Of a stretch of 64,000 nucleotides of DNA, positions 1 through 64,000 are shown in pieces. The stretch covers positions 62,001-126,000 of the forward strand of contig NZ_JAAXCQ010000013.1 in the NCBI RefSeq assembly GCF_012272855.1, given 5' to 3'. The stretch comes from Arenibacter sp. 6A1 (GTDB taxonomy: Bacteria; Bacteroidota; Bacteroidia; Flavobacteriales; Flavobacteriaceae). A program made the position numbers and the translations under genes. Under the pieces are notes generated by a model. That model searched no databases and was not told where the DNA came from. It was given only the letters and a program-made list of their open reading frames with translations. Within the stretch, counting starts at the first letter, position 1. Each line of letters starts with the position of its first letter.

Positions 1-504
1 TGGTTACATTATTTGCCAGATTACCATAGCAATATTATAAAAGGAGAGATAACTTCGGAAGAACTGGTAAAAGAAGAGGCCGACACCCGATTAAATGAAA
101 TAAATCAGATATTAAAGGAAATAAAACCGATTTTGGACAATGCAGATAAAACACCAATTATTATGGCTGGTGATTTTAACACCAACTCACATTTAGATTG
201 GACAGAAGCAACCAAAGACGCCCATTTAGGTTATGTGGTGGAATGGCCCGTAACTAAGGTTATGCATAACCATGGATTCACCGATAGTTATAGAGAGTTA
301 AACCCAAATCCCTTAATTGATCCTGGGTATTCTGCATGGCCTTACAGTAGGCGTTTTGGGCAGCGCTATGTGGAAAGCAGAATAGATTATATTTTCTATA
401 AAGGAAGAAACATTAGAGCCTTAGAATCTAAAGTAGTGAACTATCACCCTATTATGTTTCCATCTGACCACGCCGCCTTTTTAACTATTTTTCAATTGAA
501 ATAA
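1..504 (+). CDS. EEP-family phosphodiesterase, C-terminal part (5' end outside window)
   Basis: The reading frame is open from the first base, so this is the last ~167 residues of a longer protein. It carries the C-terminal hallmarks of the endonuclease/exonuclease/phosphatase fold: AGDFN, SRIDYIF and PSDHA near the end. Family members hydrolyse phosphodiesters or phosphomonoesters with a bound divalent metal, and include sphingomyelinases, nucleases and inositol phosphatases. The AGDFN-x3-HLD and SRID[YF]I blocks closely match the next gene, so the two look like a tandem duplication. The TAA stop directly abuts the next ATG, indicating translational coupling. An apparent TTG start at 13 is only an artefact of the cut end. 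Substrate cannot be read from the sequence. Confidence 0.85.
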   Translation, partial: WLHYLPDYHSNIIKGEITSEELVKEEADTRLNEINQILKEIKPILDNADKTPIIMAGDFNTNSHLDWTEATKDAHLGYVVEWPVTKVMHNHGFTDSYRELNPNPLIDPGYSAWPYSRRFGQRYVESRIDYIFYKGRNIRALESKVVNYHPIMFPSDHAAFLTIFQLK

Positions 505-1548
505 ATGAGAAGAAACTTTAAAAATACCGTTCTAATTGTGACTGTATTACTGTTAATACTGAGTTTAGGTTGTAAGAACAAGTCTACTGCCTTAGACACT
601 TCCAAGTTTTCTTCATTAAAAGTAATGACCTGGAATATTTGGGGGAGATATAATTTGGAACCACGCTATACCATGGAAGGTAAAACCGCCCGAGAGCGGG
701 TTCTTGACATTATTAAAGATAGTGATGCGGATATTATTACCATGACGGAAACTTACGGTTCTGCACTAGCAATTTCGGAGGCTTTGAATTTTCACTATTA
801 TACGCCATCGGCAGATGCAAACCTCACCATTTTTAGCAGATATCCTTTAGAGGATTTTGGAAATGTAAACGGTTTATCACCTTTTTCTTTTATTGCTGCG
901 ACTGCTATTTTACCAAGTGATCAAAAAATTAGGGTTTATAACATATGGCTAACCAGTGGAGGAAGACATATTGTAGCGATTAAAGATAAAACACTCTCCG
1001 ATACTGAATTTAATGATGGGGACGAGAATCGTTATGAACATATTCAGCAGTTAATTCAACATGAGGACTTTAAAAAGGATTTAGTGAATAAAGATCAGGT
1101 TCCATTAATTGTTGCTGGAGATTTCAACTGTGTTTCTCATTTGGATTTCACGGAGGAAACAAAAGCTAATGGGTTGAATTTTAATAGGCTGGTTGCTAAT
1201 AAAACCTCCATGGCTATGGCCAATGCAAGTTTTACCGATACGTATAGGTCAACTAACCCTAAAATTACTCAAGAAACTTTGGGATATACTTGGACTACTG
1301 TAGGGTTGGAATTTACGTATGATTCTGACTTGGGCTTTGTACCCATTAAAACGGATACACATCCTGAACCCGAATACAGAAATCCTTTTTCTAGAATAGA
1401 TTTTATATATAGCACCGGCGAAAATATAATCCCCCTTAATTCTAAAACCATTGTCCATCATAGTTCTAATTTAAACAGGAGTTTTCCAGAATTCCCATCC
1501 GATCACGGTGCGGTATTAACGACTTTTCAAATAAATCAAAATAAATGA
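505..1548 (+). CDS. EEP-family phosphodiesterase lipoprotein
   Basis: This 347-residue protein has a basic N-terminus, a hydrophobic stretch and a cysteine at about residue 23, consistent with a lipoprotein. The EEP catalytic set is present: TWNIWG near residue 43, a metal-binding Glu in TET, GDFN with Asp206, SRIDFI, and SDH at 333-334. The fold is shared by neutral sphingomyelinases and other Mg-dependent phosphodiesterases. It starts immediately after the upstream stop and overlaps the next start by 4 bp (ATGA), so the three EEP genes are probably co-translated. It is a paralogue of the upstream partial gene but has a longer insert before SRID. The substrate is unknown; the GH116 and phosphatase neighbours point to an extracytoplasmic phosphorylated glycoconjugate (inference). 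Confidence 0.85.
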   Translation: MRRNFKNTVLIVTVLLLILSLGCKNKSTALDTSKFSSLKVMTWNIWGRYNLEPRYTMEGKTARERVLDIIKDSDADIITMTETYGSALAISEALNFHYYTPSADANLTIFSRYPLEDFGNVNGLSPFSFIAATAILPSDQKIRVYNIWLTSGGRHIVAIKDKTLSDTEFNDGDENRYEHIQQLIQHEDFKKDLVNKDQVPLIVAGDFNCVSHLDFTEETKANGLNFNRLVANKTSMAMANASFTDTYRSTNPKITQETLGYTWTTVGLEFTYDSDLGFVPIKTDTHPEPEYRNPFSRIDFIYSTGENIIPLNSKTIVHHSSNLNRSFPEFPSDHGAVLTTFQINQNK

Positions 1549-2441
1549 ATTTAAGATATCTTATTTTAATCTTTTTGTTTGGTATTACGAGTGTTGTTTC
1601 TTCGCAAGAAAACTTACGCGTATTAACCTTTAATATTTGGGACCCTGCTGACATTCCATTTTGGGATAAACACGCTAATGGTTACCCGGTTGGTAAATTG
1701 GTAGATTACGTCACGGAAGATAACGCTGATGTTTTATTGTTCCAGGAAGTAACTTTGGAAAAACCACCCCATCATCAATCCTACGCCAGTATTAAAAATC
1801 AACTTATTAAAAAGGGATATATTTATTCTGCCTTTTACAAACCTAACGGAACTACGGGTTATGTTCCAAATTCTACAAACAGTGGTTATCCATTAGCTAT
1901 GTTTAGCAAATTTCCAATTGAAGAAACCTTTACAACGCAACAAACAAGTGAAAAAAGGATGGGCAAGGGGCTATTAGGTGTTAAAATAAGAGTTAAAGAT
2001 AAGGCGCTATTTATTTTCAACACCCATTTAAATATAGGGAACCATACCACTGATGATGAAATAAGTAAAGTAGCATTGCCTTTTATTAAGGAGGTCACAG
2101 TCAACGATATGGTAATATTCGCTGGTGATTTCAACAGTCCACCTGCTGCAGAGTTTCCCAATTCATCCAAAAAAATTGGTGATTATACGTATAGTTCGCA
2201 AACCACACAATTTTTAATCGATGCCAATTTTAATGATGCTTGGGTGTTTCTCCCGAATAACCATAAAAAAGGTAATGGAGTAACCTGTCCTGGACAAGAC
2301 GATTATATTAAACGTGTTGACCAAGTTTATTTTAAAGGAAATGGTTTAAAACCAACTTTTGCTTTTGCAAAACGCAATCTATGGGAATCTATTAATTTAT
2401 TAGACCATAATGGGGTAGTGGTCGATTTTGTTATTGAATAA
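1545..2441 (+). CDS. Secreted EEP-family phosphodiesterase (sphingomyelinase-like fold)
   Basis: This 298-residue protein has a cleavable signal peptide of about 20 residues ending near VVSSQ. EEP motifs appear in order: TFNIWD, LFQEVT (metal Glu), FNTHLN, AGDFN, RVDQVYFKG and LLDHNG. The F-N-T-H-L-N and G-D-F-N blocks are those used by secreted bacterial sphingomyelinase-type enzymes, although many unrelated phosphodiesterases share them. The final SDH motif reads LDH, which keeps the catalytic Asp-His pair. The ATG overlaps the previous stop (ATGA). It is clearly less similar to its two upstream neighbours than they are to each other, so the array holds at least two EEP subtypes. Confidence 0.85.
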   Translation: MNLRYLILIFLFGITSVVSSQENLRVLTFNIWDPADIPFWDKHANGYPVGKLVDYVTEDNADVLLFQEVTLEKPPHHQSYASIKNQLIKKGYIYSAFYKPNGTTGYVPNSTNSGYPLAMFSKFPIEETFTTQQTSEKRMGKGLLGVKIRVKDKALFIFNTHLNIGNHTTDDEISKVALPFIKEVTVNDMVIFAGDFNSPPAAEFPNSSKKIGDYTYSSQTTQFLIDANFNDAWVFLPNNHKKGNGVTCPGQDDYIKRVDQVYFKGNGLKPTFAFAKRNLWESINLLDHNGVVVDFVIE

Positions 2442-2518
2442 CCGTTAACGTTTTTAGAGGTCACCATTGTGAAGCAAGAAACTTTGATTTAAAAATTCTA
2501 ATTAAAAGATATCTATCA

Positions 2519-3415
2519 ATGAGAAAAACAATTATAGGAATGATTGTGGTTATATCATTTTTAAGTGTTCACTTGGTCAACGCACAAGTTAACAAATCTG
2601 TAAAGGTGATTAGTTATAATATTTGGAATGGCTTTGATTGGGGTAAAGATACCGATCGAAAAAAGCAGTTTATAGATTGGGTAAACACCCAAAATCCGGA
2701 TGTATTTGCCCTGCAGGAATTATGTGGATATACACAGGAAAAACTGTTGGATGATGCTAAGAAATGGGGGCATAACTATGCTGAAATTTTAAAAACTTCT
2801 GGGTATCCGGTTGGGATTACATCAAAGGAACCAATAGAGGTAAAAGAAAGGATATTGGATGATATGCATCACGGGGCCTTACATTGTAAGGTATATGGTA
2901 TTGATGTTTTTGTAATTCACTTTTCACCATTTAGCCATCAAAAAAGACGGGAGGAAGTAAAGATTATATTAGATAAACTAACCAATCTTACAACTGGGCA
3001 GGATAAGTATTTAGTTTTAGGAGATTTCAATGCTTTGTCACCTTTTGATGCCTATCTCTATAGAGATAAAGCAGGGCTTTTGGAGGATAAAAGAGCTTCG
3101 GAAAGAGAACACGACCATGTTAGAAACTTATTAGATGATGAATTGGAATACGGTGTAATTGGGTCTCTTTTAGGCTATCCTTTAATTGATGTTGTTCAAA
3201 GGTTTACTACCAGATGGGAGGATAGATTGAGCTGTCCCACACAGGTGTTTGAAACCGAAAAGGGAGAAGGCCCTAATAAAAACTCTACTCGAATAGATTA
3301 TATTTTAAGTTCCCCTTTTTTAGCGAAGAAGTGTGTAAACGCAACGGTGCTTAATAAAAAAGAAACTTACTATTTATCTGACCATTATCCAATTTTAGCT
3401 GAATTTGTATGGTAG
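2519..3415 (+). CDS. Secreted EEP-family phosphodiesterase
   Basis: Fourth EEP protein of the array, 298 residues, with a signal peptide ending near VNAQ at about residue 23. Visible motifs are SYNIWNG, LQELCG (metal Glu), VIHFSPFSH, LGDFN, TRIDYIL and SDHYP. The His in VIHFSP replaces the usual NTHL but keeps the catalytic His position. It lies 77 bp after the third EEP gene and 34 bp before the first GH116 gene. Having four EEP enzymes side by side implies division of labour on several phosphoester linkages, or successive steps on one polymer (inference). Confidence 0.85.
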   Translation: MRKTIIGMIVVISFLSVHLVNAQVNKSVKVISYNIWNGFDWGKDTDRKKQFIDWVNTQNPDVFALQELCGYTQEKLLDDAKKWGHNYAEILKTSGYPVGITSKEPIEVKERILDDMHHGALHCKVYGIDVFVIHFSPFSHQKRREEVKIILDKLTNLTTGQDKYLVLGDFNALSPFDAYLYRDKAGLLEDKRASEREHDHVRNLLDDELEYGVIGSLLGYPLIDVVQRFTTRWEDRLSCPTQVFETEKGEGPNKNSTRIDYILSSPFLAKKCVNATVLNKKETYYLSDHYPILAEFVW

Positions 3416-3449
3416 AACTTATTAATAAACAATTTAAAAATGACCTAAA

Positions 3450-6065
3450 ATGATAAAAATAATTGCCTTAATGTTTATTGGGTTTTTAGTATTTGATTTA
3501 GACGCTCAAAATCCAGATTCAGAAATTTATTCCGGAAATCAATTAAAATATATTGGAATGCCAGTAGGCGGGATGAATAGTGGACAGGTGTACTTAGGAG
3601 GAGATGGTCAATTGTGGTATTGGGATATTTTTAATATTCAACGTATTGAACCTGGTGGGCCAGGTGATAAGTTTTACCTAAATCCAATGACCCAAGACAA
3701 ACAATTTGACCAAGGGTTTGCGATAAGGGTTAATAAATTACTGCCCACTACCATTACTCCAATAGTTAAGCCGTTAAACAGCAACGGATTTGCAGATATT
3801 ACTTTTAGAGGTGAATATCCAATAGGGAAAGTTACATTTAAAGAACCTGACTTCCCTATTTCGGTTTTATTGAATTCCTACTCTCCTTTTATTCCAACTG
3901 ATCATGAGTCTTCGGATTTCCCGGCGGTGGTTATGGAATACACCTTGACTAACGATTCTAAATCTGATATTACGGTAGAGTTGTTTGGATGGTTGCAGAA
4001 TATGGTTAATTATAAAACTTCAGATATGGCTATAGGTAAACATCGAAATACTGTATTAAAATCAGATAGTATTGCTCAGTTGTTTTTAGATTCCGATGTG
4101 GTTGCTGATAATAAGGATTTTCCAGATTATGGTAATATGTCCTTAACTCTATTAGAGGGGAAAGATGCTTGGGCTTCACCGAATGCTCCTAAAGATATTG
4201 ATTATAACCTTACGCAAGTTAAGGGCTCCGAGAAGAATAAGGCAGAATTACCTTTGGGAAATACATTGACTGGGGTATTAGGTAAAGAGTTAACATTAAA
4301 GCCAGGGGAAAGTAATACTCTGACCTTTATTTTGTCTTGGTACTTCCCTAATGTGCATAGAAAAGAAAGTGGTTTTCATGATTTAAAGAAAAGAGAAAAT
4401 CTGAGACACTATTACAGCAAGAAATTTAGTTCTTCTGCAGAGGTGGCAAAAACCATTGCAGGAGATCAAAAAAAATACCTTGGCACCACTAAAATATGGA
4501 ACAATACTTGGTATGATTCCTCATTGCCAGATTGGTTTTTAGATAGAACATTCATTAACACAAGTACTCTAGCCACAACATCCTGCTATCGGCTACATGA
4601 CCTAACCGAGGACCCGGACAATGAGGGCCGTTTCTATACTATGGAAGGAGTGTATCTAGGTCATGGTACTTGTACTCACGTATTTCACTATGAACAGGCA
4701 CTTGGCCGAGTGTTCCCCGGTTTGGCTCGTCAATTAAGAACGCAGGTAGACTATGGGCTCTCTTTTAGAAAAGATGGAATAATTAAATATAGGGCTGAAT
4801 TAAGTGATATTGGAGATCATGATGGTCGTGGTTATGCGGTGGATGGACATGCGGGAACAATTCTCAGAGCTTATCGAGAACATACTACTGCACCCAATAT
4901 GGAATATTTAAAGACCTATTGGCCAAAAATCAAGAAGAGCTTGGAATACATGATTGCCCACGATGCAGAAAAGTCGATAAAGCCAGATGGTATTTTAGAG
5001 GGAATCCAATATAACACACTTGATAAAATGTGGAATGGAAAAAATACCTGGATCAGTAGTATGTATAATGCAGCACTACAGGCAGGCATAGCGATGGCAA
5101 AAGAATTAGGAGATAAAAAATTCACTGAAGAGTGTGAGGCCATAGCCGAAAAGGGCAAAAGAAATATGGTAGACCAATTGTTCGATGGGGAATATTTTAT
5201 CAATATTCCCGATCCTGACAACAGGGAAAATCCGAATACAAACATTGGTTGTCATATTGATCAGGTTTTGGGGCAAGCCTGGGCCTTACAAACAGGACTG
5301 CCACGTGTTTTGCCCAAGAAAGAAACCGTTAGTGCTCTACAGTCAATTTATAAGTATAATTTCCAGAAAGATATAGGTAAGTATTTAGATACTGCTACCA
5401 TTAAAAATGTACGCTTCTATGCCTTACCAGGAGAGTCGGGAACCATAATGTGTACATTTCCAAAAGGTGGGGCATCCGAGGCCAAGGGCACTAAAGCTGC
5501 TGAATGGGATAATTTGGTGATAGGCTATTTTAGTGAATCCATGACTGGCTTTACTTATCAGGCAGCAGCTCATATGATCGGAGAGGGCTTGGTAGATGAG
5601 GGAATGACAATGATCAAAGCTATTCATGACCGCTATGCACCTAGTAAAAGAAATCCATATAATGAAATTGAATACGGCAATCATTATACACGTGCAATGT
5701 CTAGTTATGGTGCATTTATTACAGCCTCTGGATTTACATTAAATGAACCGAATGGAAAAATAGGGTTTGCCCCTAAAATCACCCCTGAAAATTTTAGGTC
5801 AGCTTTTATTACTGGAAGTAGTTGGGGTACATTTTCTCAAAATGTAAAGAACGGACAGCAGAGAGCGAGATTAGTGATTGAATATGGTGCATTAAAACTA
5901 CAAGAAGTTAGTTTGGATGAATTGTCGGACTCAAAGCACGTGATGGTGACTTTAAATGGTGAAAAAGTAAAAGCAAAGTTGAAGAATAAAAACAATGAAG
6001 TAATGGTATCATTTAAACCTATCTCGCTTATAAAAGGTGATAAACTTGAGATTGAAATTAAATAA
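3450..6065 (+). CDS. GH116-family glycosidase (glucosylceramidase/beta-glucosidase type), secreted
   Basis: This 871-residue protein has a short signal peptide ending near DLDAQ. The N-terminal ~330 residues form the GH116 beta-sandwich ([24 protein letters not shown]). The (alpha/alpha)6 catalytic domain follows. By alignment of motifs with TxGH116 and human GBA2, the nucleophile is probably Glu399 (GRFYTMEG) and the acid/base Asp525 (YNTLD). GH116 enzymes cleave beta-glucosides or beta-xylosides, including glucosylceramide. The closest relative here is the truncated gene at the window end, not the adjacent one: motif spacing between the two catalytic residues is identical (126). It lies 9 bp upstream of the second GH116 gene. 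The sugar actually cleaved is unknown. Confidence 0.85.
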
Positions 6066-6074
6066 TAATAAAAT

Positions 6075-8795
6075 ATGTCGCAGAAATTATTTTTTTTAAT
6101 CGTTATAGGGGCTTTAAGTATCAGTTTACAGGCTCAGGTTGCCGAAGAATTAAAGGTCAAATCAGTAATAAACAATACTTTAGAAAATAAAGACGCTCTT
6201 TTAAAGGACTACTATAAGTTGAGCAATGAGGCCGGACTTCTAACGCGCGGTTCCCAGACAGTGTATAAAGACGAAAATTTAACCGCAATCCAATTCCCAG
6301 TAGGGGGTATTGGCACAGGGAGTATTCAATACGATGGACAGGCTGTACCACGATATTGGCAAATTTTCAATAATATGGGGCATGATTTCATCCCAAATAG
6401 TTTTTTTGCAATTCGCACAAAACAAAAACAAAAGATTAAGGTAAGAGCATTGCAAACCAAAGAAGTTGGTTCTTTTAAACCAATGAAATCTTTAGAAGCT
6501 ATTGGTAGGTTTCCATTTTTAGAATATATTTTTGATGATGATCTTCCTGTAAAAGTTACGATGGAAATCTTCAATCCATTTATACCAACTAATAGTAAAG
6601 AATCTGGTATTCCTGCTGTTTTTTATGTGTTCACCATAAACAATATATCAAGTGATAAAGTGTCGGTGAATCTTCTGGCTTCACAACAAAATGCAGTGGG
6701 GTTTTCAAAATTACCACTTGTAAATCACGAGAAATCATTTGCCGATAATTTTAACTATAGTATTAATCGTAGACCAGTAACCGGTAATAATTTTGAGTAT
6801 TACAAGGGGAATACAAACTCAATAGTTTCTGAAAAAGGAGCCGAAATTTTGTTAATGGAAGGTAATGATCCCAGTGATAGTGAACATTTTGGGGAAATGG
6901 CAATGGTGGTTTTTGATAAGGAAGGAAAAACAAAAGGGATTGCTAGTTGGAATAATGAAATAGAACTCTACTCCATATTTGAAAAGTTCGGCAAATTAAA
7001 AGGCGATTTGATTGCTAAAAGTAGTGATGAAGGCAGCACATTTACTGGTGCTTTAAATACCTCATTAACATTGAAACCTGGAGAAGTTCGTACGGTTAAA
7101 ATGGCATTAGTTTGGTATTTTCCTAATGGGAGAAATGGTGGTAAAGCGGATAAGTGGGATGCTTGGGGAAACGGTGATTGGGAAGGTGATGGTAATTTTT
7201 ATGCGAATCATTGGAAAAGTATCAAAGAACTCACTAATTATTTAAAAGAAAACCATGAAATATTGACCCGTAGAACCCGAAATTTTACAAATTCGTTTTT
7301 TGAAACAAACTTACCCTATTGGTTAGTTGAACGTATTAGTAATCAGTTGGCTATCCTTAAAAGTCGAACTATTTTTCACGATAAAAATGGATATGTAGGG
7401 CTATGGGAAGGAACTGGGGGAGTAGATGGTTCTTGTTCAGGAAATTGCAATCATGTTTGGCATTATGCCCAATCACATGCAAGGTTATTCCCAGAGTTGG
7501 GAAGATCGATCAGAAATCAAACCTTTAACAGTATAAAGGAGAACGGTGAAATACCATATCGCCAACCTGCGGGTAGTGTAGCGTTTGATGGGCAATGTGG
7601 GGATATATTAGGAGCTTATAGAGAGCATTTATTGTCACCAGATAACACTTGGCTTAAAAGCCAATACCCTACAATTAAAAAAGCGATGAACTATCTGGTG
7701 AATGGGTATGATGAAGATAAAGATGGATGGCTATCCGATACAGCCAAACACACAACATACGATGCTTCAATGTCAGGGAATCCGTCCTTTTTAAGCTCTT
7801 TATACTTAGCAGCTTTAAGAGCTAGTGAAAAAATGGCAATTATAATGGGAGATAACAATCAGGCAGAAGAATGGAAAAATATAGCCGATAACTCAGCTAA
7901 ATTACAATCAGAAAAGCTGTGGAACGGAGAATATTTTTACCAAATACCTGGTGCAATACGTGCCACTGATTATGAAAATGCCTGTCATTCTGATCAGTTA
8001 TTGGGGCAATGGTGGGCAGATCAATTGGGTTTAGGAAGTTTGTATCCCGATTATAAAATTAAGTCAGCAAACGAGGCAATTTTAAAGTATAATTTTAAAA
8101 GTAATTTAAAAAATCACGATCAAGGCCATAGAACCTTTGCCTTACGTGAGGAAGCGGGAATGGTAGTGAGTACGTGGCCAAACAAAGATAGAACTGAATA
8201 CGCGTCGGGGTATTCTAGTGAGGTGTGGTCCACTTTTGAATATACAATAGGGGCCTCCTTAATTAAATATAATAAAATCCGAGATGCGCTAACTATTTTA
8301 CGGTCCGGTTATAACCGTTATGATGGAAAATTAAGAACAGGTTATATAGGAGACTGGGGTAATTTTGGGTTTAGCGGTAATCCTTTCGGTGATGATGAAT
8401 GTGGTCAGTTTTACGGAAGGGCGCTCTCTATTTGGTCAGTTCTATTAAGCGCTCAGGGTTTTGAGTACAATGGACCGGAGCAAATAATTGGATTTGACCC
8501 AAAATGGAAACCAGACAATCATATTTCATTCTTTTCTACTGCAGAAGGTTGGGGTAATTTTTCTCAGAAACGAAATGAAAACACTCAAGTAAATACCATT
8601 ATACTGAAATATGGGAAACTAACACTTTCACAGCTATTCTTAACAATAGAAAATGAGATTCAAGATGAGGTCAGTGTAACCCTTAATGGAAAGGACATAA
8701 AATCAACATTTGATAAAAAAGGCAAAATAGTAACTGTTAGCCTTGAATCGGTTGGTTTACGAGAAAGTGACAAAGTTGAAGTTACCATTCAATAA
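6075..8795 (+). CDS. GH116-family glycosidase, divergent paralogue, secreted
   Basis: This 906-residue protein has a signal peptide ending near SLQAQ. The beta-sandwich (FPVGGIGTGSIQYDG, YWQIFNN) is followed by the catalytic (alpha/alpha)6 domain, with likely nucleophile Glu445 (GLWEG) and acid/base Asp563 (HTTYDASMSG, a form closer to the QTYD of GBA2 than its neighbour has). It also keeps the NCNHVWHYAQ block that corresponds to CTHVFHYEQ next door. The two adjacent GH116 proteins therefore represent different subgroups and probably different specificities. The gene sits 9 bp after the first GH116 gene and 10 bp before the sulfatase start, so it is clearly in the same operon. Confidence 0.85.
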   Translation: MSQKLFFLIVIGALSISLQAQVAEELKVKSVINNTLENKDALLKDYYKLSNEAGLLTRGSQTVYKDENLTAIQFPVGGIGTGSIQYDGQAVPRYWQIFNNMGHDFIPNSFFAIRTKQKQKIKVRALQTKEVGSFKPMKSLEAIGRFPFLEYIFDDDLPVKVTMEIFNPFIPTNSKESGIPAVFYVFTINNISSDKVSVNLLASQQNAVGFSKLPLVNHEKSFADNFNYSINRRPVTGNNFEYYKGNTNSIVSEKGAEILLMEGNDPSDSEHFGEMAMVVFDKEGKTKGIASWNNEIELYSIFEKFGKLKGDLIAKSSDEGSTFTGALNTSLTLKPGEVRTVKMALVWYFPNGRNGGKADKWDAWGNGDWEGDGNFYANHWKSIKELTNYLKENHEILTRRTRNFTNSFFETNLPYWLVERISNQLAILKSRTIFHDKNGYVGLWEGTGGVDGSCSGNCNHVWHYAQSHARLFPELGRSIRNQTFNSIKENGEIPYRQPAGSVAFDGQCGDILGAYREHLLSPDNTWLKSQYPTIKKAMNYLVNGYDEDKDGWLSDTAKHTTYDASMSGNPSFLSSLYLAALRASEKMAIIMGDNNQAEEWKNIADNSAKLQSEKLWNGEYFYQIPGAIRATDYENACHSDQLLGQWWADQLGLGSLYPDYKIKSANEAILKYNFKSNLKNHDQGHRTFALREEAGMVVSTWPNKDRTEYASGYSSEVWSTFEYTIGASLIKYNKIRDALTILRSGYNRYDGKLRTGYIGDWGNFGFSGNPFGDDECGQFYGRALSIWSVLLSAQGFEYNGPEQIIGFDPKWKPDNHISFFSTAEGWGNFSQKRNENTQVNTIILKYGKLTLSQLFLTIENEIQDEVSVTLNGKDIKSTFDKKGKIVTVSLESVGLRESDKVEVTIQ

Positions 8796-8805
8796 AAACA
8801 TAATA

Positions 8806-10344
8806 ATGAAGAACATTAAAAATATGACCATATATAAAGGTGTAGTTATTGTTAAAACTATAGTTTCACTAATAATAGTAGTGAGCTGTCAAAATGTTGT
8901 CAAAAATACAAAATCTCTAGCACCTACACCTCCAAATATTGTTTACATAATGGCAGACGACTTAGGTTATAATCATCTTGGTGCATACGGACAAAGAAAA
9001 ATAAAAACCCCCAATATTGATAATTTAGCTCAAGAAGGTATACGTTTTACTCAGTTTTATGCAGGGGCAAGTGTATGTGGCCCTTCCAGAACCTCACTTA
9101 TGCTAGGTTTACACACAGGGCACGTACCGTATCGTGAAAACCGCGATAATCATTTAGCAAAAGAATATGCGCCTTATGGCAAATTAAAAACGTTGGGGCA
9201 AATAATGAAAGAGGCAGGTTACGAAACAGGTTACTTTGGTAAATATGGTATTGGAGGACCTGAAGATGTAAATTCAGGTTTAAAACCTAACGATATAGGA
9301 TTTGATAACTTTATGGGACTAGTTGAGCATGGACATGGACATTTTCACTATCCAGCTTATATTTGGTATAACAAAGAAAAATATTTATTGAACAATATAA
9401 CTAGAAAAGGCAATCGCCCATATGGATTAAGTGGAACTAATATTAAGGACCGAAGAGAACATACCGATGATGTTTTTTCACTTAAAGCAATAGAATTCAT
9501 TGAAGAAAAAGCCAAAACCAAACAACCTTTCTTTTGTTTTTTATCTTTCAGCTTACCGCATGCTGAAATGTTAGCAAATGAGAAATTTGTAGAACCATAT
9601 AAACAATTAGGATGGGAAGAGTATAACTCTATAAATAATGGATATCACGTAGCTACTAGTACGCCTAAAGCCAATTTTGCGGGAATGGTTTCTCAAGTAG
9701 ATTATTGGATAGGAGAAGTGATAAAAGTATTAGAAAAAGCAGGAATTTCTGAAAACACTTTGGTAATATTTACTTCAGATAATGGCGGACAAATGCGAGA
9801 AACTTGGGGTGATGTACCTTCAATTTTCTTTGAGGCCAATGGCAAACTTAAAAAAGGAAAAACATGGAACTACGAAGGTGGAATTCGAGTACCCATGATT
9901 GCTAAATGGCCTGAAAAAATTAAACCAAATACGGTTAGTGATTACATAGGTTACTTTCCTGATTTTATGCCAACTTTTGCAGAAATTGCCTATAAGGAGA
10001 ACTTGGTTCCTCAAAAAATAGATGGTATATCTTTTGTAGATGCTTTAATGGGTAAAGATAACATACAAAAACAGCATGAATACCTCTATTGGGAGCTTCC
10101 TGACTATGTGGAAAAGGGGACTACCTATGAAATTCATAAAACCAGATTACGTCAAGCGATCCGTTTTGGAAAATGGAAAGTAGTAAGAGAAGATATTAAT
10201 GACCCTATAGAGTTGTACAACCTTAACGAAGACATAGGTGAGCAAAATAATTTAGCAGAAAATCACCCAGATGTCGTAGCTAAAGCACTAGAAATATTAA
10301 AAGAAGCACATTTAGAGCCTAAAGCACTTCCTTTATATAATTAA
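8806..10344 (+). CDS. Type I (formylglycine) sulfatase, lipoprotein
   Basis: The first ATG in frame (8743) would overlap the upstream gene by over 50 bp, so the ATG at 8806 is preferred. It gives a 512-residue protein with a hydrophobic leader ending at Cys28 (VVSC), a likely lipidation site. The sulfatase signature Cys91-Gly-Pro-Ser-Arg95 is the site of formylglycine formation. Metal-binding MADD is at 49-52 and SDNGGQ at about 325. Type I sulfatases remove sulfate esters from sugars. It is the only sulfatase in the window, so it indicates a sulfated component but not a heavily sulfated polymer. No anaerobic maturase gene is nearby; maturation would depend on a gene elsewhere. Confidence 0.9.
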   Translation: MKNIKNMTIYKGVVIVKTIVSLIIVVSCQNVVKNTKSLAPTPPNIVYIMADDLGYNHLGAYGQRKIKTPNIDNLAQEGIRFTQFYAGASVCGPSRTSLMLGLHTGHVPYRENRDNHLAKEYAPYGKLKTLGQIMKEAGYETGYFGKYGIGGPEDVNSGLKPNDIGFDNFMGLVEHGHGHFHYPAYIWYNKEKYLLNNITRKGNRPYGLSGTNIKDRREHTDDVFSLKAIEFIEEKAKTKQPFFCFLSFSLPHAEMLANEKFVEPYKQLGWEEYNSINNGYHVATSTPKANFAGMVSQVDYWIGEVIKVLEKAGISENTLVIFTSDNGGQMRETWGDVPSIFFEANGKLKKGKTWNYEGGIRVPMIAKWPEKIKPNTVSDYIGYFPDFMPTFAEIAYKENLVPQKIDGISFVDALMGKDNIQKQHEYLYWELPDYVEKGTTYEIHKTRLRQAIRFGKWKVVREDINDPIELYNLNEDIGEQNNLAENHPDVVAKALEILKEAHLEPKALPLYN

Positions 10345-10373
10345 CCCTTAACAAACATTTAGTGGAGGTGAGT

Positions 10374-10409
10374 TTTAATTATAAATGAAAAAAAACATTC
10401 ATAATTAAA
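10374..10409. repeat. AT-rich inverted repeat (possible hairpin)
   Basis: A 14-nt stem (10374-10387 with 10396-10409, one mismatch) encloses a loop of eight A residues between the sulfatase and the first metallophosphoesterase gene. It lacks a T-tract, so it is more likely an RNA processing or stability structure than a terminator. Its function is not known. Confidence 0.45.
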
Positions 10410-10477
10410 GTATATACACTTAGGAATAGTAAAATGAAAGTTACATCCTACAGATATAAAACAATAATAATTAACAG

Positions 10478-11494
10478 ATGAAAAGACGCAAGTTTATTGA
10501 ACAAATAGGTGTTGGATCAGCAGCAACAATGTTTCCAACCACATTATTATCATTTACACCATCACTATTTTCTGAAAGAAGGGCAAATTCGCTTAAAATC
10601 GGTATTGTATCGGATGTACACAAGGATTTAATGCCAGATGCCGATAAGCGCTTAGAAACCTTTATCAACAAAGCTATTGATAAGAAAGTTGATTTTATAA
10701 TTCAAATGGGTGACTTCTGTTTCGCAGAAACAAAAAATAAAGCTTTTTTAAATATTTGGGAACAGTTTAAAGGTCCCAAATATCATGTTTTGGGCAATCA
10801 TGACATGGATAAAAATTCGAAGGATGAAATGTTGGACTTCTGGGGGATGCCTAAAACATATTATTCATACGATTTTGGAGGCTATCATTTTATTGTATTA
10901 GATGCCAATTTCTTATATCAAGATGGGGAGTTCATCGACTACAAAAATGCAAATTTCTATGTAGATGATAGTGCCAGAACCTTTATAGATGACGAGCAAA
11001 TAGAATGGTTTAAAGCTGATTTAGAGGCTACAAAGCTCCCGACTATGGTGTTTTCACATCAAAGTTTATGGCACTACCAATGGGGTGTTAAAAATCGCCT
11101 TACCCTTCAGAAAATTATGGAAGCCCATAATGAAAAGGTGATTTGTTGCCTTAACGGACACAATCATTTGGATTATCATCATCATCAAAACGGAATTGAT
11201 TATATAGAAATCAATAGCATGTCGTATCAATGGTTGTCAGCTAAATATAAAAGTACTCAGCGTTTTCCAAAAGAGTTTTATGACCAATACGGCAATCTTC
11301 CCCAAATAGGAGCTTATAAAGATCCATTATACGCATTTGCAACACTAAATGCAAAGGGTACAATGGAGATAGAAGGAGTAAAAAGTACATGGATGTCACC
11401 TTCTCCTTACGAAATGGGTATGGACAAAGGAATTGATGGGATGGTTTATTCAGCTAAAATGTCAGATTATAAAATAAAATTTAAAAAGAGGTAG
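10478..11494 (+). CDS. Metallophosphoesterase with Tat-type signal
   Basis: This 338-residue protein begins MKRRKFI, a twin-arginine-like export motif followed by a short hydrophobic stretch. Calcineurin-type metal ligands are all visible: Asp46 and His48 (SDVH), Asp79 (GDF), Asn107-His108 (GNHD), His in FSHQ, and His228/His230 (GHNH). Such enzymes hydrolyse phosphomono- or diesters with two metal ions. A conserved C-terminal region (SPSPYEMG) is shared with the next two phosphoesterases, so these form one subfamily. It is separated by 1 bp from the next gene. The gene-to-gene similarity suggests local duplication followed by specialisation. Confidence 0.88.
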   Translation: MKRRKFIEQIGVGSAATMFPTTLLSFTPSLFSERRANSLKIGIVSDVHKDLMPDADKRLETFINKAIDKKVDFIIQMGDFCFAETKNKAFLNIWEQFKGPKYHVLGNHDMDKNSKDEMLDFWGMPKTYYSYDFGGYHFIVLDANFLYQDGEFIDYKNANFYVDDSARTFIDDEQIEWFKADLEATKLPTMVFSHQSLWHYQWGVKNRLTLQKIMEAHNEKVICCLNGHNHLDYHHHQNGIDYIEINSMSYQWLSAKYKSTQRFPKEFYDQYGNLPQIGAYKDPLYAFATLNAKGTMEIEGVKSTWMSPSPYEMGMDKGIDGMVYSAKMSDYKIKFKKR

Positions 11495-11495
11495 A

Positions 11496-12455
11496 ATGGA
11501 ACGCCGGAAATTTTTAAAAAACACGATTCAAACAGGTATTGCATTGTCCATTCCATTACCCTTATCTGCGTTTCAATCAAATAATCATAAAAAGCTAAGA
11601 ATAGGTTTGGTTGCCGATGTGCATCAAGATACTATACATGATGGCTATGAGCGCCTAAAGTATTTTATGGATGATATGAATGAACGCCAACCTGATTTTT
11701 TAATTCAATTGGGAGATTTCGCCCTTCCTCATAAGTATAATGAACCATTTCTAGACATCTGGAATAGTTATAAACACCCTACCTATCATGTACTGGGTAA
11801 CCATGATATGGATGATGGATTTACAAAGGAAGAAACTATGGCTTGGTGGAGAATGAAAGAACGTTATTATTCTTTTGATAGTAATGGATTTCATTTTGTG
11901 GTTTTGGATGGTAATAAAAAAGGTGCTCCATGGATAGGCTATATTGATGAAGAACAGCAAGAATGGCTAAAACAAGATTTAGCAGGTACAAAAAGTCCAA
12001 CGATTATAGTTTGTCACCAAAGTTTAGAAAGAGAACATGATTGGGGAGTGACCAATGGGGATCAAATTAGATCGATTATTGAACAAGCAAATATGGATGA
12101 TAATAAAGCAAAGGTTATTGCTTGTTTAAGTGGGCATCATCATGAAGATTATGTAAGGGTTATTAATAATATTGCTTACATACAAATCAATAGTATGTCA
12201 TATAAATCCTTAGGTGATGGTAAATATTCAAATATTCGTTTTCCAAAGCATATAGAACATGCACATCCTATTTTAAAACTAACATTTCCGTACAGAGACC
12301 CATTATATACTATGTTGACCATTGATCCAGAAGGTCATACTATACATATTGAAGGGTGTTCAACTGTATATATTTCTCCTTCACCTAAAGAGGCAGGTTT
12401 AGATGATGAAGGCAAAATAACTTCGACTATTACGGAACGAAATATTAAATATTAA
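11496..12455 (+). CDS. Metallophosphoesterase with Tat-type signal
   Basis: This 319-residue protein starts MERRKFLKN, a twin-arginine-like leader. Metal-binding motifs are ADVHQD, LGDFA, GNHDMDDG, CHQS and SGHHHEDY. The C-terminal SPSPKEAGL block matches SPSPYEMG in the upstream paralogue and GPGPDELG in the third. The gene starts 1 bp after the previous stop and ends 1 bp before the next start, so it is firmly within an operon. Export by the Tat route would fit loading of the metal centre in the cytoplasm before secretion (inference). The substrate is unknown. Confidence 0.88.
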   Translation: MERRKFLKNTIQTGIALSIPLPLSAFQSNNHKKLRIGLVADVHQDTIHDGYERLKYFMDDMNERQPDFLIQLGDFALPHKYNEPFLDIWNSYKHPTYHVLGNHDMDDGFTKEETMAWWRMKERYYSFDSNGFHFVVLDGNKKGAPWIGYIDEEQQEWLKQDLAGTKSPTIIVCHQSLEREHDWGVTNGDQIRSIIEQANMDDNKAKVIACLSGHHHEDYVRVINNIAYIQINSMSYKSLGDGKYSNIRFPKHIEHAHPILKLTFPYRDPLYTMLTIDPEGHTIHIEGCSTVYISPSPKEAGLDDEGKITSTITERNIKY

Positions 12456-12456
12456 A

Positions 12457-13047
12457 ATGAAGACTATAAAAATAGTTAAAGCAATTACTATCCTGGCGCT
12501 TATGTGTGCCTGCAATATGGGAAAAGAACCTGAAAGGGAAACAATCTTAATAGAAGAAGTTAAGGAGACCTCAAATTGGAAAACAGATTTAGAGGCTAAA
12601 TTGAAATTATATGGACATCGAAACTGGATAGTTATTGTCGATGCTGCCTACCCACAACAAAGTAATCCAGCTGTTGAGACCATTACAATTAATGCTTCCC
12701 AACTTGAGACTGTAGAATATGTTAGTGATTTAATATCAAAATCCACCCATGTAGATGCTAATATTTTTGTGGATAAGGAAATGACTTTTGTTCCAGAAAA
12801 AAATGCCAAAGGAATTACGGATTATAGAAACAATTTATTTTCAATTTTAGAAGGAAAACCTGTGAAAACGATAATGCATGAAGATATTATTCGTAAACTA
12901 GATTCATCCGCAAAATTATTTAATGTGCTAATTCTTAAAACAAACCTAGCAATTCCATATACCTCGGTCTTCTTTCAACTCGAATGTGGTTATTGGAATT
13001 CAGATTCCGAAAATGAATTGAGAGAAGCTTTAGCACGAGACAACTAA
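12457..13047 (+). CDS. RbsD/FucU-like sugar mutarotase domain lipoprotein
   Basis: This 196-residue protein has a lipoprotein-like leader (cysteines at 17 and 19). After a ~40-residue linker it shows features of the RbsD/FucU family (ribose pyranase, L-fucose mutarotase). These are a GH pair at 53-54, the IVIVDAAYP strand at 58-66 matching the family's IVIADAxFP, a later His141, and a C-terminal IPYTSVFF block (~167) matching the family's PYANIIL. Known FucU/RbsD proteins are cytoplasmic decamers of 130-150 residues that interconvert sugar anomers, so a secreted, lipid-anchored form is unusual. It would feed the fucI/fucP module at 51-57 kb if it acts on L-fucose (inference). It lies 1 bp after a metallophosphoesterase gene. 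Assignment rests on motif reading only. Confidence 0.65.
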   Translation: MKTIKIVKAITILALMCACNMGKEPERETILIEEVKETSNWKTDLEAKLKLYGHRNWIVIVDAAYPQQSNPAVETITINASQLETVEYVSDLISKSTHVDANIFVDKEMTFVPEKNAKGITDYRNNLFSILEGKPVKTIMHEDIIRKLDSSAKLFNVLILKTNLAIPYTSVFFQLECGYWNSDSENELREALARDN

Positions 13048-13129
13048 CTATACTTACAATTTTTACTCCCCAAATCCAATAAGTGGCTAATGCTAGACAT
13101 GGATAATTTAAAAATAAATCAAATTCGAA

Positions 13130-14128
13130 ATGGAAACTAAAAGTATTCAAAAATCAGAAAATAGTAGAAGAAATTTTTTAAAAGCATCAACCTTGGCTGG
13201 AACAGCAATGGTGTTACCATTTGATGTACTTGGTGTAAACCTAGGAAGAGAGAAAATAGAAATAGGTTTAATCGCTGATATACATCAGGATGTTATGCAC
13301 GATGGGGAAGAACGTTTGCAAGCCTTTTTAGATGCTGCCAAAAAACGTGATCCAGATTTCATTATGCAAATGGGCGATTTTTGTGTTCCCCACGACCATA
13401 ATAAAGGTTTTATGGCTCGGTGGAGTAATTACCGAGGTGATAAATATCATATACTTGGAAATCATGATATGGACCATGGCTTTAGTAAAGAACAAACGAT
13501 GGCTTTTTGGAATATGCCTAAAAAGTATTATTCTTTTGATAAAAAGGGGGTTCATTTTATTGTTTTGGATGGGAACGATCAAAATCCAGAACCATGGGAC
13601 GGTTATAAGCGATACATAGGCGACGTTCAAAAAAACTGGTTGATTGATGACTTAGCAAAAACAAAGAAACCTACCATTGTTTTTAGTCATCAAACATTAG
13701 AACTGGAAGAAACTGGTGGTGTTGCTAATTTTAAAGAGATTCAAAATATTTTTGAAAAAGCGAATAAGGAAGCCGGATTTAAAAAGGTGTTGTGCTGCTT
13801 GAGTGGACATCATCACACCGATTTTATGACACAGATTAATGGTATCTATTACGTACAAATAAATAGCGCATCTTATTATTGGGTAGGTGGTGATTATAAA
13901 ACAGTGCGTTTTAGTGAGGCTGTTGATAAAACTCATCCCTGGATAAAATATACTGTTCCATATAAAGATTCATTGTTTACGTTTATGACGATAAAGAATA
14001 ATAAAATTATTCTTGAACCAAGAAAAACTGAGTTTGTTGGCCCTGGACCTGATGAATTGGGAATGCCGGAACGCCATTCTCATGAGCCAATTGTACCAAC
14101 CATTTCTGCGTTTAAAATGAAAATATAG
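13130..14128 (+). CDS. Metallophosphoesterase with Tat-type signal (intact copy of a duplicated gene)
   Basis: This 332-residue protein has a typical Tat motif (SRRNFLKA). Metal ligands are in ADIHQD, MGDFC, GNHDMDHG, FSHQ and SGHHHTDF. It is the third member of the local phosphoesterase family, ending with GPGPDELG. From about base 13289 onward it is almost identical to the broken copy at 46.2-47.2 kb, while the first ~50 codons differ clearly. It is 82 bp downstream of the FucU-like gene and is probably the last gene of the first operon. This copy has no disruptions and is likely the functional one. Confidence 0.88.
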   Translation: METKSIQKSENSRRNFLKASTLAGTAMVLPFDVLGVNLGREKIEIGLIADIHQDVMHDGEERLQAFLDAAKKRDPDFIMQMGDFCVPHDHNKGFMARWSNYRGDKYHILGNHDMDHGFSKEQTMAFWNMPKKYYSFDKKGVHFIVLDGNDQNPEPWDGYKRYIGDVQKNWLIDDLAKTKKPTIVFSHQTLELEETGGVANFKEIQNIFEKANKEAGFKKVLCCLSGHHHTDFMTQINGIYYVQINSASYYWVGGDYKTVRFSEAVDKTHPWIKYTVPYKDSLFTFMTIKNNKIILEPRKTEFVGPGPDELGMPERHSHEPIVPTISAFKMKI

Positions 14129-14219
14129 TGAGTTTTTTTAGGTCTTTTCTTAATACAAGCTACAAAAGTTAATTATAAGATAACCAAATTTCTAGAAACC
14201 GTAAATTTAAAAAGCAGTA

Positions 14220-14587
14220 TGGTAAGTGGTCCTAAGGGACTTCGGAAAGAACACCCTTATTGTCAAATACAAAGAGCACTTGGCCAAAATGATGTCGGAA
14301 TGGTATATGGAGAGTTCACGTATTTTTATGACAGAATAAACTAGGCCCTATGATTATACTTTGGAAGTGTGCTCCCTCACCGAAATTTTAACTTAAAGGG
14401 AGGGGGCGGCTTTCAGTTGGCTGTTCGTTATGCCGTTCTTTCCGGCCTAGAACCAGACAGTCTTAAAAATATTTCTACAGGTTTAATTCTGTAGCTTAAT
14501 CCAACTGAGAAAATCTTGGCTACTTATATGTTTTCCTTGGCTTCTAAAGAACCAACTAAGGTTAAATATCAGGGATTTAGAGGATAG
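14220..14587 (+). pseudogene. Decayed OprP-type (phosphate-selective) porin C-terminus, copy A
   Basis: Conceptual translation in shifting frames gives YGEFTYF, NFNLK, GFQLAVRYAVLSGLEPDS and ATYMFSLASKEPTKVKYQ. These resemble the last beta-strands of OprP/OprO-type porins (a FGRV-PxxNF...GAFQLAVRYS...LNP...NY order). At least two frameshifts and stops (for example after YDRIN and after GLIL) separate the pieces, so it is not functional. It follows a phosphoesterase gene directly. Copy B keeps a longer stretch of one frame (RPYDYTLEGFGRVLP), while copy A keeps a 21-bp piece deleted from B. Confidence 0.6.
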
Positions 14588-15224
14588 CAGTTATGGGTTG
14601 AATTAGATTTATAACGAATTTAGATTGAAGGGACGGGATTGTATATTTTGGAAGGAAGTATAATTGGATCGATTTTGTTTTAATTGTACAACTTACGTAT
14701 TGAAAATAAATATATAGTTGGTAAATTGGAGAGAAAAGTGAATATTGCGCAATAGGCATTAAATATTAACCTAGTCTTAATGCGATTTTTTGTCACTTTG
14801 TCTTTGTCCTGGATTATTCCTTGGTTGGAGACTGGTTATGACACAAATAAAGAAGGCTCCAAAAATCATCTATGATTCAGCACATGGGGAAGTAGGTTTT
14901 GGAATGAAAACTGATGTTGGCTAAAGCGGATAAAACATCAATTATTATTAAAATTTAGCCCTACATAACAAGTTTGTTCCAATTAGGACTGGAACACAGC
15001 TAATATTAAAAGTTGGAAACTTGACAATAAACCCATTGAGGATAACTAAAAAATGATTCTAAAAATCAGCTTAGTTTCGATAACCATTGTCCATAAAAAT
15101 TATAAATAAAACTCCCAAAAGTGGGCCATTTGTTGGCTATGAGTTGTCACGGGGCCCAATAAATTGGGGATTAAACATTATCGAGTGAAATTCATAAGGA
15201 GATTTTTAAAAGAAAACGAAGTTA
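14588..15224 (+). other. Decayed non-coding stretch, no intact gene
   Basis: About 640 bp with many stops in all frames. One short frame near 14853-14924 reads KKAPKIIYDSAHGEVGFG and is preceded in another frame by a signal-peptide-like MRFFVTLSLSWIIPW (start near 14780), suggesting the dead start of another exported protein. I do not recognise its family. The same stretch is repeated at 47.6-48.2 kb. A purine-rich AAGGAG lies at about 15197, some 20 bp before the following gene. Confidence 0.4.
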
Positions 15225-15926
15225 ATGTTCAAAATTAAAGAAAAATTAAATTTTAAATTAATGAGAGCTTCGAAAAAAACTAGAATGTTTTGGTTTGCAA
15301 TTTTGGTGCTGTTAACCCTTGTAGAAGGAAAAGTAAATGCACAGAATAGAGAGTCTGGGGTAACGGAGCTTTGGCAAGAGTTATATGTATATAAAAATTT
15401 TAATAAAAAGTGGAGAGGTGAAATTCTTTTTAATAACTTATATAGTTCAGAATTTGGGAATTACGATTGGTTTCTAGAGGGGAAATCTGCTTTTAAAATT
15501 ACAAAATGGCTGGGTGTTGAAGCAATTTACCGCCAGGAATATTATGATTTAAATGGTTCGAAAGTTGTAGAATATAGACCAATGATAAGGTTCTCTGGAA
15601 AAATTAAAATTCGAGATTGGCGCATTCGAAATCGGCATCGTATTGAATTAAGGATGTTTGAAATTGGCGAAACAAGACTACGGTATAGGACAGACTTGAA
15701 GATTAAACCAAGCTTCAACTGGACCAATCTAAACCTTAACCCTTACGTGTTGGAGGAAATTTTTATTAACCAAAACGGTTTTTCAAGAAATAGGGTTTAT
15801 GTGGGTATTGAAGGAAAAATATGTCGGTTTGAACCTGCTATTTATATGCTGTTGCAATCGAATATAAAATCTAATAATTGGGACAACCAGCCAATAGTTG
15901 GAATTATGATGGGGTTTGAGTTGTAA
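15225..15926 (+). CDS. DUF2490-family outer-membrane beta-barrel protein, copy A
   Basis: Up to 233 residues. The ATG at 15261 (MRASKK...) gives a normal signal peptide ending at VNAQ, so it may be the true start; the earlier ATG adds 12 residues. The body is rich in alternating aromatic and charged residues (WRGEILFNNLY, EAIYRQEY, IRNRHRIELR, RVYVGIEG) and ends in F-E-L, typical of a small outer-membrane barrel of the DUF2490 type. The function of the family is not established. A copy with only a handful of substitutions lies at 48264-48965, and both remain open although genes on either side have decayed, which suggests some selection or recent duplication. Confidence 0.75.
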   Translation: MFKIKEKLNFKLMRASKKTRMFWFAILVLLTLVEGKVNAQNRESGVTELWQELYVYKNFNKKWRGEILFNNLYSSEFGNYDWFLEGKSAFKITKWLGVEAIYRQEYYDLNGSKVVEYRPMIRFSGKIKIRDWRIRNRHRIELRMFEIGETRLRYRTDLKIKPSFNWTNLNLNPYVLEEIFINQNGFSRNRVYVGIEGKICRFEPAIYMLLQSNIKSNNWDNQPIVGIMMGFEL

Positions 15927-15968
15927 CGGCTAATTCTAAAACGTACAAAAGAAAAATAGTTAGATTAG

Positions 15969-16217
15969 GTTGCCTATCTCAATGGGGACAAAACACCGGA
16001 GGAAGCAAAGAAGGATGGTTATACGGGATTAGATTATAATTATAAGGTTTATAAGAAGAATCCAAAATGGATAAAGGAAGCCCAAGATCTTGGGTTGACA
16101 GTAAATGTATGGACAGTTAATAAGGAGGAAGATATGAAGGACCTTTTACGGCAATTGGTAGAATGCATTTCTACCGATGAACCAGAATTACTATATAAGA
16201 TTTTAGAAGGAAAATAA
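15969..16217 (+). pseudogene. Glycerophosphodiester phosphodiesterase C-terminal remnant, copy A
   Basis: An open stretch of 82 codons ending at TAA reads like the tail of a GDPD enzyme: TPEEAKKDGYTGLDYNY, then WIKEAQDLGLTVNVWTVN and ISTDEPELL. These are the final strands of the GDPD TIM barrel. No start codon or N-terminal catalytic half is present, so this is a truncated remnant. GDPD enzymes release glycerol-3-phosphate from phosphodiesters, in line with the other phosphoesterases here. Confidence 0.75.
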
Positions 16218-16483
16218 GTTTTTATGAAGTCGATCAATTCTTCAAATTAATTGTTATAAAGCCTATCTAAAAGAAATGAAACCTCTAGTATTTTGTATTG
16301 ATTTATTTTGTATTTTTATGGAGCAAGAGACGGATTAATTTTATGTCAGATTGTACCAAATAATGCTATTTTAAACCGAGTTTAGAGTTCGGTTAACAGT
16401 TTAATAAAACGGGGTTAAATCATTGATAGTTAGTGATTTATGCATAAGACTCTAGGTCTGTCATCCCGACTGAACTAAATTAA

Positions 16484-16544
16484 ATGATATCAAAACACTG
16501 TTAATCACTTGGTTTTCAGTGTTTTGTGTTTTTAGTGATATCAT
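16484..16544. other. Nested inverted repeat after tRNA-like residue (possible old integration site)
   Basis: A perfect 9-nt stem (16492-16500 with 16517-16525, AAAACACTG/CAGTGTTTT) lies inside a second inverted repeat (ATGATATC 16484-16491, GATATCAT 16537-16544). Just upstream, about 16447-16478 resembles the 3' half of a tRNA (CTAGGTCTG...ATCCCGACTGAAC), though no complete tRNA can be folded. Such layouts often mark integrase attachment sites. This is a weak suggestion only. Confidence 0.25.
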
Positions 16545-16641
16545 CTAAAATCATTTAAAACCGTCTAAAATGGTATCTCTAGTGTTTCTTATGGGAATCA
16601 AAAAGTAGTGATTTTATTGGGATCATGACCAATTGTTGTGT

Positions 16642-16755
16642 TTATGCAAAAATTGTGGTTAATCTGTAAAGGAAGAATTTTACATTTTTTAACTCTTTGA
16701 ACTGTGCCCTGAACGCTTTAATTTTTGCGTTGAAGGATTCTGCAGAAGCATTGGG
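16642..16755 (-). mobile_element. ISL3-type transposase C-terminal remnant
   Basis: On the minus strand the stretch translates as SPNASAESFNAKIKAFRAQF, then NVKFFLYRLTTIFA and a stop. This is the conserved end of ISL3/IS204-like transposases (NAxAESFNAKIKxFR...FFLYRL), common in Bacteroidota. Nothing upstream of the NASAES block remains readable. The rest of 16307-17290 shows no gene: it is AT-rich with scattered stops and should contain the promoter of the next gene. Confidence 0.7.
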
Positions 16756-17290
16756 ACTGTACAATATTTTGTGTTTTACCGAGGATTACGTTGGTTTGTT
16801 CTTCTTTCAATAAAAATTTATGAACGCAGAAATGAGGGTCGTTGGTTTAAACAGTTTTAGACAACAACGATCAGTTAAAGTTATCTCGAAATAGAATTCT
16901 GATATAAAGAAGCACTATCCTGTTCAAATTATTAATGCAGCAAAAATGAGCTAAAAACATCTAAAATGATGCTGTCTTTTGAAAACAAATTAAGTAAGCC
17001 ACAATTAAAAATTATCTAAATGCTTTTTATACAATAATTCAAGTAAGTATAAAAACAGAATCATATTTCGAATAATAAAAATATAATGTATTGATAATGA
17101 GTTTTTAAAAAGTCCTAATGCTAGTTGGGACATGTGCTAAAAAATATAAACGGCCCAAATTAGTCTTTAGGACGAATACTTAGTTTACTTTAATTATAAT
17201 TGTCGTTTAAAATTTATTTGCACCTTGTTTTTTAAGGTTATAGATGGATTTCTACAAGTATAGAATAAAAATAAAATTATTTAAAAGATT

Positions 17291-20092
17291 ATGAAACTTG
17301 CTTCTGAAGTAAAAATAAAATCATTAATTCTTTCAATCAGTTTATTAGGTTTTTCAACGATATCTGCTCAAAATATTATGGATGTTGGGGAAATGCACAT
17401 TTCTTCAGCCCTTCAAACCTATAGTGCTCCGGTCAAAAACAAAGCTGTAACAGGAGAAGTACTATCTGTAGCAGGAGTTAAGTTCAAAGCTGGAGTCGGG
17501 GTACATTCTAGATCAAGCTTTAAAATAAAGGTTAATGATGGTAGACAATTTACGGCGAAAGTGGGAGTGAATGATGCTAAAATGAAGTATGATTCGGAAA
17601 GAGTCACCTCTATTCCTCTAACTGATGGTAAACGTATGTTTTATGAAATATCAGATACGGAAAAACAGTTTATTGGAGTTGAGGGGCAAGACGGAGAAGT
17701 AGATAAAGGCTCTGTGGTTTTTCTTTTACTTAACAATGGGGAAGAGATTTATAACAGCGGAATTATGAGGGAAGGTGACCCCGCCAAGGAGGTGGATGTT
17801 AAATTAAAAGGAGGCGTTTTTGAAATGATAGTGCAAGACGCAGGAGATGGTAATAGTGGTGATCATGCTGTATGGTTGAACCCAAAAATAAATTACTTTG
17901 AAATACCTCCAATTATGGTAGCTTATGATTATGTAGGGAAAACTCCGGAACAATCGAAAACAATTAATACAAAATTAAAAAAAATGATTGTTGATTTACC
18001 AGAAATAAAAACTCCATTAAAACAACCTGATTATGATTGGTTAATAGAGAATGGAAAAGCAAAAGCAGAAGTATATCGAAGTGATAATGGCCAAGATATA
18101 ATTATATCCAATGGTTTGATGGCTAGGGTTTTTAGGTTATTTCCCAATTTGGCTACCATAGACTATGTCAATCAAATGACTGGAGAAAGCCTTTTGCGAA
18201 GTGTTTCCAATGAAGGTGTATTAATCATTGATGGCAAGGAGTATCCTATTGGGGGGTTAAAAGGGCAACCAGAATATGCTTATACCTTATTGAAATGGAT
18301 AGATGAAATGACTGTAGACCCCAATTCATTTTTAATTGAAGATTTTGAGGTAAAGGATATTACTGATCGCTTAGAATGGCAACGTGTTCGTTGGGCCTCC
18401 AATCCACATATGCCGACCGGAAAGGAATTGATTTTTACCTTGTCAAAGGATAATATATTGGTAAAAGTCCATTACGTAATGTATGACGGCATTCCCACCC
18501 TTAGTAAGTGGATAGAAGTCATCAACAAGGGTGATATAATGATTCAGTTAAACGAATTTAAATTGGAACAATTGGCAATGGTAGAAGGCGAGAGCCTTGT
18601 AGATGTACCCAAACATTTTGAAACACCAAATATCCATATAGAAACAGACTATGCTTTCGGTGCAATGCAACAAAAAACATCTGATAAGACAACCTTCTGG
18701 GAAGCAGATCCACGCTATACTTCCCAAACTAATTATGCCATGCAGTTACCGGTAATGTTAGAGGTAAAGCCTCCATTAGGACCAAATATAGCTATATCTA
18801 AAGGAGATACCCTTACTACTTTTAGGGTATGGGAGACCCCATTTGATAGTTACGACAAGGAACGAAAAGGATTGTTCATTAGAAAAATGTATAGGACTAT
18901 TTCTCCTTGGACAACAGAAAATCCAATTTTCCTTCATCTTACTTCTACAGATCCTGTAAAAATAAAGGAAGCTGTAGATCAGTGTGCTGAAGTAGGATAT
19001 GAAATGATTATTTTGAGTTTTGGAAGTGGGCTGAATATGGAGAAAGAATCCCCTGAATATTATGCAAAATTCAAGGAGTATGTGGATTATGCAAAATCCA
19101 AAGGAATTGAACTTGGCGGATATTCATTATTGTCCAGTAGATGGATTAGTGATCAGGTTGATGTTATAAATCCAGAAACAGGAAAACGAGGAGGAATGAT
19201 ATTTGGATCCTCACCTTGCTTATGTTCGGATTGGGGCTACAGTTATTTCAGAAAAATCAAAACCTTTTTTAAAGAAACCGGTATGAGCGTTTTTGAGAAT
19301 GATGGATCTTACCCTGGAAATGTATGTGCATCAACATCACATTCCTACCATAATGGTCTTGAAGACTCTCAATGGAAGCAATACGCTCAGATTCAAGGTT
19401 TGTATAAATGGATGAGATCTAAGGGCATATATATGAATATTCCAGATTTCTATATCAATTCGGGATCCAATAAAACGGGTATTGGATATCGAGAAGTCAA
19501 TTGGTCTCTTCCGAGAGAAAGGCAATTGGTTCTGGGGCGGCAAAATTTATACGATGGGCTATGGAAAACTATTCCTAGTATGTCTTGGACCTTTGTGCCC
19601 TTAACGGAATATCATGGGGGTGGGGAGGCCGCTACCTTAGAGCCTTTAAATGATCATTTGGTAGATTATGAAAGCCATATGATGCAGAACTATGGCGCGG
19701 GGGTGCAGGCGTGCTATCGAGGGCCGAGACTTTACGATACCCCAAAAACTAAAGCCGTAGTAACCAATGTAATCAATTGGTACAAAAAGTATAGGGATAT
19801 TTTAAATAGTGATATAATACATCTAAGGCGACCTTCGGGAAAAGATTGGGATGGCTTTTTACATGCGAACCCTAAATTAAAAGAAAAGGGTTTGGTGATG
19901 GTTTTCAATCCACTAAATAAAGAAATAGTTAGGGAATTAAAATTACCGTTATACTATACCGGATTAACCAGTATTGCTAAGGTTCGCGAAAAGGAAGGTC
20001 CTGTAAAAAGATATCGACTTAACAGGAATTATGAAATAACCCTAAAAGTTACAATACCTGCCAATTCATATTCTTGGTTAGTTATAGAATAA
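17291..20092 (+). CDS. Putative secreted glycosidase with N-terminal NPCBM domain (clan GH-D-like)
   Basis: This 933-residue protein has a signal peptide ending near TISAQ (residue 27). Residues ~28-205 look like an NPCBM/NEW2 carbohydrate-binding domain (GVKFKAGVGVHSRSS, FTAKVGVND, AVWLNPKI). A beta-sandwich follows (~260-530). The C-terminal part contains a TIM-barrel-like region: CAEVGYEMIILSFG, KSKGIELGGYSLLSS, and FENDGSYPG with a candidate catalytic Asp671. This layout resembles alpha-galactosidase-like clan GH-D proteins, but no family could be fixed by eye. The barrel pattern (helper strand, then KxxGIxLGxYxL) also echoes the two 819-residue proteins downstream. It precedes the regulator and SusCD genes and may be controlled with them. 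Confidence 0.6.
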   Translation: MKLASEVKIKSLILSISLLGFSTISAQNIMDVGEMHISSALQTYSAPVKNKAVTGEVLSVAGVKFKAGVGVHSRSSFKIKVNDGRQFTAKVGVNDAKMKYDSERVTSIPLTDGKRMFYEISDTEKQFIGVEGQDGEVDKGSVVFLLLNNGEEIYNSGIMREGDPAKEVDVKLKGGVFEMIVQDAGDGNSGDHAVWLNPKINYFEIPPIMVAYDYVGKTPEQSKTINTKLKKMIVDLPEIKTPLKQPDYDWLIENGKAKAEVYRSDNGQDIIISNGLMARVFRLFPNLATIDYVNQMTGESLLRSVSNEGVLIIDGKEYPIGGLKGQPEYAYTLLKWIDEMTVDPNSFLIEDFEVKDITDRLEWQRVRWASNPHMPTGKELIFTLSKDNILVKVHYVMYDGIPTLSKWIEVINKGDIMIQLNEFKLEQLAMVEGESLVDVPKHFETPNIHIETDYAFGAMQQKTSDKTTFWEADPRYTSQTNYAMQLPVMLEVKPPLGPNIAISKGDTLTTFRVWETPFDSYDKERKGLFIRKMYRTISPWTTENPIFLHLTSTDPVKIKEAVDQCAEVGYEMIILSFGSGLNMEKESPEYYAKFKEYVDYAKSKGIELGGYSLLSSRWISDQVDVINPETGKRGGMIFGSSPCLCSDWGYSYFRKIKTFFKETGMSVFENDGSYPGNVCASTSHSYHNGLEDSQWKQYAQIQGLYKWMRSKGIYMNIPDFYINSGSNKTGIGYREVNWSLPRERQLVLGRQNLYDGLWKTIPSMSWTFVPLTEYHGGGEAATLEPLNDHLVDYESHMMQNYGAGVQACYRGPRLYDTPKTKAVVTNVINWYKKYRDILNSDIIHLRRPSGKDWDGFLHANPKLKEKGLVMVFNPLNKEIVRELKLPLYYTGLTSIAKVREKEGPVKRYRLNRNYEITLKVTIPANSYSWLVIE

Positions 20093-20214
20093 AACTTTTA
20101 TTTATTTGACTATATCATATAAGAATAATCTAAAATTATGTTTTTGGTTCGATTGGCATATCCAATGTTTTGAAAATGAAATACAAATTGTATATTGTTT
20201 TCTCAAATTTATCT

Positions 20215-23106
20215 ATGCAAGTGCGAAAAAATTATGCTTCCTTAATTTTTGTGTTTTTGATAACCTTTTATGTTGGTTGGTCCCAAGAATATAAATTTCA
20301 GCATTTAACAACAGTTGATGGGCTTTCACACAATGAAGTACGGAAGATTGTTAAGGACGACAGAGGTTTTTTGTGGTTTGGTACACAGAATGGGCTTAAT
20401 CGCTTTGATGGTTATAGATTTAAAATATTTAAAAATAACCCCGATGATAGCACTTCAATTGTCGGGGATAAAATATTTTCCTTAACAACCTCCAAGGATA
20501 AATTATGGGTAGGAACCATTTCAGGTCTGAGTGTTATTAATACCGTAACCCTCGAAGTTATTCCGATAGCAAAAATAAAAAAAGTACTAGGGGATAGCAG
20601 TATCCTTCAACTTTATTATGATGGTTCTAATAAAGTCTGGGTGTCCACGGAAAATGAGAATTTTATTATTAATACCCAGACTTTGGAAATCACCTCAATT
20701 CTGAAGGATTTTAAAATTGCATGCATTACCAAAGGAATTGATAATAAATATTGGATTGGTACAGATAAGGGATTACTTAAATATGAATTCGAAAGTTCTG
20801 TCATTGTTAAAATTTATGACGTAGGTCGATTTAATGCCTATAGTTTGGATAAGATATTCTCTAATATTAATGGAGAAATTTGGATAACCCTCTCTGATAG
20901 AATTTTATTATACCAGTCGGAGCGTGATAGATTTATCGAAATGTTTGAATCCAATTCCTTAAATGCTATTTGTCAAAATACCGAAGGCGATATTTTATTT
21001 GGTAGTTATGGGGATGGGGTTACAAAATATTCTCGAGTTACTGGGGAATTCAAGAATTTAAAGGCAAACCCAGAAAATCCATTATCTATTAGTAGTGATG
21101 ATGTTTATGATATATATGTAGACAACGAAAATATTATTTGGATTGGAACACAAGAAGGGTTGGACTATTTTGATTATTCACGGCATAGGTTCAACAGTTT
21201 AGTACATTTACCGGAGAAGGAAAATAGTTTAAGGAGTAGTTTTGTACAATCATTATATCAAGATGAGGATGGTGCCCTCTGGATAGGAACAAGAGAAGGT
21301 ATAGATTTGGTTGAGTTTGATAAGGGATACACCAATCCTCAAGTTTCCCATTTCAAAATAACTGAAAGTGGTTTTGAAGCCTTAAATAATAATCATGTTA
21401 CAAGTATATTTAAAGATTCAAAAAATAGACTTTGGATATCTTCCATGAGTAATGGATTGTTTTTAATCGATGAAAAGCAAAAAGTATTTAAAAATTTTAA
21501 ACACGAAATTGGGGATAGCAATAGTATTGCATCATCTTCTGTGCGTGCTATTTTGGAAGATCATTTAGGAAGAATTTGGTTTGGTACCGGTGGAGGACTG
21601 TCCTTGCTGAAGGAAACGAATGAGGCTAATTTTTCATTTGAAAATTTTGGATATTCCAAATTTAATACGAATTCATTGCCATTGAATGATATTTATACTC
21701 TTTACCAGGATAGCAAACATAGAATTTGGATAGGTATGAATAAGGGGGGATTAAGCTTGTTAAAAGAAAATGGTCAAAGCAAGTCTTTTTTAAGGTTTAA
21801 TCATAATCCAACAGATTTACAATCTTTGAGTAATGATGAAGTGTTTGTAATTTATGAAGACACAAAAAATCGAGTTTGGATAGGAACCTCCGGAGCAGGA
21901 TTGAATTTACTCATGGAAGATGATGGAAAAGAAAATGAGAATAGATATTATTTTAAAAGGTATACAGAGAAAGAAGGGCTTTCCGATAATGAAGTAAATG
22001 CAATTCTTGAGGATAATAACGAGAATCTATGGATTGCCACCAATACAGGATTTTCAATGTTTGATGTAGCAAATGAGTCATTTACAAATTTTTCTACTTA
22101 TGATGGTGTGTTAAAGGGAAAATTTAGGAAAAATGCGAGTTGGAAAACAAAGGAGGGTATCATGTTTTTTGGAGGGGCCGCTGGGATCAACTTCTTTGAT
22201 CCGGAAAACTTTCTAAAGGAAATATACGTCCCATCCCCGGTTTTTACCGACTTATTGATAGATGGCAAGATTATTAAGCCAGGACATGAGTATAATGGAA
22301 GTATTGTTATTAAAAACTCTTTAGAATCTGGAGCTGTTATAGATCTACCTAAAAAGGATAATAGATTTCAAATTGAGTTTACCTCTTTAACTTTTGCCTC
22401 ACCAATCCGAAACCAATATGCCTATAAACTGGAGGGTTTAGATAAAGATTGGACCATAATATCTGGAAGTAACCCTAGTGCTCGATACTCTAAACTTAAA
22501 CCTGGAAATTATCGTTTTCTTTTAAAAGCGTCCAATTATGATGGTAATTGGAATGAAAAACCAATTTACCTGGACATTATAGTCCATGGTAGTATAATGG
22601 AAAATAATATAGTGAAAATTGGAACAGTATTTTTAGCTCCCTTGGTAATCTTTTTTGGACTATTAGTATTTAAAAAAATCAATATAAACAGTATTCCTAA
22701 CGAGAATGGTTCAAGGGACAAAAAGTCAATAAAACATTTTGATCCAAAATTAAATGAAGAAAACCTTATTAAGGTTTCTGAACTGAACGCTTTGATGGAA
22801 ACAGATAAAGTTTATTTAGATTCTGAAATAGGTCTAAGTGAATTAGCAGATAAAATAGGAGTTAGCGCCAATCATTTATCTATGTTGTTAAATGATTGTA
22901 TTGGAAAAAATTTCTATGATTATATTAATGAGTATAGGGTAGAAGAAGTAAAAAAAAGACTTAAAGATCCTAAATATCAAAAGCAGACCTTGTCTTCTAT
23001 TGGAGGCGACTGTGGTTTTAATTCTAAATCTGCATTTAATAGGATATTTAAGAATTTTACAAAAAAAACTCCTAGTCAATATCAAAAAATGTCTCAGAAT
23101 AGCTGA
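20215..23106 (+). CDS. Membrane sensor-regulator: two-component-type propeller, Y_Y_Y domain and cytoplasmic AraC domain
   Basis: The start at 20215 gives a compact signal/anchor (MQVRKNYASLIFVFL...WSQ); upstream in-frame starts at 20176 (ATG) and 20170 (TTG) would lengthen it oddly. Around a dozen reg_prop blades follow (repeats of DDRGFLWFGTQNGLNRFDG type: LWVGT, IWIGT, LWIST, RIWFGT). Next come a Y_Y_Y domain (YAYKLEGLDKDWT, LKPGNYRFLLKASN), one transmembrane helix (VFLAPLVIFFGLLVF), and a C-terminal AraC HTH domain (LSELADKIGVSANHLS, NEYRVEEVKKRL, GFNSKSAFNRIFKNFT). Unlike classical hybrid two-component systems of Bacteroidota there is no histidine kinase and no receiver domain. It probably senses a glycan fragment in the periplasm and controls the adjacent SusCD and glycosidase genes. 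Confidence 0.88.
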   Translation: MQVRKNYASLIFVFLITFYVGWSQEYKFQHLTTVDGLSHNEVRKIVKDDRGFLWFGTQNGLNRFDGYRFKIFKNNPDDSTSIVGDKIFSLTTSKDKLWVGTISGLSVINTVTLEVIPIAKIKKVLGDSSILQLYYDGSNKVWVSTENENFIINTQTLEITSILKDFKIACITKGIDNKYWIGTDKGLLKYEFESSVIVKIYDVGRFNAYSLDKIFSNINGEIWITLSDRILLYQSERDRFIEMFESNSLNAICQNTEGDILFGSYGDGVTKYSRVTGEFKNLKANPENPLSISSDDVYDIYVDNENIIWIGTQEGLDYFDYSRHRFNSLVHLPEKENSLRSSFVQSLYQDEDGALWIGTREGIDLVEFDKGYTNPQVSHFKITESGFEALNNNHVTSIFKDSKNRLWISSMSNGLFLIDEKQKVFKNFKHEIGDSNSIASSSVRAILEDHLGRIWFGTGGGLSLLKETNEANFSFENFGYSKFNTNSLPLNDIYTLYQDSKHRIWIGMNKGGLSLLKENGQSKSFLRFNHNPTDLQSLSNDEVFVIYEDTKNRVWIGTSGAGLNLLMEDDGKENENRYYFKRYTEKEGLSDNEVNAILEDNNENLWIATNTGFSMFDVANESFTNFSTYDGVLKGKFRKNASWKTKEGIMFFGGAAGINFFDPENFLKEIYVPSPVFTDLLIDGKIIKPGHEYNGSIVIKNSLESGAVIDLPKKDNRFQIEFTSLTFASPIRNQYAYKLEGLDKDWTIISGSNPSARYSKLKPGNYRFLLKASNYDGNWNEKPIYLDIIVHGSIMENNIVKIGTVFLAPLVIFFGLLVFKKININSIPNENGSRDKKSIKHFDPKLNEENLIKVSELNALMETDKVYLDSEIGLSELADKIGVSANHLSMLLNDCIGKNFYDYINEYRVEEVKKRLKDPKYQKQTLSSIGGDCGFNSKSAFNRIFKNFTKKTPSQYQKMSQNS

Positions 23107-23269
23107 TTAGTCAACTTAAGGTTAGATTGTAAAAATTAGAATTCCTTTTATTGTCAGGTTTTTTTATAAAATATTTGGACCTTTGGAGAAAAGGTCACAA
23201 CAACTAACCTTGTCATGGATAATTGATTGTTAACTAAACCTGAGTTCGATGAAAGACAAGTTGTTCTCA

Positions 23270-23600
23270 GAGATTGAAAATAAATCATTGAAATTTACTA
23301 CTCCCTCGATGAGTTTGCATAATTTTAAACCAGCTTTGCCCAAAAGTTAATTTTGGTCAGAAATAAGCATAGGAACAGGATTTTTAGTATTTCAAATTGT
23401 TAAATTCTTCGCAATACCGTGCTTTTCCATTTGAGAGGTTTCCAGACCTTTGAACATATTTATTATATCAAGAGGTTCCTAAATGACGAATTCCAAGATA
23501 TATTCTCCTATAATCGGTTTACCAATTTTTGCAATCTAGTTTTCTGGCCTTGATACTCTATTTAAAGACATGTGGTTAGGTATGTGCTATGTGGAGTAAA
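23270..23600 (+). mobile_element. IS982-family transposase remnant
   Basis: Broken frames on the plus strand read IIEIYYSLDEFA, then VLFHLRGFQTFEHIYYIK and FLNDEFQDIFSYNRFTNF, and YLKTCG after a frameshift. The phrase FH.xGxRTFKHYY...SYNRF is a hallmark of IS982 transposases. Stops and indels make it non-functional. It lies in a 1.4-kb gap between the regulator and SusC with no other intact gene. Confidence 0.65.
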
Positions 23601-23640
23601 TGATTATATAATATTGCAGTAAAAATTCCTTCAAGACGAA

Positions 23641-24040
23641 CTAGATGTCCATACCTATTGCCAATCTGGCAAAACTCATAAAGGAATAGTTTTTTGGTTT
23701 CAAGCAGCATATTGTGATCAACAATAAGGGATGATTTCTCCACCTAGTAGTCACTTGGTGTAAAGAAGGCAAGTAGATAATAAAAATCTTCACTAGTCTA
23801 TTTTCGGACAAAGGAGTTATCTCTAAGGAATTCGTGTAAATGCTCTTCGAACAAAGCCTGCACCTGGTTTTTGGCATCAGAAACAACTTTAAAAAATGTG
23901 TAGTTGATCATGTGAACAAGATTCTTCTTCGAAAAAGTTCCATCATAAAAACGATAAATAACAGCCTTAAGAATATCGCAGAGGTCGAACCATTGAAAAC
24001 TTTTTGACAAATCAAGAAGAAATCCCCACTGTTTACTCAA
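23641..24040 (-). pseudogene. Decayed minus-strand gene of unknown family
   Basis: The minus strand holds a short open frame (24040-23798) reading KQWGFLLDLSKSFQWFDLC and IYRFYDGTFSKKNLVHMIN, with further coding-like sequence in another frame towards 23641. Composition and motif-like aromatic spacing look like real protein, but I do not recognise it. The frame is broken near 23800. It could be a cargo gene left with the adjacent IS982 remnant. Confidence 0.35.
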
Positions 24041-24371
24041 TCTTATAAATAAAAATTGAAATTTAATTCAAAACAGAATGAACATTCTAAATAGCACTAT
24101 TTTATGAAGTCCTTAAACCTAATCAGGTTTTTGAATTTGGGCTAGTATGGTGAAAAATTCACCTCCAATGGAATGTACTTCTAGCTACTTCCCCTTTTTT
24201 TTAATTTACATAAGCTACCCTATTTGAAAAGCTTACTGACCTTCTTCATAGCTATAAGGCTAAATTAACTTTCCTATTAATTGTCATGTCCTAATGCTTA
24301 ATAAGACATTTTTAAAAAGACCTTTTAAATAATATGGGTCGATAGTAATTAAACAAATCTTTAATCTAGCG

Positions 24372-24388
24372 AATGATATAATATCATT
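24372..24388. promoter_or_regulatory. Perfect 17-bp palindrome upstream of SusC
   Basis: AATGATAT-A-ATATCATT is a perfect inverted repeat about 150 bp before the SusC start. Its AT-rich nature means it could occur by chance, but its position makes it a candidate binding site for the upstream AraC-type regulator or an mRNA leader element. Confidence 0.35.
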
Positions 24389-24536
24389 AAAATCAATAAT
24401 GTTTAAAAAATAATAATTAAAACAACAAGTCTATGGGGTAATGTTTATGTAAAAAAATCTGCGATTAAAAGCTGATATAAGTTCCGGGCTATTGCAAGGG
24501 ACAAAGAAATGTTAAGTAACAACCAAAACCTAAAAA

Positions 24537-27500
24537 ATGAAATTAATCAAATCAAAAAAGGCAACCAAAATAATAGCTTCGTCCATTAGAACAGCCTTGG
24601 CAATGTTATTTTTGTTTGCATTATTGCCTTTAAAGGCAAGTGAAAAATTCAATGAAAAAAGCGGCCCAATACAAAAAACCATATCGGGAATTATTACCGA
24701 CGAAATGGGGATTCCTTTGCCCGGAGTTAATGTATTGGTGGTGGGCACTAGTATGGGAACCCAAACGGACTTTGATGGTAAGTTTTCTATTTTGGCCAAT
24801 ACTGAGGATATACTAAGGTGTTCTTATATTGGATTTAAAACCAAGGATGTTGTCGTCAGGAATCAAATTGAATTGAAAATCTCCATGGAGGAAGATGTTA
24901 ATTCTTTAGATGAGGTGGTCGTTTTAGGGTACAGTTCATCTATAAAACGAAATTTAACCAGTTCCGTTTCTGCGGTGACTACAGAGGAAATTCAAGAGGT
25001 TCCTGCAACCTCATTGAGTAATGCGGTTGCAGGAAGATTTGCAGGGGTAAATATTAGTCAGGCGGGAGGTAAGCCCGGTAGAAGTTCGGATATTATAATC
25101 AGAGGGGCAACTTCTGGACAATTTGCTGGAAATAACCAACCACTTTACGTAATTGATAATATTATCTCCACCAAGGAACTTTTTGACGCCTTGGACGTCA
25201 GTGAGGTTGAATCTGTGTCGATCTTAAAAGATGCGGCTTCGTCTGGCGTTTATGGATCTAGAGCCGCCAACGGTGTTGTGTTGGTAAAAACAAAATCGGG
25301 GAGAACAGGAAAACCTATCATTAATTTCACATCCTCGATTGGAACCACAGAACCAACTAATGTGCCACCTATGACTAGCGCCTATGAACAGGCTTTAATC
25401 ATAGGACAGGTTCAGGATTTTAACAACGTACCCATGGATGATTCCAATAGGTTTAACCAGACCGAATTGGAATATTTAAAGAATTTGAATATAGGTTCTT
25501 TTTTAGATCAGGCCGAGGAGACTCCAGTCTTGAATAGACATGCGGTGACTGTGAATGGTGGTACGGATAATGTTAGGTATTTCATGTCAGGATCTTATAT
25601 TAAAGAAACCGGTGCTTTTAGTAATCTATCCTATCAGAAAACAAATTTTAGGGCCAAGGTAGATGTGGATATAACTGATGACCTTAATGTATCTTTAAAT
25701 CTTAATACCAATAATGATCTGCGCGAGGAGTTTTATTGGAGATGGAACGGTGATGATGAGGATTTCGGGGATTTCTATAGAACAGGAAATAGAACTGGCC
25801 GGTGGGGGCCAGCAGTCCACAATGGGGAGTATGTAGCCAATTTCAACGGGTGGAACCCTGTTCATTTGGCCCAGGAAGGGGCCGGATCTAAGGATAGAAG
25901 TGCAAGGAATATAGGAGCCATTGTAGACGTAAATTACAAATTCCCTTTTGTGGAAGGATTGACGGCCGGATTGACCTATAATAAGCTAAATATAAGGAAT
26001 GATCAAACCTTGCTAAGAAATATTGTGGAGGACGTTACCTTTGGTGTTGATCCAAACAATCGATTTGTTCTGACCGATGAAATTCTTGGAACAAGGCTTC
26101 GAAGTGATGATGGAGCCAATTCCAACAGTCTACGGGAATCTACTGCAGAGACAAACTCCTATCAGCTGAATGCGAGGCTAGGATATGAAAATACTTTTGG
26201 AGATCATTCCTTAAATGCGTTGTTCAATTATGAACAGTATGAGCGGGATGACAAATCTTTTTACGCGCTGCGTAGAGGCCTACTAACCCCCCTGGTATCC
26301 CAATTGTTCGCGACCAATCCAGCGGTAGAAAATCAATTTGCGGACGGAAATGCGGGAGAAACAGGCAGACAATCCTATATCGGAACCCTTGGGTATAACT
26401 TCCAAAACAAATATTTCCTTAATTCAACCTTTAGGTATGATGGTTCAGTGCAATTTGCCGAAGATGAACGATGGGGATTCTTTCCTTCGGTTTCCGCGGC
26501 TTGGATAGTAAGTGAGGAAGGTTTTTTTAAGAACAATTTTAGCTTCTTTGATTTTTTTAAGCTTAGATATTCCATAGGTAACACAGGAAATGATGATGTT
26601 ACTGGACAAGGTGCCACAATATTCCCTTATATCCAAAATTATAATGTAGGGGGCACTGGCCCAATATTCGGTACCAATAATGCTATTTCCAGTGCCACTT
26701 CGATTGGTGCGGAACCAGATTTGTTTATCACTTGGGAAAAACAAACTTCTTACAACTTTGGAATAGACTTTCAGGTATTGGATGATAAATTATCCACCAC
26801 CATTGATTTTTTCAAAAATAAGAAGACAGATCTTTACGGGAGTAGACAGGTTTTTATACCCTCATCCTCAGGGCTCATCTTAGGGCCGGTTAATTACGGT
26901 GCCATAGATATAAAAGGTGTTGAGGGATTGGTTACCTACAAGGATAATTTGACGAACGATTTTAGCTATGAGGTTGGATTTAATATTGGATATTCCAAGG
27001 CAGAATATGTAACCTTGGATGAGCCTCAAACCAGGAGGCCTTTCGAGCTGTTATCTGGACAGGAAACTAGCAGGATCATGGGACTCAAGGCGGAAGGTAT
27101 TATTAGGACAGAGGAACAGTTAAACAATCTAATAGCCAGTGGTTATAAGGTATACGGACAAGATCCTCAAATAGGGGCATTGTATTTTAGGGATTTAAGA
27201 GGCCCGGCTGCGGTAGACCCAGAAGGTAATACGCCAGACGGGGTAATAGATGATAACGATAGAGATTATATAGGCGCCAGAAGTAACCCTTCCGTTAATT
27301 ACGGTATTCGGTTAAACTTAAGGTATAAAAGATTTAGTCTATTGGCTTTTGGCCAGGGATTTGCAGGTCATGAAAGATATCAGCCGAGCAATAACAGGTT
27401 TCAGTTTGCTTCCATTGGCCAATCTTCCCATACGCAATGGCTTAACGCATGGACACCGGATAATCCTAATAATTCCTTTCCAAGGTTTGGTTCCCCTTTT

Positions 27501-27746
27501 GGGGATACTAACTCCTCCTTTTGGTTGGAAGATGCAGATTTTTTAAGACTTAAAAATTTAAACTTTGGCTATGATATCCCGGTTTCCTTGGTCAATAAGG
27601 TTGGGGCTGAAAGAATAAATATTTTTGCTAACGGGACCAATTTATTTATGATCTATAGTAAGATCAAAGCCTTCGACCCTGAAACTTCCGGAAGGGGAAT
27701 ACCAGTTAATAGAAGTTATAGCTTGGGAGTAAATGTTACATTTTAA
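24537..27746 (+). CDS. SusC/RagA-like TonB-dependent outer-membrane transporter
   Basis: This 1069-residue protein has an N-terminal signal. A carboxypeptidase-regulatory-like domain spans ~47-125 (ISGIITDEMGIPLPGVNV, TQTDFDGKFSI). Next come the DEVVVLGY TonB-box-like segment (~135), the plug domain with the SusC signature (VSILKDAASSGVYGSRAANG, ~220-245) and a long beta-barrel ending in SLGVNVTF. It imports oligosaccharides together with the SusD-like lipoprotein encoded 8 bp downstream. Codons in this gene and SusD are visibly more G+C-rich than in the flanking genes. Confidence 0.97.
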   Translation: MKLIKSKKATKIIASSIRTALAMLFLFALLPLKASEKFNEKSGPIQKTISGIITDEMGIPLPGVNVLVVGTSMGTQTDFDGKFSILANTEDILRCSYIGFKTKDVVVRNQIELKISMEEDVNSLDEVVVLGYSSSIKRNLTSSVSAVTTEEIQEVPATSLSNAVAGRFAGVNISQAGGKPGRSSDIIIRGATSGQFAGNNQPLYVIDNIISTKELFDALDVSEVESVSILKDAASSGVYGSRAANGVVLVKTKSGRTGKPIINFTSSIGTTEPTNVPPMTSAYEQALIIGQVQDFNNVPMDDSNRFNQTELEYLKNLNIGSFLDQAEETPVLNRHAVTVNGGTDNVRYFMSGSYIKETGAFSNLSYQKTNFRAKVDVDITDDLNVSLNLNTNNDLREEFYWRWNGDDEDFGDFYRTGNRTGRWGPAVHNGEYVANFNGWNPVHLAQEGAGSKDRSARNIGAIVDVNYKFPFVEGLTAGLTYNKLNIRNDQTLLRNIVEDVTFGVDPNNRFVLTDEILGTRLRSDDGANSNSLRESTAETNSYQLNARLGYENTFGDHSLNALFNYEQYERDDKSFYALRRGLLTPLVSQLFATNPAVENQFADGNAGETGRQSYIGTLGYNFQNKYFLNSTFRYDGSVQFAEDERWGFFPSVSAAWIVSEEGFFKNNFSFFDFFKLRYSIGNTGNDDVTGQGATIFPYIQNYNVGGTGPIFGTNNAISSATSIGAEPDLFITWEKQTSYNFGIDFQVLDDKLSTTIDFFKNKKTDLYGSRQVFIPSSSGLILGPVNYGAIDIKGVEGLVTYKDNLTNDFSYEVGFNIGYSKAEYVTLDEPQTRRPFELLSGQETSRIMGLKAEGIIRTEEQLNNLIASGYKVYGQDPQIGALYFRDLRGPAAVDPEGNTPDGVIDDNDRDYIGARSNPSVNYGIRLNLRYKRFSLLAFGQGFAGHERYQPSNNRFQFASIGQSSHTQWLNAWTPDNPNNSFPRFGSPFGDTNSSFWLEDADFLRLKNLNFGYDIPVSLVNKVGAERINIFANGTNLFMIYSKIKAFDPETSGRGIPVNRSYSLGVNVTF

Positions 27747-27754
27747 AATAAGGT

Positions 27755-29569
27755 ATGATGAAGATAAATAATATAAACAAATTAATATTCCTATTCTTTT
27801 TGGTTTTAACACAGTGTAGTGAAGACCCTTTAGATAAAAGGCCGTTAGGGGCAATAAGTGAAGAGGTAGTATGGAACGACGAGAATTTAGCCATAGGATT
27901 TTTGAACAATATCTATAGTAGGGCCCTTCCAGGTTGGGCTACTACTGCCTCGCAATTATCCGATGATGCCCATGGTGAAAACGGATTGATGTACGGTGAG
28001 GCCCAACCGGGGTCAATGAATATTTATTCCGGTAACTATAAAACCATTAAGGATATAAATTTACTCCTGGCGAAAATAGGCACTGGAACTATTGGAAAAG
28101 ACGCCCAAAACCTGATGTCTGGCCAAGCCTTGTTTTTGAGAGCCCATTTGTATTTTAAATTGGTTGCGGCATATGGGGGGGTGCCTTTGGTATTGGAGGC
28201 CAAGGATAAATCGGAGATAGAGGCGCTGCAGGTGCCACGAAATACAACATCGGAATGTATTGCCCAAATTTTGAATGATTTGGATGATGCGGCCGATCTT
28301 TTGCCGGTGGCTTATCCCAATGCGGCGGAACAATATGGAAGAATTACCAAAGGAGCTGCCATAGCTTATAAAGGAAGGGTATTATTGCATTATGCCAGTG
28401 AACAGTTTGACCCTGCTCAGGATAAAGGGCGTTGGCAGGCGGCATATGATGCAAATAAGGCTGCAGTGGAATTGCTATCCTCCAATGGAAAAGGACTGCA
28501 TTCCAGCTACGAAAATCTGTGGTTCGATGAAAGTGAATCAAACCCTGAGGCAATACTAGTAAAAAGATATACCCTAGATCAATCGCACAATCGGGATGCT
28601 GGCTGTAGGCCATTTATTGTCGGAACCAATGGGGAATCTTTTGATAAGCCCACCAAAAGTCTGGTAGATGCTTTTCCGATGAAAGACGGAAAGGCCATTG
28701 ATGATCCGACTTCTTCCTATACCTATAACCCAACCGCCCTTTGGGTGGACAGGGATCCGAGATTTGCCGCTACTATTGCCTGGAACGGTGCCGTTTGGCC
28801 ATTGAACAATCCTGCTCCCAATAGGACAAGTGATTTGGAGTGGACTTTTCAGGAAAGTGCCATTGAAGGACAGGCCGATAGCAGGATTACCCCCACTAGT
28901 TTTAATTGTAGAAAGGCTATTGATGGCTCCATCGAGGGAGGAGCGGCCAGCTTATCCTCCCCTACGGATTGGATAGAAATCAGGTATGCCGAGGTGCTGT
29001 TAAATCTAGCAGAGGCTGCAAACGAGGTTGGATTGTCAATAGAAGCCTACAACATACTATCCCAAATCAGGGATCGTGCAGGTATTGATCCTGGTTTAGA
29101 CGGATTGTATGGCTTACAGGCGGGGATGGACCAGGACCAATTACGAAATGCTATAATGCTCGAAAGAAGGCTAGAGTTGGTTTTTGAAGGTAAGCGTTCC
29201 TCAGATCTTAGAAGAAGAAGAATGTACGATGCCATAAATGGGACCTATCGTCAAGGCTATAGAATTACCAAAACTGCTTCTTTTGATGCCCTTGATCCTT
29301 CCGAAGAAATTTTGGACGATCGTATAGCTTTAGAAGAAGGGATAAATAATGGAAGCATAGATCTTAACGATCCAAGTGTATACAACACCTATTTTAGCAC
29401 GGAGTTGAGGAGTGTGGAAAGGTTTGGAAATATAGATGATGATGGTAGTGTCATAAATTATCTTGATAGCTATTATTTTTTCGATATTCCACAAGATGAT
29501 CTTAATAAAAACCCTAATCTGGAACAAACCAAAGGTTGGCCAGGTGGGACTTTTGATCCATTGCAATAG
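27755..29569 (+). CDS. SusD/RagB-like surface glycan-binding lipoprotein
   Basis: This 604-residue protein has a hydrophobic leader ending at Cys21 (LTQCSED), a lipoprotein signal followed by acidic residues that favour surface export. SusD features include the N-terminal DPLDKRPLGAISEEVVWND, a TPR-like segment (QALFLRAHLYFKLVAAYGGVP) and the family C-terminal block (LEQTKGWPGG). The partner transporter lies 8 bp upstream. ATG codons at 27755 and 27758 are equally plausible starts. Its ligand is unknown. Confidence 0.96.
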   Translation: MMKINNINKLIFLFFLVLTQCSEDPLDKRPLGAISEEVVWNDENLAIGFLNNIYSRALPGWATTASQLSDDAHGENGLMYGEAQPGSMNIYSGNYKTIKDINLLLAKIGTGTIGKDAQNLMSGQALFLRAHLYFKLVAAYGGVPLVLEAKDKSEIEALQVPRNTTSECIAQILNDLDDAADLLPVAYPNAAEQYGRITKGAAIAYKGRVLLHYASEQFDPAQDKGRWQAAYDANKAAVELLSSNGKGLHSSYENLWFDESESNPEAILVKRYTLDQSHNRDAGCRPFIVGTNGESFDKPTKSLVDAFPMKDGKAIDDPTSSYTYNPTALWVDRDPRFAATIAWNGAVWPLNNPAPNRTSDLEWTFQESAIEGQADSRITPTSFNCRKAIDGSIEGGAASLSSPTDWIEIRYAEVLLNLAEAANEVGLSIEAYNILSQIRDRAGIDPGLDGLYGLQAGMDQDQLRNAIMLERRLELVFEGKRSSDLRRRRMYDAINGTYRQGYRITKTASFDALDPSEEILDDRIALEEGINNGSIDLNDPSVYNTYFSTELRSVERFGNIDDDGSVINYLDSYYFFDIPQDDLNKNPNLEQTKGWPGGTFDPLQ

Positions 29570-29618
29570 TCCAAAAAAAATTGAAAAAAGGAGTTCTATT
29601 TGAGTTAGTTGGTTTGAT

Positions 29619-29650
29619 AAAAGGGGGCTGTTCTTTAATAGCCTCTTTTT
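29619..29650 (+). terminator. Rho-independent terminator after SusD
   Basis: A stem of AAAGGGGGCT with AGCCTCTTTT (two G-U pairs) around a ten-base loop is followed by T residues, about 50 bp after the SusD stop. It separates SusCD from the next operon. The rest of the gap to 29872 is AT-rich, with a weak hairpin at 29757-29797. Confidence 0.75.
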
Positions 29651-29872
29651 ACAAATCAAGACATTTGTAGGCTGCAAATAGAAATGAAAATGTGAGTAGT
29701 AAATTTGAAAAATTGTGAGCCAGGAATTAAAGCTTTATTTAAAACTGCCCGCCTAGATGGCTTCTGTTTTTTTATATCATATATAAGAAAGCCATCCTTC
29801 TTTAATTGCAATATGAGTTGTTTATTAAATAATATAAGTGAATAAGAATCTTATTAAGTACAATATAAAATT

Positions 29873-32332
29873 ATGACTAAACTATTTTGGATTTTTTTAT
29901 CTACAATATGTATGACGGCCTATGGTAATTCTCAGGATAATAAATTTCTTGAAAATGATTTTTTCAAATTAACCCTTGATAACCAAGGTAATTTAACGGA
30001 ATTATTAGAGAAAGAAACAGGTAAAAACCTATTAATTCAAGGTTTTAATAAATCTCTATTAACCATTCAAAGTGACGGTGTGAATTATCCGATTACAAGC
30101 TGGGAACGTAAAGGAGAAATATTGAAATTGAAATTTAAGGAACTAGGTGCCGAAATTAGTGTAAATGTGAATAGTAAAAATAACTATTTAACCTTTGAAA
30201 TCGTAAAGGTTAAAAGTAGAAAATTTATTACAAAGGTTACTTGGGGACCCTATCATGTCTTGCCCTCAGAAAAAATAGGTCAATCAATTGGTATAGCCTA
30301 TGATGATAATACGGCTATCGGGTTTATGGGATTAAATCTTAAAAGTCGTGGTGGATTTGAAATTGCTACGAGAGAAAGATTTGGAAATGCTGCGAAGAAA
30401 ATTGAAGGAGGTGCAAGCTTAACTGGTTTTGTCCGAGATCGCTCCAGATTCCAAACTGTAGATAATTGGGAGCAAAAGTTAGGACAGGCAGTACCTGTTA
30501 AGGATAGCGATGCTGAAATAATAGGTGCCAAATTTGCTTTCTATTGCGTGCCTACAGATAAATTATTGAAAGTTGTGGAGGAAATCGTTGTAAACGAGGA
30601 CCTACCTTATATTAAAACGAAAGATGTCTGGAATAAAGTTTCGAAATACTCTAGTTCGTCAAAATTGATAATGTCTTACAATGTGAACAACATTGAAGCC
30701 TGTATTGATGTTGCGAAAAAAGCTGGTATTTCATCTGTCTATCATGGTGGCATTTTTAAAACATGGGGGACTTTTTTGTTAAATGATAAAGATTTTCCCA
30801 AAGGTTATCAATCTGTTAGGGAGTGTTCGGATATAGCGGAAAAGCATGGTATAAATCTAGGAGCTCATACATTAACAAATTTTATTACGACAAATGATCC
30901 ATTAGTTACTCCTCGACCTGATCCAGGTCTTGTTATGGCTGGTATCACCAAGCTTGAAAAAAGTATATCTGAAAATGATGATGAATTGTTATTGCAAGAT
31001 GAAGTTGTGCGACCGGCATACCATGAACCAAATATTGAAAAAGTTAACCCTAGGTGGCGCGAGCATACAGCGGTTCGAATAGGGGATGAAATTATAGAGT
31101 ATTCTTATGCAACTGCCGAAGGCAAATTGGTTTTAAAAGATTGTAAACGTGGTGCTTTTGGTACTAAAGCGGTTAAACACAAAAAAGGAGAAAAGGTAAG
31201 TAGACTAATGTCTCATGGTTACAAAGTATTTTTCCCAGATATTAACTTACAAGATCAAATGGCTAAAAATCTAGCCAAATTCTTTAATGAAGCTAATCTG
31301 AAGAGAATTAGTTTTGATGGTATTGAAGGTGGGCTTGCTTCCGGGCATGGACGCTATGGAAGTGATCGTTTTGTGAAGGTTTTCTTTGATCATTTAAAAG
31401 ATCCAAATATTGTAGCGAATTCATCGGATGTAACACATTTTGGTTGGCATTATTTTGCTAATGAAAGTTGGGGCGAACCTTGGACATCCGATAACTTTAG
31501 GGAAGCACATTTAGACCATAGATTGGATGTGCAACAAGCCTTAAAAGAAGATTTGTTGCCGCGTAAAATGGGACAATTTAGTATCAATGCAAAAACAACA
31601 AAAAAGGATATTGAATGGGTAATGGGCTTGTGTGCCGGTTACGATGCGGGTGTAGATTTTTACATTAGCCCCAATATTGAAGAAATCAACAAAGAAGCTA
31701 ATTCAATTCTATCAGAAATTAAGAAGTGGGAAAATGCAAGAATGGAAGGTCTTTTTACAGAAGCACAAAAAGAAAAACTACGCGATCCTTATACTTTCTA
31801 TGGTCTAGAGCGAAATGGGGAGGGTGTGAATTTGGTTTTTATTGAATCCTGGGCACCAGAAGGAGGAAGAACTCAGGGAGAAAATGATCTTAATAGTTTA
31901 CCATCTTCAATATTGAAAAGCAGTCCGGAAGCTCCTGTATCTTTGGATTATAGGCATACGAATATGACCACGGAACCGGGACAACCTACGGCTGCCATTT
32001 GGAAATATTTTTGTGCAGGACCCAAGCAAAAATTGCAATTTGTAATTCGTCTTCCTAAAGAATCGAGAGAAAGTGTGAATGGTATCTACTTGAAGGTAGG
32101 AGCAAAAAAAATTATGATACCGTTTACATTGGCACCAGGCGATTATATTATTAATAAAGGAAACAATACCTATAAACATCTTTCCGCAGATCTTCAAGTT
32201 AAGAATGAAGTTATTCTAGATGAGGGCTATTTTACAGTGACTGAAGGTCAAAACGTAATCGAATTTGATTATCAAGGCAAAGGAAGGGATGCGGGCCCTG
32301 AAATGATTGTTAATTTCCGTACAATAAAATAG
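29873..32332 (+). CDS. Secreted putative glycoside hydrolase of unrecognised family (819-residue protein A)
   Basis: This 819-residue protein has a signal peptide ending near GNSQD. The N-terminal ~230 residues look like a beta-sandwich (FFKLTLDNQGNLTELLEKETG). From ~265 a TIM-barrel-like region follows: ACIDVAKKAGISSVYHGG, KHGINLGAHTL, NFITTNDPLVTP, CKRGAFGTKA, SFDGIEG with Asp482, and ESWGEPW. A C-terminal domain (~690-819) is again beta-rich. It is a clear paralogue of the 819-residue protein at 43.5 kb. Position of the Asp-Gly after a strand and the N-terminal sandwich recall GH-D and GH31-like enzymes, but no family is identified. It probably acts in the periplasm on the imported glycan. 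Confidence 0.6.
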   Translation: MTKLFWIFLSTICMTAYGNSQDNKFLENDFFKLTLDNQGNLTELLEKETGKNLLIQGFNKSLLTIQSDGVNYPITSWERKGEILKLKFKELGAEISVNVNSKNNYLTFEIVKVKSRKFITKVTWGPYHVLPSEKIGQSIGIAYDDNTAIGFMGLNLKSRGGFEIATRERFGNAAKKIEGGASLTGFVRDRSRFQTVDNWEQKLGQAVPVKDSDAEIIGAKFAFYCVPTDKLLKVVEEIVVNEDLPYIKTKDVWNKVSKYSSSSKLIMSYNVNNIEACIDVAKKAGISSVYHGGIFKTWGTFLLNDKDFPKGYQSVRECSDIAEKHGINLGAHTLTNFITTNDPLVTPRPDPGLVMAGITKLEKSISENDDELLLQDEVVRPAYHEPNIEKVNPRWREHTAVRIGDEIIEYSYATAEGKLVLKDCKRGAFGTKAVKHKKGEKVSRLMSHGYKVFFPDINLQDQMAKNLAKFFNEANLKRISFDGIEGGLASGHGRYGSDRFVKVFFDHLKDPNIVANSSDVTHFGWHYFANESWGEPWTSDNFREAHLDHRLDVQQALKEDLLPRKMGQFSINAKTTKKDIEWVMGLCAGYDAGVDFYISPNIEEINKEANSILSEIKKWENARMEGLFTEAQKEKLRDPYTFYGLERNGEGVNLVFIESWAPEGGRTQGENDLNSLPSSILKSSPEAPVSLDYRHTNMTTEPGQPTAAIWKYFCAGPKQKLQFVIRLPKESRESVNGIYLKVGAKKIMIPFTLAPGDYIINKGNNTYKHLSADLQVKNEVILDEGYFTVTEGQNVIEFDYQGKGRDAGPEMIVNFRTIK

Positions 32333-32464
32333 TTTTTAGATTTAATGTGTCACTCATGTTTTGCCAATGCCCTTTGTCGCTCATCATAACAATCTAAAGA
32401 AGATCACGTGGGAATGAGGATATTCAAATAAAACAAATAATATGCCACACAGGTAACATAATGA

Positions 32465-32565
32465 ATAAGTAATGGTAAGGAAACGATATAATGTCAATGT
32501 TTGTAGCGCGTTTTCCCTTCAGTACGACTGGTGAGGAAAGTGTTATTTGATTTGCCATTACTTAT
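32465..32565. repeat. 14-bp inverted repeat with 73-bp spacer
   Basis: ATAAGTAATGGTAA (32465-32478) and TTGCCATTACTTAT (32552-32565) pair with one mismatch inside a 340-bp gap with no gene. They could form a long mRNA leader hairpin or be the ends of a vanished small element. No coding sequence was found between them. Confidence 0.4.
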
Positions 32566-32672
32566 GAAATGTACTAATGAAGTTCTAATGACTGTGAGGG
32601 AGGTAGGTTGTTTCTTTCGTAAATAAAAGGGATTTTATTCAAAGGCTATCCAGAAATAATAATAATATAAAA

Positions 32673-35600
32673 ATGAGTAGAGGAATTGCCATTTTTCAAA
32701 CGATTTCGATTTTTGTTCTTACTATACATAGTTACGCACAAGATGTAGAAGTAAATAATAGCAGGGATACAGTATTTACTTTACTAGGTCCATCTGTAAC
32801 AGATATAATCTTCAATAACCAACTGCACCAAACCAAGGAAGACAATATTTTTGTTTACAAGGGTTTTTACAAGGGAGGTGGAGTTGCAATTGGAGATGTG
32901 AATAATGATGGACTTTTGGATATATATTTTACTGGAAATCAGGTTGGTGATAAGTTGTATCTCAATAAGGGAAATCTAAAATTCGAGGATATTACCCTGG
33001 CAGCCGGGATCTTGGATAAGGGCGGCTGGTCTACTCACGTAAGCATGGTTGATATTAATAATGATGGGTTTAAGGATATCTACGTTTGTAAAAGTCTTTA
33101 TGACGGTAGAGAAGATCTACGGGAGAACGAACTTTATATCAATAATGGAGACCTTACTTTTAGTGAATCGGCGGTCAAGTACAATTTAAATGATAGGAAT
33201 AGAACGACAGAAGCTAATTTTTTTGATTTCGATAGGGATGGGGATTTTGATGTTTTCTTGGTGAATCAACCAAAGAATTCATCTTTTATGGCACCTGCAA
33301 ACGATGAAGAAAAAATTACGCCGACCCAGAACTATAGGTTATTGGAGAATATTGACAATCGTTTTTTTGAAACACCTGATAATGGAGGCGTTAGCAATTT
33401 TGGTTATGGATTAAGTTCAAGCATAGCCGATTTTAATAATGACGGATGGCAGGACATTTATGTGGCAAATGATTACTTGGGTCCTGATTTTTTTTACATC
33501 AACAATGGCAATGGAACCTTTACCAATAAAATTTATGAAAATATAAAGCATACTTCCTATTTCAGTATGGGCACAGATGTTGGCGATATTAACAATGATG
33601 GTTGGTTCGATTTTGTGGTACTCGATATGGTAGCAGAAGATAACTACAGACTTAAAAGTAATATGAGTTCCATGAACCCCACTGAGTTTTGGAATAACGT
33701 AAGTAAAGGTGGGCATTATCAATATATGTTTAATACTCTACAACTGAACAATGGTGTTGATGTACATGGGAATATGCTTTTTAGTGAAATAGCACAAATG
33801 GCAGGGATATCCAGTACGGATTGGAGTTGGTCCCCCTTATTGGCCGATTTTGATAATGACGGGCACTTGGATCTTTTCGTTACCAATGGAATACGACATG
33901 AAATTGGAAACACCGATGCCCTTAAGAAATTGGATGAATATGTTGGCGATATTGATACCAATTATAATAAGGAAGGCGACAAAAACTTTGACGTTTGGAA
34001 ATATGCCAAGTTGGAAAAGATGCTATCCTTTTTTCCATCCGATAAAATTCAGAATTATATGTATCGTAATACAAATGGACTGAAATTCGAAAAAGTGTCC
34101 GATAAATGGGGACTATCCCAAAAAACGTTTTCCACTGGTGCTGCCTATGGGGATTTGGATAATGATGGGGATTTAGATTTGGTAGTAAACAATATAGATG
34201 AGGTGGCCCATATATATAGAAATAACACATCCGAAAAGAAAAAGAACAATTATTTAAGGATAAATTTCAAAAGGGGCAAGGTGGGTCAAAGTTTTTTTGG
34301 TACAAAAGTATCCTTGTTTCATAAAAATGGGGTGCAAATCTCACAATTGACCAATGCTCGTGGAATTAATTCCAGTAGTGAAGAAACTATACATTTCGGA
34401 TTGGATCAAATCAATTCTATAGATAGTTTAAGAATAGATTGGTTTAACGGTCAGACCTCAATGTATAAAAACGTTAAGGTAAACCGAACATTGGAGTATG
34501 ATCTCAACAGTGCTAAAAATAGCCAACGACTCCCCAATAAACCGGATTTTCTATTATTTGAAGATGTTTCCGATGCTGCCAAAGTAAATTATGTGCATAG
34601 AGAGAATAAGTTCGATGATTTTGGGCGTGAGGTCTTATTGCCCCATCGCATGTCTACCTTAGGCTCAGGAATTGCTGTCGCAGATATTGATGGTGATGGT
34701 CTAGAAGATTTTTATATCGGTGGTCCAGATGAAGGTTTAGGCAAGCTTTATAAGCAACAACCTACGGGTTCATTTATAGAAAGTCCCTTAAAACTTATTC
34801 CCGACCTAAACAGGGAAGATATGGGAGCCGTATTTTTTGATGCCGATAATGACGGAGATCAGGATTTATATGTGGTTTCGGGAGGAAATGAATTTGAATT
34901 GGATTCCGAAAATTACCAAGATAGATTGTATATAAATAATGGAGAAGGGAATTTTCAATTATCAATAGGGATCCTTCCTGAAATAATGGCTAGTGGCTCA
35001 AGGGTTAAGATGGCGGATTATGATAATGACGGCGATTTAGACCTATTTGTGGGTGGTAGACAAGTTCCAGGGCATTATCCCGAACCAGCGGATAGTTATT
35101 TGTTAAAAAATCAGCTTAATGAAACTGGAACATTAAGTTTTGTAAAAACCAATATGAATGTATTGGATAGGTTGGGTATGGTGACAGACGCTGTTTGGAC
35201 GGACTTCGACGGGGATGGTGATTTGGATTTATTGGTTACAGGTATGTGGATGCCCATTACTGTTTTGGAAAATGTTGAAGGGCAATTTAAGAACAGCACA
35301 GATAAATTCAATTTACAAAATACCACCGGGTGGTGGTTCAGCATTTCTAAGGGGGATTTGGATGCCGACGGCGATGAGGATTATGTGTTTGGAAATTTGG
35401 GATTGAACTACAAGTACAAGGCAAATGCAAATGAACCATTTTCCGTTTATTATGGTGATTTTGACGAAAATGGAAAGAACGACATAGTGTTGAGTTATTA
35501 TAATTATGGGACACAATATCCGTTACGAGGTAGGTCATGTTCCTCCCAGCAAATTCCAGAAATTAAAAAGAAATTTGCAACCTACAATGAATTTGCGTCC

Positions 35601-36035
35601 TCGACTTTGCAAGACGTATATGGGGTTTTCAAATTGGATAATTCCTTGCATTATCAAGCTAAGACTTTTGCTAGTGTTAGTATGGAAAATTTGGGGAATG
35701 GTAAATATGAGATTAGGCAACTGCCAGATTTAGCCCAAATTTCCAACATCAACAGTTCAGTAATTTATGATTTTGACAATGATGGGATAAAGGATATTGT
35801 TGTGGCTGGAAATCTATATGGATCTGAAATAGAAACAACAAGAAATGATGCGAGTTTGGGCTTGTTTTTAAAGGGACAGGGCCAGTTTATTTTTGAGTCA
35901 GTACCTATGGGCAAATCAGGACTAAACATTTCTCAAGATGTAAAGGAACTAAAACTCATTGGTTATGGAAACCAAAAGGCACTTGTTATAGGGGTAAATA
36001 ATGGTACGGCAAAACTTATTAAAATAAATAATTAA
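32673..36035 (+). CDS. FG-GAP/VCBS repeat protein with ASPIC/UnbV domain (CRTAC1-like)
   Basis: This 1120-residue secreted protein has a signal peptide ending near SYAQ. It has many FG-GAP/VCBS motifs of D-x-NNDGxxD type (IGDVNNDGLLDIYF, VDINNDGFKDIYV, ADFNNDGWQDIYV, GDLDNDGDLDLVV), which bind calcium in beta-propellers. A mid-protein ASPIC/UnbV domain (SQLTNARGINSSSEETIHFG, ~565-605) is followed by a second propeller. Such proteins are often found near SusCD genes and glycosidases and are thought to aid surface binding; their precise role is not established. Two bases separate it from the following remnant of a similar gene. Confidence 0.88.
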   Translation: MSRGIAIFQTISIFVLTIHSYAQDVEVNNSRDTVFTLLGPSVTDIIFNNQLHQTKEDNIFVYKGFYKGGGVAIGDVNNDGLLDIYFTGNQVGDKLYLNKGNLKFEDITLAAGILDKGGWSTHVSMVDINNDGFKDIYVCKSLYDGREDLRENELYINNGDLTFSESAVKYNLNDRNRTTEANFFDFDRDGDFDVFLVNQPKNSSFMAPANDEEKITPTQNYRLLENIDNRFFETPDNGGVSNFGYGLSSSIADFNNDGWQDIYVANDYLGPDFFYINNGNGTFTNKIYENIKHTSYFSMGTDVGDINNDGWFDFVVLDMVAEDNYRLKSNMSSMNPTEFWNNVSKGGHYQYMFNTLQLNNGVDVHGNMLFSEIAQMAGISSTDWSWSPLLADFDNDGHLDLFVTNGIRHEIGNTDALKKLDEYVGDIDTNYNKEGDKNFDVWKYAKLEKMLSFFPSDKIQNYMYRNTNGLKFEKVSDKWGLSQKTFSTGAAYGDLDNDGDLDLVVNNIDEVAHIYRNNTSEKKKNNYLRINFKRGKVGQSFFGTKVSLFHKNGVQISQLTNARGINSSSEETIHFGLDQINSIDSLRIDWFNGQTSMYKNVKVNRTLEYDLNSAKNSQRLPNKPDFLLFEDVSDAAKVNYVHRENKFDDFGREVLLPHRMSTLGSGIAVADIDGDGLEDFYIGGPDEGLGKLYKQQPTGSFIESPLKLIPDLNREDMGAVFFDADNDGDQDLYVVSGGNEFELDSENYQDRLYINNGEGNFQLSIGILPEIMASGSRVKMADYDNDGDLDLFVGGRQVPGHYPEPADSYLLKNQLNETGTLSFVKTNMNVLDRLGMVTDAVWTDFDGDGDLDLLVTGMWMPITVLENVEGQFKNSTDKFNLQNTTGWWFSISKGDLDADGDEDYVFGNLGLNYKYKANANEPFSVYYGDFDENGKNDIVLSYYNYGTQYPLRGRSCSSQQIPEIKKKFATYNEFASSTLQDVYGVFKLDNSLHYQAKTFASVSMENLGNGKYEIRQLPDLAQISNINSSVIYDFDNDGIKDIVVAGNLYGSEIETTRNDASLGLFLKGQGQFIFESVPMGKSGLNISQDVKELKLIGYGNQKALVIGVNNGTAKLIKINN

Positions 36036-36037
36036 AA

Positions 36038-36413
36038 ATGGAAAAGTTAAGGGCTTTAGGAAATTTACTTTTTATATGTTTTTCTTTCTATGGCACGTAT
36101 GTTCCAGTCAGGGGGGAAGACTCCCTGTTTAATGAAATTAAACTGGAGTATTCCAAGTTATATTTTAAGAATTCACTAAAGGAAACCCCGGACTTCAATT
36201 ACTATATTTTTACGCATATGTATATGGGAACCGGTGTGTCTACTGGCTTGTTATTATAAGGAATTAAAGGTAGGGGTATTTGTAGCAGTTACAAGCAGGG
36301 AAAGTGGATTTATTGTTTCGGGAAATATAAAGGCTGTGAAAAAAGAGGTGACAGGAACTGGAGTTGTGGTATTGGTAGGGGAGAACAAAGGATCTTTGCT
36401 TGTTTTTAAATAA
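36038..36413 (+). pseudogene. Remnant of a second FG-GAP/ASPIC gene with large internal deletion
   Basis: The first 73 codons (36038-36259) give a signal peptide and then LKETPDFNYYIFTHMYMGTGVSTG. This matches the start of FG-GAP/ASPIC proteins just before the first D-x-NNDG motif, where the frame ends. From 36261 another frame reads ESGFIVSGNIKAVKKEV and LVGENKGSLLVFK with a stop at 36411-36413, resembling the last ~50 residues of such proteins (compare VIGVNNGTAKLIK at the end of the upstream gene). About 1000 codons between the two ends are missing. It follows the intact gene directly. Confidence 0.7.
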
Positions 36414-36619
36414 TTCGGGAGCAAGTTTGACCAATTTGTTCATGCGGTTGAAGGATACTGGAATATGTAGGTTGAAAATTATTGTAATAATCTCAATGGT
36501 CATTAGGTTCATTTTAAGAATTTTTGATTGTCCCAATCCTCCCTTAAGGTCTAAAATCAAAGCTTTGTTTTTTAAACTTGTTCAATTGTAAATAATAATC
36601 AGTTACGTCAAAATTATAG

Positions 36620-36790
36620 ATGATGAAAAATAAAACAAAGTTATTTGGATTTTTAGTAAGTATATCTTTTTTCATTTCTAGGGGAGGTCTAAATGCTCAG
36701 GAAGCTAGGTGAAAATCTCAACCTTGTTGGAAGAAATGGTAGATGGTGATTTGAATACCCAGTTTCAAACATCCAACTTTTAATCCAAAT
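36620..36790 (+). pseudogene. Truncated remnant of a GH172 (DUF2961) gene start
   Basis: An ATG at 36620/36623 opens a signal peptide (KTKLFGFLVSISFF...NAQEA), after which the DNA matches the beginning of the intact GH172 gene at 39.3 kb (GCTCAGGAAGC, then ATCTCAACCTTGTTGGAAGA). An indel after AQEA puts it out of frame, and similarity fades after about 36785. The rest of the gene is missing. The gap 36414-36846 contains no other gene. Confidence 0.75.
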
Positions 36791-36846
36791 GCCTTAGCAT
36801 ATCGATATGCTTGGTTTGTAATTGAATAATAAGAAAAACAATAGAA

Positions 36847-38310
36847 ATGAAAACAAAAACTGTAACGTCTTTTTTCCTAGTTTTATTTTGGATAAATAGC
36901 ACATGTCTTGGACAAATAAATAATGGTGATAGGCTACCCGAAGAAGTAAAATGGATGTACGATGAAGCAAAATGGGGTATAAGCCATCATTATTTGGCGG
37001 GCGGTGAGCTAAATAAAGCATATTACGATATAAGAAGTTTTGAGCAATGGGATTATTATACCTCTAATTTTGATGTCAATGCTTATGCCGATTTAGTTAC
37101 AAAACTAGGGGTAGGATATGTTATATTTACAATAACTCAAAATAGAGGGTACCTTGCAACAACGAGTAAGGTTTACGATTTAAATTCCCCTCCTTGTCCA
37201 CCCAATACCCCCAATTGTAAAAATCAAGAAGGAACTTTACGGGCTGATTATACTCCTAATAGAGATTTGTTGGGAGATCTGGCAAAGGCTTTAAGTAAAA
37301 AAGGAGTTAGAGTCATAGCCTACCTCCCTTCACATGCAGGCGATCGTTGGACAGGAAAACAAATTGTGCCGCCAGCATACCCAGATTGGTGGATCAATGA
37401 TTTTATTGGAGAGTTATCAAAAAAGTGGGGAGATACTCTTGCCGGTTGGTGGTTTGATGGTTATTGGAATATTAGTAAAGATGAACAAGCAAATGATTAC
37501 CCAATTGCAACTAAAATTTGGAATGCCGTTCGGAGCGGAAACCCAAATGCAATAATGACCTTAAATACTGGGCTGGGAAGTGAAGTGTTTACAAGTCCGG
37601 ACAAATACAGTCAATATTCAGCAGGTGAGTCCAATGAACTTCCACCACTTCCAAAAATTAGAGCTTCTAAAGGAAAAGGAGAAAAATTTACACAATATGT
37701 TGGTTGGTCTTTTCTTTCAGAACTAGATCCCGTTTTTGCTGGATGGGGAGAGGTCGATAGAAATTTAAGATTTAAAGACGATGAAGTTGCAAATCACACC
37801 GTCAGGGCTAGAGAAAATGGCGGGGTATCCACTTGGGATGTTGCCATAAACCCCAATGGAAATTGGCCTTTGGCAAAAATAAAACAAGTACAGGTAATTG
37901 GTAATGCCATGAACACAACGGCTGATACCACTTATTCAAGTTTACAGCTTGTGAATGATACTGATACGGAAATTAATTACTCAGGTATCTGGCAGTATTC
38001 CGAAGACAGAAAAACGGGAGCTTTTGAACAAGACGTGCATTATACACAAGAAAACGGCGACTATTTTACCTATTCTTTTACAGGAACAAGTATTGTATTT
38101 GCGACCTCAAAAGCACAGGATCAAGGCAAGGTTGAAATATTCTTAGATAATAAATCGCTCGGTGTTTTTTTAACCCACGATAAATATAAAAGGCAGGTTC
38201 AAGAAATTATTTATGAAAACCATAATTTATCACCCGGGAAGCATACTTTAAAAGTCGTAAAAAGGTCCGGAGATTATATGCTTGTTGATGTACTCGGTAT
38301 TAAGAATTAA
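36847..38310 (+). CDS. GH29-like secreted protein with C-terminal carbohydrate-binding-like domain
   Basis: This 487-residue protein has a signal peptide ending near CLGQ. Residues ~38-330 resemble the alpha-L-fucosidase barrel: EAKWGISHHYL (42-50), a strand LGVGYVIFTITQNRGY, and WWFDGYW with candidate nucleophile Asp204. The usual GH29 AKHHDGF block is replaced by TQNRGY (97-102), so specificity or even activity may differ from true fucosidases. The last ~130 residues (GAFEQDVHYTQ, YFTYSFTGTSIVFATS, GKHTLKVVKRSG) look like a small beta-sandwich binding module. It precedes an esterase gene by 11 bp. Confidence 0.65.
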   Translation: MKTKTVTSFFLVLFWINSTCLGQINNGDRLPEEVKWMYDEAKWGISHHYLAGGELNKAYYDIRSFEQWDYYTSNFDVNAYADLVTKLGVGYVIFTITQNRGYLATTSKVYDLNSPPCPPNTPNCKNQEGTLRADYTPNRDLLGDLAKALSKKGVRVIAYLPSHAGDRWTGKQIVPPAYPDWWINDFIGELSKKWGDTLAGWWFDGYWNISKDEQANDYPIATKIWNAVRSGNPNAIMTLNTGLGSEVFTSPDKYSQYSAGESNELPPLPKIRASKGKGEKFTQYVGWSFLSELDPVFAGWGEVDRNLRFKDDEVANHTVRARENGGVSTWDVAINPNGNWPLAKIKQVQVIGNAMNTTADTTYSSLQLVNDTDTEINYSGIWQYSEDRKTGAFEQDVHYTQENGDYFTYSFTGTSIVFATSKAQDQGKVEIFLDNKSLGVFLTHDKYKRQVQEIIYENHNLSPGKHTLKVVKRSGDYMLVDVLGIKN

Positions 38311-38321
38311 AACCAATACTT

Positions 38322-39116
38322 ATGAAAATTTTAAATTTATTCGCGCTTAGTTTATGCCTTTGCATTCTAATAAGTTGCTCAAAAGAAAAAGAAGAAACCC
38401 ATGTTTTTATTTTAATGGGGCAGTCTAATATGGCGGGTTATGGTGAGCTCTTACCTAAAGACACAATCCCTGTTGATAGAGTTTTTATGATATCTACTAT
38501 GGCAAAGGAACCATACAAATGGCAACCAGCAGCACACCCTTTACATAACCGTCTATCATCTGACCGTTTTGGTTTGGGACTTCCCTTTGCTAAAGCATAT
38601 TTAAAAAAGTATCCTGATGTTACTATAAAATTAATTCCTGTCGCTTGGGGAGGTGCTGCTATTGATGATTTAAACAAAGGATCTGAGACCTATAATGATG
38701 CAATTAAGAAAGCATTATTTGCCCAAAGCGAAGGACAAATAAAAGGGGTTTTATGGCACCAAGGAGAATCGGACACAGTAGATGAAGAATTGGCGGATTC
38801 CTATGAAACTAAACTACATCAACTAATTGCCGATTTAAGAACCGATTTAAACAATCCTAAACTTCCTTTTATTGTAGGGAATTTGGCAGAGTTTTATGGA
38901 ACGGGAAAAGACCATAATGCAGCGGAACGAGTAAAAAAAATCGATCAAGTAAAAAAAGCTTTAAGAGATCTTCCTTCGAAGGTGAAAAATACTGGGTTTG
39001 CAGAGAGTAGCGATTGTAAATCAATAGACCAACATATGGTTCATTTTGATAGGGAATCTTATATACTATTGGGTAAAAGGTACGTCCAAGAAATTGAAAG
39101 CTTATTATATAAATAG
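38322..39116 (+). CDS. SASA-domain carbohydrate esterase (sialate O-acetylesterase/CE6-like) lipoprotein
   Basis: This 264-residue protein has a lipoprotein leader with Cys19 (LISCSKE). GQSNMAGYG carries the probable nucleophile Ser at residue ~36. The oxyanion-type WGGAAID and HQGESDT blocks follow, and a C-terminal D-x-H type motif (SIDQHMVHFD) supplies the rest of the triad. Family members remove O-acetyl groups from xylan, sialic acid or other sugars. Here it would deacetylate the glycan degraded by the neighbouring glycosidases. It lies 11 bp after the GH29-like gene. Confidence 0.82.
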   Translation: MKILNLFALSLCLCILISCSKEKEETHVFILMGQSNMAGYGELLPKDTIPVDRVFMISTMAKEPYKWQPAAHPLHNRLSSDRFGLGLPFAKAYLKKYPDVTIKLIPVAWGGAAIDDLNKGSETYNDAIKKALFAQSEGQIKGVLWHQGESDTVDEELADSYETKLHQLIADLRTDLNNPKLPFIVGNLAEFYGTGKDHNAAERVKKIDQVKKALRDLPSKVKNTGFAESSDCKSIDQHMVHFDRESYILLGKRYVQEIESLLYK

Positions 39117-39248
39117 TGTTTTGATACTAAAAAAAGAAACAAATGAAAAAATGCACATATCTATTGCTATAATTGTTTGCATCTGTTATCAAATACTATC
39201 TCTGATATATGACTGGGATAATTACTTGTCAAATCAAAACTTTAAAGC

Positions 39249-41342
39249 ATGAAAAAGCAAACTATTACCATTGATCTGTCATTGATCATATTTTTTTTCT
39301 ATCTCGGAACAGGGCTATATGCTCAGGAAGCCGAGGTGAATATCTCAACCTTGTTGGAAGAAATGGTGGATCGTGATTTGATTACCCAGTTTCCAACATC
39401 CAACTATCAATCCAAACAGGCAAGTAGTTATAATAGGGAATCAGTTTCTCCTGATTTGCCGGGATGGTTTGCTGATAGTGATGGAGTTTCATATGAAAAG
39501 GTCGAGGAGGTAAACGGTAAAAAGGAATGGGTTCTGATGGAAGATATAGGTCCGGGTGTAATCACTAAAATTTGGGCGGTGTGCTTTTATTATGGGTTGG
39601 ACAATACAGAGGGTGCAAATATTAATATCTATTTGGACGGCAACCCAAAGCCCGTAATTTCTACTAATTTCTTTGACCTTGTGCAAGGGAATGATTTTGT
39701 AAAGCCACCCTTTGCAGATAAATCAGCAAGGGCGGGGAATCTTTACTTTCCAATACCTTATGCTAAGGGGTGTAAGATTACCATGGATAAGAAAGCTTTC
39801 TATAATATTATTAACTATAGAAAATATCCATTGGGAAGCAAGGTGAAAACCTTTACTATGGAAGATTTTGAGAAGGCTTCAAAGGTGAGAACCGAAGTGG
39901 GTAAAATTTTAACCGAATCTACAATACCGAAAGGAATCAAAAAAGAACAAGAAAAGTCGATTGCCCCCTTAGAATCCATAACTTTTGACCTCCCTAAAGG
40001 AAATAATTCCATTCAAGAATTTCAAATTAAGCTTTCAAGTACCTCTGATATGGCTCAAGCCCTGCGTTCGGTGGTATTGCAGTCCAATTTTGATGGTAAT
40101 GAAACAATATGGGTTCCAGTAGGCGACTTTTTTAACAATGTAGGTAAAATCCAAAGTTATGATATGTGGGAGCGGTCGGTTACTAAAGACGGCAATATGA
40201 AATGTCGTTGGGTAATGCCATATAAGAATAGCGGTCAGTTGGTTGTTAAGAATCTTGGAAAAGAAAAAGTAAAAATTAAAATGTCTGTTACTACGAAACG
40301 AATGAAATGGACGCCCAATTCAATGCATTTTTATGCCACATGGCAAATGGATGACCCCACTCCGACCTTTCCATTGTTTGATTATAATTTTTTGAGTGCA
40401 AGAGGAAAAGGAGTCATTGTTGGTGATGAGTGGTCAGTACTTAATCCCATTGAAGGATGGTGGGGTGAAGGTGATGAGAAAATCTACATTGATGATGATC
40501 TGGAAAGAAACTTTCCATCACACTTTGGGACTGGAACGGAGGACTATTATGGATGGGCCGGCGGTGTTGTTCCTACGCCATCTGATCAGTTTTCGAAACC
40601 CTTCTTGGGTAATATTATAGTGGGAGAAAAATCCAAGGGATATAACGTTTGTTCAAGAACCCGGGTATTGGATGCGATTCCTTTTAAAAGTCAAATAAAA
40701 TTTGATATGGAATCTTCCTGTGGCAAACGTAGTAAATCTCATTTTCTTCAATATGCACAGACTACCTTTTGGTATGGTGCCCCAGGGGTAACCCACAATA
40801 AACCCGCGTTACCCTCTTTTGCCTCGGCCAAATTACCGTCTATAAAAGACTTGGAGATGAAAATAGTTAAGGCAAAAGGATCTCAATATGTGGTTGATGG
40901 AGCTCTAGAAGCAGAAATACTCCCCATTGTTGATAAAAGCGCAACCGTCAAGGAAGACTTCAGTGAAATCCCAATGTGGGGGGAGATTAGCTCTGGGGCG
41001 CTTAAAAACATATGGTTTGAGGAACCAGGGGACTTTGCCGAGTTTAATATTACAGAACAATTTGAAACTTCCCAAATCTATCTATGTACTGCTGTTGGAC
41101 CTAACAGCGGTGAGTTTGATATCTATGTAAATGGAGTCAAAAAAAATAGTCAAGATCTTTATTCCAAACATGAAGGGGTTACGAATCCATATCTAGTCCT
41201 AGGAGAATGCGAACCAGTGAATAATGCCTTTGTTATTCGAATTCAATTTGTAGGGAACAACAAAGAAGCAAAAATGACCAATAATAAGTTTGCTTTGGGT
41301 GTTGACTTTTTTCTTATTAAAAATAATTTCCTGAAAAATTAA
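39249..41342 (+). CDS. GH172-family (DUF2961) glycosidase, secreted
   Basis: This 697-residue protein has a signal peptide ending near LYAQ (25). The DUF2961 core contains the family motifs WWGEGDEKIY (404-413) and FGTGTEDYYG (426-435). Glu410 and Glu431 are 21 residues apart, the same spacing as the catalytic pair reported for alpha-D-fructofuranosidase of GH172. Known members act on alpha-D-fructofuranose or D-arabinofuranose linkages. The C-terminal ~150 residues form an extra beta-sandwich. A truncated copy of its 5' end lies at 36.6 kb. Substrate in this organism is unproven; D-arabinofuranose would fit the fucI/ribulokinase-like module downstream. Confidence 0.85.
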   Translation: MKKQTITIDLSLIIFFFYLGTGLYAQEAEVNISTLLEEMVDRDLITQFPTSNYQSKQASSYNRESVSPDLPGWFADSDGVSYEKVEEVNGKKEWVLMEDIGPGVITKIWAVCFYYGLDNTEGANINIYLDGNPKPVISTNFFDLVQGNDFVKPPFADKSARAGNLYFPIPYAKGCKITMDKKAFYNIINYRKYPLGSKVKTFTMEDFEKASKVRTEVGKILTESTIPKGIKKEQEKSIAPLESITFDLPKGNNSIQEFQIKLSSTSDMAQALRSVVLQSNFDGNETIWVPVGDFFNNVGKIQSYDMWERSVTKDGNMKCRWVMPYKNSGQLVVKNLGKEKVKIKMSVTTKRMKWTPNSMHFYATWQMDDPTPTFPLFDYNFLSARGKGVIVGDEWSVLNPIEGWWGEGDEKIYIDDDLERNFPSHFGTGTEDYYGWAGGVVPTPSDQFSKPFLGNIIVGEKSKGYNVCSRTRVLDAIPFKSQIKFDMESSCGKRSKSHFLQYAQTTFWYGAPGVTHNKPALPSFASAKLPSIKDLEMKIVKAKGSQYVVDGALEAEILPIVDKSATVKEDFSEIPMWGEISSGALKNIWFEEPGDFAEFNITEQFETSQIYLCTAVGPNSGEFDIYVNGVKKNSQDLYSKHEGVTNPYLVLGECEPVNNAFVIRIQFVGNNKEAKMTNNKFALGVDFFLIKNNFLKN

Positions 41343-41382
41343 GTTTTAAAGACTACAAGTTTGACTATTTAAATAATTAAAA

Positions 41383-43455
41383 ATGAAGAATCTAATAAAG
41401 CTATTTATTGTTCTATTCCTGTTTATAGCAGGAAGCTGCAAAACTAAGAGTGAATATACCATTGGAAATAAATCTATTTCAAGAACTATAAAAATTAGTG
41501 ATGACGGGCAACTTTTTACCTCAAAAATTGATAATAAAATTGCAGGTACAATATTAACTCCAAGAGATAATGAGGAGTTTAGATTTCGGATCTCCGAAGG
41601 TACACATATAGAGGGGTCAGATGTAGTACTAAGCTCGAAGGATTTCAATTTTAAAAAAGTTATAAATGAAGGGAGTAACTCATTAGGTTTTCTTTTAAAA
41701 AACAAGGAACATCAATTAGAAGTAGAATTATATTTTGAAGTAGAAGAAGGCGATTTTTATATTCGTAAATACCTGAAAATTAGTTCTAAAAAACCAGTAA
41801 CGATAGAACGAATAGATGTTGAGTCTTTGTCTCTGAATGATATTTATCAACCATACCAGATCAAACAAATTACTTCCCAAGGGGTGGCCCAATGGCGACC
41901 CGGCCTAGGTCAACCCTTATATGGATCTGAATCCGCCACTTTTTTTGGCGTGGAGTTTCCTGCAGCTGACAACTATGTAGAAGATAAAAAGGGCTATTGT
42001 GGCTATTTATGGGGTAAGGAAATTAAGGCAGATGAAATATACACCTCCCATAAAGCGGTAATTGGAGTGGGTGATGATCCAGAGCACATACAAGAAACAT
42101 TTTTTAATTATATAGACCGGATTCGTATAAGGCCATTTAGATTACAGGTTCAATATAACAGTTGGTTTGATTTTTATAGTGGTGTTGACAAAGAAAAATT
42201 TAACCAAAGTGTGTCGAAAGTCCATCAAGAATTGGTTGAAGAAAGGAATGTTGATCCATTGAGTGCCTATGTTATTGATGATGGTTGGCAAGACGTAAAG
42301 GCAGATTGGTCCCAAAAGGTATGGAAAGTAAACTCTAAGTTCGATGCAGACTTCTCGACGAGTTTCAAGGGAATAGAATTAGCAGGTTCAAAACTCGGAT
42401 TGTGGTTGAGCCCAGGATGTCTTTTGGGAGCAGAACCGGCGGTGCCGAAACTAAAGGAACAAGGATTTGAAACCCTGGGAAAATGGATGTCTATGGCCGG
42501 ACCAAAATATATGCAATCGCTGGAGGACAGGATGTTGGAATTGACCACTAGTGGAGTTAAATATTTTAAACTCGACGGGGTTTTTGGACATCTCAATACC
42601 AGGGAATTTGAACTTCATGGAGACCAATATGGCTTACCTTATATGCCACAATTGGGAACAGATGGATTATCGGCATCGGATCCACTTCTGAACGATTCCA
42701 AATTTGATGAATTAAAAACCTATTATCTCGTCGCTGGAACCGAGCGGTTGATGGAACTTTTTAAGAAACAGCACGCCGTTGATCCCAATGTTTATGTCGT
42801 AATTTCCAATGGGGCTTACCTTAGTCCATGGTGGCTGATGTACGTAGATGCAGTCTGGATGATCAATGCAGGGGATGCGGCAGGAGGAAGTAATAGATCA
42901 CAGGAATTGGTTTATAGGGATGGGGTTTATTATGACACATGGCAAAAAGAAAACACTCAATTCCCTATTAATTCGATATTTAATCATGAACCAAAAAAAG
43001 TAAAATCCGGGGAAAGTCGTGAAGCATTTTCGGAATACTTATGGATGAATCTTTCTAGAGGAACTGGTTTTGTTGAATTATATATTAAAACTCCGGAACT
43101 TTCTGAAAGCGATTGGGATGTTTTGGCCAATGGATTAAAATGGGTAAAATCTGTATTTCCGTATTTTAAGAGAGCCAAAATGCACGGAGGCGATCCCAGG
43201 GAATTCGAAGTATATGGATATACCGGATGGAATGAGAATGGAGGATTTGTTTCGCTCCATAATCCTTCGGATCAACCACAAATGTATAGCATTAAATTAG
43301 ATCGAAAATTTGGATTGATCAAAGGTAAAGACCAATACGAAGTATCATTCCCCTTAAAGAACTCCAAAGAATTTGAAAATAAAAAATATGGTTTTGGTGA
43401 TGAATTAACAATAAACATGAAGCCTAGAGAGGTAAAGGTTTTGAATTTCTATTAA
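41383..43455 (+). CDS. GH36/clan GH-D-like alpha-galactosidase, lipoprotein
   Basis: This 690-residue protein has a lipoprotein leader with Cys19 (AGSCKTK). An N-terminal beta-sandwich (~25-245) is followed by a TIM barrel with clan GH-D motifs: QYNSWFDFY (~257-265), YVIDDGWQD (296-304), KLGLWLSPG, and YFKLDG with probable nucleophile Asp398. The acid/base is probably one of the Asp residues in YVDAVWMINAGD (490 or 498). GH36 enzymes are mostly alpha-galactosidases or alpha-N-acetylgalactosaminidases. It is followed 48 bp later by the second 819-residue protein. Confidence 0.75.
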   Translation: MKNLIKLFIVLFLFIAGSCKTKSEYTIGNKSISRTIKISDDGQLFTSKIDNKIAGTILTPRDNEEFRFRISEGTHIEGSDVVLSSKDFNFKKVINEGSNSLGFLLKNKEHQLEVELYFEVEEGDFYIRKYLKISSKKPVTIERIDVESLSLNDIYQPYQIKQITSQGVAQWRPGLGQPLYGSESATFFGVEFPAADNYVEDKKGYCGYLWGKEIKADEIYTSHKAVIGVGDDPEHIQETFFNYIDRIRIRPFRLQVQYNSWFDFYSGVDKEKFNQSVSKVHQELVEERNVDPLSAYVIDDGWQDVKADWSQKVWKVNSKFDADFSTSFKGIELAGSKLGLWLSPGCLLGAEPAVPKLKEQGFETLGKWMSMAGPKYMQSLEDRMLELTTSGVKYFKLDGVFGHLNTREFELHGDQYGLPYMPQLGTDGLSASDPLLNDSKFDELKTYYLVAGTERLMELFKKQHAVDPNVYVVISNGAYLSPWWLMYVDAVWMINAGDAAGGSNRSQELVYRDGVYYDTWQKENTQFPINSIFNHEPKKVKSGESREAFSEYLWMNLSRGTGFVELYIKTPELSESDWDVLANGLKWVKSVFPYFKRAKMHGGDPREFEVYGYTGWNENGGFVSLHNPSDQPQMYSIKLDRKFGLIKGKDQYEVSFPLKNSKEFENKKYGFGDELTINMKPREVKVLNFY

Positions 43456-43503
43456 AATATAATTTGAATTGAAAATAAATTTATTAAGACCAGATATTAA
43501 TAT

Positions 43504-45963
43504 ATGAAAACTAAAAAATTAAAAATAGCAGTAATATGTCTGATTTGGGCTTTTGTATGCTGCACCAATAACGTGGATACTGTTTTTCTTGCTGGAAATC
43601 TGAATATTGGAATTAATCAGGATGGGGAAATTACTAGTATGATTGATTCTAAAAATAACACTCAATATGAATATGCTAGCAACGATCGAAAATCGATTTT
43701 GGCTATTAAGGTCGATGGAGAATTGGAATATCCTAATTCGGTTGAAGTCATAAACGGGGGTGGATCTCTTTTGTTGGAATATCCAAAAAATGAAGTTGCC
43801 GCAGAGATTGAAATTGTAAAAAAGGAAAAGTATCTCACTTTTGAACTAATTTCAATAACCAAGCAAGACCAAGTAGAATTAGTATTGTGGGGGCCATTTG
43901 AAACAAATATTAAGGAGACCGTAGGAGAAACAGTAGGTGTTGTTCGTAATAAGGATTTTTCAATGGGGATACAGGCATTGAATATGAGAACTCTTGGGGG
44001 GTATCCATCTACTGAAGATGATTCTACCCCTTCCTTTGATATATTTGGGACAACGAGTTTGGTAGATGTTTCCGATTCTTTAAATATATTATACCGTGGT
44101 CATACGGCTTTACCGAAGGATTACGGTAGTTCTTTGCAAGCATATACACGGAATAGGACAAAAGATAGGATCGTGAGTTCAATGGATCATCAGTATTATG
44201 AGGCCCCAGCTTATAAGGATAAAGGGATATTAGGTTCTAAAATAGCCCTTTTTGGTTGTGCGCCCGAGGATGTTCTTAACACTTTGGAAGCTATAGAACT
44301 AGGGGAAGGGTTGCCTCACCCCACAATTGATGGCGTGTGGAGTAAAAAATCACCTAAGGCAACTTCTGCTTATCTTATACAGGATTTTAGTACAACTACA
44401 ATTGACGAAGCTATATCATTAACAAAAAAAGCTGGCTTAGGATATTTATACCATTCCGGTCCCTTTTTAAATTGGGGACATTTTGACTTACATAAAGAAG
44501 CCTTTCCCGAAAATTGGGAAAGTATGAAAGAATGTGTGGAAAAGGCAGAACAAGCAGGAGTTGAGCTGGGAATCCATACCCTCTCTAATTTCATAACCAC
44601 CAATGACCCACTTGTAACTCCAATTCCAGATGATCGATTGGCAAAGGTGGGGAGCAGCCAGCTTACCAAGGATATTGGTGTTGAAGATAAAGACATAGTA
44701 ATTATTGACCCTACTTATTTTAATCAAATGGGCAATAATAGTCTTCATGCAGCTGTCATTGGAAAGGAAATAATTAGGTATGAAAGTGTGTCTGAAACGG
44801 CGCCATGGACCCTATTGAACTGTCAACGCGGAGCCTTTGGAACAAAGGCATCTAGTCATAGCAAGGATAAAAATATAGGGAAATTGGTAGACCATGCTTA
44901 TAAAACATTTTTGACCAATATGGATCTTGGAATAGAAATGTCCTTAAGATTAGCAGATCTATATAACCAAACCGGCTTAAAGCAAATATCGTTCGATGGA
45001 TTGGAAGGTAATTATTCTACAGGGATGGGGGCATATGGAGAATTATTGTTTGTTGATGCCTGGTATAAAAATTTAGATGAAGAAATAAAGAACGATTACA
45101 TCATGGATGCGAGTAGGCCTGGGCACTATTTTTGGCATATGTTTACACGTATGAACTGGGGCGAGCCTTGGTATGCTGGATTTAGGGAAAGTCAGACTTC
45201 CTATCGATTGTTGAATCAGGACTATTTTAGGAGAAATTTTATTCCAGCCATGTTAGGGTGGTTTAGTATGAGAGATAATACGAGTTTGGAAGACATAGAA
45301 TGGATGTTGGCCAGAAGTGCTGCTTTTGATGCAGGTTATGCACTAGTTACCTCAGTTGATCTTGTACAAAAAAATGGTTCCGGAAACGAAATATTGGAAA
45401 AAATAAAGGAATGGGAAAAGGCACGATTGGGTGGAGCTTTTACAATTGATCAGAAGAAGCGCATGGAAAACATCAAAGACGAGTTTTCTTTGGAAAAAAT
45501 TTCAGAGAACAGTTGGAACTTAACGCCATATCATGTCGAAAGATTTGAACATAAAAAAAAGATTCGTCAGCCAGGGGAGCCAGTATGGTCTAGCTTTTCT
45601 TTTGAAAATATAAACTCCAATCAATCGTTACAGTTTATACTTACAACTAAGAATACCGCTGCTTCAAATATTGTTTTTGAACTAGATGATTTTAAAAAAG
45701 TCTCTCTTGATATTACCGTTAAAGAGGGTGAACATCTTAAATATTCGGGGACAAACGAATTGGTACTTTATGATAAAACTTGGAATAAAATAAAAAGTAT
45801 ATCTGTGGATCCTAAATTATTTGAGGTTGAAAAAGGGAGCCACATTTTGAAGATAGATTGCAACTTTTCAGAAAACGAGGAGGCAAGTCTAAAATTAGAA
45901 GTAAAAACTGCAGGGAAACCGGAATTAGTTAAGATTGAAGTGAATGAATCAAAGAAGATTTAG
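43504..45963 (+). CDS. Putative glycoside hydrolase lipoprotein of unrecognised family (819-residue protein B)
   Basis: This 819-residue protein has a lipoprotein leader (FVCCTNN). It shares with the 29.9-kb protein the blocks AISLTKKAGLGYLYHSG, AGVELGIHTLSNF followed by ITTNDPLVTP, CQRGAFGTKA, SFDGLEG with Asp498, and NWGEPW. An N-terminal beta-sandwich and a C-terminal beta domain flank the barrel-like region. Because the two are placed at either end of one glycan cluster and differ in anchoring (secreted versus lipid-linked), they may act on different linkages. It is the last gene before a strong terminator. Confidence 0.6.
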   Translation: MKTKKLKIAVICLIWAFVCCTNNVDTVFLAGNLNIGINQDGEITSMIDSKNNTQYEYASNDRKSILAIKVDGELEYPNSVEVINGGGSLLLEYPKNEVAAEIEIVKKEKYLTFELISITKQDQVELVLWGPFETNIKETVGETVGVVRNKDFSMGIQALNMRTLGGYPSTEDDSTPSFDIFGTTSLVDVSDSLNILYRGHTALPKDYGSSLQAYTRNRTKDRIVSSMDHQYYEAPAYKDKGILGSKIALFGCAPEDVLNTLEAIELGEGLPHPTIDGVWSKKSPKATSAYLIQDFSTTTIDEAISLTKKAGLGYLYHSGPFLNWGHFDLHKEAFPENWESMKECVEKAEQAGVELGIHTLSNFITTNDPLVTPIPDDRLAKVGSSQLTKDIGVEDKDIVIIDPTYFNQMGNNSLHAAVIGKEIIRYESVSETAPWTLLNCQRGAFGTKASSHSKDKNIGKLVDHAYKTFLTNMDLGIEMSLRLADLYNQTGLKQISFDGLEGNYSTGMGAYGELLFVDAWYKNLDEEIKNDYIMDASRPGHYFWHMFTRMNWGEPWYAGFRESQTSYRLLNQDYFRRNFIPAMLGWFSMRDNTSLEDIEWMLARSAAFDAGYALVTSVDLVQKNGSGNEILEKIKEWEKARLGGAFTIDQKKRMENIKDEFSLEKISENSWNLTPYHVERFEHKKKIRQPGEPVWSSFSFENINSNQSLQFILTTKNTAASNIVFELDDFKKVSLDITVKEGEHLKYSGTNELVLYDKTWNKIKSISVDPKLFEVEKGSHILKIDCNFSENEEASLKLEVKTAGKPELVKIEVNESKKI

Positions 45964-46014
45964 AGCATATATTAATTTTGACACTATTCCGTTAACTGTA
46001 TAAGTTTAAATAAC

Positions 46015-46049
46015 AAAAGGTTGGACTTTGAAAGGTCCAACCTTTTTTT
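46015..46049 (+). terminator. Strong Rho-independent terminator
   Basis: A perfect 12-bp stem (46015-46026 with 46035-46046, AAAAGGTTGGAC/GTCCAACCTTTT) and an 8-nt loop are followed by a T-tract. It ends the glycosidase operon that begins upstream, just before the duplicated block. Confidence 0.92.
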
Positions 46050-46180
46050 ATTTAGCGAATGACACTTCGAAAATAAAGAATGCCAAAATCTATCTATCGA
46101 CAATTATTTCCTTTCAAGGTATTTAGGATATGGTTGATGCTATATGGCAATATAATATTAATAATAAAAATAAATCCGAA

Positions 46181-47178
46181 ATGGATTCTAAAAACCTTCC
46201 AAAACCAATTACTAATAGAAGAGAATTTTTAAAATTATCATCGTTAGCAGGAGCAGCAATGGTACTACCAATTGATGCATTTTCAGCTAACCTTGGAAGA
46301 GAAAAAATTGAAATTGGTTTAATAGCCGAAATCCATCAAGATGTTATGCACGATGGGGAAGAACGTTTGCAAGCCTTTTTAGATGCTGCCAAAAAACGTG
46401 ATCCAGATTTCATTATACAAATGGGCGATTTTTGTGTTCCCCACGACCATAATAAAGGTTTTATGGCTCGGTGGAGTAATTACCGAGGTGATAAATATCA
46501 TATACTTGGAAATCATGATATGGACCATGGCTTTAGCAAAGAACAAACGATGGCTTTTTGGAATATGCCTAAAAAGTATTTTTTTTTTGATAAAAAGGGG
46601 GTTCATCTTATTGTTTTGGATGGGAACGATCAAAATCCAGAACCATGGGACGGTTATAAGCGATACATAGGCGACGTTCAAAAAAAATGGTTAATTGATG
46701 ACTTAGCAAAAACAAAGAAACCTACCATTGTTTTTAGTCATCAAACATTAGAACTGGAAGAAACTGGTGGTGTTGCTAATTTTGAAGAGATTCAAAATAT
46801 TTTTAAAAAAGCGAATAAGGAAGTCGGATTTAAAAAGGTGTTGTGCTGCTGGAGTGGACATCATCACACCGATTTTTGACACAGATCAATGATATCTATT
46901 ACTTACCAATATATAGCGCATCTTATTATTGGTTAGGTGGTGATTATAAAACAGTGCGTTTTAGTGAGGCTGTTGATAAAACCCAACCCTGGATAAAATA
47001 TACTGTCCAATATAAAGATTCATTGTTTACGTTTATGACGATAAAGAATAATAAAATTATTCTTGAACCAAGAAAAACTGAGTTTGTTGGCCCTGGACCT
47101 GATGAATTGGGAATGCCTAAACCTCATCCTCATGAGCCAATTGTACCAACCATTTCTGCGTTTAAAATGAAAATTTAG
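46181..47178 (+). pseudogene. Broken copy of the Tat metallophosphoesterase gene
   Basis: This is the counterpart of the gene at 13.1-14.1 kb. The start at 46181 (MDSKNL...NRREFLK) is preferred over an ATG at 46130. The frame is intact through SGHHHTDF, then a one-base deletion near 46872 creates a TGA at 46877-46879. The remaining 3' part (to 47178) stays similar in the shifted frame. The first metal ligand is also altered (AEIHQD instead of ADIHQD). The first ~50 codons differ clearly from the intact copy whereas the remainder is almost identical. This gene is probably non-functional. Confidence 0.85.
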
Positions 47179-47275
47179 TTAGATTTTTTAAACCTTTTCT
47201 TTTTACAAGCTGTAAAAGTTAATTATAAGATAACCAAATTTCTAGAAACCGTAAATTTAGAAAGCAGTATGGTAA

Positions 47276-47626
47276 GTGGTCCTTAGGGACTTCGGAAAGA
47301 ATACCTTTATTGTCAAATACAAAGAGCACTTGGCCAAAATGATGTCGGAATTCTCTATGGAGAGCTCACGTATATTTATGACAGAATATACTAGGCCCTA
47401 TGATTATACTTTGGAAGGCTTTGGTAGAGTTCTCCCTCACCAAAATTTTAACTTAAAGTGAGGGGGCGGCTTTCAGTTGGCTGTTCGTTATATCGTTCTT
47501 TCAGGCCTGGAATCAGACAGTCTTAAAAATATTACTATCGGTTTAATTCGATAACTTAATCCAATCGAGAAAATCTTGGCTTCTAAAGAACCAACTAAGG
47601 TTAAATATCAGTGATTTACAGGATAG
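47276..47626 (+). pseudogene. Decayed OprP-type porin C-terminus, copy B
   Basis: A frame from 47276 reads FIVKYKEHLAKMMSEF and then RPYDYTLEGFGRVLPHQNF before a stop at 47461. After that GGGFQLAVRYIVLSGLES and PIEKILASKEPTKVKYQ continue in the same register with further stops. The pattern is the end of a phosphate-selective-type porin. A 21-bp segment present in copy A is deleted here. The following stretch up to 48263 is the decayed non-coding part also seen in copy A. Confidence 0.6.
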
Positions 47627-48263
47627 CAGTTATGGGTTGAATTAGATTTATAACGAATTTAGATTGAAGGGATGGGATTGTATATTTTGGAAGGAAGTAT
47701 AATTGGATCGATTATGTTTTAATAGTACAACTAACGTATTGAAAATAAATATATAGTTGGTAAATTGGAGAGAAAAGTGAATATTGCGCAATAGGCATGA
47801 AATATTAACCTAGTCATGAAGCGATTTTTTGTCACTTTGTTTTTGTCCTAGATTATTCCTTGGTAGGAGACTGGTTATGATACAAATAAAGAAGGCTCCA
47901 AAAATCATCTATGATTCAGGACATGGGGAAGTAGGTTTTGAAATGAAAACTGATGTTGGCCAAAGCGGATAAAACATCAATTATTATTAAAATTTAGCCC
48001 TACATAACAAGTTTGTTTCAATTAGGAGTTGAACACAGCTAATATTAAAAGTTGGAAACTTGACAATAAACCCATTGAGGATAACTAAAAAATGATTCTA
48101 AAAATCAGCTTAGTTTCGATAACCATTGTCCATAAAAATTATAAATAAAACTCCCAAAAGTGGGCCATTTGTTGGCTATGAGTTGTCACGGGGCCCAATA
48201 AATTGGGGATTAAACATTATCGAGTGAAATTCATAAGGAGTTTTTTAAAAGAAAACGAAGTTA

Positions 48264-48965
48264 ATGTTCAAAATTAAAGAAAAATTAAATTTTAAATTAA
48301 TGAGAGTTTCGAAAAAAACTAGAATGTTTTGGTTTGCTATTTTGGTGCTGTTAACCCTGGTAGTGGGAAAAGTAAATGCACAGAATAGAGAGTCTGGGAT
48401 AAAGGAGCTTTGGCAAGAGTTATATGTATATAAAAATTTTAATAAAAAGTGGAGAGGTGAAATTCTTTTTAATAACTTATATAGTTCAGAATATGGAAAT
48501 TACGATTGGTTTCTAGAGGGGAAATCTGCTTTTAAAATTACAAAATGGCTGGGTGTTGAAGCAATTTACCGCCAGGAATATTATGATTTAAATGGTTCGA
48601 AAGTTGTAGAATATAGACCAATGATAAGGTTTTCTGGAAAAATTAAAATTCGAGATTGGCGCATTCGAAATCGGCATCGTATTGAATTAAGGATGTTTAA
48701 AATTGGCAAAACAAGACTACGATATAGGACAGACTTGAAGATTAAACCAAGCTTCAACTGGACCAATCTAAACCTTAACCCTTACGTGTTGGAGGAAATT
48801 TTTATTAACCATAACGGTTTTTCAAGAAATAGGGTTTATGTGGGTATTGAAGGAAAAATATGTCGATTTGAACCTGCTATTTATATGCTGTTGCAATCGA
48901 ATATAAAATCTAATAATTGGGACAACCAGCCAATAGTTGGAATTATGATGGGATTTGAGTTGTAA
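48264..48965 (+). CDS. DUF2490-family outer-membrane beta-barrel protein, copy B
   Basis: This 233-residue protein is the near-identical twin of the one at 15225, with a few substitutions (for example GVTELW to GIKELW, MFEIGE to MFKIGK, NQNGF to NHNGF). As there, an ATG 12 codons in (48300) gives a better signal peptide. The frame is fully open, although both neighbouring genes in this copy are dead. Function is unknown. Whether it is expressed depends on a promoter inside the decayed upstream segment. Confidence 0.72.
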   Translation: MFKIKEKLNFKLMRVSKKTRMFWFAILVLLTLVVGKVNAQNRESGIKELWQELYVYKNFNKKWRGEILFNNLYSSEYGNYDWFLEGKSAFKITKWLGVEAIYRQEYYDLNGSKVVEYRPMIRFSGKIKIRDWRIRNRHRIELRMFKIGKTRLRYRTDLKIKPSFNWTNLNLNPYVLEEIFINHNGFSRNRVYVGIEGKICRFEPAIYMLLQSNIKSNNWDNQPIVGIMMGFEL

Positions 48966-49007
48966 CGGCTAATTTTAAAAACTTACGAAGGAAAATAGTT
49001 AGATTAG

Positions 49008-49256
49008 GTTGCCTATCTCAATGGGGACTAAACACCCGAGGAAGCAAAGAAGGATGGTTATACGAAATTAGATTATAATTATAAGGTTTATAAGAAGAAT
49101 CTAACATGGAAAAAGCAAGCCCAGAATCTTAGGTTGACAGTAAATGCATGGACCGTTAATTAGGAGGAAGATATGAAGGGCCTTTTACGGCAATAGGTAG
49201 AACGCATTTCTACCGATGAACCAGAATTACTATATAAGATTTTAGAATTAAAATAA
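49008..49256 (+). pseudogene. Glycerophosphodiester phosphodiesterase remnant, copy B
   Basis: This matches the 82-codon tail at 15969-16217, but several codons are now stops (in the VNxxEED and RQxVE regions) and one near the start changes GDKTPEE to a broken reading. The end still reads ISTDEPELLYKIL. It is more decayed than copy A. Confidence 0.7.
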
Positions 49257-49341
49257 GTTTTTATTCAGTCGATCAATTCTACAAAATTGTTGTTATAATG
49301 CTTATCTAAAAGAAATGAAAACTCTTGTATTTTGTATTGAT

Positions 49342-50343
49342 TTATCTAAATGGTTTGTTTCGGTGCAATTGTTGAACATATTCTTCAATTAAATCGTATC
49401 CTTCATCATGTAGGATTGTGGTGCCTAATTTGGGCATATGTAAATCTCCCGAAACCTTCATTCTATGAATTATCTTGGGATATTTTAGGGCTATTCCAGT
49501 TTTCTTATAAGGTACCTCGTATCCTAAGTTTAATGTTTTGTAATTAGCAAGTCCTAAAGGATTATGGCAATGGGCACAATTAATATCTAAATACGCTCTT
49601 GCTCGTTTAGTAAGGTCTTTTTGGGTATCATTATAATCTGGTAATTTTTCAAAGCTGTCATAGGAACCATTGGATGTGATTAATCTTTTATCAATAAAAT
49701 GTTGCCATTGGTCGATAGTATCGCCCTGTTTTATCAGCCATTTTTTTAAGTTACCTACTTTCGGGCCAATAGGCTGTATTTTTCCCTTACTCTTATGGCA
49801 AGCAACACACTCCTTAGACGAGGGAATATGGTAATTAATTTGGCGACGCCTATTATTGTTATCTGTCCAGTTGATTTGGCTGTCGGCCCCTTCAAGGATT
49901 AGAAAAGCTTCGGTTTGGGTTTCATTCCATTGATATGTCGCAAAATTCCAACGTGTATTGTTTTTTATAAGTACTCTTGTTTCTAAAATTCTACGAGAAT
50001 TAATGTTGTCCTCGTTGGGATAATAAAAAGTTTTTACCAAAATACTTCCTTCGGGAAAATTAAGTTTTCCTGTGCTTAAGATGGTAATAGTACTGTCTTT
50101 GGGGATTTTAAACAAACGCTGTTTTTCGGCATAATCTGTAAATAATGGAGCGGAAAGCTCAAATGTTTCAAGATCGGTTGCCGGAAGTAAATCGGACATT
50201 TTTCCTTGGAAAAAGCCATAGGAAGATAAGGTAGGGGAAAACTTTATTTCATTATTAATGGTGCTAAAAAAGTTACGACCTAAAAGAAGAACGGTAATAC
50301 TGCTAATCGGAATAGCAAGTAGTAGTATTTTCTGAATTTTCAT
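49342..50343 (-). CDS. SO2930-family diheme c-type cytochrome-like protein
   Basis: This 333-residue protein has an N-terminal hydrophobic leader (KILLLAIPISSITVLLLG). It contains two CxxCH heme sites (CVACHKSK at ~184 and CAHCHNPLG at ~257). The N-terminal half matches the TIGR03806-type pattern: LSSYGFFQGKM, APLFTDYAEKQRLFKIP, FPEGSILVKTFYY and LETRVLIKNNTRWNFATY. Such proteins are presumed periplasmic electron carriers, with unclear partners. It follows tetR on the same strand by 38 bp and carries its own operator-like palindrome directly upstream. Its stop coincides with the end of the duplicated block. Confidence 0.82.
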   Translation of the reverse strand: MKIQKILLLAIPISSITVLLLGRNFFSTINNEIKFSPTLSSYGFFQGKMSDLLPATDLETFELSAPLFTDYAEKQRLFKIPKDSTITILSTGKLNFPEGSILVKTFYYPNEDNINSRRILETRVLIKNNTRWNFATYQWNETQTEAFLILEGADSQINWTDNNNRRRQINYHIPSSKECVACHKSKGKIQPIGPKVGNLKKWLIKQGDTIDQWQHFIDKRLITSNGSYDSFEKLPDYNDTQKDLTKRARAYLDINCAHCHNPLGLANYKTLNLGYEVPYKKTGIALKYPKIIHRMKVSGDLHMPKLGTTILHDEGYDLIEEYVQQLHRNKPFR

Positions 50344-50365
50344 GATATGCTACTAAATAAATTAA

Positions 50366-50381
50366 CGTACTAAATAGTATG
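50366..50381. promoter_or_regulatory. TetR operator-like palindrome upstream of cytochrome gene
   Basis: CGTACTA-AA-TAGTATG is a 7-2-7 inverted repeat with one mismatch, lying between the tetR stop and the cytochrome start. It matches the palindrome upstream of tetR (CATACTA-GT-TAGTATG) in 13 of 14 arm positions. Confidence 0.65.
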
Positions 50382-50975
50382 TTATTGATTTATAGTTAGG
50401 CTTTTTAAATACTTGTCCAAGACCCCTAAATAGGTATTGTAGCACTCGTACCCTTTTATCTTACCAAGATTTCGTATGCCGGCATAACCACTAATAACAA
50501 GACAGGAGACTTCTTTTGATATAATGGAGCTTGGTATTATTTTGTTTTGTTTCGCTTTTTCAATGCTCTGTTCAATAGCGTTTTCCCATGATATGATGAT
50601 TTGGGATAATTGTAGATAGAACTTTTTGTTTGTTGGACTCATTTCCTCAATGAGATTTATAGCAGGGCAACCATACTTAATATCAAATAATTCGTCATTG
50701 AGCAAAAGGTCTTTAATACTGTAGTAAATTGAAGCAATAGGATCCTTAGTAGTAGACAAGGGTAGTATTAAAGCTTTCTCCATTCCTGGTTTTATTATTT
50801 CGGATATTAGGGCTATTCCTAAATCTTCTTTAGTCTTAAAATGATGATAAAAAGCTCCTTTAGTAAAGGCTGTATGCTTAATTATGTCGTCTATGCTTGT
50901 TGCGTTAAATCCGTTTTTATAGATTAATTCAAAAGCTGTGTTTAAGATTTTAACTCTTGTGTTCTGTTTTTGCAT
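50382..50975 (-). CDS. TetR/AcrR-family transcriptional repressor
   Basis: This 197-residue protein has an N-terminal HTH of TetR type (ILNTAFELIYKNGFNATSID, then FTKGAFYHHFKTKEDLG, residues ~9-53). The C-terminal ligand-binding domain is variable. It precedes and is probably co-transcribed with the cytochrome gene. Matching palindromes in front of both genes suggest it represses itself and the cytochrome gene. The ligand is unknown. Confidence 0.9.
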   Translation of the reverse strand: MQKQNTRVKILNTAFELIYKNGFNATSIDDIIKHTAFTKGAFYHHFKTKEDLGIALISEIIKPGMEKALILPLSTTKDPIASIYYSIKDLLLNDELFDIKYGCPAINLIEEMSPTNKKFYLQLSQIIISWENAIEQSIEKAKQNKIIPSSIISKEVSCLVISGYAGIRNLGKIKGYECYNTYLGVLDKYLKSLTINQ

Positions 50976-50977
50976 TA

Positions 50978-51004
50978 CATACTAGTTAGTATGATGCAAA
51001 GGTA
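50978..51004 (-). promoter_or_regulatory. tetR promoter (-7 element) with overlapping operator
   Basis: On the minus strand a Bacteroidota -7 element TACCTTTG (50997-51004) is followed at once by the perfect 7-2-7 palindrome CATACTA-GT-TAGTATG (50978-50993), two bases before the tetR start codon. A repressor bound here would cover the transcription start. Confidence 0.7.
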
Positions 51005-51152
51005 TATAAGATATTTTAAGGATGGCCTGTTTTAAATTGATTTTTAAAATACTTAAGTATTTCTAAGTAGTTATTTAGATGAGAAAATAACTGTTTAAAA
51101 AAAGTACTGTGGCCTCTGATTTATAAACTCATCGGAATATTAATAATTTTAT

Positions 51153-51175
51153 TATATTTGCTAAATCAATTTAGC
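51153..51175 (+). promoter_or_regulatory. fucI promoter (-7 element) with LacI-type operator
   Basis: TATATTTG (51153-51160) fits the TAnnTTTG -7 consensus. The last base begins a perfect 7-2-7 palindrome GCTAAAT-CA-ATTTAGC (51160-51175), about 210 bp upstream of fucI. The half-site recurs upstream of fucP. The long leader to 51383 contains no gene. Confidence 0.65.
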
Positions 51176-51383
51176 TAATAATGGGAGGGCTTGGGAATGA
51201 ATAGGAGGGTGGTAGTCATAAAAGTATACCCTCTTGAATTTGAACTGATGACATAGTTAATAGAGTACTAGTTTCTAGGTTTAAAAATCCTTGTTATTGT
51301 AGTATACATGAAGGATGTCGTTGATCAGGAGTGTTAATTGTATACTATTTAAGATTTAAAATGAACTTTAATATATCATAATA

Positions 51384-53165
51384 ATGACTTACAAAAATTT
51401 AATTGGGCATTTGCCAAAAATAGGAATCAGACCGGTTATTGACGGAAGGCTAGATGGTGTGAGAGAATCTCTAGAAGAAGCTACCATGAAGATGGCTAGG
51501 AATGCGGCGGAGTTTTTAGAAAATAATTTAAGACATGCCGATGGTAGCAAGGTAGAATGTGTTATTTCTGATACTTGTATTGGTGGGGTGGCGGAAGCTG
51601 CCGCTTCAGCGGATAAATTTTCAAGGGAGGGAGTAGGATTGTCTCTTACCGTTACCCCTTGTTGGTGTTATGGTAGTGAGACTATTGATATGGATTCGGA
51701 AATTCCAAAAGCCATATGGGGGTTTAATGGCACCGAAAGGCCCGGAGCGGTTTATTTATCGGCTGCATTGGCCGGACACAATCAAAAAGGCCTTCCTGCA
51801 TTTGGAATTTACGGTAGGGATGTACAGGATAGCGGGGATACCGAGATTCCACAAGACGTTCAAGAAAAACTGCTTCGATTTGCTAAGGCCGGTTTGGCGG
51901 TAGCTACCATGAAAGGGAAATCATATTTGTCAATGGGAGCGGTTTCAATGGGGATAGCTGGTTCTATAGTAGATACGGATTTTTTCGAAAGCTATTTGGG
52001 GATGCGTAGTGAAAACATAGATATGTCCGAATTTGTTAGGCGTATAGAGAAAGAAATCTACGATAAAGACGAGTATGAGAAGGCGTTGGAGTGGACTAAA
52101 AAGAATTGCAAGGAAGGGAAGGATTATAACCCCGATCACCGTAAGAAATCGAGAGAGGAATTAGATAAGGATTGGGAATTTGTGGTTAAAATGACCTTGA
52201 TAGCTAAGGATCTAATGATTGGAAATCCTAAGCTTAAAACTTTGGGGTATGGTGAAGAAGCTTTGGGGCGAAATGCAATTTCAGGAGGTTTCCAAGGGCA
52301 ACGCCAATGGACCGATCATTTTCCAAATGGTGACTTTATGGAGGCTATTTTAACCTCTTCTTTTGATTGGAACGGAATTCGACAGCCTTTTATGGTAGCT
52401 ACTGAAAACGACAGTCTCAATGGTGTATCCATGTTGTTTGGGCATTTATTGACCGGCGCGGCTCAGATATTCTCTGACGTTCGTACGTATTGGAGTCCAG
52501 AGGCAGTGAAAAGGGTAACTGGCCACGATCTTAAAGGTGATGCGGCCAATGGTTTTATACATCTTATAAATTCTGGCGCTTCTGCATTAGATGGAACTGG
52601 CCAACAAACTGTGGATGGAAAACCGGCAATGAAACCATGGTGGGATATTAATGAGGAGGAAGTTCAAAAATGTTTGGAAAATACCACTTGGGGACCTGGA
52701 GTATTGGAATATTTTAGAGGAGGTGGATTTTCATCAACCTTTAAAACAGTAGGTGAAATGCCAGTGACCATGTGCAGAATTAATATTGTAAAAGGAATAG
52801 GGCCAGTTTTACAGATCGCAGAAGGTAAAACGATAGCCTTGCCAGAGGAAGTACATAATGTAATAAACGAAAGAACCAATCCTACATGGCCAACGACTTG
52901 GTTTGTGCCTAACTTAACGGGCAAAGGTGCTTTTAAGGATGTTTACAGTGTAATGGCTAATTGGGGTGCCAACCATGGGGCATTTACTTATGGACATATT
53001 GGTGCTGATCTAATTACTTTGGCCTCCATGCTAAGGATACCGGTGAATATGCACAATGTTGACGAGGATAAGATATTTAGACCTAGCGCGTGGTCGTCTT
53101 TTGGTATGGATCCAGAAGGTGCAGATTATAGAGCGTGTTCTACCTATAAAGCACTGTATAACTAA
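51384..53165 (+). CDS. fucI: L-fucose isomerase (also D-arabinose isomerase)
   Basis: This 593-residue protein is close to the 591 of E. coli FucI. Matching features are [19 protein letters not shown] at the start, [26 protein letters not shown], and the metal-binding Glu341 (ATENDSLNG) and Asp365 (FSDVRTYWS). The latter pair has the same 24-residue spacing as Glu337/Asp361 of E. coli FucI. It converts L-fucose to L-fuculose, and D-arabinose to D-ribulose, in the cytoplasm with Mn2+. It lies 13 bp upstream of a sugar kinase gene. It is probably repressed by the LacI-type protein encoded two genes downstream. Confidence 0.97.
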
Positions 53166-53178
53166 TATAAAACCATTT

Positions 53179-54792
53179 ATGGAGAGGAAATATGTTATAG
53201 GAATTGACTATGGGACGGACTCTGTTAGGACTGCCATTGTAGATGCGGCTAATGGAAAAATAATTGCCGTCAGTGAAAAGAAATACGAGCGATGGGAGAA
53301 AGGACAATATTGTAATCCTTTAAAAAACCAGTTTCGGCAACACCCTCAGGACTATATTGACGGATTGGTTTTTACGGTAAAGGATGCGCTTTCCCAATGT
53401 GATAGTAAAGTTGCGGAAAACATAGTGGCCTTAGGGTTTGATACCACAGGAAGCACACCTGTGTTGGTAGATGAACAAGGGATCCCTTTGGCATTATTGC
53501 CCGAGTTTAAAGATAATCCCAATGCTATGTTTGTGCTTTGGAAAGACCATACTGCCATTGAAGAAGCCGAAGAGATCAATCAATTAGTGAAAAGATGGGA
53601 TATAAATTATACCAAATATATGGGGGGAATTTATTCTTCCGAATGGGTTTGGGCAAAAGTGTTACAGCTGCTTAGAACAGATGCTTCGGTTAGGGAGGCA
53701 GCTTATTCCTGGGTAGAGCATTGCGACTGGATGCCGGCATTGGTGACCGGTAACACCCTTCCAAATGAAATAAAACGCAGTAGGTGTGCTGCAGGGCATA
53801 AGGCTATGTGGAGCGAAGAGTGGGGCGGACTGCCTTCAGAACATTTTTTGACCTCTTTAGATCCTTTGTTAGGAGGATTTAGAGAAGGGTTGTATTCCGA
53901 GACTTGCACAAGTGATATGCCAGTAGGGACCCTATCACAAGAATGGGCTCAAAAACTGGGGTTACCTTCTAGTGTTCTTGTTGGTGTTGGTATTTTGGAT
54001 GCTCATGCCGGTGCAGTAGGTGGGGGAATAAAAGAGGGAGCTTTGCTGAAAATTATTGGGACTTCAACCTGTGATATTATGGTGGTTCCTAAAAAAGAAC
54101 TTAAAGAAACTCTCATTCCCGGAATTTGCGGACAGGTTGACGGTTCGGTATTATCTGACTATATAGGGTTGGAAGCAGGTCAGAGTGCTTATGGGGATAT
54201 ATTCGCCTGGTTTAAGTCTATTCTGGTTTGGCCTCTGATGTTCGAAACGGAAAAAGAACGTAGGAAAATAGAAGATGGTATTTTAGAAAGATTGTCCGAA
54301 GAAGCGAGTAAATTGCAAGTAAGACGTGACGATATGATGGCTACCGACTGGCTTAACGGTAGACGTACACCAGACGCTAATCCCTTATTAAAAGGAAGTT
54401 TGTCAGGACTGACCTTAGGAACTACCGCTCCTATGATTTATAAGGCATTGGTAGAGGCCGCTGCATTTGGCTCTAAAGCTATAATTGATAGGTTATTAGA
54501 GCATAATGTTAACATTAACGAGGTTATTGCTGTTGGGGGAGTGGCTAAAAAGTCCGACTTCGTGATGCAAACCTTGAGTAATGTATTGAATTTGCCAATA
54601 AAAATTGCAAGTTCGGACCAGTCTTGTGCCTTAGGTGCTGCTATGAACGCCGCAGTGGTAGGGAAAATCTACGACCAAGTTGTTACTGCTCAAAAGGAAA
54701 TGGGGGAGGCCATTGAAAAAGTGTATGTTCCCAATTTGGAAAAAAATAAGGTTTATCAAGAAAATTACTTGAAATACCTGAATACCATTTAA
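53179..54792 (+). CDS. FGGY-family carbohydrate kinase, ribulokinase (AraB)-like
   Basis: The frame is open from 53056, but the ATG at 53179 (MERKYVIGIDYG) begins the conserved domain and lies 13 bp after fucI. The 537-residue protein has GIDYGTDSVRTAIVD, GFDTTGSTPVLVDEQGIPLA, VLWKDHTAIEEAEEIN and GVGILDAHAGAVGGG. The phrases and length are those of ribulokinases, not of the shorter fuculokinase/rhamnulokinase type. In this context it probably phosphorylates L-fuculose or D-ribulose made by FucI. The choice matters for the pathway: D-ribulose phosphorylated at C5 needs no dedicated aldolase. A terminator follows. Confidence 0.88.
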   Translation: MERKYVIGIDYGTDSVRTAIVDAANGKIIAVSEKKYERWEKGQYCNPLKNQFRQHPQDYIDGLVFTVKDALSQCDSKVAENIVALGFDTTGSTPVLVDEQGIPLALLPEFKDNPNAMFVLWKDHTAIEEAEEINQLVKRWDINYTKYMGGIYSSEWVWAKVLQLLRTDASVREAAYSWVEHCDWMPALVTGNTLPNEIKRSRCAAGHKAMWSEEWGGLPSEHFLTSLDPLLGGFREGLYSETCTSDMPVGTLSQEWAQKLGLPSSVLVGVGILDAHAGAVGGGIKEGALLKIIGTSTCDIMVVPKKELKETLIPGICGQVDGSVLSDYIGLEAGQSAYGDIFAWFKSILVWPLMFETEKERRKIEDGILERLSEEASKLQVRRDDMMATDWLNGRRTPDANPLLKGSLSGLTLGTTAPMIYKALVEAAAFGSKAIIDRLLEHNVNINEVIAVGGVAKKSDFVMQTLSNVLNLPIKIASSDQSCALGAAMNAAVVGKIYDQVVTAQKEMGEAIEKVYVPNLEKNKVYQENYLKYLNTI

Positions 54793-54809
54793 TAAAAATA
54801 CCCTAGAAG

Positions 54810-54844
54810 ACACCTTAGTGGTTTTGCTAAGGTGTTTTTTTTTA
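54810..54844 (+). terminator. Rho-independent terminator after the kinase gene
   Basis: A perfect 9-bp stem ACACCTTAG/CTAAGGTGT (54810-54818 with 54827-54835) and an 8-nt loop are followed by about ten T residues. It ends the fucI-kinase transcript before lacI. Confidence 0.92.
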
Positions 54845-54913
54845 TTTGAGGTATGGAATGGGGAATTATATCGTTAATATTGCCATTATAACATTAATTA
54901 ACGCATAATCTGA

Positions 54914-55921
54914 ATGAAAAAAGTAAGTCTAGAAGATATTTCTAAGGAACTTGGAGTCTCTAAAACACTAGTGTCTTTTGTGATGAATGGAAGGGCTAAG
55001 GAGAAAAGAATTAGTGAAGAAATGACCGAAAAAGTTTTAGCTAAGGCCAAAGAAATGGGATATAAAGCCAATTATTTAGCTAGGGCTTTGCGTACTGGGA
55101 AATCTAATACTTTAGGACTGATTATGGCTGATATATCCAATGCCTTTTTTGCAAAACTCGCAAGAAGTATCGAAAATGAGGCAAATGAATTTGGGTATAA
55201 TGTGATTTTTGGAAGTTCGGACGAAGATAGTATTAAGTCTGGAAAATTAATCGAAGTCTTCAAAAATAAAAAGGTTGATGGCTTGATTATTTGTCCGGCA
55301 ATGGGAGATATTAAATATATAAAAAGACTCCAGAAGGAAAAATACCCCTATGTATTGGTCGATAGGTATTTTGCAGATGTTAAATCTAATGTCGTGGTTG
55401 TAAATAATCAAATTGGCTCTTATGAAATAGTTAATGATCAAGTAAAACAAGGAAAAAAGAAAATTGCCATGGTTAACTTTAACGTAGGGTTAATTAATAT
55501 GGATGATCGCTTTATTGGGTATAAAGAGGCTTTGAAAGCTAACGGTTTAGAATTGGATCATAGTTTGGTTAAAAATGTTTCTTTTAGAGGGATGGAAAAT
55601 GAGACCGAGCTTGCCGTAAAGGAATTATTGGAGCAGAAAGATAGAATTGATACTATTTATTTCTCTAACAATCAATTGGCTTTTTTAGGATTAAAATATA
55701 TTATTAAAAACAATAAATCAGTACTGGATAAAATTAACATTTGCAGCTTCGATAGTTTTGCTGTGATGGACCTAATGGAAATTCCTATGGTGTACGGTAC
55801 TCAACCTATTAAAGAATTAGGGAAACATGCCGTAGACTTGATTATGAAGCAAATAGATTCGGATACTATACAGCCGCAAGAAGTGGTGCTTCCGATTTCG
55901 TATTCCAAAAAAATGATATAA
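54914..55921 (+). CDS. LacI-family transcriptional regulator
   Basis: This 335-residue protein has an N-terminal HTH (VSLEDISKELGVSKTLVSFV, then ALRTGKSNTLGLIM) and a periplasmic-binding-protein-like effector domain (IVFGSSDED-type, VDGLIICPA, VDRYF, DDRFIGYKEAL). It lies between fucI-kinase and fucP, and the palindromes upstream of both are likely its operators. The gene is flanked by a terminator upstream and a hairpin downstream, so it has its own promoter. An AT-rich inverted repeat (CGTTAAT...ATTAACG) just before it may allow autoregulation. Confidence 0.93.
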   Translation: MKKVSLEDISKELGVSKTLVSFVMNGRAKEKRISEEMTEKVLAKAKEMGYKANYLARALRTGKSNTLGLIMADISNAFFAKLARSIENEANEFGYNVIFGSSDEDSIKSGKLIEVFKNKKVDGLIICPAMGDIKYIKRLQKEKYPYVLVDRYFADVKSNVVVVNNQIGSYEIVNDQVKQGKKKIAMVNFNVGLINMDDRFIGYKEALKANGLELDHSLVKNVSFRGMENETELAVKELLEQKDRIDTIYFSNNQLAFLGLKYIIKNNKSVLDKINICSFDSFAVMDLMEIPMVYGTQPIKELGKHAVDLIMKQIDSDTIQPQEVVLPISYSKKMI

Positions 55922-55932
55922 TTTTTTAAGGT

Positions 55933-55955
55933 AAAGGATGTTTTTAACATCCTTT
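55933..55955 (+). terminator. Hairpin after lacI, probable terminator
   Basis: AAAGGATG-TTTTTAA-CATCCTTT forms a perfect 8-bp stem starting 12 bp after the lacI stop. The T-run after it is short (TTTT inside the stem and then GG), so termination may be partial. Confidence 0.6.
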
Positions 55956-55998
55956 TGGTTGCTTGGTGTTTTGAGTATTATAAAAAATTTGTAGTTTA

Positions 55999-56014
55999 GC
56001 TAAATCGTTTAAGC
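55999..56014. promoter_or_regulatory. LacI-type operator upstream of fucP
   Basis: GCTAAAT-CG-TTTAAGC resembles the palindrome before fucI: the left half-site GCTAAATC is identical and the centre is the CG typical of LacI-family sites. Five of seven arm pairs are symmetrical. It lies ~250 bp before fucP in a 344-bp gap without any other gene. Confidence 0.5.
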
Positions 56015-56265
56015 AAATTGTGTTTTGAGCTGTTCTTTTCTTGAAAAATTCGATTCTTTTAAAAGTTTGAAAAAAAGTAGGAGAAATAAATAGGTCAATA
56101 GTAAAAATATGTTTGCGTTTTAGAGAATTGCCTTTTTTTAATTTTAGTGGCACTTGTTATAGTTTATAAAAATGAGACTTGGTAAGCGGTATTAGAAAAA
56201 TTGGTGATATGAGAATTTGGAAGAACTAGCTTAGGATATTTAAAATAATAAACCAAACCATATTT

Positions 56266-57615
56266 ATGAAGAATACGATAACCCAGGAAAGACCTAAAAA
56301 GACTATTACGGAGAACGAGATCGTTAAGGAGAAAAAAGTTCCTATTGTAGCCAAAAAGGTCGTAGTGCCTTTTATTCTGATTACCTCGTTATTTGCCTTA
56401 TGGGGCTTTGCTAACGATATTACGAACCCCATGGTTTCTGCTTTCAAGAAAATACTGGAATTGGATAATTTTCAGGCTTCATTAGTGCAGTTGGCCTTTT
56501 ATGGTGGCTACGGAACCATGGCGCTTCCCGCTGCTATTTTTATAAAAAAATATTCCTATAAAAAAGGAGTGCTGTTAGGGCTTGGGTTATATGCAATAGG
56601 ATCGTTGTTGTTTTATCCCGCAGCAGTGTATCAAGAGTATTATTTTTTTTTAACGGCATTGTATATACTTACTTTTGGGTTAGCGTTTCTAGAAACTACT
56701 GCAAATCCATATATATTGGCGATGGGAGACCCAAGAACGGCAACCCAACGCCTAAATTTGGCTCAAGCTTTTAATCCTATCGGAGCCCTGTCTGGTTTAT
56801 TTGTAGCTCAGACATTTGTGTTAGGAGCTTTACAATCAGATGATGTGGATTTTTCAACACTGACTTTAGAGGCTAAAGCAGCTATTAAGACAGCCGATTT
56901 ATTAGTGATTCGGGATCCTTATGTCGCCTTGGGATGCTTCGTCCTTATATTTTTTGCGGTGATAGCCTGTGCTAATATGCCGGAAAATTCCCATAAAAAT
57001 GATACTGCTGTTTGGGTGTCAATTAAGCGATTGTTTAAAAAGGAGCGCTTTGTTGGTGGGGTGGTTGCTCAAACATTCTACGTGGGAGCTCAAATTATGT
57101 GCTGGACTTATATTTATCAATATGCCGAAACTTTAGGAATAAATAATCAAACGGCCGTCTATTATGCCATGTCTTCCTTAGGGGTGTTTTTGATCGGTCG
57201 ATGGTTGTGTACCTACTTGCTTAAATTTATAAATTCAGGAAAATTATTGTCAATTCTTGCGCTTGCTGCTATAATCTGTACGCTTGGGACAATTTTTATT
57301 CATGGTATCTGGGGATTGTATAGTTTGGTTGCTATTTCGTTTTGTATGTCACTTATGTTTCCGACTATTTATGGGATAGCCTTAGAGGGCCTTGGGGAGG
57401 ATACTAAATATGGCTCAGCATTTCTGGTCATGGCAATTGTAGGAGGAGCTATTATGCCTTCCCTTCAAGGGGTTATCTTAGATGTAGGAGGGCCTGGATA
57501 CGAAGATATACGTATTTTAGGAGTTCCAGAGGTAAATATCTCTTTTGTTTTGCCCTTGGTTTGTTTTGTGGTAGTCGCAATATTTGGCTACAGGTCTATA
57601 AAATATAAACTATAG
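56266..57615 (+). CDS. fucP: FucP-type sugar:proton symporter (MFS)
   Basis: This 449-residue protein has twelve hydrophobic segments after a ~30-residue charged N-terminus. Residues WGFANDITNP (Asp51) and FLETTANPYIL (Glu143) correspond to the FucP residues Asp46 and Glu135 used in L-fucose and proton binding in E. coli. It imports L-fucose or a similar sugar across the inner membrane. The LacI-type palindrome upstream suggests co-regulation with fucI. It is followed 37 bp later by a lipoprotein gene on the same strand. Confidence 0.92.
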   Translation: MKNTITQERPKKTITENEIVKEKKVPIVAKKVVVPFILITSLFALWGFANDITNPMVSAFKKILELDNFQASLVQLAFYGGYGTMALPAAIFIKKYSYKKGVLLGLGLYAIGSLLFYPAAVYQEYYFFLTALYILTFGLAFLETTANPYILAMGDPRTATQRLNLAQAFNPIGALSGLFVAQTFVLGALQSDDVDFSTLTLEAKAAIKTADLLVIRDPYVALGCFVLIFFAVIACANMPENSHKNDTAVWVSIKRLFKKERFVGGVVAQTFYVGAQIMCWTYIYQYAETLGINNQTAVYYAMSSLGVFLIGRWLCTYLLKFINSGKLLSILALAAIICTLGTIFIHGIWGLYSLVAISFCMSLMFPTIYGIALEGLGEDTKYGSAFLVMAIVGGAIMPSLQGVILDVGGPGYEDIRILGVPEVNISFVLPLVCFVVVAIFGYRSIKYKL

Positions 57616-57652
57616 ATAGGGTACTGTTTTAAAACTAAAAAAAAATTGAGAA

Positions 57653-58906
57653 ATGAAAATAAATAAATATTGGTGTGGGCTCCTGATTCTGGGGATGACC
57701 CTGTTGGCATGTAAACCCAAAAAACAGGAGGAGGCACAAAATAACAAGAAGGAAATGAGTTTTAAAAAAGGGAGTTTTGGATATGATAGAGAATTTTTAA
57801 AGGAACAGTACAAAGGGACTATTGTTTTGGAAAGCCATGATAAAAAATCGAGTATTATTTTATCTCCAGAACTACAAGGACGTGTTATGACAAGTACCTT
57901 AAACGGAGCTGAAGGGATGAGTTTTGGATGGTTGAATTATGATTTAATTAGTTCAAAAGAAACCAAAGAACATTTTAATCCAACCGGGGGGGAAGAACGT
58001 TTTTGGTTAGGGCCTGAGGGCGGTCAATTTTCAATTTATTTTTCAAAAGATAAAAGTTTTGAATTTGAAAACTGGTATGTACCTACTGCAATAGATACAG
58101 AGGAGTTTAAAGTAATTGGAAAAAATGAAAATAGTGTAGCGTTCCAAAAAAAAATGAATTTGGTAAATTATACTGGAACGAAATTCAATATTGATGTACA
58201 ACGTGAAGTAACCATATTATCAAAAGAACAAATAAAGGAATCATTACAATTGGAGTCTGATGATTTTTTATCTGTGGCATATGAAACTAAAAATATTGTA
58301 AAGAATATTGGAGATAAGGCTTGGGAAAAAGATTCCGGTCTATTATCGATTTGGTTGTTGAGTATGATGACTCCTTCTCCTGAAGTAACCGTTGTAGCAC
58401 CCATAAAAGTAGGTTCAGAAAGTGAGAAAGGAATCAAGGTTAATGATAATTATTTTGGCAAAGTAGCTGATGATAGATTAAAAAGTACTGATCAAAATGT
58501 GTTTTTTAAAGCTGATGGTAAAAGTCGTGGAAAGATTGGGTTCTCACCATTAAGAGCAACTGAATTTATAGGCAGTTATGATGCACAAAATAAGGTGTTG
58601 ACAATTTTACAAATTCAGGAGCCAAAGGCAGAGGATAAGTATGTCAATTCTGCATGGGAATTACAAGATGATCCTTATTCAGGAGATGCCTTGAATTCAT
58701 ATAATGATGGACCTTTAGAAGATGGATCTCAAATGGGACCCTTTTATGAATTGGAAAGCTCTTCACCTGCCTTGGCATTAGTACCAGGAGAAAGTTATAA
58801 TCATACGCAGCGTATGTATCATTTTAAAAGTTCAAAAGAGGTATTGAATCAAATCTCAAAACAAATATTAAAGGTCTCAATTGACGAAATTGAAGCTGTA
58901 TTTTAA
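57653..58906 (+). CDS. DUF6786-type lipoprotein, mutarotase-like beta-sandwich
   Basis: This 417-residue protein has a lipoprotein leader with Cys20 (MTLLACKP). It shows a family pattern typical of DUF6786: LSPELQGRVMTSTLNG, SFGWLNYDLI, GGEERFWLGPEGGQFSI and FENWYVPTAIDTEEF. The beta-rich layout resembles galactose-mutarotase-like sandwiches. It could bind or epimerise a free sugar in the periplasm, but the role is not established. It lies within the fucP-GH29 operon; its last 13 bases separate it from the following start. Confidence 0.6.
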   Translation: MKINKYWCGLLILGMTLLACKPKKQEEAQNNKKEMSFKKGSFGYDREFLKEQYKGTIVLESHDKKSSIILSPELQGRVMTSTLNGAEGMSFGWLNYDLISSKETKEHFNPTGGEERFWLGPEGGQFSIYFSKDKSFEFENWYVPTAIDTEEFKVIGKNENSVAFQKKMNLVNYTGTKFNIDVQREVTILSKEQIKESLQLESDDFLSVAYETKNIVKNIGDKAWEKDSGLLSIWLLSMMTPSPEVTVVAPIKVGSESEKGIKVNDNYFGKVADDRLKSTDQNVFFKADGKSRGKIGFSPLRATEFIGSYDAQNKVLTILQIQEPKAEDKYVNSAWELQDDPYSGDALNSYNDGPLEDGSQMGPFYELESSSPALALVPGESYNHTQRMYHFKSSKEVLNQISKQILKVSIDEIEAVF

Positions 58907-58919
58907 TTACATATATGTC

Positions 58920-61121
58920 ATGAAAAGAAATTTTACAACCCTCCTATGTGCTGTAATATCTTTAGTAGGATATGCTCAAGGTCAACGAACTATTAAAATT
59001 GAACCTGAAGATTCACATAAAGATATTGTTGAAAAAGCAGCAGTAGTAGTTCCTACTGCCAATCAGTATGCCTATAAAAAATTGGAATTTACGTGTTTCG
59101 TTCATTTTGGGGTCAACACTTTTACCCGAAAAGAATGGGGTAATGGATTTGAAGATCCTAAAGTTTTTGATCTCCAAAATTTAGATACAGACCAATGGTG
59201 TCGTACAGCTAAAGAAGCAGGAATGAAGTTGGTAATGTTTACGGCCAAACATCATGATGGTTTTGTTCTTTGGCAATCACGCTATACAAAACATGGTGTT
59301 ATGTCCTCACCTTTTAAAGATGGCAAAGGTGATGTATTAAAAGAACTGGCAGCTTCTTGTGAAAAATACGGATTAAAGCTGGGTGTGTATCTATCACCTG
59401 CCGATTTGTATCAAATAGAAAACGAAAAAGGTCTATATGGAAATTTAAGTGAGTACACAGATAGGGTTATTCCAAGACCTGTAGAAGGAAGACCTTTTGC
59501 GAATAAAACGACATTTAAGTTTAATGTTGATGACTATAATGAATACTTTCTTAATCAGCTTTTTGAATTGTTAACAGAATATGGGCCTATCCATGAAGTG
59601 TGGTTTGATGGTGCTCATCCAAAACGTAAAGGTGGTCAGAAATACAATTATTTGGCATGGAAAAAATTAATACAAACTTTAGCCCCCAATGCCGTAATCT
59701 TTGGAAAAGAAGACGTACGGTGGTGTGGCAATGAGTCTGGAGCAACGCGTGAAACAGAATGGGATGTTGTTCCTTTTGATCAAGATCCTCATCAAATGAA
59801 TCTTTTTCCAGATTTGCACGGTGATATTGGGAGCAGGGAAAAATTAGCAAATGCTAAATATTTACATTATTTACCAGGAGAGACAGACACTTCTATAAGG
59901 GAAGGGTGGTTTTATAGAAATGAAGACGAACAAAAAGTACGTAGTGCAGATGATGTATTCGATATTTATGAGCGTGCCGTTGGTGGTAATTCTACTTTTC
60001 TATTAAATATACCTCCCAATAGAGAAGGGAAGTTTTCTGATGAAGATGTAAGTGTGCTTAAAGAAGTTGGTAAAAGAATTAGGGAAACCTATGATAATGA
60101 TTTGTTGGTAGGAGCCAAAGGTGAAACTGCTATTCTTGATTCAAATGAAAACACCTATGTTTTAGGAGAATACGGTAAGGGAACTTATGTCATTACTTTA
60201 CCGCAAGCCATCACATTAAATCGATTTTTGCTGCAAGAAGCTATTCAAACTCATGGACAACGTATAGAGAAACATGTATTGGACGCTTGGGTAAACAATA
60301 AATGGCAGCAAGTAGTAGAAAGCACTACAATAGGCTATAAAAGAATTTTGAGGTTTCCTGATGTGACTACCCATAAATTAAGAATAAGAATTTTGGAAGC
60401 TCGTTCAAAACCTTCCTTATCGAATGTTTCTGCACATTATTATACTCCACGCCCACCACAGTTGGAAATTAGCCGTAATCTAAATGGACAGGTGTCTATT
60501 GCCCCTAAAAAAAGCGATTTCGACTGGAAAACGCATGGTATTGATGTAAATGAAAGTATTTCCAAAAACCTGGTTATTAGATATACTACCGATGGAAAAA
60601 TACCGAATGACAAATCACCAATGTTTTCCGATCCTTTTTTCTTGAAATCGGGAGTAGTAAAAGCGAAGGCATTTGATAAGGAACAAACAGGTAGTTTGGC
60701 AGAAAGAGAGTTTGGGTTGGTTAAAAAGGATTGGAACGTAAAAGGAACACATGAAAATGAAAAAAACAAGCCAGAGAATGCTATAGATGCTGATGTAAAA
60801 ACCTATTGGAATTCTGGAAGTGGAGCGCCAGAATTAACAATCGATTTAAAAGAAACTAAAACGATTCGAGGTTTTATTTATACGCCACCATTAAATTTTA
60901 AAGAAGGTCTTATAGAGAAAGGAATTATAAAAGTAAGTAAAAACGGAACTTCATGGAGAACTGTACAAACCTTTGATTTAGGTAACCTCATTAATGATCC
61001 TACAGCACGTAAGGTTCGTTTTGTGAAAAAAGTAAAGGCAAGATATGTTCAAATTGTTTCCAACAGGGGGGCTGGAGGAAGTTCTTCGGCAAGCATTGCT
61101 GAAATTGATATTTTAGAATAG
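58920..61121 (+). CDS. GH29 alpha-L-fucosidase, secreted
   Basis: An ATG at 58881 would overlap the previous gene; the ATG at 58920 gives a clear signal peptide (KRNFTTLLCAVISLVGYAQ). In the 733-residue protein the GH29 barrel has FTCFVHFGVNTFT (57-69), FTAKHHDGFVLW (107-118) and VWFDGAHP with nucleophile Asp230. After residue ~410 follow a linking sandwich, a chitobiase/FN3-like module (TTDGKIPNDKSPMFSDP) and a C-terminal F5/8 type C-like (CBM32) module with the conserved RYVQIVS strand. It is a genuine fucosidase and the strongest argument for L-fucose release here. Confidence 0.92.
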   Translation: MKRNFTTLLCAVISLVGYAQGQRTIKIEPEDSHKDIVEKAAVVVPTANQYAYKKLEFTCFVHFGVNTFTRKEWGNGFEDPKVFDLQNLDTDQWCRTAKEAGMKLVMFTAKHHDGFVLWQSRYTKHGVMSSPFKDGKGDVLKELAASCEKYGLKLGVYLSPADLYQIENEKGLYGNLSEYTDRVIPRPVEGRPFANKTTFKFNVDDYNEYFLNQLFELLTEYGPIHEVWFDGAHPKRKGGQKYNYLAWKKLIQTLAPNAVIFGKEDVRWCGNESGATRETEWDVVPFDQDPHQMNLFPDLHGDIGSREKLANAKYLHYLPGETDTSIREGWFYRNEDEQKVRSADDVFDIYERAVGGNSTFLLNIPPNREGKFSDEDVSVLKEVGKRIRETYDNDLLVGAKGETAILDSNENTYVLGEYGKGTYVITLPQAITLNRFLLQEAIQTHGQRIEKHVLDAWVNNKWQQVVESTTIGYKRILRFPDVTTHKLRIRILEARSKPSLSNVSAHYYTPRPPQLEISRNLNGQVSIAPKKSDFDWKTHGIDVNESISKNLVIRYTTDGKIPNDKSPMFSDPFFLKSGVVKAKAFDKEQTGSLAEREFGLVKKDWNVKGTHENEKNKPENAIDADVKTYWNSGSGAPELTIDLKETKTIRGFIYTPPLNFKEGLIEKGIIKVSKNGTSWRTVQTFDLGNLINDPTARKVRFVKKVKARYVQIVSNRGAGGSSSASIAEIDILE

Positions 61122-61156
61122 AAAGTTATTTTACAATTACATTAGAAGAAATAAAA

Positions 61157-62194
61157 ATGAAACGATTGTATATAGTTTTAGTAGGAAGCATTTTTTTTGG
61201 AATGCTATCCTGTGGTTCTAAAAAAGAGAAAGAATATACTTCTCACAAAACCATTTTGGAGCGTGCTGAAATCCCTTACTTGAAAGGCGAAAGTCGTCAG
61301 ATATTCAATCCAAAACCTTCAGAGGATTTTGACGAAAACAAATGGTTTACCAATGACCATTGTTTTGTAGTAGATAAAGAAGGAATGCTTCATTGGTTTG
61401 GAATTAATAATCCGTTTCCTCCCAAAGGAAAGGACTTGTATAGATACCATCCCTATCTAGGGCATTTAACTTCAGATAGTGCCACCGAAAATTGGAAGCG
61501 AGAACCATTTGCTATTAATGAAATAAAAGGAACTGAGTATATCGGAGCTCCGTTCGTAATTTGGCATGAAGAAACAAAACGTTGGGCTATGGTGGTAGAG
61601 CAATGGCGAGAAAAAAGACAGCTAGAGGTGTATTGGTCTGATGATTTGGTGGATTGGGAAACCAATAAACAAGCTATTTTACCTAACAAATTATGGGTAG
61701 GTACCAGGGATCCGCATATAATGAAGGGGAATGATGGAAAGTATTGGATACATGTGGTGGCCACTGGAAATAAAGGTGTAAAGCAAACCCAGGTATTGAG
61801 AATTAGAACCAAAGATTTTATCACTTTTGAAGACCCTGAGACCATTCTTGGGATCAATGATAATAACTGGGCAACCCTGATAGAATCGCCATTTCTTGTA
61901 GAAAGAAACGGATTGTATTACCTTTTCTTTACCTATGCCCACAGACGTTATGCGGAAACCATTGTAGTGGTTTCTGAGGATCCAGACTATTTTGATTATG
62001 AGAATAATACCTTGACCACTTTGTTTGGGCATGCAGCGGAGGTTTTAAGCTATAAAGGGAAAGAGTATATTACTTCTTGCGGGCCTGAAGATGCTCATTA
62101 TTTAAATGGTCATGGTGTTACTATGGCAGAGTTGGGCTGGTTAAAACAACCGGAAAAGGCTAAGGTATCGAGAAAATCATACAAGAATAATTAA
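61157..62194 (+). CDS. GH43/GH32-superfamily five-bladed propeller lipoprotein
   Basis: This 345-residue protein has a lipoprotein leader with Cys19 (GMLSCGSK). Candidate catalytic residues of clan GH-F/GH-J type are Asp67 (FTNDHCF), Asp185 in GTRDPHI (transition-state stabiliser position) and Glu243 in IESPFLV. WSDDLVDWE and YYLFFTYA also fit the propeller blades. Such proteins cleave arabinofuranosides, xylosides or fructosides, but a family cannot be fixed by eye. It lies between the GH29 and the third GH116 genes on the same strand. Confidence 0.7.
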   Translation: MKRLYIVLVGSIFFGMLSCGSKKEKEYTSHKTILERAEIPYLKGESRQIFNPKPSEDFDENKWFTNDHCFVVDKEGMLHWFGINNPFPPKGKDLYRYHPYLGHLTSDSATENWKREPFAINEIKGTEYIGAPFVIWHEETKRWAMVVEQWREKRQLEVYWSDDLVDWETNKQAILPNKLWVGTRDPHIMKGNDGKYWIHVVATGNKGVKQTQVLRIRTKDFITFEDPETILGINDNNWATLIESPFLVERNGLYYLFFTYAHRRYAETIVVVSEDPDYFDYENNTLTTLFGHAAEVLSYKGKEYITSCGPEDAHYLNGHGVTMAELGWLKQPEKAKVSRKSYKNN

Positions 62195-62237
62195 AAATAT
62201 AAAAAAATAGCGCGATATAGCTAAAAGGATTTAACAC

Positions 62238-64000
62238 ATGAATAAGTCAAAATTACTAGTCTTTATATTGGTTTTGGGATTACAAATAGCAGGTGCCCAA
62301 TCAAATAAACAAAACTTACATAGGACAGGGGAGCAACGGTTAGAGTATATAGGCATGCCCATCGGTGGGATTGCAGCCGGACAGGTATATTTAGGAGGAG
62401 ATGGCCAATTGTGGTATTGGGATATATTTAATATTGCTAAAATAACGCCTGGAAATGAAGGTGGACATCGTTATTATTTAAATCCATTGGTACAGGAAAA
62501 TACCTTTGAGAATGGATTTGGGATTACAATCAATAACGACGGATTTGAGTATAAAAGACCCTTAAATAAGTTAGGTTTTTCTGATATAACCTTTCAAGGG
62601 GAATATCCTGTAGGAAAGGTAACTTATAAGGATCCACAATTACCGATAACAGTGGAACTAAATGCCTATACGCCATTTATTCCTACAGACGCTGATAACT
62701 CCGGACTACCTGTGGTTGTAATGGAATATACGGTAACTAATGAGTCGAAAACCGATCTCGATGTTGCCTTAAGCGGTTGGTTACAAAATACAGCGATCTA
62801 TTGGAGCGCTCAAAAACAAGTGTTAAAGGGGCAACACCAGAATAGGATAGTAAATACGGGGAAATACACAAGATTGATTTGTGAGAATATCGATGTCGAG
62901 TCTGATCAATACCCAGATGCCGGTAATATGAGTTTAACACTCTTAGGAGAAGGTGTTGGAGATGCCGATGCGAGTAAGGACAAAGGGACGGTAATATACG
63001 AGGCGTTAAAAGAAAGTACCGAAGCTACCTCGACCATTGGAAAAAAACTAGTAGGTAGTGTGTCTTCTAAGGTACTTCTGAAACCTGGGGAGCAAAAGAC
63101 ATTTACCTTCCATTTAAGTTGGTACTTTCCCAATGTTCATTTATGGGATGGGGGACATCATTGGACCAATAAGGAAGATTTAAGGCATTATTACAGTGGT
63201 CAATTTGAAGATGCGGCTGCGGTATCTGAATATTTGATGGAACAGCCAGAACTTATAGAAAACACCAAGATTTGGAATAAAACATGGTACAACTCTAGTT
63301 TGCCTAAATGGTTCCTAGATAGAACATTTGTCAATGTAAGTACCTTGGCGACCACTGCTTCTGTTCGGTTCGACGATCTTAAGGATCGGAAAGAAAGCGA
63401 GGGTAGGTTTTATACCTATGAAGGAGTTTATTTGGGAGAAGGGACCTGTACCCATGTATTTCATTACGAACAAGCTATGGGACGTGTTTTTCCAGATTTA
63501 GCCCAAAATTTAAGGGAACAAGTTGATTTGGGTTTGTCTTTTCAGGAAAACGGAATTATTTCCTATAGGGGCGAGTTTAGTGGCTTAGGACGGCATGATG
63601 GTCGTGGTTTTGCCATCGATGGGCATGCAGGAACTGTGATGCGAATTTATAGGGAGCACCTTATGTCTTCTGACAGCGAGTTTTTGAAAAGAAACTGGCA
63701 AAAGATTAAAAAATCTATTCAGGTGATGATTAACCAGGATATGGAGAAGACCGGAAAAGCCGATGGTATATTGGAGGGTCCACAATACAATACTTTAGAT
63801 AGAACCTGGTATGGTAAAATAACTTGGATAAGCGGTTTGTATGCAGCCTCTTTAAAGGCAGGTAAAGAAATGGCTTTAGAGATGGGAGACAAAGCCTTTG
63901 CTAAGACATGCGATAAAATAGCTAAAAGGAGTTTTAAAAACATCTCTAATGAGTTGTTCAATGGGGAATATTTTATCCAGCAAAATGATCCCAAGCATCC
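62238..64000 (+). CDS. GH116-family glycosidase, 3' end outside window
   Basis: The frame from ATG 62238 (signal [21 protein letters not shown]) stays open to the window end, giving at least 587 residues. It is a close paralogue of the GH116 protein at 3.4-6.1 kb: [28 protein letters not shown], likely nucleophile Glu395 in GRFYTYEG and acid/base Asp521 in YNTLD, the same 126-residue spacing. This would make it the third GH116 enzyme of the region. Its placement behind the fucosidase gene suggests that GH116 activity is needed in both halves of the region. Confidence 0.85.

Follow-up and report, generated by a model that had tools for sequence, protein, structure and literature searches.

Why would a single bacterial gene run bring so many phosphoester-cutting enzymes together with glycosidases, and what would they act on? 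In the stretch of Arenibacter DNA analysed here (64,000 nucleotides, called the window), Pfam finds the content listed by the initial annotation: four consecutive EEP proteins (PF03372), two GH116 glycosidases (PF12215 and PF04685), one sulfatase (PF00884), and three calcineurin-like metallophosphoesterases (MPEs; PF00149). All lie in one tight run on the plus strand (Table 1). The ORF list gives intergenic gaps of 0, -4, 77, 34, 9, 10, 133, 1, 1, and 82 bp (the gap of 10 bp assumes a sulfatase start at 8806), which agrees with the earlier description of mostly 0-80 bp gaps apart from one larger gap, before MPE1. Our reading is that the phosphoester-cutting enzymes of this marine-type flavobacterium probably serve to free an unusual glycan of its charged groups.

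Table 1. Features of the operon and of the surrounding island (window positions)
Feature	Position	Strand	Evidence
EEP1, 3' part of 527-aa LamG-EEP protein	1..504	+	PF03372 (window part)
EEP2, lipoprotein-like start (by eye)	505..1548	+	PF03372, E 8.5e-22
EEP3	1545..2441	+	PF03372, E 2.4e-10
EEP4	2519..3415	+	PF03372, E 4.7e-17
GH116a, ExoMA2-like (subfamily 4) glycosidase	3450..6065	+	Pfam, sequence match, residues
GH116b, ExoMA2-like (subfamily 4) glycosidase	6075..8795	+	Pfam, sequence match, residues
Sulfatase, CxPxR motif (by eye), lipoprotein-like start	8806..10344	+	PF00884, E 8.3e-53
MPE1, calcineurin-like phosphoesterase, twin-arginine start	10478..11494	+	PF00149
MPE2	11496..12455	+	PF00149, 51 bits
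RbsD/FucU-like lipoprotein, possible mutarotase	12457..13047	+	PF05025, E 1.9e-7; absent from the initial annotation
MPE3, Tat-signal MPE	13130..14128	+	Pfam, TIGR01409, fold search
DUF2961 (GH172-type) protein, neighbouring locus, same island	39249..41342	+	PF11175, E 1.3e-57
L-fucose isomerase family protein, same island	51384..53165	+	PF07881/PF07882/PF02952
FGGY sugar kinase, same island	53056..54792	+	PF02782/PF00370
GH116c, runs past window edge, 52% identical to GH116a	62238..64000	+	Pfam, alignment

The window edge cuts the operon, which starts ~17 kb further left with genes for an ECF sigma factor, FecR, SusC (Plug, STN, and CarbopepD_reg_2 domains), and SusD (PF07980), and continues with a LamG protein, a PQQ-type MPE, and an NPP phosphodiesterase; a GH123 gene lies just upstream. 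EEP1 also begins outside, and the whole protein (L005:8921-10504) carries PF03372 and PF13385. Since the upstream run comprises ECF sigma, FecR, SusC, SusD, PQQ-type MPE, and NPP, the operon is a SusCD utilization locus, with adjacent SusC and SusD, CAZymes (GH116), and a linked regulator (ECF sigma and FecR). In total it holds nine phosphoesterase-fold genes (four EEP, three MPE, the PQQ-MPE, and NPP); an NPP-like fragment left of an IS110-type gene (L004:12799-13245), which scores 22.5 bits against the Pfam cut-off of 23 and has no tblastn NPP match, is not counted. The operon genes share one strand except for that of the IS110-type transposase (L004:13939-14910); because it separates the SusCD part from the phosphoesterases, a single transcript may no longer form.

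We give about even weight, for and against, to the proposal that this SusCD locus harvests a glycan or glycoconjugate with phospho- or phosphonodiester substituents. The best reading, predicted from sequence, is a headgroup-stripping module joined here to D-arabinofuranose-type glycosidases. The SusCD pair would bind and import oligosaccharides; exported EEP, NPP, and MPE enzymes would remove diester-linked groups and then phosphate, and the sulfatase would take off sulfate. The subfamily-4 GH116 enzymes would release an exo-linked furanose that is probably beta-D-arabinofuranose; the free sugar would be equilibrated by the RbsD-like protein, and the island's isomerase and kinase would pass it to central metabolism.

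The phosphoester core is conserved, and the EEP-MPE partnership is recurrent. Among the 80 MPE loci listed, which are not independent, 22 have an EEP gene no more than 3.5 kb from the MPE (16 of them no more than 100 bp away), and three have one at 3.5-7 kb. The 22 are spread over several groups of Bacteroidota plus a single planctomycete MAG, and become 15 once look-alikes are merged: six Flavobacteriales-type MAGs (L033, L036, L040, L051, L058, and L070), two Sunxiuqinia (L027/L034), and two Cytophagales MAGs (L038/L095). No EEP occurs within 3.5 kb in the other 58 loci, 43 of which have 3.5 kb or more of sequence to either side. These counts leave out a second sample of 20 MPE regions, which shares several genomes with the first. 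The seven best SusC matches (our own included) among these loci, all fetched by MPE and so containing it by construction, are each accompanied by EEP, PQQ-MPE, or NPP. The two Sunxiuqinia repeat sulfatase, GH123, PQQ-MPE, EEP, MPE, and NPP in one run, and a second locus of the Arenibacter genome (contig C6) has SusC- and SusD-like genes, MPE, PQQ-MPE, LamG-EEP, and GH123. GH116 follows a different pattern: neither EEP nor MPE was found in 17 other GH116 regions (13 + 4, from 15 genomes; the contigs of L236 and L237 are short, and contig ends cut into some of the others), which rules out GH116-EEP co-conservation as a rule. The co-conservation check set beforehand is thus split, failing for GH116 clusters and succeeding for EEP close to MPE. 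The shared core would consist of the phosphoester genes together with GH123 and the sulfatase, and GH116 would be an addition, rare in other such loci.

Arenibacter certesii retains the order EEP1-4, GH116b, MPE1, MPE2, RbsD-like gene, MPE3; while all EEP and MPE genes are present there, only a fragment of GH116a is left and there is no sulfatase. Against this species, dN and dS are 0.058 and 0.229 for EEP2, 0.035 and 0.257 for EEP3, 0.030 and 0.215 for EEP4, 0.044 and 0.417 for MPE1, and 0.051 and 0.535 for MPE3 (dN/dS ~0.10-0.25).

Such a core could also serve phosphorus scavenging, as in a phosphate utilization system (PUS): organic phosphorus would be taken up through SusCD together with phosphomono- and diesterases, and the glycosidases would be there incidentally. 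Flavobacterium is described as having clusters that combine PusCD with PMEs, PDEs, and enzymes degrading phosphonates (PMC8115612), and contig C58 of the Arenibacter genome carries a PUS-like locus (SusC- and SusD-like genes, purple-acid-type MPE, NPP, TIGR03364, PhnX-like, and DUF5690). What the operon has in common with those systems, some of which have phosphonate genes, is that several phosphomono- and diesterases are co-located with a SusCD-type pair. However, a PUS is marked by a SusCD pair that has phosphoesterases next to it in place of carbohydrate enzymes (PMC8115612), whereas here two GH116 genes, a sulfatase, and an ECF sigma/FecR pair of its own lie within the run and GH123 just upstream; we regard scavenging as rather unlikely. 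The locus is a hybrid of the known PUL and PUS kinds. We found no paper on a comparable locus in the one open-access library searched, which is not proof that it is undescribed.

What the charged group might be is hinted at by genes of 2-aminoethylphosphonate (AEP) metabolism that lie beside these enzymes in some relatives. Aminophosphonate genes exceed NCBIfam cut-offs in the flanks of five of the 80 listed MPE loci (L039, L041, L056, L081, and L088; weaker phosphonate-type hits in L023, L035, L064, L080, and L082 are left out) and near MPE in L178 of the second sample. In L081, TIGR03364 (PbfD-type), PhnX-like, EEP, EEP, and MPE genes are consecutive on one strand; the same holds in L088 for PhnY, TIGR03364, another gene of FAD type, DUF5690, a gene without family, and MPE. 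In L056 and L178 the distance from the MPE is 6-9 kb, with other genes between. PhnW occurs in two of the three listed GH116+MPE loci outside Arenibacter (L039 and L041); across the class, it exceeds its cut-off in only 20 out of 396 genomes. The reverse searches gave no GH116 or full-family MPE at 20 PhnW loci (disregarding a weak EEP in L218, 56 bits, and a weak MPE-type hit in L211, 46 bits) and, at 21 PhnX-like loci, neither an EEP nor a full-family MPE scoring above 300 bits (disregarding weaker hits of MPE type, at 140 bits in L270 and at 92 bits in L275). PhnW as a general MPE partner is ruled out (forward, 2 of 80 listed loci; reverse, 0 of 20).

Compared with the known AEP clusters (PhnW/PhnX/PhnY/PbfA/PbfD; PMC10590968), the likeness is that some relatives have MPE, and L039 and L081 also EEP, near such genes; the difference is that none of these genes was found in the Arenibacter operon, where phmmer with proteins of these kinds gave NPP-type hits only. 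Neither PhnW nor PbfA is matched above cut-off anywhere in the Arenibacter genome, and a PhnX-like + TIGR03364 pair sits on C58. The AEP-MPE link was noticed after the fact. We tentatively suggest, while regarding it as rather unlikely, that EEP-MPE(-NPP) may be an exported deblocking system removing AEP or N-methyl-AEP from marine invertebrate or microbial phosphonoglycans or phosphonoglycolipids, in Arenibacter as part of a locus whose target would be a sulfated phosphonoglycan with D-arabinofuranose in it. The module would then provide the enzymatic step through which bound AEP enters PhnW/PhnX/PbfD catabolism. We know of no enzyme that takes AEP off a glycan; the recurrent EEP-MPE pair beside AEP genes in some genomes would supply candidates.

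The sugar part of our reading draws on the GH116 enzymes and on the GH172-type, FucI, and FGGY kinase genes of the same contig. GH116a and GH116b match the exo-beta-D-arabinofuranosidase 8ic6 at E 1.6e-74 and 1.8e-83, far more closely than the best glucosylceramidase (E 9.6e-22 and 1.5e-24). Residues E399, H410, R448, and D525 of GH116a align with E431, H446, R483, and D557 of ExoMA2 (a four-residue offset between the PDB chain and the paper's numbering was inferred by counting). Because all 22 aligned GH116 proteins, most from unrelated clusters, keep these four residues, they mark the subfamily, not the substrate. His507 and Asp452 of TxGH116, a subfamily 1 glucosylceramidase/beta-glucosidase, are absent; GH116a and GH116b have R and H, corresponding to ExoMA2 Arg483 and His446. 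Closeness to 8ic6 and the active-site residues together rule out a glucosylceramidase reading. A protein of a Fulvivirga MAG (L041) shares ~70% identity with GH116a.

A locus for D-arabinan itself, resembling that of lipoarabinomannan or arabinogalactan, with phosphoesterases opening its phosphodiester anchors or caps, would account for the three GH116 genes (GH116c with an adjacent NPP), five DUF2961/GH172-type genes, FucI, and FGGY kinase on one contig. Subfamily-4 GH116 relatives, GH172-type genes, and a fucose-isomerase-type gene, the last in the island here, are also common to Dysgonomonas gadei PUL42 (PMC10115798) and the Microbacterium D-arabinan cluster (PMC10509167); in contrast to both, Arenibacter has nine phosphoesterase-fold genes, a sulfatase, and GH123. 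The D. gadei main text contains neither "phosphatase" nor "exonuclease," and "phosphodiest" once, for a chemical step (PMC10115798). The exo-enzyme set of D-arabinan PULs (GH172, GH116, isomerase, and kinase) is on the same contig but not in the same operon, the GH172-type genes being ~30-72 kb from the operon's GH116 genes. GH183 (DUF4185) endo-D-arabinanase has no match in the genome, although 14 control genomes gave none either. We consider this explanation unlikely. FucI may serve L-fucose, since the same island also contains fucosidase-type genes. That a single contig holds three genes of GH116 and five of GH172 type prompts the question which D-arabinofuranose glycan the habitat offers.

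The EEP genome-wide matches number 16, four of them consecutive in the operon. The N, E, GDFN, RxD, and DH positions are kept in all five aligned EEP proteins (four here, one on C6), and the AlphaFold model of EEP2 has the EEP fold (pLDDT 78). In a Foldseek search with this model, human neutral sphingomyelinase comes only at rank 38, below TDP2 and ExoIII entries, and PDB sequence searches with EEP2 and EEP3 gave no hit; both results disfavour a sphingomyelinase reading. Among the MPEs, D50, H52, D83, N111, H112, H187, H227, and H229 (MPE3 numbering) are kept in 40 of 40 aligned proteins, and the nearest solved folds of MPE3 include the phosphodiesterases GpdQ and Rv0805. Only MPE3 of the three matches the Pfam Tat model, below cut-off, and it passes TIGR01409, a scan that left out MPE2; the earlier claim of three Tat phosphoesterases is upheld for MPE3, with a twin arginine seen by eye only in MPE1 and MPE2.

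From sphingomyelinase-type EEP and glucosylceramidase-type GH116, the initial annotation had named a phosphorylated glycolipid, for example an inositol-phosphoceramide glycolipid, as a possible substrate, besides a phosphodiester-linked glycan. GH123 enzymes act on GalNAc glycolipids, and GH123 upstream and the presence of neutral sphingomyelinase among the EEP2 fold matches would suit an inositol-phosphoceramide or other phosphosphingolipid, but GH116a and GH116b are not of the glucosylceramidase type, and the EEP2 fold search does not favour sphingomyelinase. We judge such a phosphosphingolipid very unlikely; of the interpretation as a phosphoester glycan operon, what stands is a utilization locus built around the cleavage of phosphoesters, in which the EEP-MPE pair is recurrent, and the sphingolipid reasoning falls. 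That the genes have no common substrate, the island having expanded by duplication and its neighbouring genes acting on several glycans, is least probable of all, since tight spacing and the gene order kept in A. certesii oppose it, despite a duplicated segment (13103-16306 / 46152-49345, 93.4%), further SusCD pairs nearby, the IS110-type gene, and patchy distribution (MPE3 matches at E 1e-60 or better in 23 of 395 family genomes, own included, and in neither of two same-genus genomes).

Among 50 of the 88 listed neighbour proteins of MPE loci that were scanned, no clear new partner family appears; GH20, DUF1611, and MR_MLE lead with four members each. A GDPD-like remnant lies near 15960-16216 (read by eye only). 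The best solved relative of the sulfatase, for which a longer ORF starts at 8743, is 7ana, named N-acetylgalactosamine-6-sulfatase. A relative of the RbsD-like protein adjoins a GH116 gene in L155 (138 bits, home-made profile).

The gene set reported for the operon in the initial annotation, comprising four EEP-family phosphoesterases (PF03372), two GH116 enzymes, a sulfatase and three calcineurin-like metallophosphoesterases (MPE1-3), was borne out by Pfam. In the ORF list, all genes are on the + strand and intergene gaps in the window run from -4 to 133 bp. A search of the 4.67-Mb genome, in which the window lies on contig C4 (C4:62001-126000), found 16 EEP matches; given this number, the run of four consecutive EEP genes can hardly be due to chance. 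The operon extends left beyond the window edge into the immediately adjoining stretch L004 (C4:42001-62000). This brings the phosphoesterase-fold genes to nine (four EEP, three MPE, one PQQ-type MPE, and one NPP phosphodiesterase). A second, smaller locus on contig C6 carries SusC-like, SusD-like, MPE, PQQ-MPE, LamG-EEP, and GH123 genes. A TraG-type conjugation gene on the - strand (L003:15671-18073; C4:37671-40073) precedes the ECF sigma gene by ∼5 kb on its left; a conjugative element may adjoin the island.

Leftward features of the operon (positions in L004)
Feature	Position	Strand	Remark
GH123	208-1989	+	1.4 kb before ECF sigma gene; putative operon member
ECF sigma	3382-3990	+	
FecR	4336-5490	+	
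SusC	5643-9149	+	
SusD	9159-10883	+	
Protein with two LamG domains	10874-12631	+	
IS110-type transposase	13939-14910	-	separates SusCD part from phosphoesterases
PQQ-type MPE	15497-17974	+	
NPP phosphodiesterase	17971-18915	+	
LamG-EEP protein (EEP1), 5' part	after NPP gene	+	continues into window

An MPE alignment scan of genome contigs gave 80 listed loci, from a total of at least 80; neighbors were called by home-made profiles, and EEP-MPE distances were measured between stop-to-stop frames. An EEP frame lies within 3.5 kb of the MPE in 22 of the 80 listed loci (within 100 bp in 16) and at 3.5-7 kb in three. In 58 of the 80, no EEP was found within 3.5 kb; flanks of 3.5 kb or more are available on either side of the MPE in 43 of these. 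The order EEP-MPE-EEP is seen in three relatives (L035, L038, and L095), and two Sunxiuqinia stretches (L027 and L034) hold sulfatase, GH123, PQQ-MPE, EEP, MPE, and NPP genes in a single run. GH116 occurs in only four of the listed MPE loci (L016, L039, L041, and L043), and neither EEP nor MPE was found in any of the 17 regions fetched by GH116 searches. Outside the genus, GH116a is most similar (∼70% identity) to a protein in L041, a Fulvivirga MAG, which is followed there by a GH116b relative and an MPE. At E 1e-60 or better, GH116a has matches in 10 of 392 genomes of the phylum and MPE3 in 23 of 395 genomes of the family (own genome included in both); two same-genus genomes gave no MPE3 match at this level.

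Compared with the Arenibacter certesii locus (L016), MPE3 is 90% identical and EEP2-4 are 88%-93% identical, which marks the source of the window as Arenibacter-like. We calculated dN/dS for EEP2-4, MPE1-3, GH116b, and the RbsD-like gene: values are ∼0.25, ∼0.13, and ∼0.14 for EEP2, EEP3, and EEP4, ∼0.11 for MPE1, and ∼0.10 for MPE3, with GH116b (∼0.32), MPE2 (∼0.28), and the RbsD-like gene (∼0.23) all estimated from few changes. In A. certesii the GH116a match is confined to residues 714-871, with one stop inside the matched stretch, and the sulfatase has no match in the fetched stretch; what is retained is thus the set of phosphoesterases together with GH116b and the RbsD-like gene.

The initial annotation proposed a phosphorylated glycolipid or a phosphodiester-linked glycan as possible substrate, a reading that is partly supported. 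We infer a phosphoester-bearing glycan; the glycolipid reasoning, from sphingomyelinase-type EEP and glucosylceramidase-type GH116 enzymes, is not supported. In a PDB sequence search, GH116a and GH116b have their best solved relative in the exo-beta-D-arabinofuranosidase ExoMA2 (8ic6; E 1.6e-74 and 1.8e-83, respectively), with the best glucosylceramidase matches well behind (E 9.6e-22 and 1.5e-24). The EEP2 model (pLDDT 78) has an EEP fold, for which TDP2 and ExoIII rank above neutral sphingomyelinase. The nearest folds to the MPE3 model (pLDDT 89.5), which had no match in the PDB sequence search, are zebrafish dimetal phosphatase, GpdQ (a glycerophosphodiesterase according to the structure entry title), and Rv0805.

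Four ExoMA2 residues, Glu431, Asp557, Arg483, and His446, the last two being His507 and Asp452 in a beta-glucosidase (excerpt of PMC10509167), are retained in GH116a, GH116b, the third GH116 (GH116c), and all 22 aligned GH116 sequences (L227-L230 left out); they therefore mark subfamily 4 and are no proof of substrate. The D-arabinan PUL42 of D. gadei contains genes of the DUF2961 and DUF4185 families; among its carbohydrate-active enzymes, a predicted fucose isomerase was the most abundant (excerpt of PMC10115798). Our contig carries FucI, an FGGY kinase, and DUF2961 genes, one inside the window and four to its right. The stretch right of the window (L240; C4:126001-146000) holds the end of GH116c, an adjoining NPP, GH43-like, SusC-like, and SusD-like genes, the four DUF2961 (GH172-type) genes, and GH20. 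GH183 had no match in our genome, nor in the control genomes. L-fucose is a possible alternative, because fucosidase-type genes are present in the island. The operon comes closest to two described kinds, D-arabinan polysaccharide-utilization loci and the phosphate utilization system clusters of Flavobacterium (excerpt of PMC8115612); it has part of the features of each, an incomplete fit. We class it as a polysaccharide-utilization locus variant distinguished by its phosphoester module.

The phosphoester-bearing glycan idea now has a specific testable candidate in 2-aminoethylphosphonate (AEP)-type groups. Five of the 80 listed MPE loci have aminophosphonate catabolism genes, far exceeding an expectation of ∼0.05 by rough arithmetic (80 loci × 13% × 21 kb of 4.5 Mb), for a link that was noticed post hoc and among loci that include related, non-independent ones. 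Splendidivirga corallicola (L039) has PhnW and PbfA above cut-offs and L041 has PhnW, with PhnY slightly under in both; in a planctomycete MAG (L081), TIGR03364 and PhnX-like genes above cut-offs immediately precede EEP, EEP, and MPE. DUF5690 and EEP assignments among these loci were confirmed. Also above cut-off are TIGR03364 and PhnX-like genes in Echinicola (L056), PhnY and TIGR03364 in Mucilaginibacter (L088), and, in a second sample outside the 80, a PhnX-like gene in L178, whose FAD gene is truncated at the stretch end. A. baumannii PbfD1 carries the TIGR03364 annotation; PbfD enzymes oxidize AEP and N-methyl-AEP, and PhnX hydrolyzes the phosphonoacetaldehyde that results (excerpt of PMC10590968). 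Among 396 genomes of the class, 20 carry PhnW above cut-off, and PhnX-like genes occur at E 1e-50 in 22 of 261 genomes, own included; the expectation of ∼0.05 builds on these frequencies. In reverse tests, full-family MPE was not found near 20 PhnW loci or 21 other PhnX-like loci, and our genome has no PhnW or PbfA above cut-off. It does carry, on contig C58 (L235; C58:205001-225000), one run of DUF5690, TIGR03364 oxidoreductase, PhnX-like, SusC-like, SusD-like, purple-acid-type MPE, and NPP genes, which looks like an aminophosphonate-type phosphate utilization system.

Also in the window, a 3.2-kb segment that contains MPE3 and a DUF2490 gene is present in two copies (13103-16306 and 46152-49345; 93.4% identity), the second MPE3 copy having an internal TGA. 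Two 819-aa proteins (29873-32332 and 43504-45963) share 30% identity and lack a Pfam match. An NPCBM-containing protein (17291-20092) is unassigned to a catalytic family, and proteins resembling it are found repeatedly close to MPE genes of several relatives (e.g., L017, L018, L025, L026, and L035).
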